From: Hyphomicrobiales bacterium
Lineage (GTDB): Bacteria; Pseudomonadota; Alphaproteobacteria; Rhizobiales; Beijerinckiaceae
Length of the DNA: 64,000 bases
Assembly (NCBI GenBank): GCA_028290285.1
Contig: JAQGKD010000114.1
Location: 1-64,000 of the forward strand
Reading direction: 5' to 3'
Every line of letters starts with the position of its first letter. Position 1 is the first letter of the stretch. The notes under the pieces were generated by a model. The model saw only the letters and a program-made list of their open reading frames with translations, did no database searches and was not told the DNA's origin. Shown here piece by piece: positions 1 through 64,000 of this stretch. Both the position numbers and the translations under genes were made by a program.

Positions 1-730
1 TGAGGGGTTTTTTCGCATCGACGAGGAGGCGCGCCGCCTGCTCGACGGCATCGGCGCTGGGTGCCGCGGGAAGGCCGGGCTTGTAACGCTCCACGTCTGG
101 GAAGATCACGGGCGCGTCGAGCTTCGATTCCTGCAAGGCGACATCGAGACAGACATAGGTCGGCCCGCGCGGTTCGCTCGCCGAGATCTGGCAGGCGCGC
201 AGCATGGCTTCGAGAGTGGCGCCCACCGAGCGCGGTTCGTCGTCCCATTTCGTGTAATGGCGGATAAGCGCGCCCTGATCCTTCGAGGTGTGAATCCAAT
301 CGATCCACGGACGGCGCTCTTCGGCATCGCCCGGTCCCGTCGCACCGAGAATGAAGATCGGCACGCGGCCGCACCAGGCGTTGAAGACGGCCATGGTGGC
401 ATGCATGAGCCCGACGTTGGAATGAAGCGCGACCGCCATCGGGCGCTCCGTCACCTTGCCATAGCCTTGAGCGATAGCAACGGCATGCTCTTCATGCAGG
501 CAGACGATCATCTGGGGATCGCGATTGCCGAGGTAATTGACCATGCTGTCATGGAGGCCGCGATAGCTTGCGCCCGGCGTCAGCGCGATGTAGCGCAGAT
601 CGAGACGGCGCAGCATTTCCGCCATGGCGTCGGATGCCCAGCCCAGTTCGGCATTGCTCGCCGTGACGAGTGCGTCCTTCTCGGGGAAGGTCGCGGTGGC
701 GAGCTTCGTCGTATCCTTCGGCGATGTCAT
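1..730 (-). CDS. ThDP-dependent acetolactate synthase-like enzyme, N-terminal part (runs off the window)
   Basis: The reading frame is open on the minus strand from an ATG at 728-730 to the window edge, giving about 243 residues of the N-terminal pyrimidine-binding domain. It has the family layout: TPGASYRGLHDS near residue 50, LHEEHAVAIAQGYG with the glutamate that activates ThDP, and HSNVGLMHATMA. It is clearly a paralogue of the complete enzyme at 12361-14127, sharing motifs such as HTSKDQGAL. The cofactor-binding domain lies outside the window. The substrate is unknown; 2-oxo-acid decarboxylase or carboligase chemistry is the family expectation. A GST gene lies 125 bp upstream on the same strand. 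Confidence 0.85.
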   Translation of the reverse strand, partial: MTSPKDTTKLATATFPEKDALVTASNAELGWASDAMAEMLRRLDLRYIALTPGASYRGLHDSMVNYLGNRDPQMIVCLHEEHAVAIAQGYGKVTERPMAVALHSNVGLMHATMAVFNAWCGRVPIFILGATGPGDAEERRPWIDWIHTSKDQGALIRHYTKWDDEPRSVGATLEAMLRACQISASEPRGPTYVCLDVALQESKLDAPVIFPDVERYKPGLPAAPSADAVEQAARLLVDAKKPL

Positions 731-855
731 TCCTTGGGCTCCCTGTCAAATGGCCGTCGAGCCTTCGCATGGCTCTTTTCTGATCAGCCTGTCGGGAGCG
801 ATCTTAGGGGAGAGTGAGACAGCGAAGCAAGGCGGCTCGCCGTCTCCTGGCCGCA

Positions 856-1464
856 TTACGCCTTGGGCGCGACACGCTGGAAAGCCGGACGTGCCGTCAC
901 TCGCGTTACGTATTCATCGAAAAGCTTCTCGCCTTTGACACCAGGGGCGCCGAACATGATGGCCCAATTCAGCTCCGCCCCGACATACACATCCGCGGCG
1001 GAGAATTTTTCGCCTAGGATAAAGGGGCCATTCGACAGCGCTGTTTTCAGCGCGGCGATGACATCCTCGTAGCTTCCGTAAGCCGAGGATGATTTGGGCT
1101 CGACCTCAGGGCGCTTCATCATGCGGTCAAACAGGGCGGGCTCGAAACAGGAGCCCATGAAGAACAGCCAACGATAATAGGTTCCGCGCTCCGGATCTGT
1201 CGGCGCGGGGGCAAGACCCGCGTCGGGAAACTGATCCGCGAGATAGGCGATGATCGCCGGCGTTTCGGTGACGACGACGCCACGATGGACGATGGCCGGG
1301 AGCTTGCCCATCGGATTGATGGCCAGAAACTCCGGGGTCTTGTGCTCGCCCTTGGCGAAGTCGATCGGCACGATGCGATAGGGTGCGCCGACCTCCTCAA
1401 GCATCCAATGCGCCATCTGCGCCCGCGAGCGCGGGTTGTGATAAAAGACGATCTCGTCGGTCAT
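856..1464 (-). CDS. Glutathione S-transferase family protein
   Basis: The protein has 202 residues, the usual GST length. The N-terminal thioredoxin-like domain starts MTDEIVFYHNPRSRAQM, and the family glutathione-binding signature is seen as NPMGKLPAIV followed by VVTETPAIIAYLAD (residues about 50-75). An all-helical C-terminal domain follows. Such proteins conjugate glutathione or use it to isomerise or dehalogenate electrophiles in the cytoplasm. It lies upstream of the ThDP enzyme on the same strand, so a role in the same aromatic or xenobiotic catabolism is possible but is inference only. Confidence 0.9.
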   Translation of the reverse strand: MTDEIVFYHNPRSRAQMAHWMLEEVGAPYRIVPIDFAKGEHKTPEFLAINPMGKLPAIVHRGVVVTETPAIIAYLADQFPDAGLAPAPTDPERGTYYRWLFFMGSCFEPALFDRMMKRPEVEPKSSSAYGSYEDVIAALKTALSNGPFILGEKFSAADVYVGAELNWAIMFGAPGVKGEKLFDEYVTRVTARPAFQRVAPKA

Positions 1465-1582
1465 GCTGGCCTCATGCGTTCAGTCCCGATGCCTTAACGC
1501 ATCATAGGATATCGGCGCGCACGTGGCGAATGCCGTGGCCTCCAGGCATCTGCGCATGACGGATGCCTGAAGGTGGCTGCGC

Positions 1583-1741
1583 TTACTTAGATCCTGTCAC
1601 AGCAGGCGGCGTGACATTGACCGTTGTTGTCTTGGCTCCGCCGCCGGGGAACCCGCCGAAAGCGTAAACCGCTATGGCGACGACGATGATCGCACCGACG
1701 ATCACACCCAGAATTGCACTGCTTCCCGAACTATCGGCCAT
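1583..1741 (-). CDS. Small single-pass membrane protein, 52 aa
   Basis: Start chosen at the ATG preceded by GAGGAGGG at good spacing. The protein is MADSSGSS, then one strongly hydrophobic Ile/Val/Ala segment (residues about 9-27), then a Gly-rich turn and a Thr/Pro tail. One transmembrane helix with a short periplasmic or cytoplasmic tail is predicted. Function is not recognised. It is the first of four small envelope genes between 1.5 and 3.1 kb. Confidence 0.6.
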   Translation of the reverse strand: MADSSGSSAILGVIVGAIIVVAIAVYAFGGFPGGGAKTTTVNVTPPAVTGSK

Positions 1742-1830
1742 GGATAACCCTCCTCTTGTTTCGTACCGCAGGTCCAATGCGCAGCCTGCGACTTCGTTTC
1801 TCATTCGCGCGTTCCATGGTTAACGCGCAC

Positions 1831-1863
1831 GAAAACGGGGGCCGCCCCGAAGGTCGGCCCCCG
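1831..1863 (-). terminator. Intrinsic terminator for the 1882-2094 gene
   Basis: Perfect 9-bp inverted repeat CGGGGGCCG (1836-1844) and CGGCCCCCG (1855-1863) with a 10-nt loop. On the minus strand the stem is followed by TTTTC (1835-1831). It sits 19 bp past the stop of the small secreted protein gene. Confidence 0.75.
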
Positions 1864-1881
1864 CTTCATCACGGATGATCT

Positions 1882-2094
1882 TCAGCGCTCGATGATCGTT
1901 TTCTTGACGACACGCCCACGATGACGAGAGTGGCTCCATCCCCGATGCAATCCGCGGTCGTGATGGACAATGACTTTCTTGACCACGCGCGGATGCGATT
2001 CGCGCACCGTGACCCGGGTTTCCGTTTGCGCCTGAGCGCAGGTGAGGGACGCCAGAAGTACTGCTGCTCCCGCAGCGGCGGCGACAAGTTTCAT
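1882..2094 (-). CDS. Small secreted basic protein, 70 aa
   Basis: Start placed at MKLVAAAAG, giving a clean signal peptide (Lys, then an Ala/Leu-rich core, cleavage likely after CAQAQ near residue 22). The mature part is about 48 residues, rich in Arg, Lys and His, with the repeated motif RVVKK (twice). Resembles small basic periplasmic proteins of rhizobial genomes, but no family is recognised. An ATG 15 bp upstream is an alternative start. Followed by an intrinsic terminator. Confidence 0.6.
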   Translation of the reverse strand: MKLVAAAAGAAVLLASLTCAQAQTETRVTVRESHPRVVKKVIVHHDRGLHRGWSHSRHRGRVVKKTIIER

Positions 2095-2120
2095 GTCGAT
2101 GCTCCACATCTTGTTCGATC

Positions 2121-2143
2121 AAAAAGCCCCTGTGGGCCAGGGG
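2121..2143 (-). terminator. Intrinsic terminator for the 2144-2407 gene
   Basis: On the minus strand CCCCTG, a 5-nt loop and CAGGGG are followed by CTTTTT. The hairpin starts immediately after the stop codon at 2144-2146. Confidence 0.75.
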
Positions 2144-2407
2144 TCAGTTCGTGCAGACCTTGGTGGTCTTCATCGCGGACTGCGCTTCTGTTTCCGTCTT
2201 GTAAACGGTGCCGTCACCACCAACCACGGTCATGGTCGAGGTCGCCGGCTTCTCGTGCGTGATCGTGCATTTCTTCGTCGAGGCATCCTGGACGATGTAA
2301 TAGCTGGAAGAGCCCGGGCTGGTGGTCGTCACGGTAGACGACTGGGCGAAGGCGGGCGCCGAGACGGCGGCGATCAGCAGACCTCCAAAAGCAAATGCGG
2401 CTTTCAT
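2144..2407 (-). CDS. Small secreted protein, 87 aa, two cysteines
   Basis: Start chosen at MKAAFAFGG, preceded by CTGGAGG at 6-nt spacing; a longer frame upstream lacks a ribosome site. An N-terminal signal peptide ends near AFAQS (residue about 22). The mature protein has a Ser/Thr-rich stretch, then SYYIVQDASTKKCTI and a C-terminal TKVCTN, so one disulfide is likely. It probably acts in the periplasm. Function is not recognised. Terminated directly by the hairpin at 2121-2143. Confidence 0.7.
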   Translation of the reverse strand: MKAAFAFGGLLIAAVSAPAFAQSSTVTTTSPGSSSYYIVQDASTKKCTITHEKPATSTMTVVGGDGTVYKTETEAQSAMKTTKVCTN

Positions 2408-2683
2408 GTCAACCTCCAGATTGAATGCCCAACACGATCGCCGGACATGCGCTGACAATGGCTTGCTTGGCTGCTGGTTCCATACGGCCCAGATGGACAT
2501 GAAGCTCCTCGCGGCGACGCCGGGGTCGCACGTCATGTGAAGGCATCTAAATCCCTGTATTTATTGCACAATTACCAGTCCAAATTTCGTCCTGATGCTT
2601 CCTTCTGTCGCCTGCTCAGACCTCGGTCATCCGGCTATCGTCCGCCCGTGTCGGAAACGATCCGTAAATTCCGGGAGGACCAG

Positions 2684-3037
2684 ATGGCTGAACTTCGTGA
2701 AGCAGATAAACGCACGCTACTCGGCGAGAATTACAAGGAAACCGAGATGAGGTTTTCAGCGGAGGATGGCGTGCTGACCCCAGCCGAAGAGCTCCGCAAT
2801 CTGAAGGCCAGCCAGGCCAAGAACAACGATGCTCGATTCAGCGCGGTCGGCGCCATTTTTCTGGGCGTCGTTCTCGCCCTCGCGAGTTTTTATCGCGCGA
2901 AGGAGACCATCGACCTCGCCGCCATCATCGGCGCTGGTATCCTGGTGCTCGGCGTTGCCTGGTATGTCTGGCTTATCCAGCGCAGTCGCAGCCTTGCCGA
3001 CAAGGTCACGGACTTCGAGAGGAGCTTGCAAGCCTAG
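2684..3037 (+). CDS. Hypothetical protein with two C-terminal membrane helices, 117 aa
   Basis: Start at ATG 2684, preceded by GGGAGGACC. An acidic N-terminal half (MAELREADKR, residues 1-50) is followed by two hydrophobic segments (about 53-69 and 76-96) and a short charged tail. Topology suggests an inner-membrane hairpin with a cytoplasmic N-terminus. No family recognised. It is divergent from the small secreted protein at 2144-2407. Confidence 0.65.
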   Translation: MAELREADKRTLLGENYKETEMRFSAEDGVLTPAEELRNLKASQAKNNDARFSAVGAIFLGVVLALASFYRAKETIDLAAIIGAGILVLGVAWYVWLIQRSRSLADKVTDFERSLQA

Positions 3038-3148
3038 CGACACGGGTCACCGCCCCCTTCCGCCACAAAGGCAGCTACCGCGCGCCCCTGATCCGCATTA
3101 GCATCGGAGACCGGCCGAGAAGTGCCGGACGGAGGGGAGTCGCAAGTC

Positions 3149-3790
3149 ATGATCCATTTCAGGAGAGTTTTGCAGTGCATCGCGCTCGCTGCCATCGCGG
3201 GCGCGAGCATCCCCGTGGCCCGGGCGGACGTGCTCGACGATTGGAGAAGCGTTTCGCTTCCAGCGCCCCCCGAACTCAAGCGCGCCAAGATCGACCCGGC
3301 CACGACGGCGCTCCTGCTGATGGATTTTACCACGCAGACCTGCACGCCCGAGCGGCGTCCGCGTTGCGCGGCTCAGGTACCGGGCCTCGCGAAATTGCTG
3401 GGCCAAGCACGCACTCACGGCATGTTCGTGGTCTATAGCGTGGCCACGGCGGGATCGGGCGCGAAGGATATTCTGGCGCCGCTGGCGGCACGCGAGGGTG
3501 AGCCCGTCCTGCCGCCCCTCGGACCCGACAAGTTCATCGGCAGCGATCTCGAAAAGACGCTGAAGGACAAGGGGATCCGCTCGCTGATCGTCACCGGCAC
3601 GGCGGCGCATACATCCGTGCTCCATACCGGGGGCGAGGCGGCGCTGCGGGGCTTCAAGGTGATCGTGCCTGTCGACGGACTATCTTCGAACGATGCCTTC
3701 CCGGAGCTTTACACGGTCTGGCATCTCGTCAATGCCGCTCGCATCATGAACGAGGTCACGCTCACGCGTGTCGACATGATGGACTTCTGA
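3149..3790 (+). CDS. Secreted isochorismatase-fold protein lacking the catalytic Cys
   Basis: 213 aa, start at ATG 3149 behind GGAGGGGAG. A signal peptide ends near residue 25 (VARA). The isochorismatase/cysteine-hydrolase fold is seen in TALLLMDF with the first Asp of the usual Asp-Lys-Cys triad, the EKTLKDKGI strand-helix unit, and GTAAHTSVLHTGGEA, the nucleophile loop. In the family this loop is G..T..CV..T; here the Cys position is Ser. Two cysteines (TCTPERRPRC) could form a disulfide in the periplasm. A close relative is encoded convergently at 3839-4483. Hydrolase activity is therefore doubtful; binding or a changed reaction is possible. Confidence 0.8.
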   Translation: MIHFRRVLQCIALAAIAGASIPVARADVLDDWRSVSLPAPPELKRAKIDPATTALLLMDFTTQTCTPERRPRCAAQVPGLAKLLGQARTHGMFVVYSVATAGSGAKDILAPLAAREGEPVLPPLGPDKFIGSDLEKTLKDKGIRSLIVTGTAAHTSVLHTGGEAALRGFKVIVPVDGLSSNDAFPELYTVWHLVNAARIMNEVTLTRVDMMDF

Positions 3791-3798
3791 GGCAGCCA

Positions 3799-3828
3799 CG
3801 ATCCCGGAACCTGGCGGTTCCGGGATCG
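3799..3828. terminator. Bidirectional terminator between convergent genes
   Basis: Perfect 13-bp inverted repeat CGATCCCGGAACC and GGTTCCGGGATCG around a TGGC loop, located in the 48-bp gap between convergent stops at 3790 and 3839. There is no strong T-tract on either side. Confidence 0.7.
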
Positions 3829-3838
3829 CGGCTCGGGT

Positions 3839-4483
3839 TTAAAAGGACACCATGTCCGTGCGGGTGAGTTTCACCCGGTCGGCGAGGCTGGGCCCGTTGA
3901 CGAGCTGCCAGGTGGTGAACTGCTCCGAGTAAACGGAGTCACCGGACATTCCATCGAGCGGCACGATGACGTCATATCCACGGAACGCGGCATCGCTCGC
4001 CGTGTAGAGAATCGCGCCATTGGCCACCGTCCCCACGGGGATGATGGTCTTGATGCCCTTTTCCTTCAGCACTTTGTCGAGATCGGGGCTGAGGAATTTA
4101 TTGGCGCGGGCGGCGACGACCGGCTCCGAGCCGACAGGCGCCAGTTCAGTCAGGAAATCGGTGGTTACGGCCTGCGTGCCCGTCACGGTGTAGATCACCG
4201 TTACACCCTTGGTGCGCGCTTCCGCCAGCAGCTTCTTGACGGCGGGAATGGTTGCGACGCAACGCGGACGCTTCTGCTCGGTGCACGTTGGCTTCATGAA
4301 ATCCATGACGAGCAGCGCCGTCGTCTTCACGTCGGGCGTGACCTTCTGGATAGCCGGCGGCGGGGGTGCTTTCACGCTGTCCCATTCGGCGATTATGTCA
4401 TTGGCGCGGGCACTCAGGGGAAGGCTCATGCAGCCCAGCGCGAGAAATCCGGCGAGCGCGGGATTTATCCAGTTCACATGCAT
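3839..4483 (-). CDS. Secreted isochorismatase-fold protein lacking the catalytic Cys (paralogue)
   Basis: 214 aa from the ATG at 4483, which has GGAG six bases upstream. A signal peptide ends near SARAND. It keeps the fold markers LLVMDF, VLKEKGI and the loop GTVANGAILYTASDA, where the nucleophile Cys of the family is Ala. The TCTEQKRPRC pair matches the convergent paralogue at 3149-3790. It is the third gene of a unit with the heme/beta-propeller protein and cytochrome c upstream (45-bp gap), so a periplasmic role linked to electron transfer is inferred. Confidence 0.8.
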   Translation of the reverse strand: MHVNWINPALAGFLALGCMSLPLSARANDIIAEWDSVKAPPPPAIQKVTPDVKTTALLVMDFMKPTCTEQKRPRCVATIPAVKKLLAEARTKGVTVIYTVTGTQAVTTDFLTELAPVGSEPVVAARANKFLSPDLDKVLKEKGIKTIIPVGTVANGAILYTASDAAFRGYDVIVPLDGMSGDSVYSEQFTTWQLVNGPSLADRVKLTRTDMVSF

Positions 4484-4527
4484 GCTCTGCTCCATCTGTC
4501 TGCCGTGAGGCGTCGTCTCTTCGGGTG

Positions 4528-6360
4528 TCACTTTGCCTGCAAGTCGGATTCGCTGCGCAACGTCATGACTGCCACGCGTCTCGTCCGGGAATAGGGCACG
4601 ACGACCTCGAGGTGGCCGTTCCTTTCCAGCAAGGAGATATAGCGTGTCTCGGTGCCACGTGAAGGCAGGTCGAACAAAGTCCATTGCGACGTCGCCGGAT
4701 TGTATTTGGCGATGGCGTCCGTGCTCCACAGGTTCGTCCAGACGTTGTGGGCACTATCGACCGCCACCTCATAGGGTTGCTGCGTTTCGGGGTTGGGCAG
4801 CGGCACGAGATCCATCTTCATGGTGTTGATGTCGACGCGCGCGAGATTGCCGCCGAAGGAATTGCCGATCCAGAGCGTATCGCCGTTCTTGTCGGCACCC
4901 AGCCGCCGCGGGCCCTGCGCCCAGGGGTAGGGCGTGTTGAAATCCGGCACGACATAGGACGCGTACAACCGGCGCTCGTCGGGCGTGAGGCGGTCCTTCT
5001 CAGCCTGGACGGGGGGCACCTGCAGTTCCGTCGTCTGACCTGTCTTGATGTCGCCCTTCTCGACGCGGTCGAACTTCATATCGACCCACCAGCCGTTGCC
5101 CAGCCGATCGGCGGCAACGCCGTAGACGGTGCCGATTCCCTGCGGCGTCTTGTAGGTGACGGACTTGAATTCCAGGAACTGCTCGGTCGCGGGATCGAAG
5201 CGCAGCGCACCGTCGGGCGAGGTCACCCAGATCATGCCCTGTGGATCGACGTCGAGCGTCCCGGCCGTGCCCGACATGGGCTTGGGCGGATTGTAGACGA
5301 CGATATTCTCTGTCTTCGGATCGAGCTTGGCCAAGCCTGTCGGCTTGCCGCCCGGTGCTGCGGGGCGCGTGTTGAACCAGATGAAGCCCTTGGGATCGCG
5401 CGTCATGCCATGCGTCTGGCTGGCGAATCCATTGGGCTCATCGAGCTTGAACGCCTTGAACGCGCCAGTCTTCGCATCGATGCGGCCGATGGTGATGGTG
5501 CGGCTCGGCAGGCTGTGGGTAAACCAGACGTTGCCGTCGAGATCGGCGACCGCGTCATGCACGCCATAGCCGCCGAACATGCCCGAGGGCGTGCCAAGCG
5601 ACCAATCCGCGCCATTGCTGGGGAAATATGTGCCGGGCAGATGCAGATCGGGATCCAGCGGCACGTCATATTCGCGGAAGACGACGCGCGCCGCCTCGCC
5701 GGTCGGGCGCGGGCGGAGGTTGAAGTTCATCGACGTCGGCTCGGGTCCGCGTGCGCGGGCCAGATAGCGCGCCAGTTCCTGCTGGTGCGACTCGATGCTG
5801 GCATTCGCCTTGTGATTGTCGCCCTGATAGGTGCCAAGCACATTGATGTGCTTCATCAGTTCGAGCACCGATGACCAGCCGGCCTCGTCGAATGTATGTT
5901 GCAGAGGGAAGGCCGGCGTGTGGCAGCCTGTGCAAGTCTTGCGGACCATCGTCTTCATGCGGGCGTCGTCCGCCGACACCTCGGGAAGAGCCGCCAGGAA
6001 TTCATCGCCCGGCAATTGCCGCACGAAGTCGCGCGTCGGGTTGAGCCTGAAATCCTGCTGCTTCGCTGTGGTCAGGTCGACATCGCCCCGGCCCGCCGCA
6101 TAGGCGATGGCCTGTGCCCAGAGGTGGTACTTGCCGTTGGCCAGCGGTGGAAAAACATAGCGCCCGGCCAGATCGGTGAAGACGGTCGTGGTGATCGGCA
6201 GCCCATCGGATTTCGCGGACACCGCAACACCCGCCATGGCCGCACCCGTTGCAGATGTGACGGCGCCCGTCAGGAGCGCGTCGGCCTGAGCGCTCGTCGC
6301 CGAAAGGGCCGTCGCAAGCGCCAGAGCGCCGAAATGGGTCAAACCTCGTGCATGTTTCAT
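4528..6360 (-). CDS. Periplasmic carboxypeptidase-regulatory / single-heme / Vgb-like beta-propeller protein
   Basis: 610 aa from ATG 6360, with GAGGGGAC upstream. Order of parts: signal peptide (about 1-25); carboxypeptidase-regulatory-like beta-sandwich (about 26-100, AGVAVSAKSDG to DLAGRYVFPPLANGKYHLWA); a heme site CTGCH near residue 140; then a long beta-propeller with repeated blades such as DLDGNVWFT, DPKGFIWFN, DPQGMIWVT, as in virginiamycin B lyase/SMP-30 proteins. Likely a periplasmic redox or binding protein receiving electrons through the adjacent cytochrome c. The substrate is unknown. Streptogramin lyase activity should not be assumed. Confidence 0.8.
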   Translation of the reverse strand: MKHARGLTHFGALALATALSATSAQADALLTGAVTSATGAAMAGVAVSAKSDGLPITTTVFTDLAGRYVFPPLANGKYHLWAQAIAYAAGRGDVDLTTAKQQDFRLNPTRDFVRQLPGDEFLAALPEVSADDARMKTMVRKTCTGCHTPAFPLQHTFDEAGWSSVLELMKHINVLGTYQGDNHKANASIESHQQELARYLARARGPEPTSMNFNLRPRPTGEAARVVFREYDVPLDPDLHLPGTYFPSNGADWSLGTPSGMFGGYGVHDAVADLDGNVWFTHSLPSRTITIGRIDAKTGAFKAFKLDEPNGFASQTHGMTRDPKGFIWFNTRPAAPGGKPTGLAKLDPKTENIVVYNPPKPMSGTAGTLDVDPQGMIWVTSPDGALRFDPATEQFLEFKSVTYKTPQGIGTVYGVAADRLGNGWWVDMKFDRVEKGDIKTGQTTELQVPPVQAEKDRLTPDERRLYASYVVPDFNTPYPWAQGPRRLGADKNGDTLWIGNSFGGNLARVDINTMKMDLVPLPNPETQQPYEVAVDSAHNVWTNLWSTDAIAKYNPATSQWTLFDLPSRGTETRYISLLERNGHLEVVVPYSRTRRVAVMTLRSESDLQAK

Positions 6361-6404
6361 CGTCGTCCCCTCGCTGTTCCCTGAAATCGTGCGTCTGCGT
6401 TCGC

Positions 6405-6785
6405 TCAATTGTCGTCGCGCCGCTCTGCTGTCTTGGGAGCGGGCGCGTCCGGCGGGGGAACCGGGAGGGTCTTTAGATAAGCGACGATCGACTGGATCTG
6501 CGCGGCGTCGAAATGGTGCCGGAAGCCGGGCATCCGGCCGGTGCCCTGGCTGATGACCTGCGTCATCGCCTCGTCCAGACCGCCGAGGCTCTCCTTCGAC
6601 AGGGCCGGCCCGTAGCGGCCGCTGGTGATGGTGGGCTTTGCGTGGCATACGCCGCAAGACTGGGCGTATAGCCGCTGCCCCGTCGCCTGCGTCGGTGTCA
6701 GGCCATGTTCAGGCCCAGACGATTGTGCGGATGCCCCCTGCGCGACCAAGGTCGCAGCCAGGACGACCCAGGCGCTTTGCATCAT
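6405..6785 (-). CDS. Periplasmic class I cytochrome c
   Basis: 126 aa with a signal peptide (AQGASA), heme motif CGVCH near residue 45, and the distal Met ligand in GRMPGF near residue 85. The C-terminal tail is Pro-rich. GGGGAGGAG precedes the ATG. First gene of a three-gene unit (gaps 44 bp and 44 bp) with the heme/propeller protein and isochorismatase-fold protein, so it is the likely electron acceptor or donor for that system. Confidence 0.9.
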   Translation of the reverse strand: MMQSAWVVLAATLVAQGASAQSSGPEHGLTPTQATGQRLYAQSCGVCHAKPTITSGRYGPALSKESLGGLDEAMTQVISQGTGRMPGFRHHFDAAQIQSIVAYLKTLPVPPPDAPAPKTAERRDDN

Positions 6786-6976
6786 GTGCTCCTCCCCAGA
6801 ATGCCCCCTGTAACCGGGAGCTCGTTCTATCGTGTGAGCCTATGACGCCTCTCGTCATCCGAAAAGGGGAAAAACTCGAGCTTCGCCCATGCGGTTTGCA
6901 GCCGGCGCGAATCCGTGGCTCACTCGCCACCATCAAGGCGGCGTCAGGACCGTCAGCGGAACCTAGGGGAACGACC

Positions 6977-7876
6977 ATGCGGATAGGCACGGCGGAACGG
7001 GACAGCACCTTCACGACGCAGGGCATGGCGCTTCGGGAGGTGTTCCTGAAGGCAGGCATCGCCGGACCCATCGACATCGTCGAGGCCCGATTCGCCAGCA
7101 CGGAAAATGCCCGCAAGCTCGAAGAGGGTGCGATCGACTTCGGCTTCATGGCGTCGAACTGGATCGGGCGGGCGCTGCGCGGCACGTCCCCGTTTTCGGA
7201 GCCTATCGACCTGCGGATGGTCTCGCCCATGAATGCGGGGCCGATGTATTTCGTCTCCCGCGCCGATTCCAGCATCGAGGCCATGAGCGACCTGCGCGGG
7301 AAGCGGGTATCCGTCGGGCCCGAACATAGCGGCACGCGGCAGCATGCGCATTCCATTCTCGGCGCACTGGGCATCGGCTTCGACGATTTCACGCCGCTGT
7401 TTCTCGAGTTTGCCGAAGGAGCTGAGGCGCTGGCGCGGGGCGACATCGATGCGCAATTGCAATGCCCCTACCCCAACAAGGTCATGAACGCGCTGGACGC
7501 GAGTACGGACCTTCGCGTGATCGGTCTGTCCGAAGCGGAACTCGCGGTCGTCATTGCCGCATCGCCGGTCTATCGGCGCAGCGTCATGCGCAAGGGCTCG
7601 CTGCGTGCGCTGAAAACGGATGCCCTGCAGCCCGGGGTCCTGAATGTGCTCGTGACGCATGCGCGCGTGGACGACGACCTCGTCGCGCAGGTGACGCGCG
7701 CCATCGTGGATCACGCGACGGAACTCGAGCAGCTCAACCCGCTCTTCACGGGCTTGCCCGATCTTTTCAAACCCCTGCGGGAGTGGGGCGAGCAAGCCCT
7801 CACCATCGAGGGCGTCGACCTCCATCCCGGCGCGCTGCGTGCGTATCAGGAGGCGGGTTTGCTGACGCAAGTATAA
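6977..7876 (+). CDS. TAXI-family TRAP solute-binding-like protein without signal peptide
   Basis: 299 aa from ATG 6977 behind CTAGGGGA. The core resembles TAXI periplasmic binding proteins: an N-terminal strand MRIGTAERDSTFTTQGMAL, FASTENARKLEEGAIDFGF, then SDLRGKRVSVGPEHSGTR and GDIDAQLQ. The frame is open further upstream but has no hydrophobic leader, so the protein appears cytoplasmic. No TRAP membrane subunits are nearby. It may be a sensor-like or enzymatic derivative, or the true leader may be lost. Divergent from the cytochrome c operon and convergent with tctC. Confidence 0.75.
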   Translation: MRIGTAERDSTFTTQGMALREVFLKAGIAGPIDIVEARFASTENARKLEEGAIDFGFMASNWIGRALRGTSPFSEPIDLRMVSPMNAGPMYFVSRADSSIEAMSDLRGKRVSVGPEHSGTRQHAHSILGALGIGFDDFTPLFLEFAEGAEALARGDIDAQLQCPYPNKVMNALDASTDLRVIGLSEAELAVVIAASPVYRRSVMRKGSLRALKTDALQPGVLNVLVTHARVDDDLVAQVTRAIVDHATELEQLNPLFTGLPDLFKPLREWGEQALTIEGVDLHPGALRAYQEAGLLTQV

Positions 7877-7946
7877 ACAGGCCGAAGCCGCCACCGATGA
7901 TGAAGACATCGGTGGCGAGCCTTTCAGCTTCGCTTGAAATAGTCGG

Positions 7947-8924
7947 TCACATCGAAATTCCAATTGCGTTGACCATCGTTGCCCATCGAGCGATCTCGGC
8001 TTTGAAGAGCTCGGCTGTATCAGCCCGCGAACGCGCGGTCACGATGAGGCCGAGAGACTTCATCTTGCTGAGCACATCAGGGTCCTTCATCACCTCGTTG
8101 ATCTCCGCACTCATGCGATTGACGATGGCGTCCGGCGTACCGGGAGGTGCGAAAAACCCGGTCCATGAGCTGGCGAGAAATCCGGGATAGCCGATCTCCG
8201 CGAATGTCGGAACGTTCGGCAACGCGGGATCGCGCTGGCTGCTTGCCACGGCGAGCCCGACGAGCTCGCCGCTGACGACGGGGGGAATCGTGGCCGCCGT
8301 TGCCGTGCTGGCAAGGATATTGATGTCGCCCGACAACAGGCCCTGCATGGCGGGGCTCCCGCCCTGAAAGGGGATGTGCTTGACCTCGATCTTCGCCACG
8401 TTCCTGAAGAAATATTCCGCGGCGATATGCGAGCCGCTACCGATCCCCGGCGTGCCCATATAGGCCCGCCCTTCCTTCGCCGCGACGATGAGATCGGCAA
8501 AGTTCTTGATGCCCGACTTGGGATTCGCAACGAGCGACTCCGGTGCGGAGACCGGAATCGCAATGGGGATCAAAGACGACGCGCTGAAGTTCTTGTTCTT
8601 GTAAAGTGTCTCGTTGATGGCGAGGCCGGTGGTGGTCACGAGAAATGTGTAGCCATCGGGCGCCGATACGCTCACCTGCCGGGCAGCCGTCGCCCCGCCG
8701 GCACCCTCCATGTTCTGTACCGTAACCGTCTGCTTCAGGCGTTCGCCGAGCTTGTTGCCTATGATGCGGCCGACGCTGTCGGCAAAGCCGCCCACCGCGA
8801 AACCGACGATCAGCGATATGCGTTTATTGGGCCACGCTTCCTGCGCCTGCGCCGCGCAGGGAGCGAACCCCATCAGGGCCGCGAGCGCGACGATAATTGA
8901 CCTGCCTTGCTTCTTTGCAGACAT
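7947..8924 (-). CDS. Bug/TctC-family tripartite tricarboxylate transporter binding protein
   Basis: 325 aa; signal peptide MSAKKQGRS...AQAQ, then the family start of the mature protein (WPNKRISLIVGFAVGGFADS) and PSIGSGSHI-type motifs (GIGSGSHIAAEYFF). GGAGGGGATGTC precedes the ATG. Bug proteins bind carboxylates in the periplasm. No TctA or TctB genes accompany it, as is common for expanded Bug families. It is the last gene of the marR-VOC-FAH unit and a paralogue of 14208-15182. Confidence 0.92.
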   Translation of the reverse strand: MSAKKQGRSIIVALAALMGFAPCAAQAQEAWPNKRISLIVGFAVGGFADSVGRIIGNKLGERLKQTVTVQNMEGAGGATAARQVSVSAPDGYTFLVTTTGLAINETLYKNKNFSASSLIPIAIPVSAPESLVANPKSGIKNFADLIVAAKEGRAYMGTPGIGSGSHIAAEYFFRNVAKIEVKHIPFQGGSPAMQGLLSGDINILASTATAATIPPVVSGELVGLAVASSQRDPALPNVPTFAEIGYPGFLASSWTGFFAPPGTPDAIVNRMSAEINEVMKDPDVLSKMKSLGLIVTARSRADTAELFKAEIARWATMVNAIGISM

Positions 8925-8971
8925 GACATCCCCTCCGTGTTTTCCTACCGTTATGCCCGGCTCTTCGGCCG

Positions 8972-9751
8972 TTACTCAGCGATGACGCTGTTGCGCAATA
9001 CGCCGATCCCTGTGATTTCGATTTCCAGCATGTCGCCCGGCTTGATGTTGCGGGGCTTGTCGTCGGTTCCCAGCCAGACCACATCGCCGGGGGACAGGGC
9101 GTTGTACCTGGAGATTTCTGCGACGACGGCCGCCGCGTCGAACAGCATGTTGCCGGTCGCGAAATCGTGCACCGTTTCGCCGTTGATGCGGACCCGTGTG
9201 CGCATGTGCGCGGGATCGGCGCCCTGCACGATCCACGGGCCCATGGGCTTGAAAGTATCGCAGTTCTTGGCGCGGATGTTGGTCTGGTCCTTGGCCTGCC
9301 AGCCGCGCTCGCTCACGTCATTGCCAATGGTGTAGCCGAAGATGCAGTCGGCCGCTTGTTCGCGCGTGAGGTTGCGCCCCCTCTTGCCGATCACGGCGAC
9401 GAGCTCTGCCTCGTATTGGAACTCATCGCCAGAATCTCTCGGCTTCACGATGGCGCCTTCGTGAGGCAGCAGCGCGTTGTTGGCCCGGTAGCCGACGCGC
9501 GGCGCTTCATAGAAGACCGGCTTGCGCCCGAAGGCTTCTGCCATCTTGACGACGTGGTCGTGATAATTCGACCCGATCGCGTAGAATACCGGTGGTACGA
9601 CCGGGACGAGCAACTTTGCGTTCTCGAGAGGGATGCGCTCGTCCGTTACGTTCCACGCCTCGAAGGGAGATCCTTGCACGAGAGCGATCTCGTCGCCTTC
9701 GACCAGGCCGTAGCTCGGCCCCGTGCTTGTCTCTACGCGGCACCACTTCAT
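8972..9751 (-). CDS. Fumarylacetoacetate hydrolase-family protein
   Basis: 259 aa. The C-terminal FAH domain (about residues 55-255) shows YHDHV, metal ligands in FQYEAELVAVIG and IGNDVSERG, and the late GDVVWLGTDD segment. The family hydrolyses or decarboxylates acylpyruvates and 2-oxo-diacids, typically the last steps of catechol or homoprotocatechuate meta-cleavage. Neighbours are a VOC protein 20 bp upstream and tctC 47 bp downstream, which fits a ring-cleavage product pathway, though no ring-cleavage dioxygenase is certain here. Confidence 0.92.
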   Translation of the reverse strand: MKWCRVETSTGPSYGLVEGDEIALVQGSPFEAWNVTDERIPLENAKLLVPVVPPVFYAIGSNYHDHVVKMAEAFGRKPVFYEAPRVGYRANNALLPHEGAIVKPRDSGDEFQYEAELVAVIGKRGRNLTREQAADCIFGYTIGNDVSERGWQAKDQTNIRAKNCDTFKPMGPWIVQGADPAHMRTRVRINGETVHDFATGNMLFDAAAVVAEISRYNALSPGDVVWLGTDDKPRNIKPGDMLEIEITGIGVLRNSVIAE

Positions 9752-9771
9752 GTTCGGCCTCGCGAGCTGGG

Positions 9772-10353
9772 TTATGTACGACGGATGAGGCGCTCGTCAT
9801 GGACGCGCGTGTCCTGTCCAAGGACAGGATTGTCGATCGCTTCCTCGAGGCTGCGCGCGCCCTTCCATTCCGAGGATGGCCGCATGATCCCATCGCTGCC
9901 GATCTGGTCGAGGCCCCAATAGATTTCGAGCATGTGCCCGTCGGGGTCCTGGAACTCCACCGCGATCTGCACGCCGGCGCGACGGCGGCCGTGGAACTTG
10001 ATTTTGACCCCGCTCTCCTCGAGATGTACCCGCGCACGAAAGACTTCATCGAGCGTGGATACTGCAAACGCCATATGATGGAGCTCGACGTTTTGTGAAT
10101 TCTCCGGGAGCCCACCCACGAGTGCAACACCATGATGATCGGCATTGAAGCGCAGGAAGATCATCCCACCGGGAACCATCTCCTCGCCGTAAATGTCCGA
10201 GATCCTGAACCCGAGCACCTGAGTGTAGAATTTTGTCGAGCGCTCCAGATCATGGACGTTCAGAACGACATGGCCGATCTTTGCGATCGCAAAAGGCGGG
10301 TTGGTTGCCTGTGCCATTCCCCGAATTCGTTCGAACACCGTCTCATCGGTCAT
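9772..10353 (-). CDS. VOC (glyoxalase/extradiol dioxygenase-like) family protein
   Basis: 193 aa. Two beta-alpha-beta-beta-beta motifs span residues about 22-150, with the usual metal-ligand positions visible as IGHVVLNV, ELHHMAFAV and HMLEIYW. GGGGGGAAACAGC precedes the ATG. It could be an extradiol dioxygenase, a glyoxalase or an isomerase; placement before FAH favours a meta-cleavage or related step. Second gene of the marR unit, 30 bp after marR. Confidence 0.88.
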   Translation of the reverse strand: MTDETVFERIRGMAQATNPPFAIAKIGHVVLNVHDLERSTKFYTQVLGFRISDIYGEEMVPGGMIFLRFNADHHGVALVGGLPENSQNVELHHMAFAVSTLDEVFRARVHLEESGVKIKFHGRRRAGVQIAVEFQDPDGHMLEIYWGLDQIGSDGIMRPSSEWKGARSLEEAIDNPVLGQDTRVHDERLIRRT

Positions 10354-10383
10354 GCTGTTTCCCCCCTCGTGTCTTTGATTTTT

Positions 10384-10908
10384 TCAGTCTGAAAGATTGG
10401 TCCGCAATCGCCGCATCAGGTCGAGCAGAGTCCCGACCTCGGCGACCGAGAAGCCACGCAGGGCTTTTGCATCGACCTGAAGCGCCTGGCCCGACGCCTT
10501 CGTGCGAACCTTGTGTCCCATAGGTGTCAGAAAAACCCGAAATGCACGACCGTCTGTCTCCGAGCGTCTTCTCTCAACCCAGCCTGCGGCCTCGAGCCCA
10601 TTGACGATCCCCACCATAGCCGCCGGCGTGACCTCGAGCTTCGATGCGAGATCGACCTGCGTACGACCGTCGATTTCCCATAGGGACCGTAAAACGAACC
10701 ACATATTCAATGTGAGTTCCAACGGACGCAGGTTGTCTGCTACCGCGTGTGCGAAAGCATGGAAAGTTTCCCGCAGCGCCGTTCCGACATGCTGGTCCGC
10801 CGAAAACGTCGGTACATGGTCCGTGCCGAGATAGGAATGCCACACGGCATGATCAGGCGATCGCGATGCGGATCGCCGGTTCACAGGGTCCTTGGCGCGC
10901 TTGGCCAT
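10384..10908 (-). CDS. MarR-family transcriptional regulator
   Basis: 174 aa with the MarR winged helix at about residues 60-135 (LTLNMWFVLRSL, QVDLASKLEVTPAAMVGIV, AGWVERRRSETDGRAF). It heads the VOC-FAH-tctC unit and is divergent from the LysR gene. A 20-bp AT-rich dyad at 10939-10958, 31 bp upstream of its start, is a plausible autoregulatory operator. The ligand is probably an aromatic or acyl acid, by family precedent. Confidence 0.9.
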   Translation of the reverse strand: MAKRAKDPVNRRSASRSPDHAVWHSYLGTDHVPTFSADQHVGTALRETFHAFAHAVADNLRPLELTLNMWFVLRSLWEIDGRTQVDLASKLEVTPAAMVGIVNGLEAAGWVERRRSETDGRAFRVFLTPMGHKVRTKASGQALQVDAKALRGFSVAEVGTLLDLMRRLRTNLSD

Positions 10909-10938
10909 CCAGATGCTCCATCGCGGGAAGGCGTATCA

Positions 10939-10958
10939 TTGATTAACCCGTTAATTAA
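10939..10958. promoter_or_regulatory. AT-rich inverted repeat between divergent marR and lysR genes, candidate operator
   Basis: TTGATTAA, spacer CCCG, TTAATTAA: 7 of 8 positions are dyad-symmetric, and GTTAATTAAC (10950-10959) is itself a perfect palindrome. It stands out as the only AT-rich block in the 116-bp divergent promoter. MarR proteins commonly bind such sites; LysR binding is also possible. Confidence 0.5.
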
Positions 10959-11024
10959 CGCAAGCGGCTCGTGTTGCCCCGCGCCCGGATGCCGTTTAAC
11001 AACCAGGTGAGAGGGAGACGCAAC

Positions 11025-12272
11025 ATGAAGCTCCGCCAGCTCAGGACAGTTATGGCCGTCGCCCATTACGGGAGCATGAGCGCAGCTGCACAGGCGAGCA
11101 GCCTTTCCCAGCCCGCCGTCACGCGGGTCATCACCCTGCTGGAAAAGGAACTCGGAACGCGCCTCTTCCAGAGGGCTCACACCGGCACGAAAACGACGGT
11201 GGAGGGCGCCATACTCGTCCGGGCCGGGACCGCGGCCTTCCGCCAGCTCTGCGAGATCGATAATCGCGGGGCCGATCAAGATGCCGATGCGCCCGCGTGT
11301 TTTGCAAGCGCCTTTGCACGTCAGGTCTCGGATCATGAAATCGCGGCTCTGATCGGCATTGGACTCGCGGGGTCGCCGCGGCGTGCTGCGGAAATGCTGG
11401 GGGTGACGCAGACGGCGGTTGCAAGGTCTCTTGCGACGCTTGCCGCCCGGCTCGGGCGTTCGTTTTTCGAGGATGACCAGCCGAAAAAGCTGAGCGCATG
11501 GGCAGCTGACGCAGCCATGAAGGCCCGGCGCGCACGCGGAGAGATCGCCGCAGCCGAAGAGTTTTTGCGCTATGGAAACGGCCGCCGCCAGGAGCCGGTC
11601 CGGCTGCGGATCGGCGCTCTGCCCGCCTCTCGCGTGCATCTCGTGCCCGAGGCGGCGCGACTGTTCGCATTGGGATATGCGACATGCGAAGTGTCCATCG
11701 TGGATGCCAGCTACGAGGCGCTTCTCTCCAAACTGTACGCAGGGGAGATCGACCTCATCGTCGGCAGCATTCGGCCCAACAACATGCCGCCATGGGTCGA
11801 TGTGGAGACCTTGTTCGAAGATTATCTCGTCGTCGTCGGTCACCCGGAGCATCCGTTGCAAGACCTGCCGGAGGTGGACTGGTGGGATCTTCGTTCCGCG
11901 CGGTGGGTGCTGCCGGGAAAATCCACCCCTATCAGGACGGAATTCGACAGGCTCGTGACCGCGAGCGCCATCCCGGCACCCGCCCAGATCGTCGAAGTCG
12001 ATTCCTTCATCGCGGCGCGCTCCTTCCTTCTGGCCGGTGACTGGCTCGGCATCTTCTCGGCAAGCCAGATCATCCCGGAAGAGCGCGCCCGTCTTCTGCG
12101 GCGCCTCCCGATGTCGGACCTCGGCTATGCGCGAGAGGTAGGCGCCATGACCCGCCGGGACGAAGTCGCCTCGCCGGGGCTGGTCAGCTTTCTCCACAAG
12201 CTGAGAGGCGTCGCGTTGGAGGTGTCTTCCGCCATCTCCCTCCCCAGGTGCCCGAATGAGCCGAGACCATAA
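11025..12272 (+). CDS. LysR-family regulator with two helix-turn-helix regions
   Basis: 415 aa, longer than the usual 300 residues. Start at MKLRQLRTVMAV, preceded by GAGGGAGA. A standard LysR HTH occupies residues about 1-65. A second HTH-like unit follows at about 105-155 (IAALIGIGLAGSPRRAAEMLGV, TQTAVARSLATLAARLG). The effector domain begins near residue 190 (VRLRIGALPASRVHLVPEA) and is of the GbpR/CbsB-like kind. It precedes the ThDP enzyme, tctC and PPOX genes on the same strand and probably controls them. The AT-rich dyad upstream could be its site. Confidence 0.88.
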   Translation: MKLRQLRTVMAVAHYGSMSAAAQASSLSQPAVTRVITLLEKELGTRLFQRAHTGTKTTVEGAILVRAGTAAFRQLCEIDNRGADQDADAPACFASAFARQVSDHEIAALIGIGLAGSPRRAAEMLGVTQTAVARSLATLAARLGRSFFEDDQPKKLSAWAADAAMKARRARGEIAAAEEFLRYGNGRRQEPVRLRIGALPASRVHLVPEAARLFALGYATCEVSIVDASYEALLSKLYAGEIDLIVGSIRPNNMPPWVDVETLFEDYLVVVGHPEHPLQDLPEVDWWDLRSARWVLPGKSTPIRTEFDRLVTASAIPAPAQIVEVDSFIAARSFLLAGDWLGIFSASQIIPEERARLLRRLPMSDLGYAREVGAMTRRDEVASPGLVSFLHKLRGVALEVSSAISLPRCPNEPRP

Positions 12273-12360
12273 CTGATGTGCGGCGACGCGAACTGAATTG
12301 TGTATCAGCTCGGCTTGATCCCTAATCGGCCAGAGTTGTGCCGTGAGGAGACAAGCGTAG

Positions 12361-14127
12361 ATGAGCGGGCCAGACGGAAAGAGCGGAACAGATCCCGGCG
12401 CAGCGGCGTGGGGCAGCGATGTCGTCGCTGATGTCCTGCGTTCACTGGGCTACCCGCATGCGGTGCTCGTGCCCGGCGCGAGCTTCAGGGGCCTGCACGA
12501 CAGCATCGTGAACCATCTGGGCAATCGCGATCCCCATATCATCACCTGCCTGCACGAAAACCATGCGGTGTCGATCGCCGACGGCTATTCGCGCGTCACC
12601 GAAACGCCGCTTCTCGTCATCCTGCATTCGAATGTCGGCCTCATGAACGGCTCCATGGCGATCTATAACGCCTGGTGCGACCGCCGACCCATGCTGATCC
12701 TGGGTGCCACAGGCCCAGTCGACGCCTACCATCGCCGTCCCTGGATAGACTGGGTCCATACGTCGAAGGATCAGGGCGCTCTCGTGCGGCCCTTCGTGAA
12801 ATGGGACGACCAGCCAGCCTCCGCCGAGGCCATGGTGGAATCCCTTCTACGCGCGGACCAGATCACCCGTTCGGCGCCGCACGGCCCCGTCTACGTCTGC
12901 CTTGACGCGCATGTTCAGGAGGCCGCCCTCAACCGCTACGTCGCCGTGCCGTCACCCGATCGCTTCCGGGCGGCGAGCCCGCCCGCCGTGCCCATGGACA
13001 CGCTGGCTGCCATCGATCAGGCACTGCGGCAGGCGGAGCATCCGCTCATTCTCGCCGGCCGCATGTCGCGCAGTCCTGCCGACTGGCAGAAGCGCATCGA
13101 TCTGGCGGAACGCTACGGCGCCACCGTGCTGAGTTCCATGAACAACGCACCGGCCTTTCCCGTCGAACACGTCCTGCATGTGCTGCCCCCGTCCGGCGAC
13201 AAGGCGACCGAAGCCGAGAGCCGTCTACTGGCGGCAAGCGATCTGATCGTCTCGTTGGACTGGCTCGACCTCGCAGGCTTCCTGCGGGCCCGCACCGGGG
13301 ACGCCCAGAGCCAGCGGCCCCATGCGGCGCGGATCGTCCATTGCTCGCTCGATGGATTGCTCGCCAACGGATGGAGCATGGACCATCAGGCGCTGGCCGC
13401 GATCGACCTCCCGGTCCTCGCCCACCCCGATACGCTCGTCGCCCAACTGCTGGACGGGCCTTTCGAGCAGCCCGCCGCTCGTGTGCCCGACGTTGATAGC
13501 GCGCCGCACTGGACCGCGCAGGTGCGGACCGAAGCTCCGGACGCTCCGTTCGACCTCACGCAATTGGCTTTCGCGATGGCTGATTGGAGCGACACGCGCG
13601 ATGTGACCTATGCACGCCTGCCGATCGGCTGGCCTCAGCGGGCATGCCGCTTCGCTGATCCCCTCGATTTTCTGGGCAAGGACGGCGGCGGAGCCGTCGG
13701 CACCGGCCCCGCGCATACGGTCGGCGCGGCGCTGGCGCTGAAAGGCAGCGGGCGGATCGTCGTCGGGGTCATTGGCGACGGCGACTTCTCCATGGGCATG
13801 AACGCGCTTTGGACGGCGGCAAACCAGGAGCTTCCGATGATGCTCGTGATCGCCAACAACGGCTCTTATTACAATGACGAAGTCCATCAGGAACGTGTCG
13901 CGATCCAGCGGCATCGTCCCGTCGAGAACAAGGGGATCGGGCAGCGCCTGGAGTCTCCTTCCATCGAATTGTCGCAGATCGCCGCCGCGCAAGGATTCCA
14001 GACTCAGGCTCCCGTCACCAATGTGACGCAGCTGAACGAAGCGCTTCTGGCAGGCACGAAGGTCGTGGAAGCCGGCGGTTGCTACTTCATCGACGCCAGG
14101 ATCAAGCCCGGTTACGCAAAAGACTGA
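12361..14127 (+). CDS. ThDP-dependent acetolactate synthase-like enzyme
   Basis: 588 aa, complete three-domain ThDP enzyme. The pyrimidine domain has the catalytic Glu66 in HENHAVSIADGYSR; the central domain follows; the cofactor domain (residues about 400-580) has GDGDFSMGMNALWTA and NNGSYYN, the ThDP/Mg2+ motif. Family members decarboxylate or ligate 2-oxo acids or cleave acyloins. Close paralogue of the truncated gene at 1-730. Upstream is lysR; downstream tctC, 80 bp away. The actual substrate cannot be read from the sequence. Confidence 0.9.
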   Translation: MSGPDGKSGTDPGAAAWGSDVVADVLRSLGYPHAVLVPGASFRGLHDSIVNHLGNRDPHIITCLHENHAVSIADGYSRVTETPLLVILHSNVGLMNGSMAIYNAWCDRRPMLILGATGPVDAYHRRPWIDWVHTSKDQGALVRPFVKWDDQPASAEAMVESLLRADQITRSAPHGPVYVCLDAHVQEAALNRYVAVPSPDRFRAASPPAVPMDTLAAIDQALRQAEHPLILAGRMSRSPADWQKRIDLAERYGATVLSSMNNAPAFPVEHVLHVLPPSGDKATEAESRLLAASDLIVSLDWLDLAGFLRARTGDAQSQRPHAARIVHCSLDGLLANGWSMDHQALAAIDLPVLAHPDTLVAQLLDGPFEQPAARVPDVDSAPHWTAQVRTEAPDAPFDLTQLAFAMADWSDTRDVTYARLPIGWPQRACRFADPLDFLGKDGGGAVGTGPAHTVGAALALKGSGRIVVGVIGDGDFSMGMNALWTAANQELPMMLVIANNGSYYNDEVHQERVAIQRHRPVENKGIGQRLESPSIELSQIAAAQGFQTQAPVTNVTQLNEALLAGTKVVEAGGCYFIDARIKPGYAKD

Positions 14128-14149
14128 GCGCGGCCGCGAGCCCGCGCTC
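14126..14149 (+). promoter_or_regulatory. Intra-operon hairpin after the ThDP enzyme
   Basis: GAGCGCGG and CCGCGCTC form a perfect 8-bp stem with an 8-nt loop, overlapping the stop codon. There is no following T-tract, so it is more likely an mRNA-stabilising or partial attenuating structure than a full terminator. Confidence 0.45.
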
Positions 14150-14207
14150 ACGAGAGACCAGAATGTGAAAGCTCACTCATGAAGAAGTGACAAAAGGGAC
14201 GGAAACC

Positions 14208-15182
14208 ATGCAGCCGATCATGCGTACGGTCGCCACGGCTTCAATTGCAGCACTCATCCTGTTGCAAGGAAGCGGTGTGCAGGCCCAGACAGCAGAACCC
14301 TGGCCCTCGCGTCGCGTGGCCCTCGTCGTCGGCTATGCGGCCGGCGGCTTCGCAGACGGCGTGGCGCGTATCATCGCGCGCAAGCTGTCGGAGCGCTGGA
14401 AGCAGCCCGTGGTCGTGCAGAACATGGCGGGCGCGGGCGGCAATCTCGCGGCGCGATCGGTGTCGATAGCCGCGCCCGACGGTTACACCCTGCTCGGCAC
14501 GACGACATCGCTGGCCATCAACGAGACGCTCTACCGCAACAAGGGCTTCACCAGCGCGGGGCTGGCCGCCATTGCCATTCCCGTGGAGGCGCCGGAACTT
14601 CTCGCTTCCAATCCGAAGTCGGGGATCCACAACTACGCCGACATGCTCAAGGTTGCCAGGGAAGGCAAGCTCTACATGGGCACGTCGGGTATCGGCAGCG
14701 GCTCGCATATTTCGGCTGAATATTTCTTCAAGGTTCTCGCCAAGGTCGATGTCAAGCATATCCCCTTTCCCGGCGGAAACCCTGCCATGCTGGCGCTGAT
14801 GACGGGTGACATCAACATCATGGCAAGCACGGCAACAGCTATTCCCTCGATTCTCAACGGCGAACTGACCGGCATCGCGGTGGGCAGCGCTCAACGCAGC
14901 CCGATGCTGCCAAATGTGCCGACCCATGAGGAGAACGGCTTCCCTGGCTTCAGGGCGAGTTCCTGGGCGGGGTTCTTTGCCCCCTCGGGAACACCCGACG
15001 CGATTCTCGACACGATCAACGCGGACGTCAACGACGCGCTCACAGATCCCGAAGTACAGCGTCAGTTCCATACGATGGGATTGCAGACGACCACGCGTGA
15101 CCGCGCGGAAGTGGTGCGTTTCTTCAACGCGGAGATCGATCGCTGGGGCAAGATGGTAAGTGCAATCGGTCTTACCGAGTAA
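14208..15182 (+). CDS. Bug/TctC-family carboxylate-binding protein
   Basis: 324 aa; start at MQPIMRT, since the GTG 21 bp upstream has no ribosome site. A signal peptide ends at VQAQT, then the Bug signature WPSRRVALVVGYAAGG and GIGSGSHISAEYFF. Strongly similar along its length to the protein at 7947-8924, so the two arose by duplication. No TctAB nearby. Likely captures the carboxylate used by the ThDP enzyme unit. Confidence 0.92.
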   Translation: MQPIMRTVATASIAALILLQGSGVQAQTAEPWPSRRVALVVGYAAGGFADGVARIIARKLSERWKQPVVVQNMAGAGGNLAARSVSIAAPDGYTLLGTTTSLAINETLYRNKGFTSAGLAAIAIPVEAPELLASNPKSGIHNYADMLKVAREGKLYMGTSGIGSGSHISAEYFFKVLAKVDVKHIPFPGGNPAMLALMTGDINIMASTATAIPSILNGELTGIAVGSAQRSPMLPNVPTHEENGFPGFRASSWAGFFAPSGTPDAILDTINADVNDALTDPEVQRQFHTMGLQTTTRDRAEVVRFFNAEIDRWGKMVSAIGLTE

Positions 15183-15240
15183 CACGCGAGAGATCACGAT
15201 TGCACTTAGGCACGTTCACCACTTCACAAGTGAGAGCTTC

Positions 15241-15666
15241 ATGAAACTCAGTGAGACAATTCACCGCCTGATCGTCAACGCGTGGGACGACGGTTGCGTC
15301 TGCCTGCTCGGAACCACAGGCGAGGACGGCCCGAACATCAGCCCGAAAGGCAGCATGATGATCTTCGACGAAGATCACCTCGCTTATTGGGAACGCTCAA
15401 AGAAAAGCGCACTGAGCAACCTTCAGCACGATAACCGCGTCATCGTGGTCTACAGCAACATGCAGGCCCAGCGCGACGGCGTTCTCGAGTCCGGCATCCT
15501 CCGGTTTTACGGGACGGCCGAGATGCACGAGGCGGGCCCGATGCGGGACGCAATCTTCGCACGGCTCAACGAACGTGAATCGACCCATGTCGGAGCCGAC
15601 ACCGGAATCGGCGTGCTCATCAAGATCGAGCGGGCTCAGGACGTGCGCGGCAAGCCGCTCGCCTGA
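15241..15666 (+). CDS. Pyridoxamine 5'-phosphate oxidase-fold flavoprotein
   Basis: 141 aa, the size of single-domain split-barrel FMN proteins. Start at MKLSETIHRL. Features are the N-terminal helix, LLGTTGEDGPNISPKGS, YWERSKKSALSNLQ and the FYGTAEMHE strand. These proteins bind FMN, F420 or heme and reduce or oxidise small substrates. Last gene of the lysR-linked unit, 58 bp after tctC, and followed by a hairpin terminator. Function in the pathway is unknown. Confidence 0.85.
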   Translation: MKLSETIHRLIVNAWDDGCVCLLGTTGEDGPNISPKGSMMIFDEDHLAYWERSKKSALSNLQHDNRVIVVYSNMQAQRDGVLESGILRFYGTAEMHEAGPMRDAIFARLNERESTHVGADTGIGVLIKIERAQDVRGKPLA

Positions 15667-15673
15667 GGCCCCA

Positions 15674-15699
15674 AGACCGCGCGGGGCAACGCGCGGTCT
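15674..15699. terminator. Terminator hairpin between PPOX gene and convergent chrA
   Basis: Perfect 10-bp inverted repeat AGACCGCGCG and CGCGCGGTCT, 6-nt loop, starting 7 bp after the stop at 15666. No T-run follows. Confidence 0.65.
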
Positions 15700-15847
15700 G
15701 GACAAGCTCACCGGGCGTGAGGAATGCCTTGGGGACGGCCTCAGCGACGCGCAGGAAAAGCAGGTCCAAAGCAATCTGAAGTGGCCCGCTCGCTTGGGCG
15801 CACCGTGCGGCCCTGGCCTCGATCCCAGCTGGAGCGGACGCCTTGCA

Positions 15848-16384
15848 TCAATACCCGGCCAGATAGAGAACGTAGCAGAAGACGGCGCCGCCGAGCAGGA
15901 AGATGAAGGGGTGGATCTTCGCGCGCCAAGCCATGATCGCGGCCACCGCGAGGATGACGACAACCGACGTCATGTGCTCGGAGAGAGCGCGCGCCAGCGT
16001 GAGGACGCCCGCCAGGAGCAGGCCGGCGCCGACCGGCGCGAGTCCGGTTTCAAGCGCGGTATGCCATTTCTTGCCGCGATGAACGTTCCACACCGTGCCA
16101 ACCATGAAGACGAGCGTGGAAGAAGGAACGTAAAGAGCAAGCGTCGCGACAATCGCGCCCGCAAATCCCGCAATCTTCCAGCCGATCAGCGTGCCGAGAA
16201 GCGAGCCGGGCCCCGGCGTGACGCGCGAGACTGCGAACAGATCGAGGAATTCGCGCAGCGTGACCCAATGTTGCACGTCCACCGCCTGGTGCTGAAGCGG
16301 TGCATACATCGAAGCCGCTCCACCGAACGCGGCAAGCGAGATGGGCGCGAGTACCAGCACGAGTCTCAGCAAAACTTCGGTCAT
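15848..16384 (-). CDS. ChrA-family chromate transporter, second half-size subunit
   Basis: 178 aa, one ChrA half with about five membrane segments and the family motif TPGPGSLLGTLIGWK. Start at ATG 16384 with GAGAGG upstream; it begins one base after the stop of the other half gene. Half-size ChrA proteins work in pairs of opposite topology to expel chromate or carry other anions. No chrB regulator is next to it. Confidence 0.88.
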   Translation of the reverse strand: MTEVLLRLVLVLAPISLAAFGGAASMYAPLQHQAVDVQHWVTLREFLDLFAVSRVTPGPGSLLGTLIGWKIAGFAGAIVATLALYVPSSTLVFMVGTVWNVHRGKKWHTALETGLAPVGAGLLLAGVLTLARALSEHMTSVVVILAVAAIMAWRAKIHPFIFLLGGAVFCYVLYLAGY

Positions 16385-16385
16385 C

Positions 16386-16940
16386 TCAGCCTCTCCGCTC
16401 GCTGGCCCGGAACGCAAGACCCACGCTCACCGGCGCGACGACGCAGATGACGGCTAACAGCGGAAAACGAAATATGCCGACCGCGACGAAGGTGGCTGCC
16501 ATGACGAGCGCAGGAACAACACCTCGCGCGCTCAATCGCGCAGACGTCACGGACGTCCGCAGCAGCATGCCGACGGCAGCTGCTGCCGTGCCGAGCATCG
16601 CCTGCTGGAAGCCGGGCAGTCTCATCAGGGTCTGGTAGGTCATCGCAGCGATGATGATGGCGCAGAAGGGGCCCGTCATCATGGCTGTCAATGCGGTGAC
16701 GGCGCCCGCGACGCCGCGCAATCTTTGACCGACATAGACCGCCGAATTGGTTGCGTTAGCGCCCGGCATGATCTGGGCCAACGCGATGCCGGACAAGAAG
16801 TCCTCATGGCTCATCCATTTTCGAACCTCGACGACCTCACGTTGAATCCAGCCGGAAACCGCTCCGCCGAAACTGAAAAGACCAATTTCGAAGAACACGC
16901 GATAGATGGACTTCAAAGGCACGCGCGACGTTTGTTCCAT
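16386..16940 (-). CDS. ChrA-family chromate transporter, first half-size subunit
   Basis: 184 aa ChrA half: FSFGGAVSGWIQREVVE near the N-terminus and QIMPGANATNSAVYVGQ, the conserved membrane-entry motif. Multiple hydrophobic segments follow. It is directly upstream of the other half (1-bp gap), so the two are made together. Substrate could be chromate or an anionic metabolite. Confidence 0.88.
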   Translation of the reverse strand: MEQTSRVPLKSIYRVFFEIGLFSFGGAVSGWIQREVVEVRKWMSHEDFLSGIALAQIMPGANATNSAVYVGQRLRGVAGAVTALTAMMTGPFCAIIIAAMTYQTLMRLPGFQQAMLGTAAAAVGMLLRTSVTSARLSARGVVPALVMAATFVAVGIFRFPLLAVICVVAPVSVGLAFRASERRG

Positions 16941-17352
16941 GTGTCTCCCGTTTCTGTTTTGTCGCCTTACATAGATCGCTTGCAGTCGCCCCTATCGGCG
17001 GAGCGAATTATGTCGCTGCTGCTATCGGCACGCCGCTGGATTCTCTTCTCCTGTTGCTGACCGGAAGGGACGTGGACTGTAAAAACATCGGAGTACCCTT
17101 TACAAGCGTTCGATTTGCGCGCTCTTCGCCGGCGTGATCATCTTCGAACCAATGCGTATTTTCAATCCATAGGTAGATTTTCGCGGTGGCCGCCCATCGT
17201 TCTCCGGAAGACGCATGGCACTCGCCTGAGTGGGTTTATCAACTTTCCAGTTGACATGTTCGCGCCGCCCCCGTGGGATGAAAGCCAAGAATAGAGGGAT
17301 GGGAAGAATGCGTCGCAGCTGACGCTTCCCTCCGAAGCGGGAGGATGATGTC
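16941..17352. other. Intergenic region without a recognisable gene
   Basis: 412 bp between divergent chrA and the Gfo/Idh/MocA gene. No convincing coding region. It holds one clear dyad at 17239-17254 and the GGGAGGATGATG ribosome site for the downstream gene. Confidence 0.6.
17239..17254. promoter_or_regulatory. Inverted repeat upstream of the Gfo/Idh/MocA gene
   Basis: TCAACT, spacer TTCC, AGTTGA: a perfect 6-bp dyad in the shared promoter region of chrA and the dehydrogenase gene, 99 bp before the latter start. It differs from the GntR boxes further along. A regulator site is plausible but not identified. Confidence 0.35.
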
Positions 17353-18342
17353 ATGCTAAACGTCGCGATTGTCGGCCTTGGCTGGTGGGGCCAGACGCTC
17401 ACGCGAGTGATGGCCGGCAGCACGAGAATTCGTCCTGTACTCGGTATCGACCCTGACGACAACGCTCGCGCCGCCGCCAACTCTCTGGGCTTGCGCACCG
17501 CCGCACGTTTCGAGGATGCGCTCACGTCAGACGATGTCGATGCCATTCTTCTCTGCACTCCGCACAAGCAGCATGCGAGCCAGATCGTTGCGGCCGCCGC
17601 GGCAGGCAAGCATGTGTTTTGCGAAAAGCCGCTCTGCACGGACCCCACAGAAGCCGAAGAGGCTTTCACGGCCGTAGCGAAAGCCGGGCTTGTTCTTGGC
17701 ATCGGTCATGAGCGGCGTTTCGAACCGGCGATCATCGAAATGCGTCAACGCGCCAAGGCCGGAGAATTTGGCACTTTGCTGGCAATCGAGGGAAATTTCA
17801 GTCAGGACAAATTCCTGAAACTGCCTGCCGACAATTGGCGCCTGTCGCCGGTGCATGCGCCGGTGGGCCCTTTATCGGCAACTGGCATTCATCTCGTGGA
17901 TCTATCGATCTCGCTGTTCGGCATGCCGACCGAGACATGGGCGCGGCTTGCTACGCGAGCCACCCAATTCGGCAATGGCGACACGCTCTCCGTGACGCTC
18001 GGCTTCGAGAGCGGCAAAACGGCGTCCATCACCGCTATTCTCACCACGCCCTTCATGGGCCGCTTCGCCCTGTTCGGGTCCCAAGGCTGGATGGAAATTC
18101 GCGACCGCACACATCCCGAACAGCCGACAGGATGGGACATCACGACCACGCTGCGCGACAAGGAACCGGTCACTCGCTTCGACCCGCCGCATCTGGCAGT
18201 GCGCGACAATCTGGAGGCCTTCGCTACAGCTGCGAGCGGTGGCGCGGCCTATCCAGTAACGATCGAGGAAATGCGGGCAAATGTGCGGGCTTTCGCCGCT
18301 ATCTCCCGATCGGCTTTGTCAGGTCGAATAGAGAAGGTCTGA
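17353..18342 (+). CDS. Gfo/Idh/MocA-family NAD(P)-dependent oxidoreductase
   Basis: 329 aa. The Rossmann domain starts VAIVGLGWWGQ, with AILLCTPHKQHASQI and the conserved CEKPL near residue 95; the substrate domain contains the family His in ATGIHLVDLS. These enzymes oxidise hydroxyl groups of sugars, inositols and related compounds. RBS GGGAGGATGATG. The carboxymuconolactone decarboxylase-like gene follows after 86 bp on the same strand. Confidence 0.9.
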   Translation: MLNVAIVGLGWWGQTLTRVMAGSTRIRPVLGIDPDDNARAAANSLGLRTAARFEDALTSDDVDAILLCTPHKQHASQIVAAAAAGKHVFCEKPLCTDPTEAEEAFTAVAKAGLVLGIGHERRFEPAIIEMRQRAKAGEFGTLLAIEGNFSQDKFLKLPADNWRLSPVHAPVGPLSATGIHLVDLSISLFGMPTETWARLATRATQFGNGDTLSVTLGFESGKTASITAILTTPFMGRFALFGSQGWMEIRDRTHPEQPTGWDITTTLRDKEPVTRFDPPHLAVRDNLEAFATAASGGAAYPVTIEEMRANVRAFAAISRSALSGRIEKV

Positions 18343-18428
18343 GGAGAGGCGCTTGATTTCGTCGGCGACCTGTTCATCATCATTTGTGCCGCCGAACATT
18401 GCAGCCCAATGGCTGAAGGGAGAAAGAC

Positions 18429-18953
18429 TTGGCTCGACTGCCCTATGCCGAACCCGATACCGACGCACGCAAGGACGTCGCCGCACGTGTCGTCGCCGAG
18501 CGTGGCTCGCTGTTGCATCTCTACAGCATGCTCCTGCACAGCGCACCGGTTGCGGAGGGCTGGCTCACCTATCTCACCGCGATCCGGCAGAAAGCGAAAC
18601 TGCCGGGCGATCTTCGCGAAATGGTCATCATGCGTGTCGCCCATCTCAACGGCGCGAGCTATGAGGCCGACCAGCACAGGCCCATCGCTTTGAAGGAAGG
18701 CATGAGCGAACCCCAGCTCGACTCGCTGCAGCATTGGGAGACAGCCAGCTGCTTCTCACCCATGCAGCGCGCCGTACTCGCCTATACGGATACGATGACG
18801 CGCGATGTGCAGGTGCCCGACAATGTCTTCGAGAACGTCGCGAACCTGTTTTCACCGGAAATGATGGTTGAACTTACAGCGACAGTCGCGGCCTACAATA
18901 TGGTCTCGCGCTTCCTGGAAGCTCTCCAGATCCACTCGCACGACAAGGACTGA
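18429..18953 (+). CDS. Carboxymuconolactone decarboxylase / AhpD-fold family protein
   Basis: 174 aa with a TTG start (MARLPYAEPDTDA) preceded by GAAGGGAGAAAG. All-helical CMD fold: LRQKAKL-type segment (IRQKAKLPGDLREMVIM), then ASYEADQHRPIA in place of the CxxC of peroxidatic AhpD relatives. No cysteine pair is present, so peroxidase activity is unlikely; a decarboxylase or isomerase-like role is more probable. Shares transcription direction with the Gfo/Idh gene. Confidence 0.85.
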   Translation: MARLPYAEPDTDARKDVAARVVAERGSLLHLYSMLLHSAPVAEGWLTYLTAIRQKAKLPGDLREMVIMRVAHLNGASYEADQHRPIALKEGMSEPQLDSLQHWETASCFSPMQRAVLAYTDTMTRDVQVPDNVFENVANLFSPEMMVELTATVAAYNMVSRFLEALQIHSHDKD

Positions 18954-19346
18954 CAGCGCAGCTTGGTCATCGAGGTAAGTGGGAGTTCACTGACGAGGGT
19001 GAGGACGGTCCTCACAAACCTACTGAATGCTTCGAAGGAAAGTATCACGCCTCAGCCGGGCGAACCTTTCGCGGTATCACAGCCCTGCCTTTGCACGGCC
19101 ATCGACGTCCGCATGGACTTACCTTCAGATAATAACATGTCCGGGTCGAGCATCGGGAATGTAAACAGCGACGTCGGCCCGTTGGCGGGACCACAAGATC
19201 GCCAGTGTCAGCAGGAAGAGGAGGAAAACCTCTCGCACGCTCGCCGGACGATTGCAGGCGGCCTGAATGCTTTCAATGACCGGACCAGCCTGGAGAGTAC
19301 GCAACTTGGGCCATCGCCTGGGCATGGGAACTCCGGTGCGAGTTGG

Positions 19347-19361
19347 TTAACGCTTCGTTAA
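19347..19361. promoter_or_regulatory. TTAA-N7-TTAA site, possible CtrA box
   Basis: TTAACGCTTCGTTAA is a perfect 6-bp dyad and fits the alphaproteobacterial CtrA spacing (TTAA, 7 bp, TTAA). It is 234 bp upstream of the ABC operon. A chance dyad or another regulator site is possible. Confidence 0.35.
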
Positions 19362-19519
19362 TCCACCATAGGCCGTGGTGCCCCGAAACGGGAAGGCCGA
19401 TTCCGATTCGTGGTTAACAGCAGGGGTCCCACAAGCATCTACGTTTCGGCATCCCCAGGACGGACCGGCGCGACCGGGTCATCTGGAGGCGCTCACGACA
19501 GACGGCATCTAAATTGTAA

Positions 19520-19531
19520 ATTGTTGACAAC
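19520..19531 (+). promoter_or_regulatory. GntR box 1, upstream of the ABC transporter operon
   Basis: ATTGTTGACAAC, nearly identical to the boxes at 24285 and 27906. It embeds TTGACA (19524-19529), a -35-like hexamer, 65 nt before the ABC ATPase start; a weak TACGCT lies 18 bp further. FCD-GntR regulators bind TTGT-N2-ACAA dyads, so repression by promoter occlusion is inferred. Confidence 0.65.
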
Positions 19532-19594
19532 TTTCGAAATTGAAGCGTACGCTCCACCTAACGGGTCGCTGAACCCGCTCGAAGGGGAGAAAAC

Positions 19595-20656
19595 ATGAGC
19601 TTCCTCGAACTGAGCGGGCTCTCCAAGCGCTTTGGGCCACTGACGGTCGTTGATGACGTCAGCCTGTCTGTCGAGCGAGGCCATGTCGTGTGTTTGCTGG
19701 GGCCCTCGGGCTGCGGCAAGACAACGACGCTTCGGCTGATAGCCGGTTTCACCACACCGGACGCTGGAGACATACGCATCGACGGCAAGGTCATTTCATC
19801 GAAGCGCGCGAGCGTGCCGCCCGAGCTTCGGCAAATGTCCATGATCTTTCAGAGCTACGCGCTGTGGCCGCACATGACGGTCCGCGAAAACGTCGCCTAC
19901 GGCCTTCAATTGCGCAAACTGCCGAAAGAAAAGGTTGTTTCTCTCGTCAACAATATCCTGAATACGACCCAGCTTTCGGTTCTGGCGGAACGCTACCCCG
20001 GCGAACTTTCAGGCGGCCAGCAGCAGCGGGTCTCCCTCGCGCGCGCGCTTGTAGTTGAGCCGCAGACTCTTCTCCTCGACGAGCCGCTCTCGAACCTCGA
20101 CAGCAATCTGCGCGAGGAGATGCGGTTCGAGATCCGGCGGCTTCACGACGCCTATCGTTATACGACCATCTACGTCACCCACGACCAATCCGAGGCCATG
20201 ACCACCGCTGACGTGATCGTCATCATGAACAAGGGACGCATCGAGCAGATCGGGTCCCCCGAGGACATCTACGAGCGCCCCGCTTCCGAATTCGTTGCAC
20301 GCTTCATGGGTGGAGCGAACATCCTCACGGGTCACGCGCTCGACGGCCACACTGTGGATTGCGGCGGTCTCAAGCTCCGATGCGCCAACACAAGCAGTGC
20401 GGCAGGGAGCGCCATCGCGGTCTCAATTCGCCAGCACACGATCGCCGTGACGACGCAGCGTCCAGTGGACGAAATGAACTGGGCCGCGGGCACCGTCGTG
20501 CGAAGCGTCTACCTCGGCGCGCACCGCGATTACCTGATCGAGCTTGCATCCGGTGAGCGGATCCGCGCGGTCACGTCGACGAGCAACCCCGTTGAAAATG
20601 GCCAGGCCGTCTGGGCGCATCTGCCACCCGAATTCTGCAGAGTCCTCACCCGTTAG
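19595..20656 (+). CDS. ABC transporter ATPase, Fe3+/polyamine/organic-solute type
   Basis: 353 aa. Walker A GPSGCGKTT (about residue 37), Q-loop FQSYALW, signature LSGGQQQRVSLARAL, Walker B LLLDEPLSNLD, and a C-terminal TOBE-like domain after residue 240. This is the FbpC/PotA group. GAAGGGGAG precedes the ATG. First gene of a three-gene importer (ATPase, SBP, permease) controlled by GntR box 1. The subfamily is not iron-specific; neighbours suggest an organic acid. Confidence 0.93.
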   Translation: MSFLELSGLSKRFGPLTVVDDVSLSVERGHVVCLLGPSGCGKTTTLRLIAGFTTPDAGDIRIDGKVISSKRASVPPELRQMSMIFQSYALWPHMTVRENVAYGLQLRKLPKEKVVSLVNNILNTTQLSVLAERYPGELSGGQQQRVSLARALVVEPQTLLLDEPLSNLDSNLREEMRFEIRRLHDAYRYTTIYVTHDQSEAMTTADVIVIMNKGRIEQIGSPEDIYERPASEFVARFMGGANILTGHALDGHTVDCGGLKLRCANTSSAAGSAIAVSIRQHTIAVTTQRPVDEMNWAAGTVVRSVYLGAHRDYLIELASGERIRAVTSTSNPVENGQAVWAHLPPEFCRVLTR

Positions 20657-20666
20657 GAGAGCTGTC

Positions 20667-21713
20667 ATGGATCGCCGCGCATTTCTCGCTACCCTGCTCC
20701 TGTCTACGACGCTCGCAGCAATGCCTGCCTTTTCCGCGCCGGTTGTGACCTACGAGGTGACGCCGGAGCTGATCGCTGCTGCCAAGGCGGAAGGCACGGT
20801 GGTGTTCTATTCCTCGCTCGACGTCGCGGTTGCCGAGAAGCTGGCAGCGGCGTTCGAGCAGAAATATCCGGGCATCAAGACCAAGGTGGAGCGCGCCGGG
20901 TCCGAACGCGTCTTCCAGCGCGTCGGTCAGGAATACGGCAGCAACATTCACAACGTCGATGTCGCCGAGACATCGGACGCCGTGCATTTCGTGGTGTTCA
21001 AGCGCAACGGCTGGATCGCGCAATTCCAGCCTGCGGAAGTTGCGAAACTGTGGCCGGAAACGGCACGAGACGCGGATGGCTATTACGCAGCCTTCCGGGC
21101 GCATCTCTCCGTGATCGGATACAACACCAAGCAGGTCAAGGCGGAAGACGCACCGAAAAGCTTCGCCGATCTCCTCCTTCCCAAATGGAAGGGCCGGATG
21201 GTCAAGGCGCATCCCGGTTACAGCGGCACGATCATGACCGCCACCCACGTCCTGAGCCAGACGCTGGGATGGCCTTATTTCGAGAAACTCGGGCAGCAGC
21301 GCGTCATGCAGGTGCAATCGTCGACCGAGCCGCCCAAGAAACTCGCGCAAGGCGAGCGCTCCGTCGAGGCCGACGGCAACGAATATAATATGTTCATGCT
21401 CAAGGAATCGGGCGTTCCGGTCGAAGTCGTTTACGCGACCGAGGGCACGCCGATCACGATCGGAAATGCGGCTATCTTCAAGGATGCGCCTCATCCCAAT
21501 GCCGCGAAGCTGTTTTACGCCTTCATGTTCAGCAAGGACGCGCAGCAACTGACGAGCGATGTCGGCGGTTTGCGCTCGTTCCACCCGGGCGTTGTCGAAA
21601 AGCCCGACCGGACGCCCTTGTCGAAGATCAAGCTGCTCTATTCAGACCCGCAGAAGCTCGACGGCGAAATCGAAACCATCAAGAAGAAATACGAAGAATA
21701 TTTCGGCACCTGA
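20667..21713 (+). CDS. ABC transporter periplasmic solute-binding protein (FbpA-like family)
   Basis: 348 aa from ATG 20667 (TTAGGAGAGCTGTC upstream). A signal peptide ends at PAFSA. The mature start TYEVTPELIAAAKAEGTVVFYSSLD is typical of extracellular solute-binding family 1/13 proteins that serve Fe3+, phosphonate or organic-acid ABC importers. It overlaps nothing but follows the ATPase by 10 bp. The hairpin at 21739-21765 separates it from the permease, which would favour higher SBP levels. Confidence 0.92.
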   Translation: MDRRAFLATLLLSTTLAAMPAFSAPVVTYEVTPELIAAAKAEGTVVFYSSLDVAVAEKLAAAFEQKYPGIKTKVERAGSERVFQRVGQEYGSNIHNVDVAETSDAVHFVVFKRNGWIAQFQPAEVAKLWPETARDADGYYAAFRAHLSVIGYNTKQVKAEDAPKSFADLLLPKWKGRMVKAHPGYSGTIMTATHVLSQTLGWPYFEKLGQQRVMQVQSSTEPPKKLAQGERSVEADGNEYNMFMLKESGVPVEVVYATEGTPITIGNAAIFKDAPHPNAAKLFYAFMFSKDAQQLTSDVGGLRSFHPGVVEKPDRTPLSKIKLLYSDPQKLDGEIETIKKKYEEYFGT

Positions 21714-21738
21714 CCGGCTGACGTCCTGATGCAGGCGC

Positions 21739-21765
21739 GAATGCGGGGGAAGGCTCCCCGCATTC
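21739..21765 (+). promoter_or_regulatory. Intra-operon hairpin between binding protein and permease genes
   Basis: GAATGCGGGG and CCCCGCATTC, a perfect 10-bp stem with a 7-nt loop, 25 bp after the SBP stop. Followed by ATTTCAT. In many ABC operons such a stem protects the SBP message or attenuates permease expression. Confidence 0.6.
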
Positions 21766-21790
21766 ATTTCATATGAGGGGCGACACGATC

Positions 21791-23518
21791 ATGAGCGCGG
21801 CATCAGATTTTCGTATTCCTGCCCGCCGGGCTTCTTCGATCGATTGGTCGAAGCCGGTCTTCATGGCACTGGTCGCTTTGCTCGCCGCGCTCGTTTTGCT
21901 GCCGCTCTCGTGGCTCGTCTATTTCGCCGTCACCGATCAGGCGGGGAAGCTGACATTCGCGAACTTTGTGGCGATGGTGACGGATCCCACGCTGCGGCGT
22001 CCGTTCCTTCTCGCCATCGGCATGTCCCTCAGCGTTGGCGCGCTCTCTTGCATCATTGCGACGCCGCTGGCCTGGTTTGTGGCGCGAACCGATATGCCGG
22101 GGCGATCCTTCGTGCGGGTCTTCGTGACCGCGTCCTTCGTCACGCCGCCCTTCCTGGGCGCCATCGCGTGGGAGATTCTGGCGGCGCCCAACAGCGGCAT
22201 TCTCAACGTTCTCTACCGGTCGCTCTTCGGCCTCGAGCCCTACGACCACATCGTCGATATCTACACGATGCCGGGCCTCGTCTTCGCCATCTCCTGCTAC
22301 ACGTTTCCCTATGTTTTCACGCTGGTCAGCAATGCGCTTGATCGTGTGCCGAGCGACCTCGAGGAGGCGTCGGCCATCCAGGGCGCGAGCCTGCGCACCA
22401 CCCTGCGGCGGATCACGATCCCTCTCGTACTCCCGGCCATGCTGGCGGGGTCGCTGATCGCGATCCTGCAGGCACTGACGATGTTCGGCTCTCCGGCTAT
22501 CCTAGCTTTGCCGGCCGGCTTCCACGTGATTACGACAAAGATCTGGAGCCTGTTCCAGTATCCGGCAAAACCGAACCTCGCGGCGGCGATCTCGATGCCG
22601 CTGCTGATGTTCACGATCCTGCTGCTCTGGACGCAGCGCTCCATTCTGGGGCGCCGGGGCTATACGACGCTGGGCGCCAAGAGCGGTGTGCCGCGCCTGA
22701 CCGAGCTTGGACACTGGCGCTGGGCTGCATGGGCGTTCACGGCTCTCATTCTGCTGCTGACCGTCGTTCTGCCTTATCTCGCGCTGATCCAGACTGCTTT
22801 GACACGCACCGTCGCCGAGCCGCTGAGCTGGGACAGTTTCACCCTGCACCACATCCGCTTTGTATTCTTCGAGTTCTCGGCGACGTCGCTGGCGATGCGC
22901 AATACCTTCCTGCTCGGCCTGATGACGGCGACAATCGGGACCGGCCTGGCCCTGGTGATCTCCTATGTCGCTTCGCGCAATGTCGTGAAAGGGGGATGGA
23001 TGCTGGGTTATCTGGCGACCATTCCGGTCGCTATTCCCGGTATCGTGCTCGGCGTCGGGCTGTTTCTCGCCTATTCGAATTCGGTGCTGCCGCTGTATGG
23101 AACAATCTGGATCCTGCTGATCGCGTTCCTGACGATCGAAATGCCCGCCGCCTACCAGCAATTGTCATCGGCGTTCCGAAGCGTCCACGTCGAACTGGAA
23201 GAAGCGAGCCGTATCCTTGGTGCGACGCGCATGGAGACGCTGCGCACGATCACGGCCCCCATCCTGCGCTCGAACGTCATTGCCACCTGGTGCTTCGTCT
23301 TTATCGGGACGATCCGCGAATTGTCCGCGATGATCCTCCTGACGACGGCGGACACCAAGCTGGTGTCGGTGATCATCTACGATCTGAACGAAAGCGGCGA
23401 TCTCGGCGCAATTTCCGTACTGGGGCTCATGCTGCTGGCCATTTCATTCGCGATCATCACGGTCGCCAACCGGCTGCCTCTGTTCGGGGGGCCGAAGCTG
23501 ACAAGCCTGCGAGGCTGA
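21791..23518 (+). CDS. ABC transporter permease, fused double-length FbpB-type
   Basis: 575 aa; start at MSAASDFRIPARR because GAGGGG lies just upstream of that ATG. About 12 membrane helices in two repeated halves. Each half carries an EAA loop for the ATPase: EEASAIQGASLRTTLRR and EEASRILGATRMETLRT. Typical of Fe3+-type importers in which two permeases are fused. Third gene of the box-1 operon. Confidence 0.92.
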   Translation: MSAASDFRIPARRASSIDWSKPVFMALVALLAALVLLPLSWLVYFAVTDQAGKLTFANFVAMVTDPTLRRPFLLAIGMSLSVGALSCIIATPLAWFVARTDMPGRSFVRVFVTASFVTPPFLGAIAWEILAAPNSGILNVLYRSLFGLEPYDHIVDIYTMPGLVFAISCYTFPYVFTLVSNALDRVPSDLEEASAIQGASLRTTLRRITIPLVLPAMLAGSLIAILQALTMFGSPAILALPAGFHVITTKIWSLFQYPAKPNLAAAISMPLLMFTILLLWTQRSILGRRGYTTLGAKSGVPRLTELGHWRWAAWAFTALILLLTVVLPYLALIQTALTRTVAEPLSWDSFTLHHIRFVFFEFSATSLAMRNTFLLGLMTATIGTGLALVISYVASRNVVKGGWMLGYLATIPVAIPGIVLGVGLFLAYSNSVLPLYGTIWILLIAFLTIEMPAAYQQLSSAFRSVHVELEEASRILGATRMETLRTITAPILRSNVIATWCFVFIGTIRELSAMILLTTADTKLVSVIIYDLNESGDLGAISVLGLMLLAISFAIITVANRLPLFGGPKLTSLRG

Positions 23519-23525
23519 GCGCGGT

Positions 23526-24221
23526 TCAGCCGTCTTGCGCCGGATAGTGACCGACGGGGCCGAACAGCGCCTCTCGGCTTGTCAGAACGTGTCTCTCGAG
23601 TTCCGACGAAGCGCCGGCAACGTCATGGGCTGCGAGGCGCGCGAGAATGGCCTTGTGCTCGTCATTGGAGATTTGCATGCGGCCGGGCAGATCAAGGGTG
23701 CGTCGCCGGAACAGATGCATCTCGCGATGCAGCGCCATGCATTCGGAGTTGAGACGCTCGTTGCCGCTGAACCGGACGATCTCCTCGTGGAAGCGCAGGT
23801 TGTTGGGATAAAACAGGTTGAGATCGTTGGATTCGACGGCGCGCTGCATGATGTCGACGTATTGCTGTAATTCAGCGATCTGCTGCGCCGTGATGATGGG
23901 CGCGAGTATCCGCCCCGCCAGGGCGTAGAGGACCGCGCGAATTTCATAGAGTTCGGCGGCCTCCCGGCTCTCCAGTTGGCGGATAAAGACCCCGCGATTG
24001 ACGATGACCGTGACGAGCCCGCTCTGCTCTAGGCCACGGCACGCCTCCCTGATCGGTCCACGGCTGACACCCAGCCGCGCCGCGAGGGCGTTTTCGTTCA
24101 GCCTGTCACCCGCCGACAGCTCACCATGCTCCACCATGCGTTCCAGTTCGCGGCGGATCAGGGTCGTCATCGACTCAGTGCGGCGTTTGTGGAGCGCGGC
24201 CCCAGCATCATTCATGGTCAT
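23526..24221 (-). CDS. GntR-family regulator, FCD subfamily
   Basis: 231 aa. The winged helix at about residues 18-85 has LNENALAARLGVSRGPIREACRGLEQSGLV split over two helices; the FCD ligand domain (about 90-215) has NLRFHEEIVRFSGN and SNDEHKAILARLA with family His/Asp metal positions. Convergent with the permease gene (7-bp gap) and divergent from mmgE/prpD, with a GntR box between. Most likely the local repressor for the three boxed promoters, with an organic acid as inducer. The exact start is uncertain; no good ribosome site is visible. Confidence 0.9.
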   Translation of the reverse strand: MTMNDAGAALHKRRTESMTTLIRRELERMVEHGELSAGDRLNENALAARLGVSRGPIREACRGLEQSGLVTVIVNRGVFIRQLESREAAELYEIRAVLYALAGRILAPIITAQQIAELQQYVDIMQRAVESNDLNLFYPNNLRFHEEIVRFSGNERLNSECMALHREMHLFRRRTLDLPGRMQISNDEHKAILARLAAHDVAGASSELERHVLTSREALFGPVGHYPAQDG

Positions 24222-24284
24222 GATGGCACTGCATAGCGTCGCTTGCGGTCTAATTCCAAGCGGAAAAAATGCTCACTCCTTATT

Positions 24285-24296
24285 ATTGTTGACAAT
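24285..24296. promoter_or_regulatory. GntR box 2, between gntR and the MmgE/PrpD gene
   Basis: ATTGTTGACAAT, a 5-bp dyad ATTGT-TG-ACAAT. TTGACA (24289-24294) points to the MmgE/PrpD gene, 50 nt before its ATG. The distance to gntR (64 bp) also allows autoregulation. Confidence 0.7.
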
Positions 24297-24344
24297 CAGC
24301 AAAAAGCAATCGACTTCTCAGTTGGAAAAAACGGGGAGTTGATC

Positions 24345-25742
24345 ATGGCAGCCGGGACGGACCTCACGAAACATGTCGCGGATTTCATCTGCCGCACGGA
24401 GCCCTCGGACCTGCCGTCCTCGGTCGTCGAACTCGGCAAGAAATCGATTCTGGACGGAATCGGTCTGGCCCTGTCAGGCAGCATCGCTGCGAGCGGTGAG
24501 CTGGTGCGGCGGCACCTCGCAGACCTCGGCCTCAAGGAAGGGGCCGCGACCGTCATCGGCAGCCCTTTCAAGGTGGTGCCCCGCTTCGCAGCGTTCGCCA
24601 ACGGCGTCGGCATCCATGCCGACGATTACGACGACACGCAACTCGCCGTCGCCAAGGACCGCGTCTATGGCCTGCTGACCCACCCGACCGCGCCCGCCCT
24701 GCCCGCAGCACTGGCCATGGGTGAGGCGATGAATGCGGATGGCCGCAGCGTCATGCTCGCCTATCATCTGGGCGTCGAGGTCGAATGCAAGATCGCGGAG
24801 GCGATCAACCCGCGCCATTACCAGACCGGATTTCACGCGACCGCGACCTGCGGGACCTTCGCGGCGGCGGCGGCCAGTGCCCGGCTGATGGGGCTCGACC
24901 GTAACGCCACCGCCAGAGCCCTTTCCATCGCAGGTAGCCAGTCGGCCGGCCTGCGCGAAAATTTCGGCACGATGACCAAGCCCTTCCATGCCGGGCGTTC
25001 GTCGGAGAGCGGTGTCGCCGCTGCGCAGTTCGCGGGTTACGGCTGGACAGCCGCCGACACGATCCTGGAAGCACCGCGCGGGTTCTTCATGGCTGCGGGT
25101 GGCGGCTACGATGTCACCGCCATAGAAGGCAAGCTTGGTGCGCCCTGGACCTTTGCGGAGCCCGGCATTTCGATCAAGCCGCATCCGTCAGGCTCGCTGA
25201 CGCATCCGGGCATGACGGAGATGCTTCGCCTCATCGGGCAACACTCGATCCGCGCCGCCGATGTCGTCCGAGTTCGTGTCGGCACGAACCACAACATGCC
25301 AAACGCGCTCATCCACCATCGCCCAAAGAACGAATTGCAGGCAAAGTTCTCGATGGAGTTCTGCATGGCCATCCTGCTTCTCGATGGCAAAGCAGGTCTT
25401 CCAGAATTTACGGACGAGGTCGTGGAGCGCGCGGACGTTCGCGCGATGATCGAGAAGATCGATTTCGTCGTGGACGATGAGGCCGAAAAGGCCGGCTATG
25501 ACAAGATGACCACGATCATCGACATCGATCTCGCCGACGGCCGGCGCATTTCCGGACGCGCCGATTTCGGCAAGGGAAGCCCCAGCAATCCCATGAGCTT
25601 CGAGGAGGTCGCCGCGAAGTTCCACGAATGCGCCGACTACGCGAAATTCGACCGGTCCAAGGCTGACGCCGTAGTCGCCATGGTGGCGGATTTCGAACGG
25701 CTCAAGTCGATCGATACGCTCATGGCGCTGCTGCGCCCTTGA
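24345..25742 (+). CDS. MmgE/PrpD-family protein
   Basis: 465 aa from ATG 24345, preceded by GGGGAGTTGATC. Family markers: LDGIGLALSGS, HADDYDDTQ, GFHATATCGTFAAAAAS, GTMTKPFHAGRSSESGV and KPHPSG. The family contains 2-methylcitrate dehydratase, cis-aconitate decarboxylase and iminodisuccinate epimerase, all acting on polycarboxylates. It heads the box-2 unit, with the IPMDH-like gene downstream (start 41 bp later). A dehydratase, isomerase or epimerase step on a di- or tricarboxylic acid is inferred. Confidence 0.9.
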   Translation: MAAGTDLTKHVADFICRTEPSDLPSSVVELGKKSILDGIGLALSGSIAASGELVRRHLADLGLKEGAATVIGSPFKVVPRFAAFANGVGIHADDYDDTQLAVAKDRVYGLLTHPTAPALPAALAMGEAMNADGRSVMLAYHLGVEVECKIAEAINPRHYQTGFHATATCGTFAAAAASARLMGLDRNATARALSIAGSQSAGLRENFGTMTKPFHAGRSSESGVAAAQFAGYGWTAADTILEAPRGFFMAAGGGYDVTAIEGKLGAPWTFAEPGISIKPHPSGSLTHPGMTEMLRLIGQHSIRAADVVRVRVGTNHNMPNALIHHRPKNELQAKFSMEFCMAILLLDGKAGLPEFTDEVVERADVRAMIEKIDFVVDDEAEKAGYDKMTTIIDIDLADGRRISGRADFGKGSPSNPMSFEEVAAKFHECADYAKFDRSKADAVVAMVADFERLKSIDTLMALLRP

Positions 25743-25783
25743 TTGAATTGGGTCCGGGTTACATCCACAACTGGAAAGATATC

Positions 25784-26860
25784 ATGTCGCCTTTCACAAT
25801 CGGTGTCCTCAACGGCGATGACATCGGGCACGAGATCGTGCCCGCAGCCGTGCGCGTGGCGCAGGCGGCCGCCGCGCTGCACGGCGTGTCCATCGACTGG
25901 CGGCCCTTGCCTATCGGGCGCAGCGCGCTCGACAGCCACGGGTCGACAATGCCCGAGGGAACGCTGGAGACATTGGGCGCGCTCGACGGGTTTGTGCTCG
26001 GACCCATCGGCCATCAGGCCTATCCAAAGGGCCCAGGCGCGATCAATCCCCATCCAATCCTGCGCAAGCATTTCGACCTGTTCGCCAATGTCCGGCCGAC
26101 CCGCTCCTATCCGGGCATCGGCTGTATCTATGACGACATCGACCTCGTGATCGTGCGTGAGAACAATGAGGGATTCCAGCCCGACCGCAACGTCGTCGCA
26201 GGGTCCGGAGAATTCCGGCCCAACGACGACCTGACGATTTCCGTTCGCGTCATCTCGCGCAAGGGCAGCCGGAAAGTCGCCAAGGCGGCGCTCGATATTG
26301 CCCGCAGCCGGCGCAAGAAATTGACGCTGGTACACAAGAACACGGTGTTCAAGCTCGGCTGCGGCATGTTCGTCGAGGAATGCTACAAGGCCGCCGCCGA
26401 TTATCCCGATGTCACGGTCGACGAAGTGATCGTCGACACGTTCGCCATGCGTCTTGTGCGTGACCCGCAGACCTTCGATACGGTCGTCACCACGAACATG
26501 TTCGGCGACATCCTGACCGACGAAGCGGCAGGCCTCGTCGGCGGACTGGGAATGGCGCCTGGCCTGTGCATCGGTGAGGGAAACATCGCGATGGCGCAGG
26601 CGACCCACGGATCCGCCCCCGACATCGCCGGCAAGGGCATCGCCAATCCCTATGCGATGATTTACTCGACCGCGATGCTGCTCGATTTCCTGGGCCGCAG
26701 CCGGAATGTGCCGGCATCGGTGGCCGCGGCGAGATCCATTGAGCGCGCGCTCTGCGTCGCGCTGGCAGACCCGGCGACCCGCACGCGCGATATTCGCGGG
26801 ACGGCGGGCACGCAGGGCATGACGGATGCCATCGTGCGCGCGCTGGATCGAACCAGCTGA
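25784..26860 (+). CDS. Isocitrate/isopropylmalate dehydrogenase-family protein
   Basis: 358 aa; start at MSPFTIGVLNGDDIGHEI, with GGAAAG upstream. Markers of the beta-decarboxylating dehydrogenases: VRENNEGF, VHKNTVFKLGCGMFV (catalytic Lys region), NMFGDILTDEAAGLVGGLG and HGSAPDIAGKGIANPYA. The N-terminal motif is GDDIGHE instead of GDGIG.E. It acts on 2- or 3-hydroxy-diacids with NAD+. It differs from the more canonical paralogue at 28993-30084, so the two probably handle different intermediates of the same pathway. Confidence 0.9.
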   Translation: MSPFTIGVLNGDDIGHEIVPAAVRVAQAAAALHGVSIDWRPLPIGRSALDSHGSTMPEGTLETLGALDGFVLGPIGHQAYPKGPGAINPHPILRKHFDLFANVRPTRSYPGIGCIYDDIDLVIVRENNEGFQPDRNVVAGSGEFRPNDDLTISVRVISRKGSRKVAKAALDIARSRRKKLTLVHKNTVFKLGCGMFVEECYKAAADYPDVTVDEVIVDTFAMRLVRDPQTFDTVVTTNMFGDILTDEAAGLVGGLGMAPGLCIGEGNIAMAQATHGSAPDIAGKGIANPYAMIYSTAMLLDFLGRSRNVPASVAAARSIERALCVALADPATRTRDIRGTAGTQGMTDAIVRALDRTS

Positions 26861-26879
26861 GCGCGCGCAGAATGGGGCC

Positions 26880-27851
26880 TCAGGGGGCAGCCTCAACGTA
26901 GGGCGTCGGCTCGCTCCCTGAGAAGAAGGGATAAAACGCGTCAAAGACCAGATCGGGTCGGTGCTCCGCGGGATAATGTCCAGTGGGAATCGACCAGCCA
27001 CGCAGGTCGTTCGCCCACGGCGCCCAGGCATCCATGACCTTGAAGTGCCGCCCGCAGTGGCTATTCGAACCCCACATCACCAGCACGGGGCACCTGATCT
27101 TCTTCTGCCCCAGGTCCGCCGTGTCCATCTCGAGGTCGAGCGTGACCGTCGCGCGGTAATCCTCGCATACCGAATGGATCTGCTCGGGCGTCGTGCAGCG
27201 CGCATATTCGGCCAAAGCTTCCGGTGTGAAGATCTCGAGGCCCACGCCCTTCTTGTTGAGCTTGTAGCGGATGTAATAATCCAGATCGCCGCAGATCAGG
27301 CGTTCAGGAAACGGCTCCTTCTGGGCCATGAAGAACCAGTGATAGGATTCGAGACCCCAGCCAAGCGTGATCTTCGTCAGCACTTCGTGCGTCGGCACGA
27401 TGTCGAGCGACGCAAATGCCGTCACGCGATCCGGCTGGTCGAGCGCCATGCGGAAGCCGACGCGCGCGCCGCGGTCATGTCCCGCGACGCCGAACTTTTG
27501 AAAGCCGAGCGCGTCCATGACATCGAACATGTCTTCGCCCATCGAGCGGAACGTGTAGGCCGAATGATCGCCCCCGCCGACAGGTTTTGAGCTGTCGCCA
27601 TAGCCGCGAAGATCGGGCACGACGACGGTGAAGGACTGGGCGAGCGTCGGCGCCATCTTGTGCCAGCTCACCAACGTCAGGGGATTGCCATGGATGAGCA
27701 GCAGCGGCGGACCGTTGCCCGCGATCGCCACATTGATCTCGGCGCCGCGCGTCTTGATGCGACGCCGCTCGAAGCCCTTCATCAATTCGGGACCATGCGG
27801 AATCAGCGGCGGACGTTCATTGGCGCGATCGGCACCCGGGCGAAGATCCAT
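26880..27851 (-). CDS. Alpha/beta hydrolase of haloacetate dehalogenase type
   Basis: 323 aa, start at ATG 27851 behind TGGAGGACCGCC. Residues resembling fluoroacetate dehalogenases: the nucleophile in AGHDRGARVGFRMAL (Asp, with two Arg nearby), ESYHWFFMAQKEPFPERLI region with the Trp, and the catalytic His in GHYPAEHRPD. These features support dehalogenase or epoxide/ester hydrolase activity. Convergent with the IPMDH-like gene and divergent from pdxA, with GntR box 3 between; its box-embedded TTGACA points toward this gene. Confidence 0.88.
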   Translation of the reverse strand: MDLRPGADRANERPPLIPHGPELMKGFERRRIKTRGAEINVAIAGNGPPLLLIHGNPLTLVSWHKMAPTLAQSFTVVVPDLRGYGDSSKPVGGGDHSAYTFRSMGEDMFDVMDALGFQKFGVAGHDRGARVGFRMALDQPDRVTAFASLDIVPTHEVLTKITLGWGLESYHWFFMAQKEPFPERLICGDLDYYIRYKLNKKGVGLEIFTPEALAEYARCTTPEQIHSVCEDYRATVTLDLEMDTADLGQKKIRCPVLVMWGSNSHCGRHFKVMDAWAPWANDLRGWSIPTGHYPAEHRPDLVFDAFYPFFSGSEPTPYVEAAP

Positions 27852-27905
27852 CGGCGGTCCTCCAGATTGTTTTAGTCAGCCTGTCATTTGCTGCTGGGAT
27901 AGCAT

Positions 27906-27917
27906 ATTGTCAACAAT
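27906..27917. promoter_or_regulatory. GntR box 3, between the hydrolase and PdxA-like genes
   Basis: ATTGTCAACAAT, the exact reverse complement of box 2. Read on the minus strand it embeds TTGACA (27913-27908), 56 nt before the hydrolase ATG at 27851; it is also 56 nt before the pdxA-like ATG at 27974. A shared operator for both divergent genes is inferred. Confidence 0.7.
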
Positions 27918-27973
27918 AAGCAATGAATGCTAGCGTCCCCGCATGGCCGAAACCCTCCAGAGAGGCGACGCGA

Positions 27974-28996
27974 ATGGATGAAGAGACCGGGGAGCTTCCC
28001 CGCATCGCATTGCTGTTTGGCGATTGCACGGGCATTGGGCCTGAAATCGCCGCGCGGGTGCTGGCAGAACGCAACCTCAGCGACCGCGCGCGGCTCGTCG
28101 CGGTGGGCGATGCGCGCGTGCTGGAAAAGGGCATGCGCGATGCACAGGTTTCCTTCCCGTGGCGTCGCGTCGAACGCGTCTCCGACATCGATTGGTCCGA
28201 CCCCACGGTTCCCCTGATCGATCTCGAAAACATCGATCCCGCCGAGGTCGGCTCCGGCGCGATTTCAGCGCATTCCGGCCGCATCACCGGCGAGACCTTG
28301 CGTCATGCGATCTGGATGGCCAAGCGCGGCGAGGTCGATGCCGTCACCTTCGCACCACTCAACAAAGCCGCGATGTATGCGGGCGGATTCAAGTTTCCCG
28401 ACGAGCACAAGTTCTTCGCCAATGTGCTCGGCCACAATTCCTATTTCTCCGAGATGAACGTCCTCGACCCACACTGGATGTCGCGCGTCACCTCGCACGT
28501 GTCGCTGCGTGAAGCGCTCGACCTCATCGACGAACAGTCCATCACGGACGCCATCGAACTGGTCGACCGCATGATGAAGCGCGCGGGTATCGAGAAGCCG
28601 CGCATCGCAGTCGCTGCGCTCAACCCACATGCGGGAGAAAATGGGCTGTTCGGCCGGGATGAAATCGAATTGATCCGGCCCACGGTCGAGAAGGTGGCCG
28701 CGACCGGCATCGACTGCACGGGACCATTCCCGTCCGACACGGTCTACATTCGCGCCTTCGCCGGCGAGTTCGACAGCGTGGTCTCGATGTACCACGACCA
28801 GGGTCAGATCGCGACCAAGATGAAGGGCTTCAATCGCGGCGTGACGATCACGGCGGGCCTCGACGTGCTGTTCACGACGCCTGCCCACGGCACGGCCTTC
28901 GATATCGTGGGCAAGGGCGTCGCATCCACCGGCGCGCTCGAAAGCGCGCTCGCGCTAGCGGCGAAACTCGCCCCGAGAAATGGCATCCGCGCATGA
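27974..28996 (+). CDS. PdxA-family 4-hydroxythreonine-4-phosphate dehydrogenase-like protein
   Basis: 340 aa; start at MDEETGELPRIAL, behind AGAGAGGCG and at a sensible distance from box 3. PdxA features: GDCTGIGPEIAARVL, TSHVSLREAL, ALNPHAGENGLFGRDE, and YHDQGQIATKMKGFNRG with HGTAFDIVGKG supplying metal ligands. The family also includes D-threonate/erythronate-4-phosphate and aromatic dihydrodiol dehydrogenases (TphB). No DUF1537 kinase or dioxygenase is in the window, so the substrate is open. Overlaps the next gene by ATGA. Confidence 0.9.
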   Translation: MDEETGELPRIALLFGDCTGIGPEIAARVLAERNLSDRARLVAVGDARVLEKGMRDAQVSFPWRRVERVSDIDWSDPTVPLIDLENIDPAEVGSGAISAHSGRITGETLRHAIWMAKRGEVDAVTFAPLNKAAMYAGGFKFPDEHKFFANVLGHNSYFSEMNVLDPHWMSRVTSHVSLREALDLIDEQSITDAIELVDRMMKRAGIEKPRIAVAALNPHAGENGLFGRDEIELIRPTVEKVAATGIDCTGPFPSDTVYIRAFAGEFDSVVSMYHDQGQIATKMKGFNRGVTITAGLDVLFTTPAHGTAFDIVGKGVASTGALESALALAAKLAPRNGIRA

Positions 28997-30084
28997 GTTC
29001 TCCGATCTCCAACCGCCGTCACCGTGTCGGCGTCATCCCGGGCGACGGCATCGGCCAAGAAGTCATCCCTGTCGGGATGGCCGTCGCGGAGGCAGCCGGA
29101 CGAACGTTCGGCTTCACCATGGACTGGACCAGTTTCGACTGGAGCTGCGAACGTTTCGCAAAGACGGGACGAATGATGCCCGAAGACGGCATCGAGCAGG
29201 TCAAGGCCTTCGACGCGCTTTACCTTGGCGCGGTCGGCTTCCCCGGCGTTCCCGATCACATCTCGCTCTGGGGCCTGCTCATCCCGCTGCGGCGCGAGCT
29301 CAAGCAATATGTCAACGTTCGCCCTGTCCGGCTGCTGAAGGGCATCGCGTCGCCCCTGGTGGGGCGTGGCCAGAAGGACATTGATTTCATCGTCGTGCGC
29401 GAGAACAACGAGGGTGAATATTCCGAGATCGGCGGCCGCATCTTCCGTGGCACGGATGATGAAATGGCCATGCAGGAGTCGATCTTCACCAAGCGCGGTG
29501 TAGACCGCGTGCTCGACTATGCGTTCAGGCTGGCCCAAACGCGGCCACGCAAGCACGTGACGTCGGCGACGAAATCAAACGGCATCGTCCACACCATGCC
29601 GTTCTGGGACGAGCGCTTCGAGGCTGCGAAAGCACGCTACCCGGATGTTGGAGCCGCGCAGTTTCACATCGACATCCTGACCGCGCATTTCGTGCTCCAC
29701 CCTGACTGGTTCGATGTCGTCGTTGGCTCGAACCTGTTCGGCGATATCCTCTCCGATCTCGGCCCCGCCATCGCCGGCTCGATCGGCATCGCACCTTCGG
29801 CGAATCTGAACCCGGAGCGTCAATATCCCTCCATGTTCGAACCCGTCCACGGCTCCGCGCCTGACATCGCCGGCAAGGGTATCGCCAATCCCATCGCCGC
29901 CATTTGGTCCGTCGCCATGATGCTGGAGCATCTCGGCGAAACAGCCGCCGCGCTGGCTATCGAGCAGGCGATGGAGGACGTTCTCGTCGATCCGGACTCG
30001 CGCACCGCCGACCTTGGGGGGCCTGCCGACACACGCCGATGTGCCGATGCCGTGCTGGCTGCGCTGAACCGCCTCTCTACGTGA
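28993..30084 (+). CDS. Tartrate dehydrogenase-like (IPMDH family) protein
   Basis: 363 aa. Canonical dehydrogenase motifs: VIPGDGIGQEV, VRENNEGEYSEIGG, TKSNGIVHTMPFW, SNLFGDILSDLGP and FEPVHGSAPDIAGKG. TtuC-type enzymes oxidise and decarboxylate tartrate, malate and related acids. Start ATG overlaps the pdxA-like stop (ATGA), so the pair is co-translated. Second IPMDH-family member in the same region; ends convergently, overlapping the nitroreductase gene by 8 bp. Confidence 0.9.
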   Translation: MSSPISNRRHRVGVIPGDGIGQEVIPVGMAVAEAAGRTFGFTMDWTSFDWSCERFAKTGRMMPEDGIEQVKAFDALYLGAVGFPGVPDHISLWGLLIPLRRELKQYVNVRPVRLLKGIASPLVGRGQKDIDFIVVRENNEGEYSEIGGRIFRGTDDEMAMQESIFTKRGVDRVLDYAFRLAQTRPRKHVTSATKSNGIVHTMPFWDERFEAAKARYPDVGAAQFHIDILTAHFVLHPDWFDVVVGSNLFGDILSDLGPAIAGSIGIAPSANLNPERQYPSMFEPVHGSAPDIAGKGIANPIAAIWSVAMMLEHLGETAAALAIEQAMEDVLVDPDSRTADLGGPADTRRCADAVLAALNRLST

Positions 30085-30919
30085 GGTCGAATTTCTGACG
30101 GCGCAGGTAGGCGCCGAAGGCGGTCCGCAGTGGCACGGCGTATTGGCGCGCCTTGTCCTCTGACCAGCCATAGGCTTCGGCGTTCCCCCAGACGTCAGGA
30201 TCGCGTTGACGGCGCGCGGGCTGAAGGGCCTCGCGCCTGCAGTCGTAGGCCTCGATGTCCTGCCTTGCGTGTCCGTCCGCAAAGCGATCGGTGTGAACAT
30301 TGACCGACAGTGGCAATCGCGGGGTGATATGACCGTTCTCGCTTGGCCAGCCCAGGCAAAAGCCGGCATAAGGCGCAACCTTTTCGGGCAACTCTAGCCA
30401 TTCCGAAATGAGTTCGGCGTGGTTGCGGATCTCGCTGACCGGACAGCCGCCAAGCCCTGCCATATCCACGCTCGCCTGGAACCAGGCCAGAGCAATCGCC
30501 GCATCACCGACGGCATTGAAAAGCAGGTCGCAATGATCGTTGGGGAAAGGCTTTCCGCGCCACTCCGCAATCTGCGGAAGCCGTCGCCCGTTCAAACAGA
30601 AAATGACCATGGCCGGAGCTGTCAGCACCCATGGATATTGCGGCATGAGCGCCCCGATTCGCCGACGCAGGTCGGGATCCTGGATGATCACGATATCGCG
30701 CTGCTGAAGGTCGCTTTTAGAGGGCGCCGACATCGCGCATGCGCAAAGGACTCTCAACAACTCCGGGTCAACAGCACGATCGAGAAAGTCCCGGTGGACA
30801 CGATGCCCGGCCAGACAGGAAAGTCTGTCGGCCGCTTCGTCCGACAGAGGGATTTCGAAATCCTCTCCGAAACGCTCGACCAGGGCCTGCTGCATGTCTC
30901 GGATCGAATTCGGCTTCAT
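30077..30919 (-). CDS. Nitroreductase-family flavoprotein
   Basis: 280 aa with the nitroreductase fold: HRVHRDFLDRAVDPELLRVLC, SAPSKSDLQQRDIVII, an AGLGGCPVS segment and CLGWPSENGHITPRLPL for FMN binding. NAD(P)H-dependent reduction of nitro or quinone compounds is the family activity. Its 3' end overlaps the tartrate-dehydrogenase-like gene. It may be unrelated to the boxed pathway, as it has its own direction and lies behind brnA. Confidence 0.88.
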   Translation of the reverse strand: MKPNSIRDMQQALVERFGEDFEIPLSDEAADRLSCLAGHRVHRDFLDRAVDPELLRVLCACAMSAPSKSDLQQRDIVIIQDPDLRRRIGALMPQYPWVLTAPAMVIFCLNGRRLPQIAEWRGKPFPNDHCDLLFNAVGDAAIALAWFQASVDMAGLGGCPVSEIRNHAELISEWLELPEKVAPYAGFCLGWPSENGHITPRLPLSVNVHTDRFADGHARQDIEAYDCRREALQPARRQRDPDVWGNAEAYGWSEDKARQYAVPLRTAFGAYLRRQKFDLT

Positions 30920-30954
30920 CGTGATCTCGTATCTGAAAGCGCTGCTCGGCTTGC

Positions 30955-31197
30955 CTAAAGGCCCGCAGCCTTCCGAAGGGCTGCATTGATTCTATCCTGC
31001 CACCCCGGACCGTCCTCCTGAAAGCGTTCCAGGACGTCGCTGTCGATACGAAGAGAAACAAGTTCCTTGCTGCCAGGCACATGCGTCTTCGTCTGTGCCG
31101 GGATCTGCTCCGCAGGCGGTGTGGTGGCCGCCTTGAATGCGGCCTCCGCCGCCGATCGCGAGTCCATCGGTCGATGTCTTGTCGGGGTCTTGGTCAC
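30955..31197 (-). CDS. BrnA-type antitoxin without a neighbouring BrnT
   Basis: 80 aa, GTG start with GGAG seven bases upstream. The C-terminal half KELVSLRIDSDVLERF, ending in DGPGWQDRINAALRKA, is the BrnA/ribbon-helix-helix C-terminal signature. The N-terminal half is charged and disordered-looking. No BrnT-like frame precedes it on the minus strand (31198-31371). Orphan BrnA or an independent regulator; the nitroreductase gene starts 35 bp downstream. Confidence 0.75.
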   Translation of the reverse strand: MTKTPTRHRPMDSRSAAEAAFKAATTPPAEQIPAQTKTHVPGSKELVSLRIDSDVLERFQEDGPGWQDRINAALRKAAGL

Positions 31198-31371
31198 AAC
31201 ATAGCTCCATGGATGGACTTAAACCGCGCTGATCCTACCAAAATACGTGTCGGCGATGATATCGGTAAGAAGATTATCCGTTCGACAGAATACCGTTTCC
31301 TCATCATGGGTGGCCGGCATGAGCTTCCGTATGTAGGATGACATGTATGTTCCATTGGAGCCGTTCGGAAA

Positions 31372-32181
31372 ATGACTGCCGAGCAGGCGTGCGCCCCACC
31401 AGTTGAGGGCATTCATTTCGACCTGCGGGATCTCCAGAACCTGCACGCGCATCGAACGGCGCGGCTGCGCCTCATGGCAATCTTTCTTCTCTCGCTGTCG
31501 CTTCATGCCGCTGGGCTCCTCCTACCCGAAACGCGCAGCGCGCCTGACGTCGCGATTGAAGAAGCGATTCCCGTCGAGATCATTGTCGAACAACCCGCCC
31601 CTCCCGCCCCGCAGCCGGAAGAGCCCGTCCAGGCCGAGCAGGCGCAACAGGTCCTCGACGAGAAACCGGTCAGCGACTTCGTTCGCTCCACAGAGCAGGA
31701 CCGCGAAAGCGGAAAGGATGCGCTCCCCCCGCCGGAGCAGCAAAGCAGCGAGATCCAGCCCGCCCCCGAGCGCTTGGAGCCCCTGGCGAACTCGGAACCG
31801 ATCCTGGCTCAGGCTCTGCCGCCGAAGATGCAGCAATATGCGTTGATGGCGCCATTGCCCGACTTCGACTTCAAGGCGCCCGCAAAACGAACGCAAGACA
31901 CCAGAGGCAGCGCCGATCCAGGGTACCTCTCGACGCTCTATGGGCGGATCATGAAGGAGATGCGTGTGCCGAAAACGCCGCCCTCGTCGCGCCGCATCCA
32001 CGGACGCGTCGTCTTCGGCGTCCTGAGCAGCGGCAGGATCATCCAGGAGGCCATCGCGATCCGCAGCGGCGTGCCCGAGCTCGACGCTATGGCACTCGCG
32101 GCGGTCAGGAAGGGTGAGCCCTACGCACGACCTCCAAACGGCGGACCGGTCTATATCGTCTTCGACTACGGAGCGCGCTGA
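31372..32181 (+). CDS. TonB-like energy-transducing protein
   Basis: 269 aa. One membrane segment (about residues 33-52), then a Pro/Glu-rich periplasmic stretch (about 70-145), and a TonB C-terminal domain (about 185-269: IHGRVVFGVLSSGRI, AIAIRSGVPELDAMAL, AVRKGEPY). TonB couples the proton gradient, via ExbBD, to outer-membrane receptors. Neither exbB, exbD nor a receptor is near, so it is an isolated TonB paralogue. The start could be later, at MAIFLLSLSL. Confidence 0.88.
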   Translation: MTAEQACAPPVEGIHFDLRDLQNLHAHRTARLRLMAIFLLSLSLHAAGLLLPETRSAPDVAIEEAIPVEIIVEQPAPPAPQPEEPVQAEQAQQVLDEKPVSDFVRSTEQDRESGKDALPPPEQQSSEIQPAPERLEPLANSEPILAQALPPKMQQYALMAPLPDFDFKAPAKRTQDTRGSADPGYLSTLYGRIMKEMRVPKTPPSSRRIHGRVVFGVLSSGRIIQEAIAIRSGVPELDAMALAAVRKGEPYARPPNGGPVYIVFDYGAR

Positions 32182-32503
32182 ACAATGCCGAGCGTGGCCT
32201 TCGCCTTGAGCGGTCACCACAGCGTCCTTCTCGCCTGAGAACGTTACGACCGCAGCCGAGGGCCTCAACACGAGTTGGACACGATGAGCTTGGACGACGG
32301 GAGCCGCGAAAAGCGCACCCGTAACTTGCTCCGCTTTCAAGCGAGCAAGGGTTCGGCATCAGGAGGAAGAGGCGCAGGTATGTCGCGCCGGCAGTTTCGC
32401 ATATCTGCTTGTTCCGGTATCGTGCCCGTACAAGGTGGCGATGGAGCCGTGGCGCGAGTTCGCCGGGGGCGCTCGCTCCGGCGCTCAAGAAAAGGAGAGG
32501 ATC
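32182..32503. other. Intergenic region without a recognisable gene
   Basis: 322 bp between tonB-like and the nitronate monooxygenase-like gene. Short frames on both strands show no family features or ribosome sites. The AAAGGAGAGG site at its right end serves the downstream gene. Confidence 0.5.
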
Positions 32504-33574
32504 ATGAACTCCTCGGTCGCGCGTGCTCAATTGTTTTGCGATCGGTTTGATCTCAAGATCCCCGTGCTGCTGGCGCCCATGGCGGGGGCTTGCCCCCCAA
32601 CTCTCTCGGTGGCCGTTGCAAACGCTGGCGGGCTGGGAGCATGCGGGGCGCTGCTGATGCAGCCGACTGAAATCATTGCTTGGGCGGACGAGTTTCGGGC
32701 TGGGAGCGCAGGAACGTTTCAAGTCAATCTCTGGGTTCCAGACCCGCCGCCGTATCGCGATGCGGTGCACGAGGCCGCGTTACGAGCATTTCTACGGGGA
32801 TGGGGCCCCGAGGTGCCGCCCGCCGCCGGCGATGTCGCTCCGCCTGACTTTGCCGCCCAGTGCGACGCATTGCTGGCGACAGGAGCGCCAATCCTATCGT
32901 CTGTCATGGGCCTGTTCCCACCTCACATCGTCACCCGCATGAAGCAGAAGGGTGTTGCCTGGTTCGCGAATGTCTCGACTGTGGCCGAAGCGCGCGCGGC
33001 TGAGGAAGCCGGGGCTGACGTGGTCGTGGCTCAAGGTATGGAAGCGGGAGGACACCGCGGGGCTTTCGACGCAGCTTTTGCCGACCGGCAAATGATTGGA
33101 CTGTTCTCGCTCGTGCCGGCAATCGTCGATGCCGTCAGAATTCCGGTTGTGGCAACCGGCGGGATTGCGGACGCGCGCGGTGTGGCGGCGGCACTCATGC
33201 TTGGAGCGAGCGCGGCGCAGGTGGGAACCGGCTTTCTTCGCTGTCCTGAGGCCAAGACCCATCCTGCATGGGCAGATGCGCTTGCCAGGACGGCGCCGGA
33301 GCAAACGATGGTCAGCCGCGTGTTCAGTGGGCGTCCTGGGCGCAGTATCGCGACCGAATACGTGCGAGCCGCGTCAGGACCGGAAGCGCCTGTCCCCGCG
33401 CCTTACCCGGTACAACGAGGTCTCACGGCTGCGATGCGAACTGAGGCTGGCCAGATGGGCGACGTTCAACGGATGCAGGCATGGGCTGGACAATCCTGCC
33501 AGCTGGCGAGAGCAGAGCCAGCGGGCCCGTTAGCACAGGCTCTATGGGAGGGTGCCCAAGCTATGCTCGGCTAG
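32504..33574 (+). CDS. Nitronate monooxygenase / 2-nitropropane dioxygenase-family protein
   Basis: 356 aa from ATG 32504 behind AAAAGGAGAGG. TIM-barrel FMN protein: VLLAPMAGACPPTLSVAVANAGGLG at the start (read in two strands), VAQGMEAGGHRG (FMN/substrate motif), VVATGGIADARGVAAALMLGA and SRVFSGRPGR. The family oxidises nitronates or acts as NADH:quinone reductase. A single gene, no operon partner visible. Confidence 0.9.
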   Translation: MNSSVARAQLFCDRFDLKIPVLLAPMAGACPPTLSVAVANAGGLGACGALLMQPTEIIAWADEFRAGSAGTFQVNLWVPDPPPYRDAVHEAALRAFLRGWGPEVPPAAGDVAPPDFAAQCDALLATGAPILSSVMGLFPPHIVTRMKQKGVAWFANVSTVAEARAAEEAGADVVVAQGMEAGGHRGAFDAAFADRQMIGLFSLVPAIVDAVRIPVVATGGIADARGVAAALMLGASAAQVGTGFLRCPEAKTHPAWADALARTAPEQTMVSRVFSGRPGRSIATEYVRAASGPEAPVPAPYPVQRGLTAAMRTEAGQMGDVQRMQAWAGQSCQLARAEPAGPLAQALWEGAQAMLG

Positions 33575-33768
33575 GCTAACAAGAAAAACCGGTCGCGAGT
33601 GCGATCGCGAGAAGAAGACGGCCGACCTATCTTCCTCTGCGACTGTTCGATGATTTCAGGATTGCTCTTCCTGACCTCCAGACCGGGCATGCGCGGCAGC
33701 CTTCGGTGTGTTTCACCGCCGTGACCGACGTCACCCTGAGCTCGGACATGTTCCGAGGAAAGGGGGCG

Positions 33769-34545
33769 TCAACGGACACCCGCGTGGGTCCGTGTCAGAC
33801 GCATCGTCGTGAGTGCGTCCCCCGTGGCCGCATAGGATGTCGTGTTGTCGAAGATACACCAGGTCTCTACACCCGCCTGCGCGTTTCGGACCAACTGTTG
33901 CGCAATGCTTTCGAGCCTTTCCTCGCCATAGGGCGAATAGTAAATTTGCGGCGAGCCATGCAGGCGGTAATAAGCCATGCGTGTCCAGCCGCCGGGGACA
34001 TCGGCTCCTTCGGCTCGCGGAGGATCGGCTGCAACGCGCGCGATACGGAGAGAACTGAAAAGGTCGTCCACGTCGTTCCCGAACCACGACGCATGGCGAG
34101 GCTCGCACGCGATCGGACCAGCCACCCGTTCGCGGATCGCAGTCAGGAAACTGGCGCTCTCAGCTTCCATGAATGTCTGTTTGGGCGGGAACTGAAGCAG
34201 GAGAGGCCCGAGCTTCGTACCGAGGCCGCCTATTTCCGACAGGAAGGTATCGAGTTCAGATGTGACCGCGAGCTGTCCGCTATGCGTGATGGTTTTGGGG
34301 ACCTTCACCGAAAAGCGAAATAACTCTGTGACCGAGGCGGCCCAGCGCTCGTAAGTGGACCTGCGATGGTGCCGGTAAAACGACGAGTTTATCTCGGTCG
34401 CCTGAAACGTTGAGCCATAGCGCTCGAGATGGGTCCCTGTCTGGGGAAAACCGTCCTGGTGGATCTTCGGGATGCTCCAGCCGGCGGTGCCGATGAAAAT
34501 CGGCCCTGCGCCGCCCGTGGCCGAGCGTCCGTCCTGAGTAGCCAA
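33769..34545 (-). CDS. DUF72 family protein
   Basis: 258 aa. DUF72 TIM-barrel-like markers: IFIGTAGWSIP, TFQATEINSSFYRHH, RFSVKVPKTITH, LGPLLLQFPP, and YYRLHGSPQIYYSPY. It starts one base after the SRAP gene, so the two are co-transcribed. Biochemical role of DUF72 is not established; the pairing with SRAP suggests DNA repair or stress, as inference. Confidence 0.9.
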   Translation of the reverse strand: MATQDGRSATGGAGPIFIGTAGWSIPKIHQDGFPQTGTHLERYGSTFQATEINSSFYRHHRRSTYERWAASVTELFRFSVKVPKTITHSGQLAVTSELDTFLSEIGGLGTKLGPLLLQFPPKQTFMEAESASFLTAIRERVAGPIACEPRHASWFGNDVDDLFSSLRIARVAADPPRAEGADVPGGWTRMAYYRLHGSPQIYYSPYGEERLESIAQQLVRNAQAGVETWCIFDNTTSYAATGDALTTMRLTRTHAGVR

Positions 34546-34546
34546 G

Positions 34547-35125
34547 CTAGCGAACCTGTTCGACGTGAAGGGTGCCGGCAGGTAGCGGCTTCAGCAACTC
34601 GGCCTCAGGCCGCGTCAGTTCCAGCCACGACATCCAGTCCCTACGGTCGAGGACCACGACCTGCCGATCGTGAAAGGGGGCAACGTCCGGGCCCGGGGAG
34701 GTGGTCAGAATCGTGAACGACGCCGGCACCCCGTCGGCAGCCGGCCGCCAGAGTCCCGCGAAGCAGAACCAATCCTCGCCAACTTTGGTAAAACGCCACT
34801 TGGACTTGGGCGACCTGGCACCGGTGAACTCGAAGAAGTGCGAGGCGGGGACAAGGCATCGCCCCTTTGAGAAGCGGCGGTCTTCCGATCGGAAATTGAT
34901 CACCGGCGGAGCCTTCGGCCGCCCAGGAGCGAGCCCCCACCTGAGTTGCACGAGTTCAACGCCCCCTTCGGCCCAGCGTATGACAGGAGCCATCTCGGTG
35001 GGCCAAATGTCGCTCCGGGGCTCAAGGTTGGGCGCCGCTTGCTGGCCTCCGAACGGCACCTTGATTTGACTGAACGCCTCCAGATAAGCGCTGTAGGGAA
35101 CATCGTTTCCATAGTCATTGCACAT
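34547..35125 (-). CDS. SRAP (HMCES/YedK) abasic-site DNA-protein crosslink protein
   Basis: 192 aa. Start set at the ATG giving MCNDYG, because the catalytic Cys must be residue 2. Other SRAP residues: N in MCNDYGN, Glu in FFEFTGA, and the His in APFHDRQVVVLD region. Family proteins covalently shield abasic sites in single-stranded DNA. Upstream longer frame (to 35137) would bury the Cys and is unlikely. Co-oriented with DUF72. Confidence 0.92.
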   Translation of the reverse strand: MCNDYGNDVPYSAYLEAFSQIKVPFGGQQAAPNLEPRSDIWPTEMAPVIRWAEGGVELVQLRWGLAPGRPKAPPVINFRSEDRRFSKGRCLVPASHFFEFTGARSPKSKWRFTKVGEDWFCFAGLWRPAADGVPASFTILTTSPGPDVAPFHDRQVVVLDRRDWMSWLELTRPEAELLKPLPAGTLHVEQVR

Positions 35126-35348
35126 TGGCTCGGGCACCGCATTCCGTTACGTCTGGATCTCTGAACATCAAGGGCTGCTGCTTGTTCCCAAACGACACTT
35201 GCGCACTGGGCTTGGGCCGCAACCGGCGAAGGGCGCGAAGCCCTGCCTTCGCGGGAAACCAAAGGCCACCCCAAGTTGTTCGCCTGTGGGTGCTCCTCCC
35301 TAAACGAACTTCGCGACAGACGACTCGGCGCATGAATGGGTGATCTCG

Positions 35349-37703
35349 ATGGCTGATAGCGAGCGGTACGGTAGCGCCCTCACCAGGGCAGAGCGCTACC
35401 GGCTCCTGATTGAGACGGTCAGCGACTACGCCATCTACATGCTCGACCCCGACGGCATCGTGGCAAGCTGGAATCCAGGGGCGGAGCGCTTCAAGGGCTA
35501 CACCGAAGAAGAAATCATCGGGCAGCACTTCTCGCGCTTCTACACCGACGAGGACCGGGCGGCCGGGCTGCCGCAAAGGGCCCTTGCAACCGCCCAAACG
35601 GAAGGCCGCTTCGAGCACGAAGGCTGGCGTATCCGAAAAGACGGGGCGCGGATGTGGGCGCACGTCATCATCGACCCGATCCGTTCTCCCGATGGCAAGC
35701 TCATCGGATTCGCCAAGATCACGCGTGACATAACAACCCGCCGCGATGCGCAGCTGGCGCTGAGGGCGAGCGAGGAGCGCTTCCGTCTCCTTGTCCAGAG
35801 CGTCCACGACTACGCGATCTACATGCTCGACCCACAGGGATATGTGGCGAGCTGGAATCGCGGCGCACAGCGCCTGAAAGGCTATACCGAGCAGGAGATC
35901 ATCAGCCGGCACTTTTCCCGCTTCTACACCGAGCAGGATCGGTCGACAGGGCTGCCTCAGCGCGCGTTGAAGATTGCCGTGGAGGAGGGCAAGTTCGAGC
36001 AGGTGGGCTGGCGCGTACGCAAAAACGGTTCACTGATGTGGGCGCATGTTGTCATCCAGCCGATCCACGACGATGACGGCATGCTCGTTGGCTATGCCAA
36101 GGTGACGCGCGATCTTTCGGAACGCAAGGCGACGGACGACGCTCTGCGCCGGAGCGAGGAGCGCTTCCGGCTGCTGGTGCAGGGCGTCCGGGACTACGCC
36201 ATCTACATGCTCGACCCGCAGGGACGAATCACGAACTGGAACACCGGGGCTCAGCGATTCAAGGGCTACACGGAAGGGGAGATCGTCGGAGAGCACTTCT
36301 CGCGGTTCTATACCGAAGAGGATCGCGCGGTGGAACTGCCCACGAAAGCCCTGATGATCGCCGCCGAAGAAGGGCGCTTCGAGCAGGAGGGATGGCGGGT
36401 CCGCAAGGACGGCAGCCGCTTCTGGGCCAACGTCGTCATCGATGCCATCCGCGGCGACGACAACGAGCTCATTGGCTTCGCCAAGGTCACGCGCGACATC
36501 ACAGAGAAGCGCAAGGCGGAAGAGATTCTCGAACAAACGCGGGCGCGTTTCATTCAGTCGCAGAAGATGGAAGCGGTCGGACAACTTACCGGCGGCATCG
36601 CGCATGACTTCAATAACCTGCTCGCCGTCGTGCTGGGCAACCTCGACATGGCGCGCAAACGCCTGCCGCCCGACCCGAAGCTCCGCCAGCTCATAGAGAA
36701 CTCGATCCAGGCAGCGGATCGAGGTGCCACATTGACGAAACGTATGCTCGCCTTCGCCAGGCGCCAGCAGCTCACGGCAACAACAATCGACGTGCTGGAC
36801 CTGGTCCGGGACATGTCGGACCTGATGCAGCGCTCGATCGGCTCCGGCATCCAGATCACCACGCAGTTCCCGCTGCGGCTGGCGCCGGCGCATGCAGACG
36901 CCAATCAGTTGGAGCTGGCCCTGCTCAACCTGGTCGTGAACGCCCGCGACGCCATGCCGGACGGTGGCACTATCACGATATCGGCGAGGACGAAGACAAT
37001 CAGCGAGGCGACGCAGAGCGGCCTCGCTCCGGGCGACTACGTGTGCCTTTCGGTGACCGACACGGGCGAGGGCATGGACGAGCAGACCCTTCGTCAGGCG
37101 GTCGAGCCGTTCTTCACCACGAAGGGCGTCGGCAAGGGCACCGGGCTTGGCCTGTCGATGGTCCATGGATTTGCCGAGCAGTCGGGAGGCAGGTTGACGC
37201 TCAAGAGCAGGAAGGGTCGCGGCACGAGAGCGCAAGTCTGGTTGCCGGTGGGGATCGCAAACGAGGTGCCGCAGCAGGCGGAAGACCTCGAAGCGAGCAG
37301 CGGTCTGGCTGGCAAGCCGCTGTGCGTGCTCGTGGTTGACGACGATCCCCTCGTTCTCATGAACACCACCGCGATGCTGGAGGACCTCGGCCATCGGGTC
37401 CTTGAGGCGACGTCGGGCGAGCAGGCGCTGCGCGTCCTGAGGCGCTCGCCTGACGTCGATCTGCTCATCACCGACCAGCTCATGCCGGGGATGACGGGCA
37501 CGCAACTGGTCGAGGCGGTAAGGCCAGCTCACCCCGACCTGCCGATAATTCTCGCCACGGGCTACGCGGAGATGTCGCCAGATGCAGCGCCGGGCGTGCC
37601 CCGCCTCGACAAGCCATTTCTTCAGAAGGGTCTGGCACGCGTCATATCGGCCTCGATGCAAGTCAAGGAAGGCCGGGTGCTATGTCAGCCGAAACATTGT
37701 TGA
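35349..37703 (+). CDS. Hybrid sensor histidine kinase with three PAS domains and C-terminal receiver
   Basis: 784 aa. Three PAS domains in succession (each 128 residues), then HisKA/HATPase with H-box IAHDFNNLLAVV, N-box NARDAMPDGG, G-box GTGLGLSMV, and a REC domain (about residues 660-775) with VDDDP and the phospho-acceptor Asp in LLITDQLMPGMTG. Cytoplasmic, no membrane segment. The PAS copies bear the motif DYAIYMLDP..., suggesting similar ligands or multimer stacking. Target output protein is not adjacent. A GTG nine bases upstream is an alternative start. Confidence 0.92.
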   Translation: MADSERYGSALTRAERYRLLIETVSDYAIYMLDPDGIVASWNPGAERFKGYTEEEIIGQHFSRFYTDEDRAAGLPQRALATAQTEGRFEHEGWRIRKDGARMWAHVIIDPIRSPDGKLIGFAKITRDITTRRDAQLALRASEERFRLLVQSVHDYAIYMLDPQGYVASWNRGAQRLKGYTEQEIISRHFSRFYTEQDRSTGLPQRALKIAVEEGKFEQVGWRVRKNGSLMWAHVVIQPIHDDDGMLVGYAKVTRDLSERKATDDALRRSEERFRLLVQGVRDYAIYMLDPQGRITNWNTGAQRFKGYTEGEIVGEHFSRFYTEEDRAVELPTKALMIAAEEGRFEQEGWRVRKDGSRFWANVVIDAIRGDDNELIGFAKVTRDITEKRKAEEILEQTRARFIQSQKMEAVGQLTGGIAHDFNNLLAVVLGNLDMARKRLPPDPKLRQLIENSIQAADRGATLTKRMLAFARRQQLTATTIDVLDLVRDMSDLMQRSIGSGIQITTQFPLRLAPAHADANQLELALLNLVVNARDAMPDGGTITISARTKTISEATQSGLAPGDYVCLSVTDTGEGMDEQTLRQAVEPFFTTKGVGKGTGLGLSMVHGFAEQSGGRLTLKSRKGRGTRAQVWLPVGIANEVPQQAEDLEASSGLAGKPLCVLVVDDDPLVLMNTTAMLEDLGHRVLEATSGEQALRVLRRSPDVDLLITDQLMPGMTGTQLVEAVRPAHPDLPIILATGYAEMSPDAAPGVPRLDKPFLQKGLARVISASMQVKEGRVLCQPKHC
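35397..36548 (+). repeat. Three tandem 384-bp PAS repeats within the hybrid kinase gene
   Basis: Repeat units begin at 35397, 35781 and 36165, an exact 384-bp (128-codon) period. Each encodes YR/FRLL, DYAIYMLDP, a W-containing R.KGYTE.EI.G.HFSRFYT stretch and a GWR.RKDG.RM/FWA stretch. Sequences are similar but clearly diverged, so duplication is old. Confidence 0.85.
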
Positions 37704-37776
37704 GCGGCCCGCGAAAATCGGGACGACATGTGAAAGTGCTTCATCGCGAAGTCCGCTGGGCAGCGCACGATTTCGT

Positions 37777-38220
37777 TCAGGAAGAAAACAAGTCCTGAAC
37801 CAGCCGGCGCAGCCAGCGGTGGCCTGAATCCGCATCCATACGCGGGTGCCAGAGGAGCGATACCGTCATTTCCGGCATTGGAAATGGCAGCGCGAAACTA
37901 TGCATTCCATCTTTCAGCACCCCGGTGTGCCGATCGGGAACGGTAGCGATCAGGTCGCTGGCGCGGGCTAATGCAAGTGCTGTCGCAAAGCCGCCAACGA
38001 TGGTCGTGATCTCTCGTTTTAGACTTAGTATTGCTAATGCCTCGTCCGGCGGACCACTATCGCCTTCGCCGCGCGAGACCAAGATGTGGTTTCCGGAACA
38101 GTATCTTTGCGGGGTCATCTCTCCAGTGCTCAACGGATGTCCTTGACGCACCACGCCAACGAAGCGATCACGGAACAACGCTGTTGCCCGGACCTCCGAG
38201 GCCGTATTCCAGCGACGCAT
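37777..38220 (-). pseudogene. Truncated LysR-family regulator (effector domain only)
   Basis: About 147 residues matching the C-terminal half of a LysR substrate-binding domain: ALFRDRFVGVVRQGHPLS, SRGEGDSGPPDEAL, ALARASDLIATVPDRH. The N-terminal HTH and half of the effector domain are missing; the frame is closed by a stop at 38227-38229, right where a transposase-like fragment begins. Likely inactive. Confidence 0.7.
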
Positions 38221-38222
38221 CA

Positions 38223-38290
38223 AAGATCATCTACAACGATGAGCGCCCGCATAGGGCTGCTTCGGAAATCCTACCGAAGCTTTGGAGCCT
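38223..38290 (+). mobile_element. Possible IS transposase C-terminal remnant
   Basis: Plus-strand translation from 38223 reads KIIYNDERPHRAASEIL, resembling the YN.ERPH..LG motif near the end of DDE integrase-core transposases (IS3/IS481 type). Only about 17 residues are recognisable and the frame decays after it. Its left edge coincides with the LysR truncation. Confidence 0.45.
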
Positions 38291-38309
38291 ACTCGACAAT
38301 CAGGGATGG

Positions 38310-39062
38310 TCAGGCGATTGGAGAAAGGACCGGCGTTGGGAGTGCCCGGAACGCGGGCTGAGCCAGAACATAACCCTGAATAAGATAAACTCCGAGGTCC
38401 CGCAGGGCCTCCAGCTCGCCCGTTGTCTCGACACCCTCACAGATAACAGCGATGGACAGATCTTCCATCATTCGCGCTATATGTTTCAGCACCGTGCGTT
38501 TCACTGGGTCCGTGTCTATGTTGCGGACCAGGGCCATGTCGATCTTCACGAGGTCCGGCTGAAACTGCGCGAGAAGGTTAATGCCCGCATATCCCGCGCC
38601 AAAGTCGTCAATGGCCGTTTTAAAGCCGATTTCCCGGTATGTGCGCAGGATATCGAGCACATGTGCGGTATCGAGCTTTTCCTCTTCGGTAAATTCAAAG
38701 ATGATCCGGTCGAGGGGGAAGCCGGTCCGCCTCGCTGCCGCGAGGGTCAGCCTTATGCACGCCCTGGGCTCATAGACGGCGTTGGGCATGAAGTTGATTG
38801 AGAGCATCGCGTTCGTCGCGGGGAGGCCTAATTCTGTTGCAGTTTCGAGTGCCTTGACGCGGCACTGCTGATCGAACGCGTATCGATTTGCATCATTGAG
38901 GGTGGAGAGCACGGAATAGGCGCTCTCACCGTTTGGTCCCCGAACGAGCGCTTCGTGTGCGAACGTTGCACCCGTGCTAATGTTTACAATCGGCTGGAAC
39001 GCCATCTCGAAGGGCTGCATGAAAGCATCCCCGTTCCGGCACCCTTCACACTTCGTGGTCAT
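38310..39062 (-). CDS. EAL-domain c-di-GMP phosphodiesterase
   Basis: 250 aa, single EAL domain after a short Cys-containing N-terminus (KCEGC). Catalytic positions are present: EALVRG, SINFMPN, FEFTEEE, IDDFGAGYAG, LVKIDM, CEGVET and QGY. Predicted active hydrolysis of c-di-GMP to pGpG. No membrane segment. Gene ends near the IS remnant. First of three c-di-GMP enzymes in this 5-kb stretch. Confidence 0.92.
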   Translation of the reverse strand: MTTKCEGCRNGDAFMQPFEMAFQPIVNISTGATFAHEALVRGPNGESAYSVLSTLNDANRYAFDQQCRVKALETATELGLPATNAMLSINFMPNAVYEPRACIRLTLAAARRTGFPLDRIIFEFTEEEKLDTAHVLDILRTYREIGFKTAIDDFGAGYAGINLLAQFQPDLVKIDMALVRNIDTDPVKRTVLKHIARMMEDLSIAVICEGVETTGELEALRDLGVYLIQGYVLAQPAFRALPTPVLSPIA

Positions 39063-39298
39063 CCGAATCCTCCTAATATTCTCAACGTTATACGGCGACG
39101 TTAAAAAACTGTGAGCCTGTCGCGAACGGCGCTTGCCCAGGTGGGGCGGTGGCCTATCCGGCAGCCATTTTCATGGCATCCCTTCCGGGTAAAGCTCTGA
39201 AAGGTGATCCGCTCTCGCGTCGCGACGCTACCGGGGGTCCCCGGGGGCTCGAACGCAAGCGAACGTGTCGATGCGCGGCCAGCCGCGCGCGCTCCCGG

Positions 39299-41374
39299 TC
39301 AGCCGAACGGGGACTGCTGGTTTGAATTTCGAAACACCGCCAGATCGCCTGCTGTGACGGGTTCTGCCGACCGCAAATACTCGCGAACTGTCGATGGCGG
39401 CATCGGCTTCGCGAACAGATACCCTTGGCCGTGAGTGCAACCCATGCCGAGCAGGGTGGCCAGCTGTTCCGACGTTTCAATTCCCTCAGCTACAATGGCC
39501 AAGCCTAGATTTGACCCAAGCCCGATGATAGCAGACGCAATAGCGTGTGAATGCCTGTCGGTGCACAAGTCACGTACAAACGTCTGGTCTAATTTAAGCG
39601 TGCTCACCGGGAATTTCTTGAGGTGAGTCAATGAGGCATAGCCAGTGCCAAAGTCATCCAATGCAAGCTCCACTCCTCTCCGCCTTAACAACTCCAACTG
39701 ACAAAGGAGGTCGCTCTCGGAGCGAGAAAGAAGAACGGACTCGGTGATCTCAACCTGCAAACAACTTCCAGCCAGCCCTTTTTCATCTAGGCGTCTGATG
39801 AGCTCATCGGCGATGCCCCCGTATGCAAAATCCGCCTCTGAGAGGTTTATGGCTACATGTCCGAAGGGCAGCTTCTCAGCAGTCCATTGCGCGATTTGCT
39901 CGATGACGGCGGTTACCATCACTTTTGAAACATCGAGGGCGATGTCGGGGTAATCCAACGCTGCTGCAAAGTTCTTTGCAGGCTCCACGCGCTTTGGAAG
40001 GCGGCACCGTGCAAGGGCTTCAAAGCCGTGAATTCGCCCGTTGCTTAAGCAAACCATCGGCTGGTAATGGGGCAGTAGCCGCCCTTCTGAAATCGCGCTG
40101 CGGATCATCCTGCGTGTCGATAGCCGCGTCTGTAGACTGGCTCGCATAACCCCTGTGAAGGTCTCTACCCGATTCCGTCCCGCCTCCTTTGCCGCAAATA
40201 GTGCGAGATCAGCTGCTTTCATGATCTCAGTCGGGTCACTGCCGTGCTCTGGTGCGTGCGCGAGGCCGATGCTCGCTCGGGGCAACAGGGGCAGTCCCCT
40301 GTATGAAAATTGGGGCTGCATCGCATCCAGCAGTGACTTCATGTTTTCAAGGGCCTCTCGAGGCCTGACCCCCCTCAGGAGAACGGAGAATTCATCTCCG
40401 CCACAACGGGCGACAAAAACCGTTTTAGATGTGAAAGAGCCAAGTCTACGTCCTGCTTCACGTAGAAGTTCGTCCCCCACTTCGTGCCCCGCAGAATCAT
40501 TCACCTCTTTGAACATGTCGAGGTCCAAGAGAGCGAGGCTGAACGGCTCACCCGAACACTTCATTGCAGCAATCGCGGACTGAAGTTCTTTCTTGAAGTG
40601 CAAACGGTTCGGCAAGTCGGTGACGTCGTCCCTGTGGGCTGCCACCCAAAGGCGCTGGCCTGCCTCTTCTTCCGCAGTTATTTCCTTAAAAGTTCCAAAT
40701 TGAAGAAGTCTTCCTTCCCGCGCGACCGAAGCTGCCTCAGACTTTACCCATATAATCCGACCGTCCGGATGCAGAACACGAAATTTGGCGGGTACCCCGA
40801 TGGCGACCGCTCGCATTGCGAGTTGCCGGTCTTCCACCAGGATGCGCTCGCCAAAGTCCGCAAGACTACAACTCTCAAGCGCCAAGGTATGCCCGCTATT
40901 CTCAGAGAGTGTCAGCGACTGAGCCGCTGGATCGTACTCCCAGGCAACCATCGCCCCCGCAAATAATGCAAACCTCAAGCTCTCTTCGCTCAGGCGCAAT
41001 TTTTCTTCCGCCGTCCGCTTTTCGCTGACGTCGCGGTACGCGACTGTGAGACCATGTTCAGTCGGCAAGGCGTGCGCCTCGATCCACATCTGAAAGGGCT
41101 CGTAAAATGCTGTAAGCGAAGAGCGCGATCCAGCCGCAGCGGCGCTCTTGTACGCCGTTCCGAAGTCCGTGGACTCAAGCCCAGGGAACGTCTCCCAGAC
41201 GTTTCGTCCTACCAAGTCTGTGCCGGGCGAGAGCAAGTCCTTCGCGCGTCCGTTCAGAAACAGGAAGCGCCACTGTTTGTCCAGAATGAAGACGCTGTCG
41301 CTTGTTAAGTTGAAAGCCGCCAGCAAATGATCGGGAAGGCTTGGCGGGTGACTTGGTGCCGATGCGGAGGTCAT
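39299..41374 (-). CDS. PAS-PAS-GGDEF-EAL bifunctional c-di-GMP enzyme
   Basis: 691 aa. Two PAS domains (about 15-125 and 130-245), a GGDEF domain (about 255-415) with intact CGGDEF, and an EAL domain (about 430-675) with EALARC, ITESVLLS, LDDFGTGYAS and AEGIETSEQ. Both catalytic signatures look intact, so synthesis and hydrolysis are both possible, with PAS sensing deciding. No RxxD I-site is obvious before GGDEF. A small gene of unknown function is transcribed just upstream, in the same direction. Confidence 0.93.
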   Translation of the reverse strand: MTSASAPSHPPSLPDHLLAAFNLTSDSVFILDKQWRFLFLNGRAKDLLSPGTDLVGRNVWETFPGLESTDFGTAYKSAAAAGSRSSLTAFYEPFQMWIEAHALPTEHGLTVAYRDVSEKRTAEEKLRLSEESLRFALFAGAMVAWEYDPAAQSLTLSENSGHTLALESCSLADFGERILVEDRQLAMRAVAIGVPAKFRVLHPDGRIIWVKSEAASVAREGRLLQFGTFKEITAEEEAGQRLWVAAHRDDVTDLPNRLHFKKELQSAIAAMKCSGEPFSLALLDLDMFKEVNDSAGHEVGDELLREAGRRLGSFTSKTVFVARCGGDEFSVLLRGVRPREALENMKSLLDAMQPQFSYRGLPLLPRASIGLAHAPEHGSDPTEIMKAADLALFAAKEAGRNRVETFTGVMRASLQTRLSTRRMIRSAISEGRLLPHYQPMVCLSNGRIHGFEALARCRLPKRVEPAKNFAAALDYPDIALDVSKVMVTAVIEQIAQWTAEKLPFGHVAINLSEADFAYGGIADELIRRLDEKGLAGSCLQVEITESVLLSRSESDLLCQLELLRRRGVELALDDFGTGYASLTHLKKFPVSTLKLDQTFVRDLCTDRHSHAIASAIIGLGSNLGLAIVAEGIETSEQLATLLGMGCTHGQGYLFAKPMPPSTVREYLRSAEPVTAGDLAVFRNSNQQSPFG

Positions 41375-41412
41375 GCTGAAATCCAGAACTAATCGCCGCG
41401 CTCGCTAAAGCT

Positions 41413-41649
41413 TCACTGGCGCGTTCTAGCGCAGCTAGCTGCGCCCTGCACCGATTCGCCAAGCTCTTGCCGAAGGCACCCTACTACTGCATCCACCAAC
41501 ATTTTCCGACGCTCATGGTCGGGGATGGTACTCAAATATGTGGCTAAAAGTCCGGCTGTTGCGACGCAGACCTCGCTGACTCTGACGTCCCGATTGTCGA
41601 AGTATCTTGCTATTACCGAGTTCAGTTCGAGTGCGAGCGGCGTGTGCAT
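41413..41649 (-). CDS. Small hypothetical protein, 78 aa
   Basis: Start at MHTPLALELN, which has CTGGAG nine bases upstream; the upstream ATG has none. Mostly helical: VIARYFDNRDVRVSEV, LLATYLSTIPDHERRKM, then LVDAVVGCLRQELGE. Not recognised. It ends 38 bp before the PAS-GGDEF-EAL start and is transcribed into it, so it may be a regulatory partner (inference). Confidence 0.6.
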   Translation of the reverse strand: MHTPLALELNSVIARYFDNRDVRVSEVCVATAGLLATYLSTIPDHERRKMLVDAVVGCLRQELGESVQGAASCARTRQ

Positions 41650-41982
41650 TTCAATCTCCAGCATCGGTCAGATCACTGATCGGTGCAGAAAGTTAGCAAA
41701 CAATTAACGCGGCTTCGCCTCTGTCCGAATTAGGCCAATCTGCTGTGTATTTCAAGGTGTGGCCTTTACCATCATAGTCCGTCTGGACTATTCTGAACGC
41801 TGGTCGCTTTCGTGCACTCCGCTCATCCCCGCCGATTGCTCCGGGGAATGTTACGGCGAGCTACATGCGTTCAAGTCAGCAGACATCTGTCGAGCTCCAG
41901 TCGATATAATTAACTAATTCAAGGTTTGCTCCGGACAACGGCATTGCCGCGCGATCTCCAAAAGTCTTCCAAGGATTCTCCG
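41650..41982. other. Divergent promoter region between small gene and GAF-GGDEF gene
   Basis: 333 bp, no gene seen. It has a short palindrome GATCA-C-TGATC at 41671-41681 next to the small gene start, and AAGGA before the ATG at 41983. Confidence 0.5.
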
Positions 41983-42981
41983 ATGCTGCTGAACCGTTGC
42001 TTCGACGAACAGGGCCGACTATCGGCCCTCAGGCGCTACCAGGTTTTGGATACGGCGGTTGAACCACAGTTCGAAACGGTGATTACTCTCGTCAAGCAGA
42101 TCTTTTCCGTCCCCATGTGCGCAGTTTCCCTAATTGACAGCGACCGTCAGTGGTTCAAGGCAAAGCGCGGACTGGAGTTGACCGAGACGGCGCGGGACAT
42201 CGCGTTCTGCGATTACACCATCAGAAGTGAAGCTCCGCTGCTTGTGGATGACGCACTATGCGACGTACGGTTTGCCAATAATCCGCTCGTGAGCGGTCCG
42301 CCGTTCATCAGGAGTTACGCTGGAGTTCCTTTAACTTCGCCAGAAGGCTACAATATTGGGAGCTTATGCGTTATCGACACTGCTCCACGCCACCTCGGGT
42401 CCGCAGAAACGGACGTCCTGGTGAATTTTGGAAAACTCATCGTTGAACTGCTTGAGCTTCGTGAGATCGCTTCTGTAGATGGACTTACAAACGCTCTCAC
42501 GCGCGGAGCATGGCTCAAGCTTGCTGCAGCAGAGTTGAGCCGTTCCTATCGTTACAATCGTAGCGCATCTATTGTGATGTTGGACGTGGACCATTTCAAA
42601 GCGATCAACGATCGGTACGGGCACGCGGCAGGAGACGAGGTGTTGCAGTTGCTGTCGTCCCACTGCATGGAGCAGCTCCGCCTCGGCGACGCTTTTGGAC
42701 GCATCGGAGGAGAGGAGTTTGCAATCCTACTCTTGGAAAGCGATCTGAGGGAGGCGATGGCCTCTGCTGAACGCCTGCGGCAATGCATTTCACGCATCAG
42801 ATGGAGCCATGTTGAACAGTCCGGCTGTATCACTGCCAGCTTCGGCGTTGCCAGTTCCGATAACATGCTCCGATCTGTAACATCAATGCTCACCTGTGCG
42901 GACCAGGCGCTGTATGCGGCCAAGAGAAATGGGAGGAACAGATGCGAGGCTTACTGTGCACCCGCAAAGTTCGCCTCATAG
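41983..42981 (+). CDS. GAF-GGDEF diguanylate cyclase
   Basis: 332 aa, start at MLLNRCFDEQ with AAGGA nine bases upstream. N-terminal GAF domain (about 10-165: SVPMCAVSLIDSDRQWFKA, RSYAGVPLTSPEGYNIGSLC) of the type seen in light- or redox-sensing GGDEF proteins, then a GGDEF domain (about 175-325) with MLDVDHFKAINDRYGH and GGEEF. Predicted to make c-di-GMP from GTP. Divergent from the PAS-GGDEF-EAL unit. Confidence 0.92.
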   Translation: MLLNRCFDEQGRLSALRRYQVLDTAVEPQFETVITLVKQIFSVPMCAVSLIDSDRQWFKAKRGLELTETARDIAFCDYTIRSEAPLLVDDALCDVRFANNPLVSGPPFIRSYAGVPLTSPEGYNIGSLCVIDTAPRHLGSAETDVLVNFGKLIVELLELREIASVDGLTNALTRGAWLKLAAAELSRSYRYNRSASIVMLDVDHFKAINDRYGHAAGDEVLQLLSSHCMEQLRLGDAFGRIGGEEFAILLLESDLREAMASAERLRQCISRIRWSHVEQSGCITASFGVASSDNMLRSVTSMLTCADQALYAAKRNGRNRCEAYCAPAKFAS

Positions 42982-43106
42982 CAGCCGCTGATTCACTTTG
43001 AACCAGGAGCGTGGTCCCCTATCTCACCGGAGGTGAAGGCCGACGTGGAAATGACACTCTCTTGTCGCTCGCTGACGATACGACTTCGCCAGCTCGATTG
43101 GACAAT

Positions 43107-43655
43107 CTATCGCACGACGACAACCGGCGTTCCGAGATTCACATGCAACGAGAGATCGACAATGTCCTTGTTGCTCATGCGGATGCAGCCGTATGAAACA
43201 AAGCGCCCGATGCTTTCTGGTGCATTAGTCCCGTGGATTGCATACTCGCCGCCCGACAGCGTCAGCGCAGCCGCCCCAAGCGGATTGCTGGGGGACCCGG
43301 CAGGAACGACATCAGGCAATCCCGGGTGGTCGCGCTTGACGGCCAGCGGCGGGGCCCAGTCTGGCCGGATGAATTTGCCGTCGATTGACGAAACTCCCGC
43401 CCATTGACGCCCGGCGCGGCCAACACCGACACGGTACCTTAGAGCGTGCCCGGGGCTGATGACTAGATAGAGTCGCCGCTCCCCGGTGCGCACAACGATG
43501 GTGCCGGGGGCCACGCGGCTGTCGAACGACACAGTGTCGGCAGCTTGCGCGGAAACGAAGCCCGGAAAGATCATGCAAGACAGCCCAAGGGTGGCAGCGA
43601 TACGCGCGAGGCTGCCGCGACATCTGAAGGGGGCCAAAGTTGCGCCGCTCACCAT
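43107..43655 (-). CDS. L,D-transpeptidase (YkuD domain)
   Basis: 182 aa from the ATG at 43655, giving a signal peptide (FPGFVSAQA). The YkuD domain at about residues 50-180 has IHGTNAPESIGRFVSYGCIRM, with the His and the catalytic Cys in SYGCIRM. Such enzymes cross-link peptidoglycan or attach proteins to it. The start overlaps the autotransporter stop (ATGGTGA), so translation is probably coupled. A much longer upstream frame exists but overlaps the autotransporter and lacks a signal peptide. Confidence 0.88.
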   Translation of the reverse strand: MVSGATLAPFRCRGSLARIAATLGLSCMIFPGFVSAQAADTVSFDSRVAPGTIVVRTGERRLYLVISPGHALRYRVGVGRAGRQWAGVSSIDGKFIRPDWAPPLAVKRDHPGLPDVVPAGSPSNPLGAAALTLSGGEYAIHGTNAPESIGRFVSYGCIRMSNKDIVDLSLHVNLGTPVVVVR

Positions 43656-45589
43656 GTGTATTGAATTCGCCCCGTGCCGCCATACGCGCGCACGCCGCGT
43701 GACAGTTGCGTGTCGAAAGATGCTGTAACTGCGAGCCCCTTTGCCACTCTGATTTCCGGCCCTGCCGAGAGTAGCAGAGCATTGTGCGCCCCTGGCGCTC
43801 CGGCGACTGAAAAAGCGGACCCTGAAAGCGCCTGGAAGGAAGCGACGGCCTGTGCACTCGGTGAGAAATCGTGCATCCACGCAGCGCGGGCTCGAAGGCG
43901 CAACGTCATTTCATTGAGGGCGGCCACAGTCTGGTCGATTCGGAGCCCGAGCTGGCTGCGCGTCGACGTGGTGGTCCGCGCGTCGTAGTCGAGCGCGAAA
44001 ATAGAGGGCCCGTTGACGCCCTGTTCTCTGTAGGATGGGATCGCGAACGTTTGCACCCCCAACGATGCGTAGGGCGTGAGCCATTCGAGACGGTAGCCAG
44101 CTTCCACCTGGCCGGCGAAGTTGTTCGCGCTGAAAGCGGCCGTGAGCCGTTCGTTTCCGGCAATCGTCACGTTCCGGGTCGTGGACACATCGTGCCACGC
44201 GTAAGCGACGGCGGATGTCAAATAGGCAGAACCAAAGTCCGTCCGGCTGTAGAGCGCAGCATGGAACATCTCACTGCGCCCACCGCCAAGTCCGTCGGCA
44301 ACGCCAAAGCGGGTGGCCCCGCCGCCCACCGCAAAGCCGAGCTTGGTATCAGGCGTGACACGTGTCTCGGCGCCAGCCGCGAAGCCCAAGGTGCGGGTGG
44401 TGAGATCGTGGCTTCCCTGGCCTGCATCGCCGGCGATGTTACTCTGCCCGCCGTAACCCGCGCCCCACATACGCCAGCGGCGCTGCTCAGGAGCGACCCG
44501 CGGCGCTATCCGGTCCATAGTTCCAAATGGCGAACCTGCTGCCGGGCCAAACAGCGACGGCCCATAGCCAAGCGCCCTGACCGTGTTGCTGCCGAGGCCC
44601 TCGCGCCTGTCCGGAACGACAGCAGCCGGCGCGACCGCGACATCGTCTTCGTAGGCTGCGTCAAACAAGCGAGACATGAAGGCGTTCGTCGCCTCAATGC
44701 CGGTCGGCGCTACGGCCGCGCCTGCTTCACCTGCCAGTTGTGCGGTGGCAGCAGCAAACTCCGCCGGCGACAGAGCGTCAGGAACGACCTGGAAGGCCAG
44801 AGGCAAAATCCCACCACTCGCCACATATTTGTCGATCGCAGCACTTACAGCGCGGTCGTTTCCCGTCGCGGTTGAGGACAGTGCCGAACCGTAAGTGGCC
44901 GCAGCCAGGGCGCAGACAGAGATCCGATTGGTGTCTAAAGTCACGGCCCCATTGCGAGCGAGCGCGGCGCCGCAATCGATGCTGGCGCCCGTGACGAGCG
45001 TTATGCTGGTCAAAGCCAGGATCTGACCCGCGAAAGTCGTTGCTGCACCGAGCGTCGCGGAACTTCCGACGCGGAAGTAAACGTTGGCGCCTTGCGCACC
45101 ATTGATCAACTGCACAGCCGAATTGGTTGCAGTTGTCAGGGCGCTCCCGACGTTGAAGATAAAGACGGCGTTCGGGTTGCCTTTAGCATCGAGGGTAAGC
45201 GTTCCGGTCAGCTGACTGGCGGAGTTGAAGCTGTAAACCCCTGGCGTCAGCGTGCGCCCGCCAAGGTCGAGGCCAGTCAGGTCGGCGGTCGCAGGTCGGC
45301 CAGCCAAGACGCCATACGCGGTGGCGAGATCGTTTTGCGCCCGCAGCGCCACCTCGTTGTTCTGATAGACGGCAAACGGCGGAGTTATAGTTGCGGGCGG
45401 AAACCCGGTAACGGCGCTCCCCGGGCTCAGTCCGACGTTGCCGCCGATCACGCTCGGTCCCGTGTTTGTAATTGTAGAGCCGGCAAGAACAGCAAAGCTA
45501 TCGAGGCTTTGAGCCTGCGCGGAAAGGCTCGTCAGCATTAGAGCCGAGATCCGCATCAGCACCGCCGCCGCGCGTATGGGTGCCCGCAT
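43649..45589 (-). CDS. Autotransporter with ice-binding-like (DUF3494) passenger
   Basis: 646 aa from ATG 45589, preceded by TTGGAAAGG. Signal peptide ends near SLSAQA. Passenger (about 30-230) has the ice-binding-like beta-helix start SFAVLAGSTITNTGPSVI and NVGLSPGSAVTGFPP, with AVFIFNVGSAL and ANVYFRVGSSATLGAATTF. Residues about 365-646 form an autotransporter beta-barrel (MWGAGYGGQSNIAGDAG, ending in GRIQYTW). Likely an outer-membrane adhesin or surface protein; ice binding itself is not shown. The LD-transpeptidase gene overlaps its 3' end. Confidence 0.85.
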   Translation of the reverse strand: MRAPIRAAAVLMRISALMLTSLSAQAQSLDSFAVLAGSTITNTGPSVIGGNVGLSPGSAVTGFPPATITPPFAVYQNNEVALRAQNDLATAYGVLAGRPATADLTGLDLGGRTLTPGVYSFNSASQLTGTLTLDAKGNPNAVFIFNVGSALTTATNSAVQLINGAQGANVYFRVGSSATLGAATTFAGQILALTSITLVTGASIDCGAALARNGAVTLDTNRISVCALAAATYGSALSSTATGNDRAVSAAIDKYVASGGILPLAFQVVPDALSPAEFAAATAQLAGEAGAAVAPTGIEATNAFMSRLFDAAYEDDVAVAPAAVVPDRREGLGSNTVRALGYGPSLFGPAAGSPFGTMDRIAPRVAPEQRRWRMWGAGYGGQSNIAGDAGQGSHDLTTRTLGFAAGAETRVTPDTKLGFAVGGGATRFGVADGLGGGRSEMFHAALYSRTDFGSAYLTSAVAYAWHDVSTTRNVTIAGNERLTAAFSANNFAGQVEAGYRLEWLTPYASLGVQTFAIPSYREQGVNGPSIFALDYDARTTTSTRSQLGLRIDQTVAALNEMTLRLRARAAWMHDFSPSAQAVASFQALSGSAFSVAGAPGAHNALLLSAGPEIRVAKGLAVTASFDTQLSRGVRAYGGTGRIQYTW

Positions 45590-45817
45590 AGAGAAGCCTT
45601 TCCAAGCCAGAGCAATATGACGTTCGATCCGCTCCGTGGTCCTCCGGTCGCGAATCAACGGGGAATTATCCTTTCGTACCAGAAAGATGCACCTAAGATG
45701 TTACGAAGGCGCTCATTTGTTTAGATAAAATATACAGGACCGGGCGCCCCGCCAGCCGGCGTGCCTGTCGCCGGTTAGCGGATCCTTATTGTCCCGCCGC
45801 GCACGACCGCGGCCTGC

Positions 45818-46546
45818 TTAAGGGGCTGCGAACAGCGCATCGTTTCGATTGCGCCAGGCCTCGTCCGACAGCCAGCGGTAATCCTGGTCCGGCATCAGCG
45901 GGAGCGTCTTTACTCTTGCATCGGTCATGGGAAGGAAGAAGCTCACGCGCTCCTGGGATACCTTGAGCGACTTGATTGGGACGACGATGCTGTCCTTGCC
46001 AGGCGTGAAGAACCCGCCCGAGGCAACGATGGCGTAGTCCCTCCTGTCCTTGGTGCCGAACACGAGGTTCCTGACCTCGCCGATGATCTTGTCGTCGGAG
46101 CTGCGCACCTCAGCGCCGATGATTTCATCCGCGCGCAGGCCGGGCGCGAGGTCTTCGATGCTGACGAGCGGCTTAGCGCCTTTCTGGTCCCTCTCGCCTT
46201 TCGCGCCACCCCGAGCCGCTTGCGGCTGCCTGGCGTCCATCTGCGCTTCCGCCTCGTCCTCGTCATTGCCGCCGAGCGTCTCCATTGGCGGTCCGGAAAC
46301 GAGTTCGCGGATCGTCGCCACGAGCCGCTCGCATTCGTCCTGACGACCATACGACCAAAGGGTGAATGCTGCGTCGCGCAGACTGCGAAGGTCCCGCACT
46401 GTCTGTCGGTTCGCCGCACCATGGAATTCCGGACGCTTGCGGATCGCCTCCTCCAGCTTGGCGTCCGAGATCTGGCATTCGGCGAATGCCTGGCTCCCCG
46501 TGAGGACCAGCAGCGCCAGAGGCAGCAATCTTTTGATAGGTTTCAT
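45818..46546 (-). CDS. Secreted PRC-barrel domain protein
   Basis: 242 aa from ATG 46546. Signal peptide ends at SQAFAEC. A helical N-terminal part (about 25-100) carries CQISDAKLEEAIRKRPEF; a PRC-barrel-like domain follows (about 125-215: LRADEIIGAEVRSSDDKIIGEV, FGTKDRRDYAIVASGG, DSIVVPIKSLKV). PRC-barrel proteins are common in rhizobial periplasms, often with no known function. Ribosome site is weak; a longer start at 46642 adds a non-leader extension and is less likely. Confidence 0.8.
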   Translation of the reverse strand: MKPIKRLLPLALLVLTGSQAFAECQISDAKLEEAIRKRPEFHGAANRQTVRDLRSLRDAAFTLWSYGRQDECERLVATIRELVSGPPMETLGGNDEDEAEAQMDARQPQAARGGAKGERDQKGAKPLVSIEDLAPGLRADEIIGAEVRSSDDKIIGEVRNLVFGTKDRRDYAIVASGGFFTPGKDSIVVPIKSLKVSQERVSFFLPMTDARVKTLPLMPDQDYRWLSDEAWRNRNDALFAAP

Positions 46547-47128
46547 GTGATTCCGATCGTAAGCGCAGCTTGAAGGACGAATTGTCCCTCGTAACAAGGT
46601 TGATCTTGCAAGCGTGGTGCATCGATTCGTTGCAGTTTTCAACCGCTCGCTCCGTCGTATGAGTTTTCTGCGTCGGATGTGTCCTCAGACACGCAGGTTC
46701 AAAGCTGCGCCGTACATTAAGAGAGCCTGAACGTGTAAAACATGGTTTGGCCGCCACCGCATCTCAATGCCGTTCAAAGCGGAGCGGCGACGGCGGGGCA
46801 AACTTGGGCCATTTGTTGCGTATCTTCGAACGGAGATCGAGCGCAAGGCAGGCCCCGCCAACGCGCCAATGCGGGCCCCCTCGCGCCCGGCATGTGCTTC
46901 CAGCACCAACTGGCAACGCAGCCATGCAGGCCAAGCCTACGGTTGTCGTCTCTTTCGCAGCCCTGGCTCCGCTGCGGTTTGGGCGCAACGACAAAGATCG
47001 GAGTTGCTTACTTAATCAGGCTGTGGGAGCCGACGTTCAGGGATCGTCTCTTCCGCGACGATGTTACTATCTGGCGCAAGAATGTACCGCGCCGCGCGCC
47101 GCTGTGAAATCCATGTGCGACTAAGGAG
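46547..47128. other. Intergenic region without a recognisable gene
   Basis: 582 bp between divergent PRC-barrel and antiporter genes. Several short overlapping frames on both strands (46.7-47.1 kb) contradict each other and none resembles a family. A degenerate remnant cannot be excluded. Confidence 0.5.
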
Positions 47129-48418
47129 ATGCTCACCTTGCTTTCGCTCCTCGAGATAGCGGCGGTATTGCTGACACTCTCCGCGCTGTTCGGATGGCTT
47201 AACCACAAGCTGCTGCAACTGCCTCACTCGATCGGCCTCCTGGTCATCAGCGTGGCATCGTCTTTCGTGCTCATCGGCGTCGATTTGCTGTTCCCGCACC
47301 AGCACCTGTACGACGTGCTCACCCAGACCCTTAAGCAGATCGACTTCGCCGCGTTGGTGATGAACGGCATGTTGGCGTTCCTCCTCTTTGCTGGAGCGCT
47401 TCAGGTCGACTACGGACGCTTGCGAGCCAGATGGTTTCCCGTCCTTGTTCTCGCGGGCGTGGGCACCGTTCTGTCCACCGGATTGGTTGGAGTCGGCCTT
47501 TATGCGTTTGCCGCGATGATCGGCCAGCACATACCCCTGATCTGGGCGCTTGTTTTTGGCGCGATCATCAGCCCCACCGACCCCGTCGCCGTCATCAGCA
47601 CACTCAAAAACGTTCGGGTTCCGCCGAACCTCGAAGCGGAGATGCAGGGCGAGTCGTTGTTTAATGACGGTGTCGGTGTCGTTCTTTTCACCCTCATGGT
47701 GCTCTTCGCGAGAGGGGGGAGCCCCGAGGAAACGAGCGCTTCCGCGATTTCAAAACTTCTGATCGCCGAGGCGGGGGGAGGCCTTCTGCTCGGGCTCGTC
47801 ACCGGCTACGTGGCATACTGGGCGATGCGCCTGATCGACGATTATGCAATCGAGGTGTTGATCTCGCTCGCACTGGTGACCGCGACCTATGCGCTCGCAC
47901 AAAGACTGCACCTTAGTGGACCGCTCTCCATGGTCTCGGCCGGACTTCTGATCGGGGAGCGTGGCCCCGGAGACGCCATGAGTGAACGCACACAGACCTA
48001 CGTGTTCGGACTTTGGACGCTCATTGATGAAGTCCTCAACTCGGTACTGTTCCTCCTGATCGGGCTGGAGGTGCTTGTCGTGCAGGCCTCCACAGCAACC
48101 GTGGCACTTGCGGCCGCTGCGCCCGTCATCGTGCTCGTATCGAGAATATTGTCGATCTCGGTGCCGCTGCTGCTCGTGCCCTGGAGCAGAACCATGTCAG
48201 CAAGCCGCCTGCCGTTCTTGACGTGGGCCGGCATTCGCGGCGGCATTTCGGTTGCGCTAGCTCTCTCGATACCCGAGACGGAATCGAAAGGTCTAATCCT
48301 GACGGCCACCTACGCGGTTGTCCTGTTCAGCGTCATCGTACAAGGCTCGACGCTGAAGTGGGTCGCCGAGCGCACATTGCCGCAAGGGGGCGACCTGTCG
48401 GATGAGACTGGGGCCTGA
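47129..48418 (+). CDS. CPA1-family Na+/H+ antiporter (NhaP-like)
   Basis: About 429 aa, 11-12 membrane helices. Family motifs: FGAIISPTDPVAVIS and GESLFNDGVGVVLFTLM, which carry the ion-binding Asp residues of CPA1 exchangers, and WAGIRGGISVALALSIP. Exchanges Na+ or K+ for H+. Start is ambiguous: AAGGAG directly abuts the ATG at 47129, while a TTG at 47138 lies nine bases downstream of it, so the TTG (MLSLLEIAAV) is likely the true start. Confidence 0.9.
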   Translation: MLTLLSLLEIAAVLLTLSALFGWLNHKLLQLPHSIGLLVISVASSFVLIGVDLLFPHQHLYDVLTQTLKQIDFAALVMNGMLAFLLFAGALQVDYGRLRARWFPVLVLAGVGTVLSTGLVGVGLYAFAAMIGQHIPLIWALVFGAIISPTDPVAVISTLKNVRVPPNLEAEMQGESLFNDGVGVVLFTLMVLFARGGSPEETSASAISKLLIAEAGGGLLLGLVTGYVAYWAMRLIDDYAIEVLISLALVTATYALAQRLHLSGPLSMVSAGLLIGERGPGDAMSERTQTYVFGLWTLIDEVLNSVLFLLIGLEVLVVQASTATVALAAAAPVIVLVSRILSISVPLLLVPWSRTMSASRLPFLTWAGIRGGISVALALSIPETESKGLILTATYAVVLFSVIVQGSTLKWVAERTLPQGGDLSDETGA

Positions 48419-48506
48419 CGATGCGACAATGTGTGGAGGGGACATGTGCAGCACCGCTGATCACTTCTTTCGGTGAAGCCTAGGTCATCCATGCAACCCA
48501 GACGTA

Positions 48507-49481
48507 TCATTTTCCGCGGGGCGGAATCTGAATAAACTGCGCAATTTGATCTGCGTTCAGCGGTGCTGATACGTATTTGAAATCCACCGCGCTCGCCATT
48601 ATGCCGGCCAGGTCGGAGACTTTGTCCGGGTTGATACCCGCCTTCGTGACGAATTCATCCATCGTACGCTTCGCGACCGGAACCGGCACTGAAGCCCAGT
48701 CCGCATAAGCCTTGACGCCTTCCTGTGTCGAATACATCCAGTCGATCGTCTCGCGATATGCGTCCATGTAGCGCTTCACGACGTCCGGCTTGCTGCGCAG
48801 CAGATCGGAATGTGCGATGATGACGCGTGAGGTCTGGCCGGCAAGCACAGGCACGTCCGATGCGCGCCAGAGCGTGCGAATCTTGCCTTGCTCCAGTGCT
48901 TCGACTCCGAATGGCGCACCGGACCAACCGACGTCGATTTGTCCGCTCATCACCTGCGTGAAGGTCGCGGGCCCTGTTCCAGTGGCTGTGGGCTTGAAGG
49001 AGACGCCGAGGTATTTTTGCATTTGCAGAACGACATTATGAGCCGACGATCCGTTCGTCGAGTAGGACACGGTCTTGCCGGCGGCGTCTTTGGGCTCCCG
49101 TATTGGGGCATCGGCCCGCACGTACCAGAACAGGTTTGCGTCGCCCGTGAAGCTCGCGCCAATGACACGGATGGGCGCGCCCTTCGCGTAGGCGCCCACC
49201 GCGCCGAGTAGTCCGGTGGCGACGCCGATATCGGCGCTGCCCGAGATTACCGTCTGCTGAGTCTCACCGCTGCCGGCAGTGTAGAAGATATCGAGATCGA
49301 TCCCGTGCTTTCTGAAGATGCCTGCCAGCTGCCCTGCTTCGGACACGCCGGACTCCCCGAGCCCCTTGCCGCCAATGGCTACCTTCAACTTGTCGAGGGG
49401 CTGCGCGGATGCACTCGCCACGGACATGCTGAACGTCCCCGCTAACGCGAGCATGATGGATGCACGAAACAACTGCTTCAT
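48507..49481 (-). CDS. NMT1/THI5-like ABC substrate-binding protein
   Basis: 324 aa from ATG 49481. A signal peptide ends at ASASAQ. NitT/TauT-type fold: KLKVAIGGKGLGESGV, FRKHGIDLDIFYTAGSGET, VISGSADIGVATGL. Related proteins bind aliphatic sulfonates, nitrate, thiamine precursors or aromatic acids. No ABC ATPase or permease is in this unit; it follows MFS and MBL genes (38-bp gap), so it may act as a carrier for an unlinked transporter. Confidence 0.9.
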   Translation of the reverse strand: MKQLFRASIMLALAGTFSMSVASASAQPLDKLKVAIGGKGLGESGVSEAGQLAGIFRKHGIDLDIFYTAGSGETQQTVISGSADIGVATGLLGAVGAYAKGAPIRVIGASFTGDANLFWYVRADAPIREPKDAAGKTVSYSTNGSSAHNVVLQMQKYLGVSFKPTATGTGPATFTQVMSGQIDVGWSGAPFGVEALEQGKIRTLWRASDVPVLAGQTSRVIIAHSDLLRSKPDVVKRYMDAYRETIDWMYSTQEGVKAYADWASVPVPVAKRTMDEFVTKAGINPDKVSDLAGIMASAVDFKYVSAPLNADQIAQFIQIPPRGK

Positions 49482-49519
49482 TGAAAACCTCTTCGACCGG
49501 ATCGATGTCGCCGCTCGCA

Positions 49520-50377
49520 TCATGCGGGCTCGAATCGATACCCTGCATCCGTCTTCGACAGGTAACCCACGCCGGGCGCGTTCACGTGCGCGCCAGCAAC
49601 GGCGAGATGCTCCGTGGCGATCAAGTCGAGCATGCGGAGGCGCGATGCTCTTGCGAGATCGGCATCCAGATCGTATTTCACCGCGCTCTGGGGATAAGGG
49701 ATCTGGATTGCCGAGAAGTGCACGAGGTCCCCCCACGCGATGAGGTCTTCGCGTCCTGTCTCGATGCGCCAGCACGTATGGCCCGGCGAATGCCCGGGTG
49801 CTAAAATCGGCGAACAACCCATGAGTTCCTGCCCGTCGCGCATCAGCCGGACGCGGTCGAGGTAAGGCTTCATGTTTATTTTGTTGCGTGCCCGGGTCCG
49901 CTTGAGCGCGTCGGATTCTTCGGCGGCCCCATCGCGCATCCAAAAATCGAACTCGACTTCGTGGACGACGATCTCCGCATTCGGGAAGATCGCCCGATGA
50001 TTGTCATCGACCAGGCCATTGGCGTGATCGGGATGAAGATGCGTGAGCAGAATGTGAGTGATGGCGCTCGGCTCGAAACCGGCACTCCTAAGATTTTCCG
50101 GCAAGCGGCCCAACGTCGGCTGCATCGTATTGCCGGCGCCGGCATCTATCAGGATGGTCGCGCCATCACGTTGAAAGAGGAAATTATTGACGGGAATAAG
50201 AATCGAACCATCGTCCGTGGCACCGGCGATTTCACTCGCCTCCTCTCGGGCCATGCCGAGAACGAAGTCGACAGAACTCTTGAGAACACCATCGTCGATA
50301 CACGTGATATCGACATCGCCTACCCGGAAGATTTTAGCCACACGCTGCTCCTGTCGGATACCGGATTCAAAATCCAT
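49520..50377 (-). CDS. Metallo-beta-lactamase-fold hydrolase
   Basis: 285 aa with zinc motif THLHPDHANGL, AGHSPGHTCW and a WGDLVHF metal Asp, as in AHL lactonase or quinone/lactone-hydrolase relatives. Its start overlaps the MFS gene stop by 11 bp, so it is co-translated. Function as a lactonase or ester hydrolase on the transported compound is inferred. Confidence 0.9.
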   Translation of the reverse strand: MDFESGIRQEQRVAKIFRVGDVDITCIDDGVLKSSVDFVLGMAREEASEIAGATDDGSILIPVNNFLFQRDGATILIDAGAGNTMQPTLGRLPENLRSAGFEPSAITHILLTHLHPDHANGLVDDNHRAIFPNAEIVVHEVEFDFWMRDGAAEESDALKRTRARNKINMKPYLDRVRLMRDGQELMGCSPILAPGHSPGHTCWRIETGREDLIAWGDLVHFSAIQIPYPQSAVKYDLDADLARASRLRMLDLIATEHLAVAGAHVNAPGVGYLSKTDAGYRFEPA

Positions 50378-51653
50378 CGCGCGCCATCTTGATCATGCAC
50401 CCGCCGGAAATCAGGACTGCCACCGCCAGTACTGCGAAGGCCCCGGTGAAGCCGCCGGTAGCCTGGACGATGTAACCGATCATCGCGGGAGAAAGAGCGC
50501 CAACGAGCTGGGTGACGAAGGCACGCACGCCCTGCGTCTTGCCCATGTCGGTTGCGCTCACGACGCTGTGCATCAACATCTCGGCACAGGCGATGCCAAC
50601 CTGCTGCGCACAAAGCGCACAGATCATGAGAATAACGCTCACCGTCGGACTCGGAGCCAGCGCTGCTCCCATGAGAAACAGGCCTGCCAGGACCCAGCCG
50701 ATGCCAGCGAAGGGAGCGCGGCGGAATATCTTGTCCGAGGCAAAGCCTACGAGCAGGATTGTCGCCACCGCGAACCCGAAGATCACGAAAGTCAGATATC
50801 CCGACGTACTGAACGAGAAGTTACGCACCGTGCGAAGATAGGTCGGAAGCCAGATCGACCAGCCCCAGAAGAAGATGGCATTCGACGCGATCGCAATCGT
50901 CGTTAGCCAGAAGCGGTGATTCGTCCAGATGCCGCCGCCCGCGACGAGAGCTTTGCCGGGCGCATCCTCGTTCTTTTCCAACGACCCCTGAACGACGAGT
51001 TCGGCTTCGGCTGCGTTTGCCGATGCATGCCCCTTTGGCCGATCTTTCACCAGAAACCAGATCATCGGCAGCGGGAGGATCAAGGCGAGAAAGCCCATGG
51101 CATAGAACTGCCAGCGCCAGCCGACTAGTACGATGAGCCCCGTAACGATGAGCCCGACAAGCATGGGGCCGATCATGGTTCCGATCCACCAGAACGATGT
51201 CGCGCGACCGCGCTCCTTCAGGGCAAACCAGTTTGCGACCAGGGCGAGCGTGAGTGGATAGAGGGCCGCTTCGCCCGCCCCTAATACAATGCGCGACATG
51301 AGCAGTTGATCGTAGGACTGCGCGGCTCCAGACCAGAAGCAGGTACAAGCCCAGATCAGGAGACTGAGGGCGCAAGTCTTGCGCGCTCCGTATCTATGAA
51401 CCACCCATCCCCAGACCGGTGCGCAGATGCCGTACGCCAGGAAGAGTCCGCTCGATAGCCATCCGAGTTTCGCCTGCTGACCCGCAAGTCCGAGCTCCTG
51501 CAGGAAGCCCTGATCGTTCATCACGATCGCCATGTTGCTCTTGTCGAACATGGAGACGATCCAGACGACGAGGAGCGTGGGGGCGATATGTGTCCAGCGA
51601 ACTCTCGTCGGCTGAATACTCTGCCCGACCGCAGCCGTGGCGGTGATGCTCAT
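50367..51653 (-). CDS. MFS transporter, anion:cation symporter (ACS)-like
   Basis: 428 aa from ATG 51653 (GGGGGAGACGTCAC). Twelve hydrophobic segments; the first, with SMFDKSNMAIVMND, and the loop motif SRIVLGAGEAALYP and FALKERGRATSF resemble ACS members such as galactonate and phthalate carriers. Likely uptake of an organic anion. First gene of the MFS-MBL-SBP unit, divergent from the GMC oxidoreductase (245-bp gap). Confidence 0.92.
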   Translation of the reverse strand: MSITATAAVGQSIQPTRVRWTHIAPTLLVVWIVSMFDKSNMAIVMNDQGFLQELGLAGQQAKLGWLSSGLFLAYGICAPVWGWVVHRYGARKTCALSLLIWACTCFWSGAAQSYDQLLMSRIVLGAGEAALYPLTLALVANWFALKERGRATSFWWIGTMIGPMLVGLIVTGLIVLVGWRWQFYAMGFLALILPLPMIWFLVKDRPKGHASANAAEAELVVQGSLEKNEDAPGKALVAGGGIWTNHRFWLTTIAIASNAIFFWGWSIWLPTYLRTVRNFSFSTSGYLTFVIFGFAVATILLVGFASDKIFRRAPFAGIGWVLAGLFLMGAALAPSPTVSVILMICALCAQQVGIACAEMLMHSVVSATDMGKTQGVRAFVTQLVGALSPAMIGYIVQATGGFTGAFAVLAVAVLISGGCMIKMARDGF

Positions 51654-51898
51654 GTGACGTCTCCCCCAGTCCATCTTGTTCTTTTTTCCGCAGGAGACAA
51701 CCGGCAGGTCAGAACCGGCCATCGCATCGCGCATCGGACATTCGTCGCAAACTCCATTCTGCCTGTCAACGCGGACTATTGCGCCGGCATCGGCTGCAAC
51801 GATCAGCCCTCTGTGCAAATGCAAGTCTGTCCGGTATCGTCCCCCATCAAAGCGGTTTGGCAAACGCCGGTCCTAAAAAACAATATGGGGGGATGCTC

Positions 51899-53536
51899 AT
51901 GGCGCGGGATGTCTTCGACTATGTGATCGTTGGAGCGGGATCTGCTGGTTGCGTCCTGGCCAATCGCCTGTCTGAGGACAAGGAGGTTTCCGTTCTGCTC
52001 CTCGAGGCTGGTACACGCGACATCAACCGCCTGATCTCGATTCCGTTGGGAATGGGCAAGTTGCATCAACACCAGATGCACGATTGGGGATATCACACGG
52101 AGCCAGAGCCAAATCTCGACCAACGCAGCCTGGAGGCGATGCGCGGGAAAGTGCTGGGCGGCTGTTCGTCCGTCAATGTGATGGCATATACGAGGGGAAA
52201 CTGCGGCGATTACGATCGCTGGGCACGGGAGGGTGCGGATGGCTGGTCCTATGACGATGTACTCCCATATTTTCGTCGCGGCGAAACCTGGGAGGGCGGG
52301 GAAAACCCTTGGCGGGGTGGCTCCGGGCCGATAGGGACACAGAGCGCGCGCACGAAAGATCCGATCTTTGCCGCGTGGGCTCAGGCAGGATCCGCCGCAG
52401 GCTATCCCCTCGTGGACGACTACAACGGGGAAACACAGGAAGGTTTTGGACGAGGCCAATACACGATCCGCAATGGCCGGCGTTCCTCTTCGTCACGCGC
52501 GTATCTCAGGCCCGCATGGCGACGCCCCAATCTCAAAGTCGAGACGCATGCTCATGCGCAGAAAATTCTTCTCGAAGGCCGTCGCGCCGTCGGAATCGAG
52601 TTCGAGCAACGCGGCCGTTTGCGGTCCGTCCGCGCGGCACGTGAGGTTCTCGTTGCCAGCGGCACATTCAATTCCCCGCAACTCCTCATGTTGTCCGGAA
52701 TAGGACCTGCCGACCACCTCAAGGAAATGGGCATTCGGCCCATCGCCGATCTTCCCGTCGGCGATAATCTTCAGGACCACCTCGGTGTCTGGATCAGCTG
52801 GTCCAGACAGCGTCCCGGCGCGTTTCACCGCGAGATGCGGTTCGATCGTATGGCCGCCAGCATGCTGAGAGCATATTTATTCGGGACGGGACCTGCGACT
52901 GTTGTGCCTGGCGGACTTCATGCGTTCATCAAAACGAGGCCGGACCTCGATGTTCCCGACATTGAGTTCATGTTCCACACCGTGCCACCGCAGACACGGC
53001 TTTGGTTCCCCGGCATTTCGGCTCCCTACAGCGACGCATATGCGATCCGGCCGACCTTGCTGCATCCAAAGAGCCGCGGTCGCGTGCGCCTGCGTTCGGC
53101 ACAGCCAGGTGATCCCGTGCGCATCTCCTTCGACTTCTTCAAAGCACCCGAGGACCTGCCCGCTCTGCGGGAGGGATTCAAGCGCGCTCGCGAAGTGGGG
53201 GCACAGGCAGCGCTCGACGAGTATCGTGCGGGGGAGCTGTCGCCGGGTGCGCGCGTTCAGACTGATGAGGAGATCGATGCATTCATTCGCCGGACCGCAC
53301 TGACCGCGCATCATCCCGCTGGTACCTGCAAGATGGGCTCGGATGACAGCGCCGTGTGCGATCCGCAACTACGGGTGCGAGGGATAGAGGGATTACGCGT
53401 CTGCGACGCATCAGTGATGCCAGACCTTGTGTCTGCGCACATCAACGCTTGCGTCCTGATGGTTGGCGAGAAAGGGGCCGACCTTGTTCGAAGTCGTTCG
53501 CCCCTCCGGACGACAACCGCCCCTGACCTGGCGTAG
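51899..53536 (+). CDS. GMC-family FAD oxidoreductase (choline/alcohol dehydrogenase-like)
   Basis: 545 aa; start at MARDVFDYVIVGAGSAG, six bases after GGGGGG; an ATG six bases upstream is too close. GMC markers: Rossmann GAGSAGCVLANRLSE, the first GMC signature (RGKVLGGCSSVN), and the C-terminal HHPAGTCKMG with the catalytic His. Oxidises an alcohol to aldehyde or acid. Divergent from MFS and starts the hydrolase-LLM group. Confidence 0.93.
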   Translation: MARDVFDYVIVGAGSAGCVLANRLSEDKEVSVLLLEAGTRDINRLISIPLGMGKLHQHQMHDWGYHTEPEPNLDQRSLEAMRGKVLGGCSSVNVMAYTRGNCGDYDRWAREGADGWSYDDVLPYFRRGETWEGGENPWRGGSGPIGTQSARTKDPIFAAWAQAGSAAGYPLVDDYNGETQEGFGRGQYTIRNGRRSSSSRAYLRPAWRRPNLKVETHAHAQKILLEGRRAVGIEFEQRGRLRSVRAAREVLVASGTFNSPQLLMLSGIGPADHLKEMGIRPIADLPVGDNLQDHLGVWISWSRQRPGAFHREMRFDRMAASMLRAYLFGTGPATVVPGGLHAFIKTRPDLDVPDIEFMFHTVPPQTRLWFPGISAPYSDAYAIRPTLLHPKSRGRVRLRSAQPGDPVRISFDFFKAPEDLPALREGFKRAREVGAQAALDEYRAGELSPGARVQTDEEIDAFIRRTALTAHHPAGTCKMGSDDSAVCDPQLRVRGIEGLRVCDASVMPDLVSAHINACVLMVGEKGADLVRSRSPLRTTTAPDLA

Positions 53537-53642
53537 CGCGTCACGTCGCAATGACAATCTGCACGGCATTCCACTGACGCGAAATGCGTGGGCGTGCCGG
53601 CTTTTCTGCCGATGAGATCGCTGCCTGACAGGAGATTGGGCT

Positions 53643-54419
53643 TTGAAACAACAAGAACACAGCACCGAGTACGACCTTACGGTCAGGCGGCGCGGGAGCC
53701 GCGGCCCCCTGATCGTTTTCCTGCATGGAGAGGATGGAACGGCCAGGTCTGGTCCGTTCCTCGAAGCCCTCGGCGAACACGCGCGCGTCATTGAAGTGGT
53801 CTTGCCCGGATACGATGGGACTCCGATCCCGGCCTGGCTCGACGACATGCAGGACCTGGCATTCTTCCTGACCGAGTGGATGAAAAGGGAAGCCGCGTCG
53901 AACATTCATCTTGTCGGACATTCGCTCGGCGGCTGGCTCGCAGCCGAGATGGCAATGCTGAATTCCACGAGACTTGCGAGCCTTACGCTGATCGCGCCAG
54001 GCGGCCTCCGACAGGAAGGAACCAAGCTGTTCGACGTCTTCCTTGCGGCGTCCACGGAGGTCGCGAGGGCCTCGGTTCGCGACGCTGACCTCGCAGCACA
54101 ACTGGTTCTTGATGCATCGGCAGAAGATCGCGCGGATCTCCTCCTGCAGAACAGATTCATGACGGCACGTCTTGCATGGCAACCGAGGTTCTACAGTCCT
54201 CGCCTTGCGAAGTGGCTGCATCTGGTCGCGCTGCCGACGCAGATCATCTGGGGCGCAGAAGACCGGATTTTCCCAGTCGGGCTTATGGCGGCCTTCGAGT
54301 CCCGGCTTACGCACAGCACAACGCATGTTCTGACATCCTGCGGGCACCTTCCGCATACCGAACGCACGCAAGACGTGGCTGAACTTGTCCGGCTATTCAC
54401 GCGGGGATTTCCTTCATGA
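53643..54419 (+). CDS. Alpha/beta hydrolase
   Basis: 258 aa, TTG start behind AGGAGATTGGGC. Oxyanion region FLHGEDGTARSG, nucleophile GHSLGGWLAAEMA (Ser), acid in WGAEDRIFPV, His in TSCGHLPHTERTQ. Ester, lactone or C-C hydrolase activity possible. Overlaps the downstream LLM gene with ATGA, so the two are translated together. Confidence 0.88.
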   Translation: MKQQEHSTEYDLTVRRRGSRGPLIVFLHGEDGTARSGPFLEALGEHARVIEVVLPGYDGTPIPAWLDDMQDLAFFLTEWMKREAASNIHLVGHSLGGWLAAEMAMLNSTRLASLTLIAPGGLRQEGTKLFDVFLAASTEVARASVRDADLAAQLVLDASAEDRADLLLQNRFMTARLAWQPRFYSPRLAKWLHLVALPTQIIWGAEDRIFPVGLMAAFESRLTHSTTHVLTSCGHLPHTERTQDVAELVRLFTRGFPS

Positions 54420-55573
54420 AGTTCTTCTTCTTTCACCTCATGCCTTATGCCGATCTCGATCTCGAGTTCGACAAATCCTATCCAGCGACGTGGGTCGTTC
54501 TTCCCAACAGCTATTACGACCCCCAAAGAGGGCACAAGCTTTACAACAGGTATCTGGACGAACTCGAATACGCCGACGAACTCGGGTTCGATGGCATTTG
54601 CGTCAACGAGCACCATCAGACCGCCTATGGCATGATGCCGGCTCCGTCTGTTCTTGCAGGTGCTCTGTCGCGGCGTACGAAAAACGCGAAGATCGCGGTG
54701 CTCGGCCGCGCCTTGCCCCTGCTCAACAACCCTCTGGTGGTGGCGGAAGAGTTCGCGATCCTCGACAATATTACCGGCGGACGCCTTGTTGCCGGCTTTG
54801 TCCGCGGCATCGGATCCGAATACCACAGCACCGGGATGAACCCGACGGAAAGTCACGACCGCTTCCACGAGGCGCACGACCTCATCCTGCGCGCATGGAC
54901 GGAGGTCGGCCCCTTCAGTCACGAAGGCAAGTACTACAACCTGAATTATGTAAACCTCTGGCCCCGCCCCTTTCAGAAGCCGCACCCGCCGATCTGGATC
55001 CCATCCCAAGGCTCGCGCGAGACCATCGAATGGGCGGCAGCGAAGGAGCGCCGCTACACCTACCTGCAGACGTTCAGCCCCGTCAGTGCTCTTTACAAGT
55101 TCATGGCAATGTACAGGGAAGCCGCGCGCCGATCGGGCTACGAGCCGTCGCCCGATCAACTGGGCTGGTCAGTCAACACCTATGTCGCCGACAGCGACGA
55201 ACAGGCGCTGCGCGAGTCCCGGCCGCATATCGAGGCCTTCGTCAACAAGTTCCTCCGCAAGCCGATGGATATGCTCCTCCCTCCCGGCTACCTTTCACTT
55301 TCCTCGATGAAGGGGGTCATGCAGGCCAAGCAGAGCCTGACCGGCATGCGCAGCGTTGAAGATCTCATCAAGAACGGGCAGTTCATCTGTGGCAGCCCGG
55401 AGACCGTCCGCGCGCAACTCGAAGAACACCAGGATAAGGCCGGCTTCACGTATTTGCTGCCAAACCTGCAATTCGGAACTCTGCCAGCCGACCTCACGCG
55501 CCGCAACATGGAACGTTTCGCGGCCGACGTCATGCCGCATCTACGCAACCGCGCACCGCCGGCGGGCCTATGA
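54416..55573 (+). CDS. LLM-class (luciferase-like) flavin monooxygenase
   Basis: 385 aa, bacterial luciferase-like TIM barrel: FDGICVNEHHQTAYGMMPAPS, LPLLNNPLVVAEEFA, ITGGRLVAGFVRG and the C-terminal SVNTYVADSDEQA segment. FMNH2-dependent monooxygenases of this class oxidise sulfonates, aromatics or hydrocarbons; a separate flavin reductase is needed and not seen next to it. With GMC and hydrolase it forms an oxidative catabolic unit. Confidence 0.92.
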   Translation: MKFFFFHLMPYADLDLEFDKSYPATWVVLPNSYYDPQRGHKLYNRYLDELEYADELGFDGICVNEHHQTAYGMMPAPSVLAGALSRRTKNAKIAVLGRALPLLNNPLVVAEEFAILDNITGGRLVAGFVRGIGSEYHSTGMNPTESHDRFHEAHDLILRAWTEVGPFSHEGKYYNLNYVNLWPRPFQKPHPPIWIPSQGSRETIEWAAAKERRYTYLQTFSPVSALYKFMAMYREAARRSGYEPSPDQLGWSVNTYVADSDEQALRESRPHIEAFVNKFLRKPMDMLLPPGYLSLSSMKGVMQAKQSLTGMRSVEDLIKNGQFICGSPETVRAQLEEHQDKAGFTYLLPNLQFGTLPADLTRRNMERFAADVMPHLRNRAPPAGL

Positions 55574-55603
55574 CCCGACGCATGATAGAACGCAAAGCGG
55601 AGT

Positions 55604-56656
55604 TTACCCTGCGCGCTTGTAGGGTCCGAGTTCCGCAAGCGCCGCGTCGACGTAGGACAGATCGACGATCTGCGCCGCTTTGATGCTGCTGCCGACAAGA
55701 CCCAGTCCCTGCACGAAAGCGAGGTCTTTTTCCAGACTGGCAAGATTTGGCCTGCCGTCGGGATCGCAGGCGCTGGGCACCATTGTCTTGAGCAGGTCGA
55801 TGTCCTTCACGCGCGAGTACTTGGCGATGATCGCCATGACCTCGTCGCCTTTCGGACCAGCGAAATGGCCGTCATATTGCGCGTCGTTCATGTCTCGCGC
55901 GCCGCGTATGAATGCAATCATGAATCGCACGCCGACATCGCGCCGCTTGGCAATAAACTCCGAACCGAACGTGACAACGGCCGCCTGTTGGTCAGGGTAG
56001 AAGGTGTCGACGGTCGTAAAACGTCTCGCAATGCCGCGCTTTTCGGCGAGCGAAACCGTGGGTTCAGAAACTATGGCGACGTCGATCGCCTTGTTCTGAA
56101 GCCCGGCGAACTGATCTCCAGTGCTGAGATACACGCGCTCGCAATCCGTGAACGCGAGACCGCCGCGCTTCATGGCTTCGTTCAGGATCGATTGCTCGCC
56201 GGCACTTCCGATCGCGGGTATAGCCACCTTGAGCCCCTTGAGGTCCTTGAAATCCGCAAAGCGCCCCGTGTCCATGAGGTCCTGACGCACGAGAATGGAT
56301 TCAAAACCATATTTTAGTGCATTTCGCGCCTTGTCTGCCACGATCCTGACGGGAATGCCTCGCTCCGCAGCATTGTACAGGCCTGCGGAAACAGCCCCGC
56401 CGCTGACGTCGAGCTGCCCGGTGCCCAGCGACGCGATCATCTTCGCACCCGATGGAAAATCCGCGATGTCCACATCAAGGCCGACATCGCGGAAGTAACC
56501 CTTCGCGTCGGCGATGAAGAAAGGTGCATCGCTGATGGTGTTCACGATGCCCAACGTGACGCGATCGGCTCCTTTGCCCTGAGCAAGCGCGAGACGCGAG
56601 GAACCAATTGAAGCCAAACTAGACGCGACGAATGTCCGTCTGCTGATCCGGGCCAT
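55604..56656 (-). CDS. NMT1-like ABC substrate-binding protein, probable Tat export
   Basis: 350 aa. The N-terminus ISRRTFVASSLASIG fits a twin-arginine signal. NitT/TauT-type mature domain: VTLGIVNTISDAPFFIADAKG, FRDVGLDVDIADFPSG, LGTGQLDVSGGAVSAGLY. GGGAGGATCAGC precedes the ATG. No ABC partner. Convergent with the LLM gene (30-bp gap). Confidence 0.9.
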   Translation of the reverse strand: MARISRRTFVASSLASIGSSRLALAQGKGADRVTLGIVNTISDAPFFIADAKGYFRDVGLDVDIADFPSGAKMIASLGTGQLDVSGGAVSAGLYNAAERGIPVRIVADKARNALKYGFESILVRQDLMDTGRFADFKDLKGLKVAIPAIGSAGEQSILNEAMKRGGLAFTDCERVYLSTGDQFAGLQNKAIDVAIVSEPTVSLAEKRGIARRFTTVDTFYPDQQAAVVTFGSEFIAKRRDVGVRFMIAFIRGARDMNDAQYDGHFAGPKGDEVMAIIAKYSRVKDIDLLKTMVPSACDPDGRPNLASLEKDLAFVQGLGLVGSSIKAAQIVDLSYVDAALAELGPYKRAG

Positions 56657-56852
56657 GCTGATCCTCCCAAAATCTTGTTCGATATCGGCTTCTTCCGAGC
56701 CGTGTCAGGATCAGACGCGATGCCGGATGCGGTGTCAACGGCGATAGAGGATCACACAAAACGTGCGGAGCAAGCGCGCACGGCTTGCTCGGCACCCTGC
56801 CGAAATGGCATGGCCGCTATCCGGATGCGTGACGGTCCCAAGCCAGAGTCCA

Positions 56853-58001
56853 TCAGTGCGAGCTGGCGACGTGCACCGTGCCGCCTTCTACCGTTTGGCG
56901 CGCCGTGAAGCTAAACTTGCGGCGAACCCGCAGGATGGGCTTCTCAAACAGATGCCACGAAGCCATGGCGAAGGCCGTGACCAGTATTATGGAAGCCATG
57001 AAATGCGTCATTGGAGTGAACCGCCCAGGAAATATCTGGACAAGCGATTGCTGCAGGGGAAACCCATAAAGGTAGATCCCGTAAGAATAATCTCCGCCGG
57101 AGTAGAGAGGAATGGCGGGGATGTCCGACGCCCCGATGGCCACAGTTAGATAAACGAGCGCCGGAAGGGCGATGTCATCGCCCAGGGTGTCTGGGAATAG
57201 GTAAACCGCTGTAATGGTAAGGGCTGCCACCGCAGCACAAGTTGAGTTCATTGGTATTCGATGCCGGAGCACGTAGGCGAGCGAACCGGTAACAAAATAG
57301 ATGTACAGCAGGGATCGTTCGGGCCACGTGAAATGATGGATGGCTGATTTGAACGCTGCGGCCTGAAAGATTGCGAATCCCGAGGCGTCCAGGGGGTTGA
57401 AGCCCGTGTACCTGAGCCAAAAGACTGTGATCATGAACGTGCTTGCAACGCAAATGAACAACGGCGTCCGCTTGATCGAACCGCTTACGATAAGCGTCGA
57501 TATGATCGCATAACAGCCAAGTTCGAACGGAACCGTCCATAAAGATCCGTTGACCGTTTGTGGAAAGGGCGTCGCTTCGAAGACGCCAGGCAATACATAG
57601 TGGATTATGCCGAAGACATTAGCGAAGTAGGCGCGAAACTCATAAGCGGTAAAGTATTCATGTAGCGATGCGCTGGTAAGAAGGGGTCCCAAAATCATTG
57701 CCGAGATCATGATGTCCATCGCGAGCGCAGGCAGAATTCGCATGCCCCTGTTCAACAAGAAGTCGCGGAGCTTCAAACGCATTGCACTTCCGGTGATCAG
57801 GAAGCCGCTGAGTGCGAAAAACATTGGCACGAGCGCTGAGTGGAACGCTCGGCCGACGCCTGATTGGAAAATACCGTCGTTTCCCAGCACTATGAGAGCT
57901 GAATGCGTGCCCAAAATCGAAAGCGAAAGTGCGATACGAAGAAAATCAAACCCCGACGCAATGCCTCCGCGTTCATCTAGAACGCTGCCAATAGTTCTCA
58001 T
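56853..58001 (-). CDS. Acyltransferase-3 family membrane protein
   Basis: 382 aa with about ten membrane helices and the family start FDFLRIALSLSILGTHS (catalytic His) followed by FFALSGFLITGS. Transfers acetyl or acyl groups to surface polysaccharides. Stands alone; no polysaccharide genes are next to it, although a decayed livM follows at 58106. Confidence 0.88.
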   Translation of the reverse strand: MRTIGSVLDERGGIASGFDFLRIALSLSILGTHSALIVLGNDGIFQSGVGRAFHSALVPMFFALSGFLITGSAMRLKLRDFLLNRGMRILPALAMDIMISAMILGPLLTSASLHEYFTAYEFRAYFANVFGIIHYVLPGVFEATPFPQTVNGSLWTVPFELGCYAIISTLIVSGSIKRTPLFICVASTFMITVFWLRYTGFNPLDASGFAIFQAAAFKSAIHHFTWPERSLLYIYFVTGSLAYVLRHRIPMNSTCAAVAALTITAVYLFPDTLGDDIALPALVYLTVAIGASDIPAIPLYSGGDYSYGIYLYGFPLQQSLVQIFPGRFTPMTHFMASIILVTAFAMASWHLFEKPILRVRRKFSFTARQTVEGGTVHVASSH

Positions 58002-58105
58002 GCCACCTCCATGCTTTATGCCAAAGGGCTTCTATATTACGTCGAATTTCTTGTCACTTAACGATTTTGAAATCGGATTAATCCGCCTAGAAAGCTCAGG
58101 TGCAG

Positions 58106-58437
58106 CAGTTGGGCGCCGCTACCGCCGCACCCGCGCCCGCTCTTGTCGGCGCGTTCTGCGTTAGGCTCGGCGGCGTCAGCTTCGTCATGGTGACGCTTGC
58201 CCTCTCGCAGCTCCTTTAGTCAGGCGCGATCCAATGGCGTCCACTGACCGGCGATTCCGATGGAATTGACGGATTGCTGCGGCCCAGCCTCTACGGCCTC
58301 GATTTCTGCTTTTCTGCAGCATGGTCGTGCTCGGAGGCAAGGGGACCCTTGTCGGTCCTCTCGTCGGTGCGTGCATCTTCCTGCTGATGAGAACGAGGCC
58401 GTTGACAAGACGCTGGTCACGGCTGCAAAGCGCATGA
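58106..58437 (+). pseudogene. Decayed livM-type branched-chain amino-acid ABC permease
   Basis: In one frame from 58106: ALVGAFCVRLGGVSFVMVTL, then LSQLL, a TAG at 58217-58219 where the family has Tyr, then SGAIQWRPLTGDSDGIDG and RPSLYGLDFC. The frame is then lost; from 58321, shifted by two, SMVVLGGKGTLVGPLVG and CIFLLM follow, ending at TGA 58435-58437. This matches LivM with one nonsense mutation and a probable deletion of several helices. Non-functional. Confidence 0.75.
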
Positions 58438-58611
58438 AGGCATGGTGGACACAGTATCCCCTTGGCGCTGTCGCCCTCATCACCCACTTCTGGCGTGTCC
58501 TCATGAAATGCTCACCCATCTGGTTGAGCCAGCTTCAAACCCAAGGCTGAGTACTGCTGTGCTGGTGGGCATGCTAAGACGTAGGATGAACAGCGCTTCA
58601 AAGGGTTGCCC

Positions 58612-59241
58612 ATGCGATTCATGTTTCCCCTCGGCCTTATAGCCGCGATTTGCCTGCACGCTCCCGCAAACGCGGCAAGCTTCGATTGCGCGAAGGCAAA
58701 GATGCCAATCGAGAAGAAGATTTGCTCGGATGCCGCGCTCGGGCGTGCGGACGAGGAGCTCTCCCGCGTTTACCAGAAGCGATCGCACGATTTTCCAATC
58801 CCGGAGTTCGTGAAGGATTCGGAGCGTGTCTGGCTTCGGTCGCTTCCGAGCTGCCTGCCCGACGTGAAAGCGTGCCTTGCAACCGTCCGCGAACGCATCG
58901 ACCAGCTGAACTCGTGGGCTGATCCCAAGGTATATACGAGTTACGGCAAGGCATTTGACCATGAAGGTATCACGCTCGTGCTGGTTACCCGCAACGGAGC
59001 GCCATGGCTGGACTGGTATGGTAGCTGGATGCCCGACGCGTATCGCTCCCGTCCGTTCCCGGATGGCTTCATCGCCCAGGAGAGTGGTGCCCTGACGAAG
59101 ACTGGCGCCAAGTACACACTCACCGATCACAAGGATGCATCGATCCTGATCTCGGACGAGAAGATCACGTTCGAGGGAGACGGGATGTCACTCACCGCCC
59201 GTCAGGGACCAATTGCCGGCGATTTTTTAAGGGTTCGATAG
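58612..59241 (+). CDS. LprI-like (DUF1311) secreted protein
   Basis: 209 aa from ATG 58612 (AAAGGG upstream). Signal peptide ends at PANAAS. LprI N-terminal domain at about 22-100: FDCAKAKMPIEKKICSD, LGRADEELSRVYQKR, ERVWLRSLPSCLPDVKAC, with the paired cysteines of lysozyme-inhibitor-type proteins. The C-terminal half (about 110-209) is unassigned. Envelope-protective role inferred. Confidence 0.85.
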   Translation: MRFMFPLGLIAAICLHAPANAASFDCAKAKMPIEKKICSDAALGRADEELSRVYQKRSHDFPIPEFVKDSERVWLRSLPSCLPDVKACLATVRERIDQLNSWADPKVYTSYGKAFDHEGITLVLVTRNGAPWLDWYGSWMPDAYRSRPFPDGFIAQESGALTKTGAKYTLTDHKDASILISDEKITFEGDGMSLTARQGPIAGDFLRVR

Positions 59242-59612
59242 CGCGGAGCGGACTGTGCCGAGCGACCTCTTTTGCCCCACTGCGAACGCTCTGACCTGTG
59301 GCATGCGCACCAATAACGGCAACAGGCCGACGTCAGACCTTCACTGCGGCGCCCGTTCCGTCGAGCTGATCGGATTTCCACCAGTCGCTCGGTTGGATTC
59401 AGCACTCCCCTTGCGCCAGCCTACGCGAAGGCCGAAATACGATCCGGAACGCAGATCGGCTGAGTGGTCCCACTCAGTTCTGCCCCGACTGTGAGCATTC
59501 GCGACGGATGTCCCGCTCTGATCCCATCGGCGGCCCCCGACGCAGCTACGTCCAAGGTGCACGAGTGAACCTGCAGGGGCAGCGCGCCGTTCTCCTCGCA
59601 AGGGAGGCAAGC
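59242..59612. other. Intergenic region with a palindrome
   Basis: 371 bp without a convincing gene. It contains a perfect 8-bp inverted repeat CTGAGTGG and CCACTCAG (2-bp spacer, 59460-59477), of unknown function. GGGAGGCAAG at its end serves the next gene. Confidence 0.45.
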
Positions 59613-59861
59613 ATGACCTTTTCGGACCGCCATCGCGACAAGAACGGCCAAATCAGCCGGAAGCACAGCAACACGCTCGTGCGCACGCTGCGCACTATAT
59701 ACGGCCCATTCTTCGCGCCGGGCTTCGCGGCGGCCGACGAGCTCAAGGACGTGCACGAAAGGCTCGACAAGCCCTCGCTCCATCTCCATCGCGACCACGA
59801 CGGCAGCGCACCTGTACCAGGAGATCGCGCAGCACGCGTGATCCTGGAGCGCCGCCGGTGA
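59613..59861 (+). CDS. Small conserved-looking protein, 82 aa, possible frameshifted tail
   Basis: Start at MTFSDRHRDKNGQ behind GGGAGGC. Residues 1-62 read SRKHSNTLVRTLRTIYG, FAPGFAAADELKDVHERL, resembling a small family I recall from alphaproteobacteria, DNA-free of known function. After RDHDG the tail GSAPVPGDRA looks unlike the family; a +1 shift near 59808 gives HLYQEIAQHA and a stop at 59839. Its stop overlaps the next GTG start (GTGA), so the longer frame could still be true. Confidence 0.55.
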   Translation: MTFSDRHRDKNGQISRKHSNTLVRTLRTIYGPFFAPGFAAADELKDVHERLDKPSLHLHRDHDGSAPVPGDRAARVILERRR

Positions 59862-60475
59862 ACCCTATGCACGAGACCGACGTCGCGCTGCTCGGGGACT
59901 CGATCTTCGACAGCCGTCCCTACCTGCACGGACAGCCGGATATGGCGGATCGCCTGGTGAAGGTGCTCGGGTGCCGGGCCACGCTGCTGGCCGTCTCGGG
60001 AAGCCGCCTGGCAGACGTGCCCCGCCAGCTCGCGCGCCTGCCAGGGCGCACGACGCACATCGTGGTCAGCGCCGGGGGCAACGACCTCCTCGACCTGGGG
60101 CGGCGGCTGAGGGGCGGTACCGGCAACATGCTCGCACGGCTCGGGGAGGCGGCGGGCCTGTTGAAGGAGTTCAATGGCCAATACGGCGAGATGTGCCGGG
60201 CGATCGCCGCACGCGGGCTGCCTGCCGCACTCTGCACGATCTATGAACCACCCGTCGACGATCCGGTGCTGCGGCAGCTTGGCTCCGCGGCCCTGCACAT
60301 GGTCAACACGGCCATCCTGTCTGAGGCCCGAAGCTGCGGTCTGGAGGTGATCGACCTGCGGGCGATCTGCCGGGAGCCGGCAGACTTCTTCGATCCGATC
60401 CATCCCTCGGCGCATGGCGCCGATAAGATCGCCGCAGTCCTGGCGCAGTGGGTTCGGAAAGCCTCTCGTCGTTGA
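59858..60475 (+). CDS. SGNH/GDSL-family hydrolase
   Basis: 205 aa from GTG 59858, nine bases after GGAG. SGNH blocks: GDSIFDSR (Ser), Gly in VSGSRLAD, GGND (Asn) and DPIHPSAHG (Asp, His). Lipase/esterase or acyl-hydrolase, cytoplasmic as no leader is visible. Overlaps the small protein upstream by four bases. Confidence 0.9.
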   Translation: MNPMHETDVALLGDSIFDSRPYLHGQPDMADRLVKVLGCRATLLAVSGSRLADVPRQLARLPGRTTHIVVSAGGNDLLDLGRRLRGGTGNMLARLGEAAGLLKEFNGQYGEMCRAIAARGLPAALCTIYEPPVDDPVLRQLGSAALHMVNTAILSEARSCGLEVIDLRAICREPADFFDPIHPSAHGADKIAAVLAQWVRKASRR

Positions 60476-60485
60476 ACGCGGAGGA

Positions 60486-60647
60486 TCAAGCACTTCGCCT
60501 TTGCCTCGGTGCCGATCTGCCCTTTGACTCATAGGCAGACTGCGCTATCTGCCTTGGCTTGAGCTGACCCTTCAGCCCAACGGGACGACCACGCCTGACG
60601 AGCAGGTCACGGAATGCCTTGTCAGTTAGTTCCTGAAATTCGCGCAT
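60486..60647 (-). CDS. Small basic protein, 53 aa
   Basis: Frame MREFQELTDKAFRDLL, VRRGRPVGLKGQLK, ending in APRQRRSA, with a stop at 60486. The ATG at 60647 is preceded by GAGGG at short spacing. Resembles a small alphaproteobacterial family with a helix-turn shape (from memory, not verified). It follows the hybrid kinase on the same strand by 65 bp. Could be spurious. Confidence 0.4.
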   Translation of the reverse strand: MREFQELTDKAFRDLLVRRGRPVGLKGQLKPRQIAQSAYESKGRSAPRQRRSA

Positions 60648-60712
60648 GCCCTCGCGGGCGAAGATCGCAGGCTGATCGGCGCCTCACCAAAAGTTGGCTC
60701 GCCGGGAAGGTG

Positions 60713-62392
60713 CTAGCTGTCGAGAATGCTTCGAACCTTCATGGAGAGTTCTTCGACATTGAATGGCTTCCCGATCAGATTTACGCCCGGGTCCAAGCGG
60801 CCATTGTGAACGATAGCATTTCTTGAATAGCCCGTCGTGTAGAGAACTTTTAAAGTGGGCCAGCGGCGACCGGCTTCCCCGGCAAGCTCTCTGCCGTTCA
60901 TCGCCCCTGTGAGCACGACATCTGTGAAAAGCAAATCAGGCTGTCCGCTTTGCGAGAGCATCTCAAGGGCTATCGAAGCGTCGGCGGCGACCCACACGTC
61001 GTATCCTAGTTCCTTCAGCACGCCAGAGCTGAACTCCCTTAGGTCCGGATCATCCTCGACAAGCAGGATCTTCTCATTCCCGCCACGCACCTCAGAGGAT
61101 TCGCGTTCTGAACGCTCGAACACCGCGCCACGCTCATCCAACAGACGCGGCAGATAAATCTTGATGCTCGTTCCAATCCCGACTTCGCTGTAGACGCTGA
61201 TGTGTCCGCCGGTTTGCCGCACAAAGCCATAGACTTGGCTCAGGCCGAGCCCGGTTCCTTTTCCGACGGCCTTCGTGGTGAAGAAGGGCTCGAACACGCG
61301 GTTGAGCGTTTGCGCATCCATTCCGATTCCCGTGTCTGAGATTGCAATGAGCACGTATTGCCCCGGCTCAACCGGCTCGGCGACGGAGTTGACGTAACTT
61401 TCGTCGAGATAGGCGTTAGAAGTCTCGATCGTCAGCCTGCCGCCATCGGGCATCGCATCGCGCGCGTTGACAGCGAGATTGACGAGTGCGTTTTCCAGTT
61501 CGCCCGGATCGGTTAGGGTGCGCCACAGACCTGCCCCGCGAACCGTCTCGATCGAGACCTTCTCGCCAAGGGTTCGCTGTAGCAGATCCGCTAAGTTGGT
61601 GATGAGGTTGCCCGCGTCTATGGGCCTTGGATCCAGCGGCTGCCTTCGGGAGAATGCGAGAAGACGAGCAGTGAGAGTCGCGGCGCGCTCCGCCCCATGC
61701 GTCGCCATTTTAGTGGCGCGTTGGATGCGGTCTGTCGTGGGGCTTTGGGGAAGCACCGATGTGTGTTTCTTGATCGTATCGAGGCCGCCGATGATGATCG
61801 TAAGAAGATTGTTGAAGTCGTGCGCTACACCGCCCGTCAACTGGCCGATGGCTTCCATCTTCTGTGCCTGGCGCAGCGCCTCTTCCGCCTGCACGCGCCT
61901 TTCGAGCTCGTCAGCTACTCGGGCTTCGAGATCCGCATTCAGCTGCCTCACTTGCGACGCCGAGAGCTCGGCGAGCCTGCGCGCCGTAAGCAACTCCTCT
62001 TCGTATCTCCGCCGGTCGACCGCACTAAACACCGTGATACGGATAAACCGCACCTCGCCAGCGTCGCTTCGACGCTCGACCGCATTGACGAGCACGGGAA
62101 ACGTCGAGCCGTCTTTTCGCACGAGTTCGAGCGCGACCTCGTTGAAGAACCCCTGAATTCTTAATAGCGGAGCGAAATGCGTTTCATAGTAGATCTTTCC
62201 GGCAATGTTCAGGAAATCGTGAAAGTGCCGGTCCTTCATCTCATCTGGTGAATAGTGCAACCAGGACGCCACGGTTTGGTTTGCGCGTCCGATGCGGCCC
62301 GAGGGTTTAGCCGACAAGTATCCGCAGGGCGCATATTCGAACAAGTCGTCAACGTCATCTTCGCTTTGCGTATTCTGTGCTGGATCGGACAA
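60713..62392 (-). CDS. PAS hybrid histidine kinase with receiver, partner of RsbQ-like protein
   Basis: 559 aa. PAS domain (about 15-130), a coiled coil (about 135-185), kinase core with VAHDFNNLLTIII (His near residue 205), N-box NARDAMPDGG, GTGLGLSQV, and REC (about 440-555) with LVEDDP and LLFTDVVLTG. Cytoplasmic. Starts two bases after the RsbQ-like stop, so the pair is one operon. By analogy with B. subtilis RsbQ-RsbP, the hydrolase may supply the PAS ligand. Confidence 0.92.
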   Translation of the reverse strand: MSDPAQNTQSEDDVDDLFEYAPCGYLSAKPSGRIGRANQTVASWLHYSPDEMKDRHFHDFLNIAGKIYYETHFAPLLRIQGFFNEVALELVRKDGSTFPVLVNAVERRSDAGEVRFIRITVFSAVDRRRYEEELLTARRLAELSASQVRQLNADLEARVADELERRVQAEEALRQAQKMEAIGQLTGGVAHDFNNLLTIIIGGLDTIKKHTSVLPQSPTTDRIQRATKMATHGAERAATLTARLLAFSRRQPLDPRPIDAGNLITNLADLLQRTLGEKVSIETVRGAGLWRTLTDPGELENALVNLAVNARDAMPDGGRLTIETSNAYLDESYVNSVAEPVEPGQYVLIAISDTGIGMDAQTLNRVFEPFFTTKAVGKGTGLGLSQVYGFVRQTGGHISVYSEVGIGTSIKIYLPRLLDERGAVFERSERESSEVRGGNEKILLVEDDPDLREFSSGVLKELGYDVWVAADASIALEMLSQSGQPDLLFTDVVLTGAMNGRELAGEAGRRWPTLKVLYTTGYSRNAIVHNGRLDPGVNLIGKPFNVEELSMKVRSILDS

Positions 62393-62394
62393 CG

Positions 62395-63195
62395 CTAGAC
62401 TCGCAAATAACCTTTGATGGCCTTGGTCGTTTCATCGGGTGCGCTTAGATTTGGGCAATGACCCGTCGCATTCAAGATGACAAATGTGCTGTTCGGCAGC
62501 TGCGCATGAACGTAGCGGCCAACCGAAACAGGCGCGATAACGTCCTCTGAACATTGCAAGATCAAAGCTTTCGTCTGCAGGCCTTTCAGGTCCGACCGAT
62601 TATCCGAGAGAAAAGTCACTCGCGCAAACTTCTTCGCAATCTCGGGATCAGTTCGACAGAAGCTGTTCGTCAATTCTTCTCCAAGCTCAGGCCGGTCCGA
62701 GTTGCCCATGATCGCGGGAGCCATCGCTTGCGACCATCCCATGTGATTGGCGTCAAGAAAGGCGAGGAGCTCAGATATTTGGGATTCCTTGAAGCCGCCA
62801 ACATACCCTTCATCGTCGATATAGCGCGGCGAGGGTCCCACGAGGATGATATCACTGAACAGGTCAGGGGCTTTTCGCGCAGCAAGGACCCCGATCATTG
62901 CGCTCACGGAGTGACCCACGAAAACCGCGTCGATCAGCTTCAGCTCCTGACATATTTCGATCAGGTCGTCTGCGTAGCCGTCGAGCGTGGAGTGCCGGGC
63001 GTCGTCATACGCGGACAAGTCAGATCCACCCGCACCGATGTGGTCGAACAGAACAACCTGGAAGTCGCTTTCGAATTCAGGAGAAACAAAGCGCCACATG
63101 GTTTTGTCGCAGCCGAATCCATGCGCGAAGACCATCGCGCGCTGTCCGCCGCCTCGCACTTCCACATTGTTCCGAAGCAACACTGCCACAGGCAC
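62395..63195 (-). CDS. RsbQ-like alpha/beta hydrolase
   Basis: 266 aa, very similar in layout to B. subtilis RsbQ (269 aa): RNNVEVRGGGQ, FAHGFGCDKTMW, LFDHIGAGGSDLSAYD, VGHSVSAMIGVLA (Ser nucleophile), SFCRTDPEIAKKFARVTFLSD, LQCSEDVIAP (acid) and ATGHCPNLSAPDE (His). RsbQ is needed with RsbP for energy-stress signalling. GTG start; a second GTG two codons later has better spacing from GAGAGG. Forms an operon with the PAS kinase downstream. Confidence 0.9.
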   Translation of the reverse strand: MPVAVLLRNNVEVRGGGQRAMVFAHGFGCDKTMWRFVSPEFESDFQVVLFDHIGAGGSDLSAYDDARHSTLDGYADDLIEICQELKLIDAVFVGHSVSAMIGVLAARKAPDLFSDIILVGPSPRYIDDEGYVGGFKESQISELLAFLDANHMGWSQAMAPAIMGNSDRPELGEELTNSFCRTDPEIAKKFARVTFLSDNRSDLKGLQTKALILQCSEDVIAPVSVGRYVHAQLPNSTFVILNATGHCPNLSAPDETTKAIKGYLRV

Positions 63196-63430
63196 ACCTC
63201 TCAGCGATCCAAAATTCTATCGCGCACCCCTCGGGGTCGTGCAAGCGTTGCGGTTTAGAGAGCCTGTTCAGTTCGAGCTGCGAAAATAACGCTGACTTGC
63301 TGGCGACGAGGTCTGCGGGTGCATGCTAAGGGCGAGGCTTCCCAGGTTCAAGGTGACACCCGTCGGTTGAGCGGAGTTGCTTGGTCCAAGAATGCCTTAC
63401 GAGTGTTCGCAGGTCGGGCACCAGGTCCGG

Positions 63431-64000
63431 TCAGCGCCCCTTGAAATGCGGCTTCCGCTTTTCGCGGGCAGCTGCATGTCCTTCTTTCTTGTCCTCTGTC
63501 GCCTCGAGAGCAAAGAACCGATACATATCCAAGTGCGCTGCAAGATCGGCGCTGGGCATTTCCAACCCGAGATTGAGCGATTCTTTTACGAGCCGAGTGG
63601 TAAGCGGCGGCTGACTAGCTATTTGCTGGGCAATTTCCATTGCCTGTCCCATTAGCTCATCATGAGGCACTAGCCATTGCGCCAATCCGACCCTCAAGGC
63701 TTCCTCCGCCTTCAGGGGGAAGCCCAGCGCCAGCCGCATAGCCGTCCCCTTTCCGACCCAGCGTGCGAGCCGGACGGACCCGCCATGCGCCGGCACAATG
63801 CCGAGTCGCGACTGCGGCAGGCGCCATTCGGCGCGATCCGAAGCGACGATCAAGTCACAGCAATACGTAAGGATGCATCCGATTCCGACAGCGTAACCAT
63901 TCACGGCGGCGACAATCGGCTTCGGAAACGCAGCCAGTGCGGTCACCGGATGGTTTTTGCGCTTCGGCAAATTACGAATGAAATCACTTGTAGAATTCAC
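63431..64000 (-). CDS. Crotonase-family (enoyl-CoA hydratase/isomerase-like) protein, N-terminally truncated by window edge
   Basis: 189 residues visible. Oxyanion-hole loop VAAVNGYAVGIGCILT, then RLPQSRLGIVPAHGG. At the positions of the two catalytic Glu of rat hydratase (E144, E164) this protein appears to have Gln and Arg, so it is not a classical hydratase; dehalogenase, isomerase or thioesterase roles are possible. A GTG at 64000 is not necessarily the start, since the frame runs to the edge. Confidence 0.85.
   Translation of the reverse strand: MNSTSDFIRNLPKRKNHPVTALAAFPKPIVAAVNGYAVGIGCILTYCCDLIVASDRAEWRLPQSRLGIVPAHGGSVRLARWVGKGTAMRLALGFPLKAEEALRVGLAQWLVPHDELMGQAMEIAQQIASQPPLTTRLVKESLNLGLEMPSADLAAHLDMYRFFALEATEDKKEGHAAAREKRKPHFKGR

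Follow-up and report, generated by a model that had tools for sequence, protein, structure and literature searches.

Background

Regulators of the FadR subfamily bind sites that, according to the accessible part of PMC4494728, follow the consensus TKGT/ACMA, the GT and the AC being separated by 2-3 nt. The 2-nt spacing is that of GntR, HpxS, HypR, MdcY, PrpR and UxuR, the effectors of the subfamily are carboxylic acids, and where a divergon holds a single site this lies near the midpoint. Among the enzymes relevant here, the characterised members of the MmgE/PrpD family act on substrates with a common 1,4-dicarboxylate backbone (accessible part of PMC12290011).

The locus described here lies in a 64,000-nt stretch of DNA from a Hyphomicrobiales bacterium (the window). 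It is a regulon of a known kind, apparently with an undescribed gene set: a literature search found no publication with this set, as the sequence-only reading had anticipated.

Results

Three near-identical boxes had been reported in three intergenic regions, and their sequences and positions are as claimed (Table 1). They also have the proposed TTGT-N2-ACAA form, and the window contains no exact TTGTNNACAA match besides these three, where 100 shuffles gave a mean of 0.35 and a maximum of 2. With up to one mismatch, ATTGTNNACAAT occurs five times in the window (0.66 expected), the two remaining sites (38979 and 60803) lying outside the cluster. Non-coding DNA, which makes up about 597 of the 10,685 nt between 19400 and 30084 with the gene starts preferred here, holds all three boxes. 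The distances of 65, 50 and 56 nt given for TTGACA are correct when counted from the end of the hexamer to the ATG at 19595 (+), 24345 (+) and 27851 (-). Boxes 2 and 3 sit in divergons and hence also face gntR and pdxA-tdh, so that the boxes serve five units, which together comprise all nine genes. The genes at 12361-18950 (TPP enzyme, TctC, PNPOx-like, two chromate transporters, Gfo/Idh/MocA, CMD) are without a box and were left out of the regulon.

Table 1. Candidate operators and genes of the cluster, in window coordinates
Feature	Position	Strand	Description
Box 1, ATTGTTGACAAC	19520..19531	.	candidate operator of abcA-sbp-perm
abcA	19595..20656	+	ABC importer ATPase, Fe3+/2-aminoethylphosphonate type; Pfam ABC_tran and TOBE_2
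sbp	20667..21713	+	periplasmic solute-binding protein; Pfam SBP_bac_6, 60.7 bits
perm	21791..23518	+	fused permease; two BPD_transp_1 stretches (Pfam)
gntR	23526..24221	-	FCD-type GntR regulator; Pfam GntR 58.1 and FCD 88.3 bits, both above cutoff
Box 2, ATTGTTGACAAT	24285..24296	.	in the gntR/mmgE divergon, 7.5 nt off the midpoint
mmgE	24345..25742	+	MmgE/PrpD protein with epimerase-type active site; Pfam
ipm1	25784..26860	+	isocitrate/isopropylmalate-dehydrogenase family; Pfam Iso_dh 286.4 bits
abh	26880..27851	-	fluoroacetate-dehalogenase-like alpha/beta hydrolase; closest solved 3QYJ
Box 3, ATTGTCAACAAT	27906..27917	.	in the abh/pdxA divergon, 1 nt off the midpoint given pdxA start 27974
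pdxA	27974..28996	+	PdxA2-like dehydrogenase; Pfam PdxA 289.3 bits
tdh	28993..30084	+	tartrate dehydrogenase family; TIGR02089 536 bits, above cutoff 470.4

A search for the box near orthologous clusters, which the sequence-only reading had suggested, finds that overall the boxes are not absent and the genes are not scattered; importer, regulator and catabolic genes have been kept together with one box of the FCD-GntR type, as that reading held. The first set comprises the window and 12 related loci retrieved with gntR, and these 13 loci represent at least four genera. A box with no more than one mismatch is present at abcA and at gntR/mmgE in 13/13 loci each and at abh/pdxA in 12/12, in total at 38/38 intergenic positions. 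The counterpart of box 2 is present in 13/13 gntR and 12/12 mmgE upstream regions. The presence of gntR in every locus of this set is a selection effect of its retrieval, some of the uniformity of the core follows from selecting sites at one mismatch or less, and the counts of loci are not independent events because the loci are related. From order-1 shuffles, 3.0 sites at up to one mismatch are expected in 20 cluster loci (384 kb), and 61 are present.

A second set of eight loci was retrieved with ipm1 rather than gntR. Each of the eight has a box within 320 nt upstream of some cluster gene, and the full pattern (boxes at abcA, abh and mmgE) is found only in L085 and L093 (2/8); L087 and L089 have one-mismatch sites only, and L086 lacks a box upstream of mmgE, ipm1 and pdxA. 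In a third set, retrieved with mmgE, L130 carries exact boxes at abh, abcA and mmgE, and L129 a one-mismatch box at mmgE. No box occurs in the corresponding upstream stretches of four loci that have a weaker ipm1 homologue but lack the cluster (4 of 17 such genomes examined). L133, in which a tripartite transporter and a GntR protein (38%) accompany mmgE (67%), is without a box. The exact core box is likewise absent from L046, where gntR (49%), pdxA (63%) and abh (50%) are grouped, and from L040, with gntR (53%) and abh (50%). A one-mismatch box about 90 nt before the mmgE relative of L135 was not counted, since 2.5 such sites are expected by chance in that small AT-rich genome.

The box is also rare at the scale of whole genomes. 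Eight genomes contain 26 exact ATTGTYRACAAT sites, of which 18 fall within the cluster loci (0.34% of the DNA) and two more within 2.5 kb of them, while a reversed control pattern occurs once in all eight. Six sites lie beyond the cluster neighbourhood: two are within predicted genes, and the other four, spread over three regions, have GntR-type genes (identified by eye) beside them or in the same region and resemble sites used by different regulators of the same class. The window's own genome has five exact ATTGTNNACAAT sites, two of them in the cluster. The other three, two within predicted genes and one about 360 nt before a transporter gene predicted by eye, are so placed that no clear additional target emerges from them.

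Among the importer genes, start 20667 is preferred for sbp (ORF from 20544) and 21791 for perm (ORF from 21773), and the closest solved relatives of sbp are Fe3+-type binding proteins. A tripartite-tricarboxylate-type system is present in L086, L088, L089 and L091, where the ABC importer is missing from the fetched stretch (by eye); the TctC of L086 is confirmed by Pfam.

The closest solved protein to mmgE is iminodisuccinate (IDS) epimerase. In the alignment, H91, D94, H113, Y159, H164, K212 and K278 of mmgE correspond to H85, D88, H99, Y145, H150, K198 and K266 of that enzyme (active-site list from the accessible part of PMC12290011), and all seven are invariant among 19 aligned sequences, the window's included. 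The model of the 2-methylcitrate dehydratase PrpD (TIGR02330) gives 19.6 bits, far below its cutoff of 458. The two dehydrogenases previously read as IPMDH-like prove to be different: tdh is a tartrate dehydrogenase by the curated cutoff, which the tdh-like proteins of L086 and L093 also reach, whereas ipm1 is isocitrate/homoisocitrate-like. The closest solved relatives of ipm1 are homoisocitrate and isocitrate dehydrogenases, and it reaches none of the listed NCBIfam cutoffs (TIGR02089 only 230.8 bits). The closest solved relative of tdh is 3FLK, a tartrate dehydrogenase/decarboxylase. The start of tdh overlaps the stop of pdxA; a box stands before tdh in 2/6 loci, and tdh is missing from the fetched stretch of L029, L030, L032, L033, L036 and L037.

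The closest solved relatives of pdxA are 4JQP, 2HI1 and 6E85, the latter two of PdxA2 type, and with 263.1 bits it stays below the cutoff (290.35) for PdxA of vitamin B6 synthesis (TIGR00557). Its start at 27974 is better than that of the ORF opening at 27923, 5 nt past box 3; in L029-L034 (five Bosea, one Rhizobiales) the extrapolated longer start would enclose the box. For abh, the closest solved proteins after 3QYJ are fluoroacetate dehalogenases, e.g., 9C9F and 3R3U, and epoxide hydrolases are matched as well. Residues D126, R127, R130, D150, H171, W172, Y232 and H292 are invariant in 15 aligned sequences, abh included, and at the sequence level abh has the residue pattern of fluoroacetate dehalogenase. 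We take these residues to be the Asp nucleophile, the His and Asp, the two Arg and the His-Trp-Tyr halide site. A rhodanese-like gene stands beside abh in several relatives and is absent from the window cluster.

Discussion

The observed boxes, their conservation and rarity, the gene families and the active-site residues are probably best explained, as a whole, by a carboxylate-inducible catabolic regulon in which an FCD-type GntR protein acts through three operators on five units. We infer binding, repression, inducer, operon structure, reaction order and substrate as follows. A GntR dimer would bind the palindrome ATTGTTGACAAT at three places, through the half-sites TTGT and ACAA around a 2-nt centre, and would control abcA-sbp-perm, gntR itself, mmgE-ipm1, abh and pdxA-tdh. 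It would most likely act as a repressor that blocks RNA polymerase at the overlapping -35 region, and a carboxylic acid bound to the FCD domain would release it. After import, the MmgE protein may epimerise a centre adjacent to a carboxylate of this acid, the dehalogenase-like hydrolase (abh) may open or remove a substituent at the alpha-carbon, and the beta-decarboxylating dehydrogenases ipm1, tdh and pdxA would carry out the breakdown.

It is likely that the cluster's GntR binds the boxes, though judging from the sequences not exclusively, because a paralogous regulator and its operon carry the same box. It is conceivable, at somewhat less than one chance in three, that the boxes are operators mainly of the paralogue, or common to both regulators, with two uptake operons forming one larger regulon. 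In the same genome, contig C131 encodes the paralogous GntR along with another MmgE protein and a tripartite transporter, and the paralogous tctC has the one-mismatch box ACTGTTAACAAT 76 nt before its start. A second gntR (40-44%) and a second mmgE stand beside the cluster in L029-L033, L035, L036 and L038; L085, L093 and L130 combine the same boxes with regulators of only 43-45% identity; and in L014, L016 and L017, of the same genus, where the fetched stretch holds the paralogous gntR-mmgE pair alone, an exact box precedes gntR. Across loci, the second regulator that accompanies the box is 38-49% identical, and the stretch SRGPIREA is the same in both regulators. Against this, each of the 13 loci in the first set has a box at the close gntR orthologue's own promoter, as is usual under autoregulation. 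The box at the gntR promoter also belongs to mmgE, which weakens the argument from autoregulation.

The substrate of the carboxylate-inducible regulon is probably a 1,4-dicarboxylate with a substituent at position 2 or 3, resembling tartrate, isocitrate or aconitate. This class is indicated by the epimerase-type site of MmgE, by the curated cutoff reached by tdh, by the tricarboxylate-type transporters that replace the importer in some relatives and by the TcuA genes near weaker relatives of mmgE (L135) and ipm1 (L096); none of the family models matched by the cluster genes names the substrate.

We consider it unlikely that the substrate is a halogenated or epoxidised di- or tricarboxylate from which hydrolysis by abh yields an acid resembling malate or tartrate, to be oxidised in turn by tdh, ipm1 and pdxA. 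The residue pattern of abh, with its two arginines and the His-Trp-Tyr set, its place under the same box in 12/12 loci and the tartrate dehydrogenase within the regulon are in favour, but these residues are no proof of halide release, epoxide hydrolases being matched too, and no halogenated compound is evident. Moreover, a related hydrolase with Ser in place of Asp is an esterase, dehalogenase and N-deformylase (accessible part of PMC13230308). Still bolder, and rather improbable, is the view of an undescribed, patchily distributed alphaproteobacterial pathway with such an acid as natural growth substrate, in which an FCD-GntR protein would control a dehalogenase- or epoxide-hydrolase-type enzyme, an epimerase and three beta-decarboxylating dehydrogenases.

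A phosphonate, for instance 2-aminoethylphosphonate, is very unlikely as the compound for which the cluster exists. Among the NCBIfam models, gntR, abcA, sbp and perm do match PhnR (phnR_burk, the closest named model), PhnT2, PhnS2 and PhnU2 best, but all four stay below their cutoffs (200.8/271.5, 351.3/457.7, 84.3/392.75 and 178.5/593.25 bits), the Pfam matches of the cluster genes include no phosphonate-cleaving family, and in four related clusters transporters of the tricarboxylate type take the importer's place.

That the repeat is a mere -35 element (TTGACA) of strong promoters, bound by no regulator, is extremely improbable. In its favour, 37 of the 43 oriented sites have the hexamer pointing toward abcA, mmgE or abh, and the two centre letters lie outside the selection rule. 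Yet the left arm beyond the hexamer is conserved too (A in 43, T in 36, T in 43 and G in 43 of the 43 sites, variation being limited by the one-mismatch rule), six abh sites (L029-L034) read TTGTCGACAA, with TTGACA lost and the palindrome kept, and a general promoter element would not be so rare and so clustered across whole genomes. The earlier reading holds in that TTGACA faces the gene at most sites; a convincing -10 was not found, the oriented sites having no prominent hexamer partner and no preferred spacing, which also speaks against a bare promoter element.

The proposed regulon of nine genes is well bounded, has a directly testable operator and is also found in Bosea, Microvirga and Alsobacter. 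It joins families whose natural substrates are often unassigned (MmgE/PrpD, PdxA-like, fluoroacetate-dehalogenase-like and isocitrate-dehydrogenase-like), so that the identity of the inducer would help to assign all functions together.

Comparison with known systems

The cluster shares TTGT/ACAA half-sites, the 2-nt centre and the FCD domain with the PrpR, MdcY, HypR, HpxS, UxuR and GntR regulons, and palindromes that fit the TKGT/ACMA consensus (accessible part of PMC4494728) stand at the regulator's own and at the target promoters. The mid-divergon site and the site at the regulator's own promoter are likewise as in FadR-subfamily regulons such as PrpR and MdcY. It differs from them in a gene set that was not found described and in a regulator that reaches the cutoff of none of its listed NCBIfam models. 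Weaker ipm1 and mmgE relatives lie near the tricarballylate dehydrogenase TcuA in L096 and L135, and near TcuB in L096, whereas TcuA and TcuB are absent among the nine cluster genes.

With iminodisuccinate epimerase and methylsuccinate isomerase (accessible part of PMC12290011), mmgE has in common seven active-site residues, including the second-base tyrosine, a position at which the aligned cis-aconitate decarboxylase (12VT) has Met. It is distant from these enzymes in sequence, its operon contains other genes, and the aligned IDS-epimerase lacks an equivalent of the invariant stretch that precedes the catalytic His in mmgE. Similarly, abh has the Asp-His-Asp triad, the two Arg and the His-Trp-Tyr set of fluoroacetate dehalogenase (3R3U, 9C9F) and differs in sharing its box with dicarboxylate enzymes. 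Finally, tdh scores above the curated cutoff for tartrate dehydrogenase/decarboxylase (3FLK, TIGR02089), but here it shares one kind of operator with PdxA, MmgE and a dehalogenase-like hydrolase.

Candidate operator boxes and predicted transcription units

The sequence-only reading had placed near-identical candidate GntR operators, TTGT/ACAA palindromes with a 2-nt centre, at three promoters of the cluster. All three are present at the coordinates given, and no further exact TTGTNNACAA site occurs in the window, where 0.35 are expected; with one mismatch allowed, ATTGTNNACAAT occurs 5 times against 0.66 expected. The distances from box to start codon were likewise correct when measured from TTGACA. 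All three boxes fall within the roughly 597 non-coding nucleotides of the region 19400-30084, in which strand and spacing delimit five units: abcA-sbp-perm, gntR, mmgE-ipm1, abh and pdxA-tdh. The centres of boxes 2 and 3 lie 7.5 and 1 nt off the midpoints of their divergons, given a pdxA start at 27974; this start is preferred because the alternative at 27923 would put the box inside the pdxA coding region in the related loci L029-L034.

Features of the cluster, its surroundings and two related loci
Feature	Position	Strand	Observation
Box 1	19520		Ahead of importer genes (abcA-sbp-perm)
Box 2	24285		gntR/mmgE intergenic region
Box 3	27906		abh/pdxA intergenic region
abcA-sbp-perm importer			Resembles Fe3+/phosphonate types; every specific cutoff missed
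gntR			GntR and FCD domains
mmgE			Closest solved protein: iminodisuccinate epimerase
ipm1			Closest solved: homoisocitrate and isocitrate dehydrogenases; below all listed cutoffs
abh			Closest solved: 3QYJ and fluoroacetate dehalogenases
pdxA			Closest solved: 4JQP and PdxA2-type proteins
tdh			Above tartrate dehydrogenase cutoff (536 vs 470.4 bits)
Chromate transporter pair	15848-16940	-	Two neighbouring half-size genes (Pfam Chromate_transp)
Nitroreductase-family gene	30077-30919	-	Adjoins tdh, without box
Operon on contig C131, same genome (L052)	about 5571-10742		Paralogous GntR (45%), another MmgE (34%), tripartite transporter
Two genes of L085	7441-8936		PLP-dependent threonine-dehydratase-like gene; predicted Lrp/AsnC-like regulator gene (by eye)

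Conservation of the box in related loci

The proposal that importer, regulator and catabolic genes form one regulon is supported by sequence comparison, as the box is kept at the cluster promoters across related loci. A GntR-protein scan gave 24 loci, 12 of which (L027-L038; Bosea, Microvirga, Alsobacter and otherwise Hyphomicrobiales/Rhizobiales by record title) hold the whole or partial cluster. When up to one mismatch is allowed, these loci and the window have a box upstream of abcA (13/13), gntR (13/13), mmgE (12/12), abh (12/12) and, in two of six loci, tdh; at the same threshold none was found upstream of ipm1, sbp or perm. The exact core box is absent from the remaining 12 loci (L039-L050), most of which have a gntR relative only. 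Among them, L046 combines gntR with pdxA (63%) and abh (50%), and L040 gntR with abh (50%); part-clusters lacking the exact box therefore exist.

A second set was picked by ipm1 search so as not to select on the regulator, and at 72% identity or more it comprised 7 other genomes among 397 of the order and 1 more among 398 of the phylum. Some cluster gene has a box within 320 nt upstream in all eight loci (L085-L091, L093); only L085 and L093 match the window in having one at each of abcA, abh and mmgE, the others being rearranged, and the sites of L087 and L089 all carry one mismatch. In L119, which adjoins L091, a box lies 25 nt ahead of an abh gene. No box was found upstream in the four loci with ipm1 homologues of 47-56% and no cluster (L092, L094-L096), the single one-mismatch match in L094 lying within a predicted gene. 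A search with mmgE in 385 genomes from the class added seven loci, of which L135 was left out of the box tally as uninformative. In L130 the cluster is present and abh, abcA and mmgE each have an exact box; in L129, which is incomplete, the box at mmgE has one mismatch. There is no box in L131-L134, where an mmgE relative (67-71%) occurs but the other cluster enzymes do not, though L133 nonetheless encodes a GntR (38%) and a tripartite transporter.

Allowing up to one mismatch, 61 sites were counted across 20 cluster loci (384 kb), where 3.0 are expected. A set of eight cluster genomes chosen by us (46.7 Mb) contains ATTGTYRACAAT 26 times; 18 of these occurrences fall in the cluster loci that were fetched, which make up 0.34% of this DNA (about 160 kb). 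A reversed control pattern is present once in the whole set. Two further sites lie within 2.5 kb of cluster loci, one ahead of a TctC-like gene in L119 and one apparently within the same kind of operon in L118 (by eye).

Shape of the site

Alignment of 43 oriented sites (15 abcA, 14 mmgE, 14 abh) gave an almost invariant core with flanks below 0.9 bit, a constancy that is partly by construction, since sites were chosen at no more than one mismatch. The weight rests on such a site recurring each time and on the behaviour of the two unselected centre letters. Read toward the gene, these are TG in 37 sites and CG in 6, the latter at abh of L029-L034; the palindrome can therefore persist where TTGACA is lost. 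The orientation retained at the remaining sites is compatible with overlap on a -35 element; no prominent -10 element was seen at the 43 sites.

Regulators that may share the box

The L052 operon, whose transporter comprises TctC (by Pfam) and TctB- and TctA-like genes (by eye), has a one-mismatch box 76 nt ahead of tctC and is possibly a sister regulon. A second gntR-mmgE pair adjoins the cluster in L029-L033, L035, L036 and L038, and in L085, L093 and L130 the box is accompanied by a regulator of just 43-45% identity. The box may be bound by the cluster GntR, by the paralogous regulator or by both.

Substrate and neighbouring genes

The substrate is likely a substituted di- or tricarboxylate, judging from protein similarities and gene neighbourhoods. 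In the alignment, H91, D94, H113, Y159, H164, K212 and K278 of mmgE are identical to the corresponding residues of the iminodisuccinate epimerase set. Aligned cis-aconitate decarboxylase has Met where mmgE has the tyrosine; the B. subtilis homologue without assigned function has Tyr there, as in mmgE. The residues D126, R127, R130, D150, H171, W172, Y232 and H292 of abh, kept in 15 aligned sequences, correspond to the fluoroacetate dehalogenase pattern. By eye, a transporter of the tripartite-tricarboxylate type is encoded in L086, L088, L089 and L091, with TctC of L086 confirmed; an AbrB-type membrane protein accompanies it in these loci and is confirmed for L086 and L088. L093 has two enolase-superfamily genes, for which acid-sugar dehydratases are the closest models with scores below cutoff, and L130 has what looks by eye like such a pair. 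Weaker relatives of ipm1 and mmgE are found close to tricarballylate dehydrogenase (TcuA) in L096 and L135. The substrates of characterised MmgE/PrpD enzymes are 1,4-dicarboxylates, and those members that are epimerases have an extra tyrosine (PMC12290011).

Several neighbours were also recorded. In L029, L031, L034, L035, L038 and L086, abh is followed (by eye) by a rhodanese-like protein of about 525 aa, whose gene sits between abh and ipm1 in the first five and whose L086 version has three Rhodanese stretches; it is absent from the window, and in L085 the same place holds the two tabulated genes. Past abcA, L085 also has two genes resembling the chromate transporter pair (by eye). A nitroreductase-family gene 84% identical to the one beside tdh adjoins the cluster in L027 and in L057, which cover one and the same genomic stretch. 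The genome of L135 is AT-rich and 1.2 Mb in size; the mmgE relative of this locus (61%) has among its neighbours TcuA, an ipm1-like gene, an AbrB-type membrane protein and a protein resembling methylisocitrate lyase.

Distribution and comparison with known systems

Own genome included, gntR of at least 73% identity occurs in 3 of 37 genomes of the genus, and ipm1 of at least 72% in 8 of 397 of the order, a patchy distribution compatible with accessory catabolism. The open-access literature searched yielded no description of this gene set and substrate; the kind of regulon is already known. GntR divergons described in PMC4494728 have a single site near the middle serving both sides, and boxes 2 and 3 likewise lie near the middle of their divergons.
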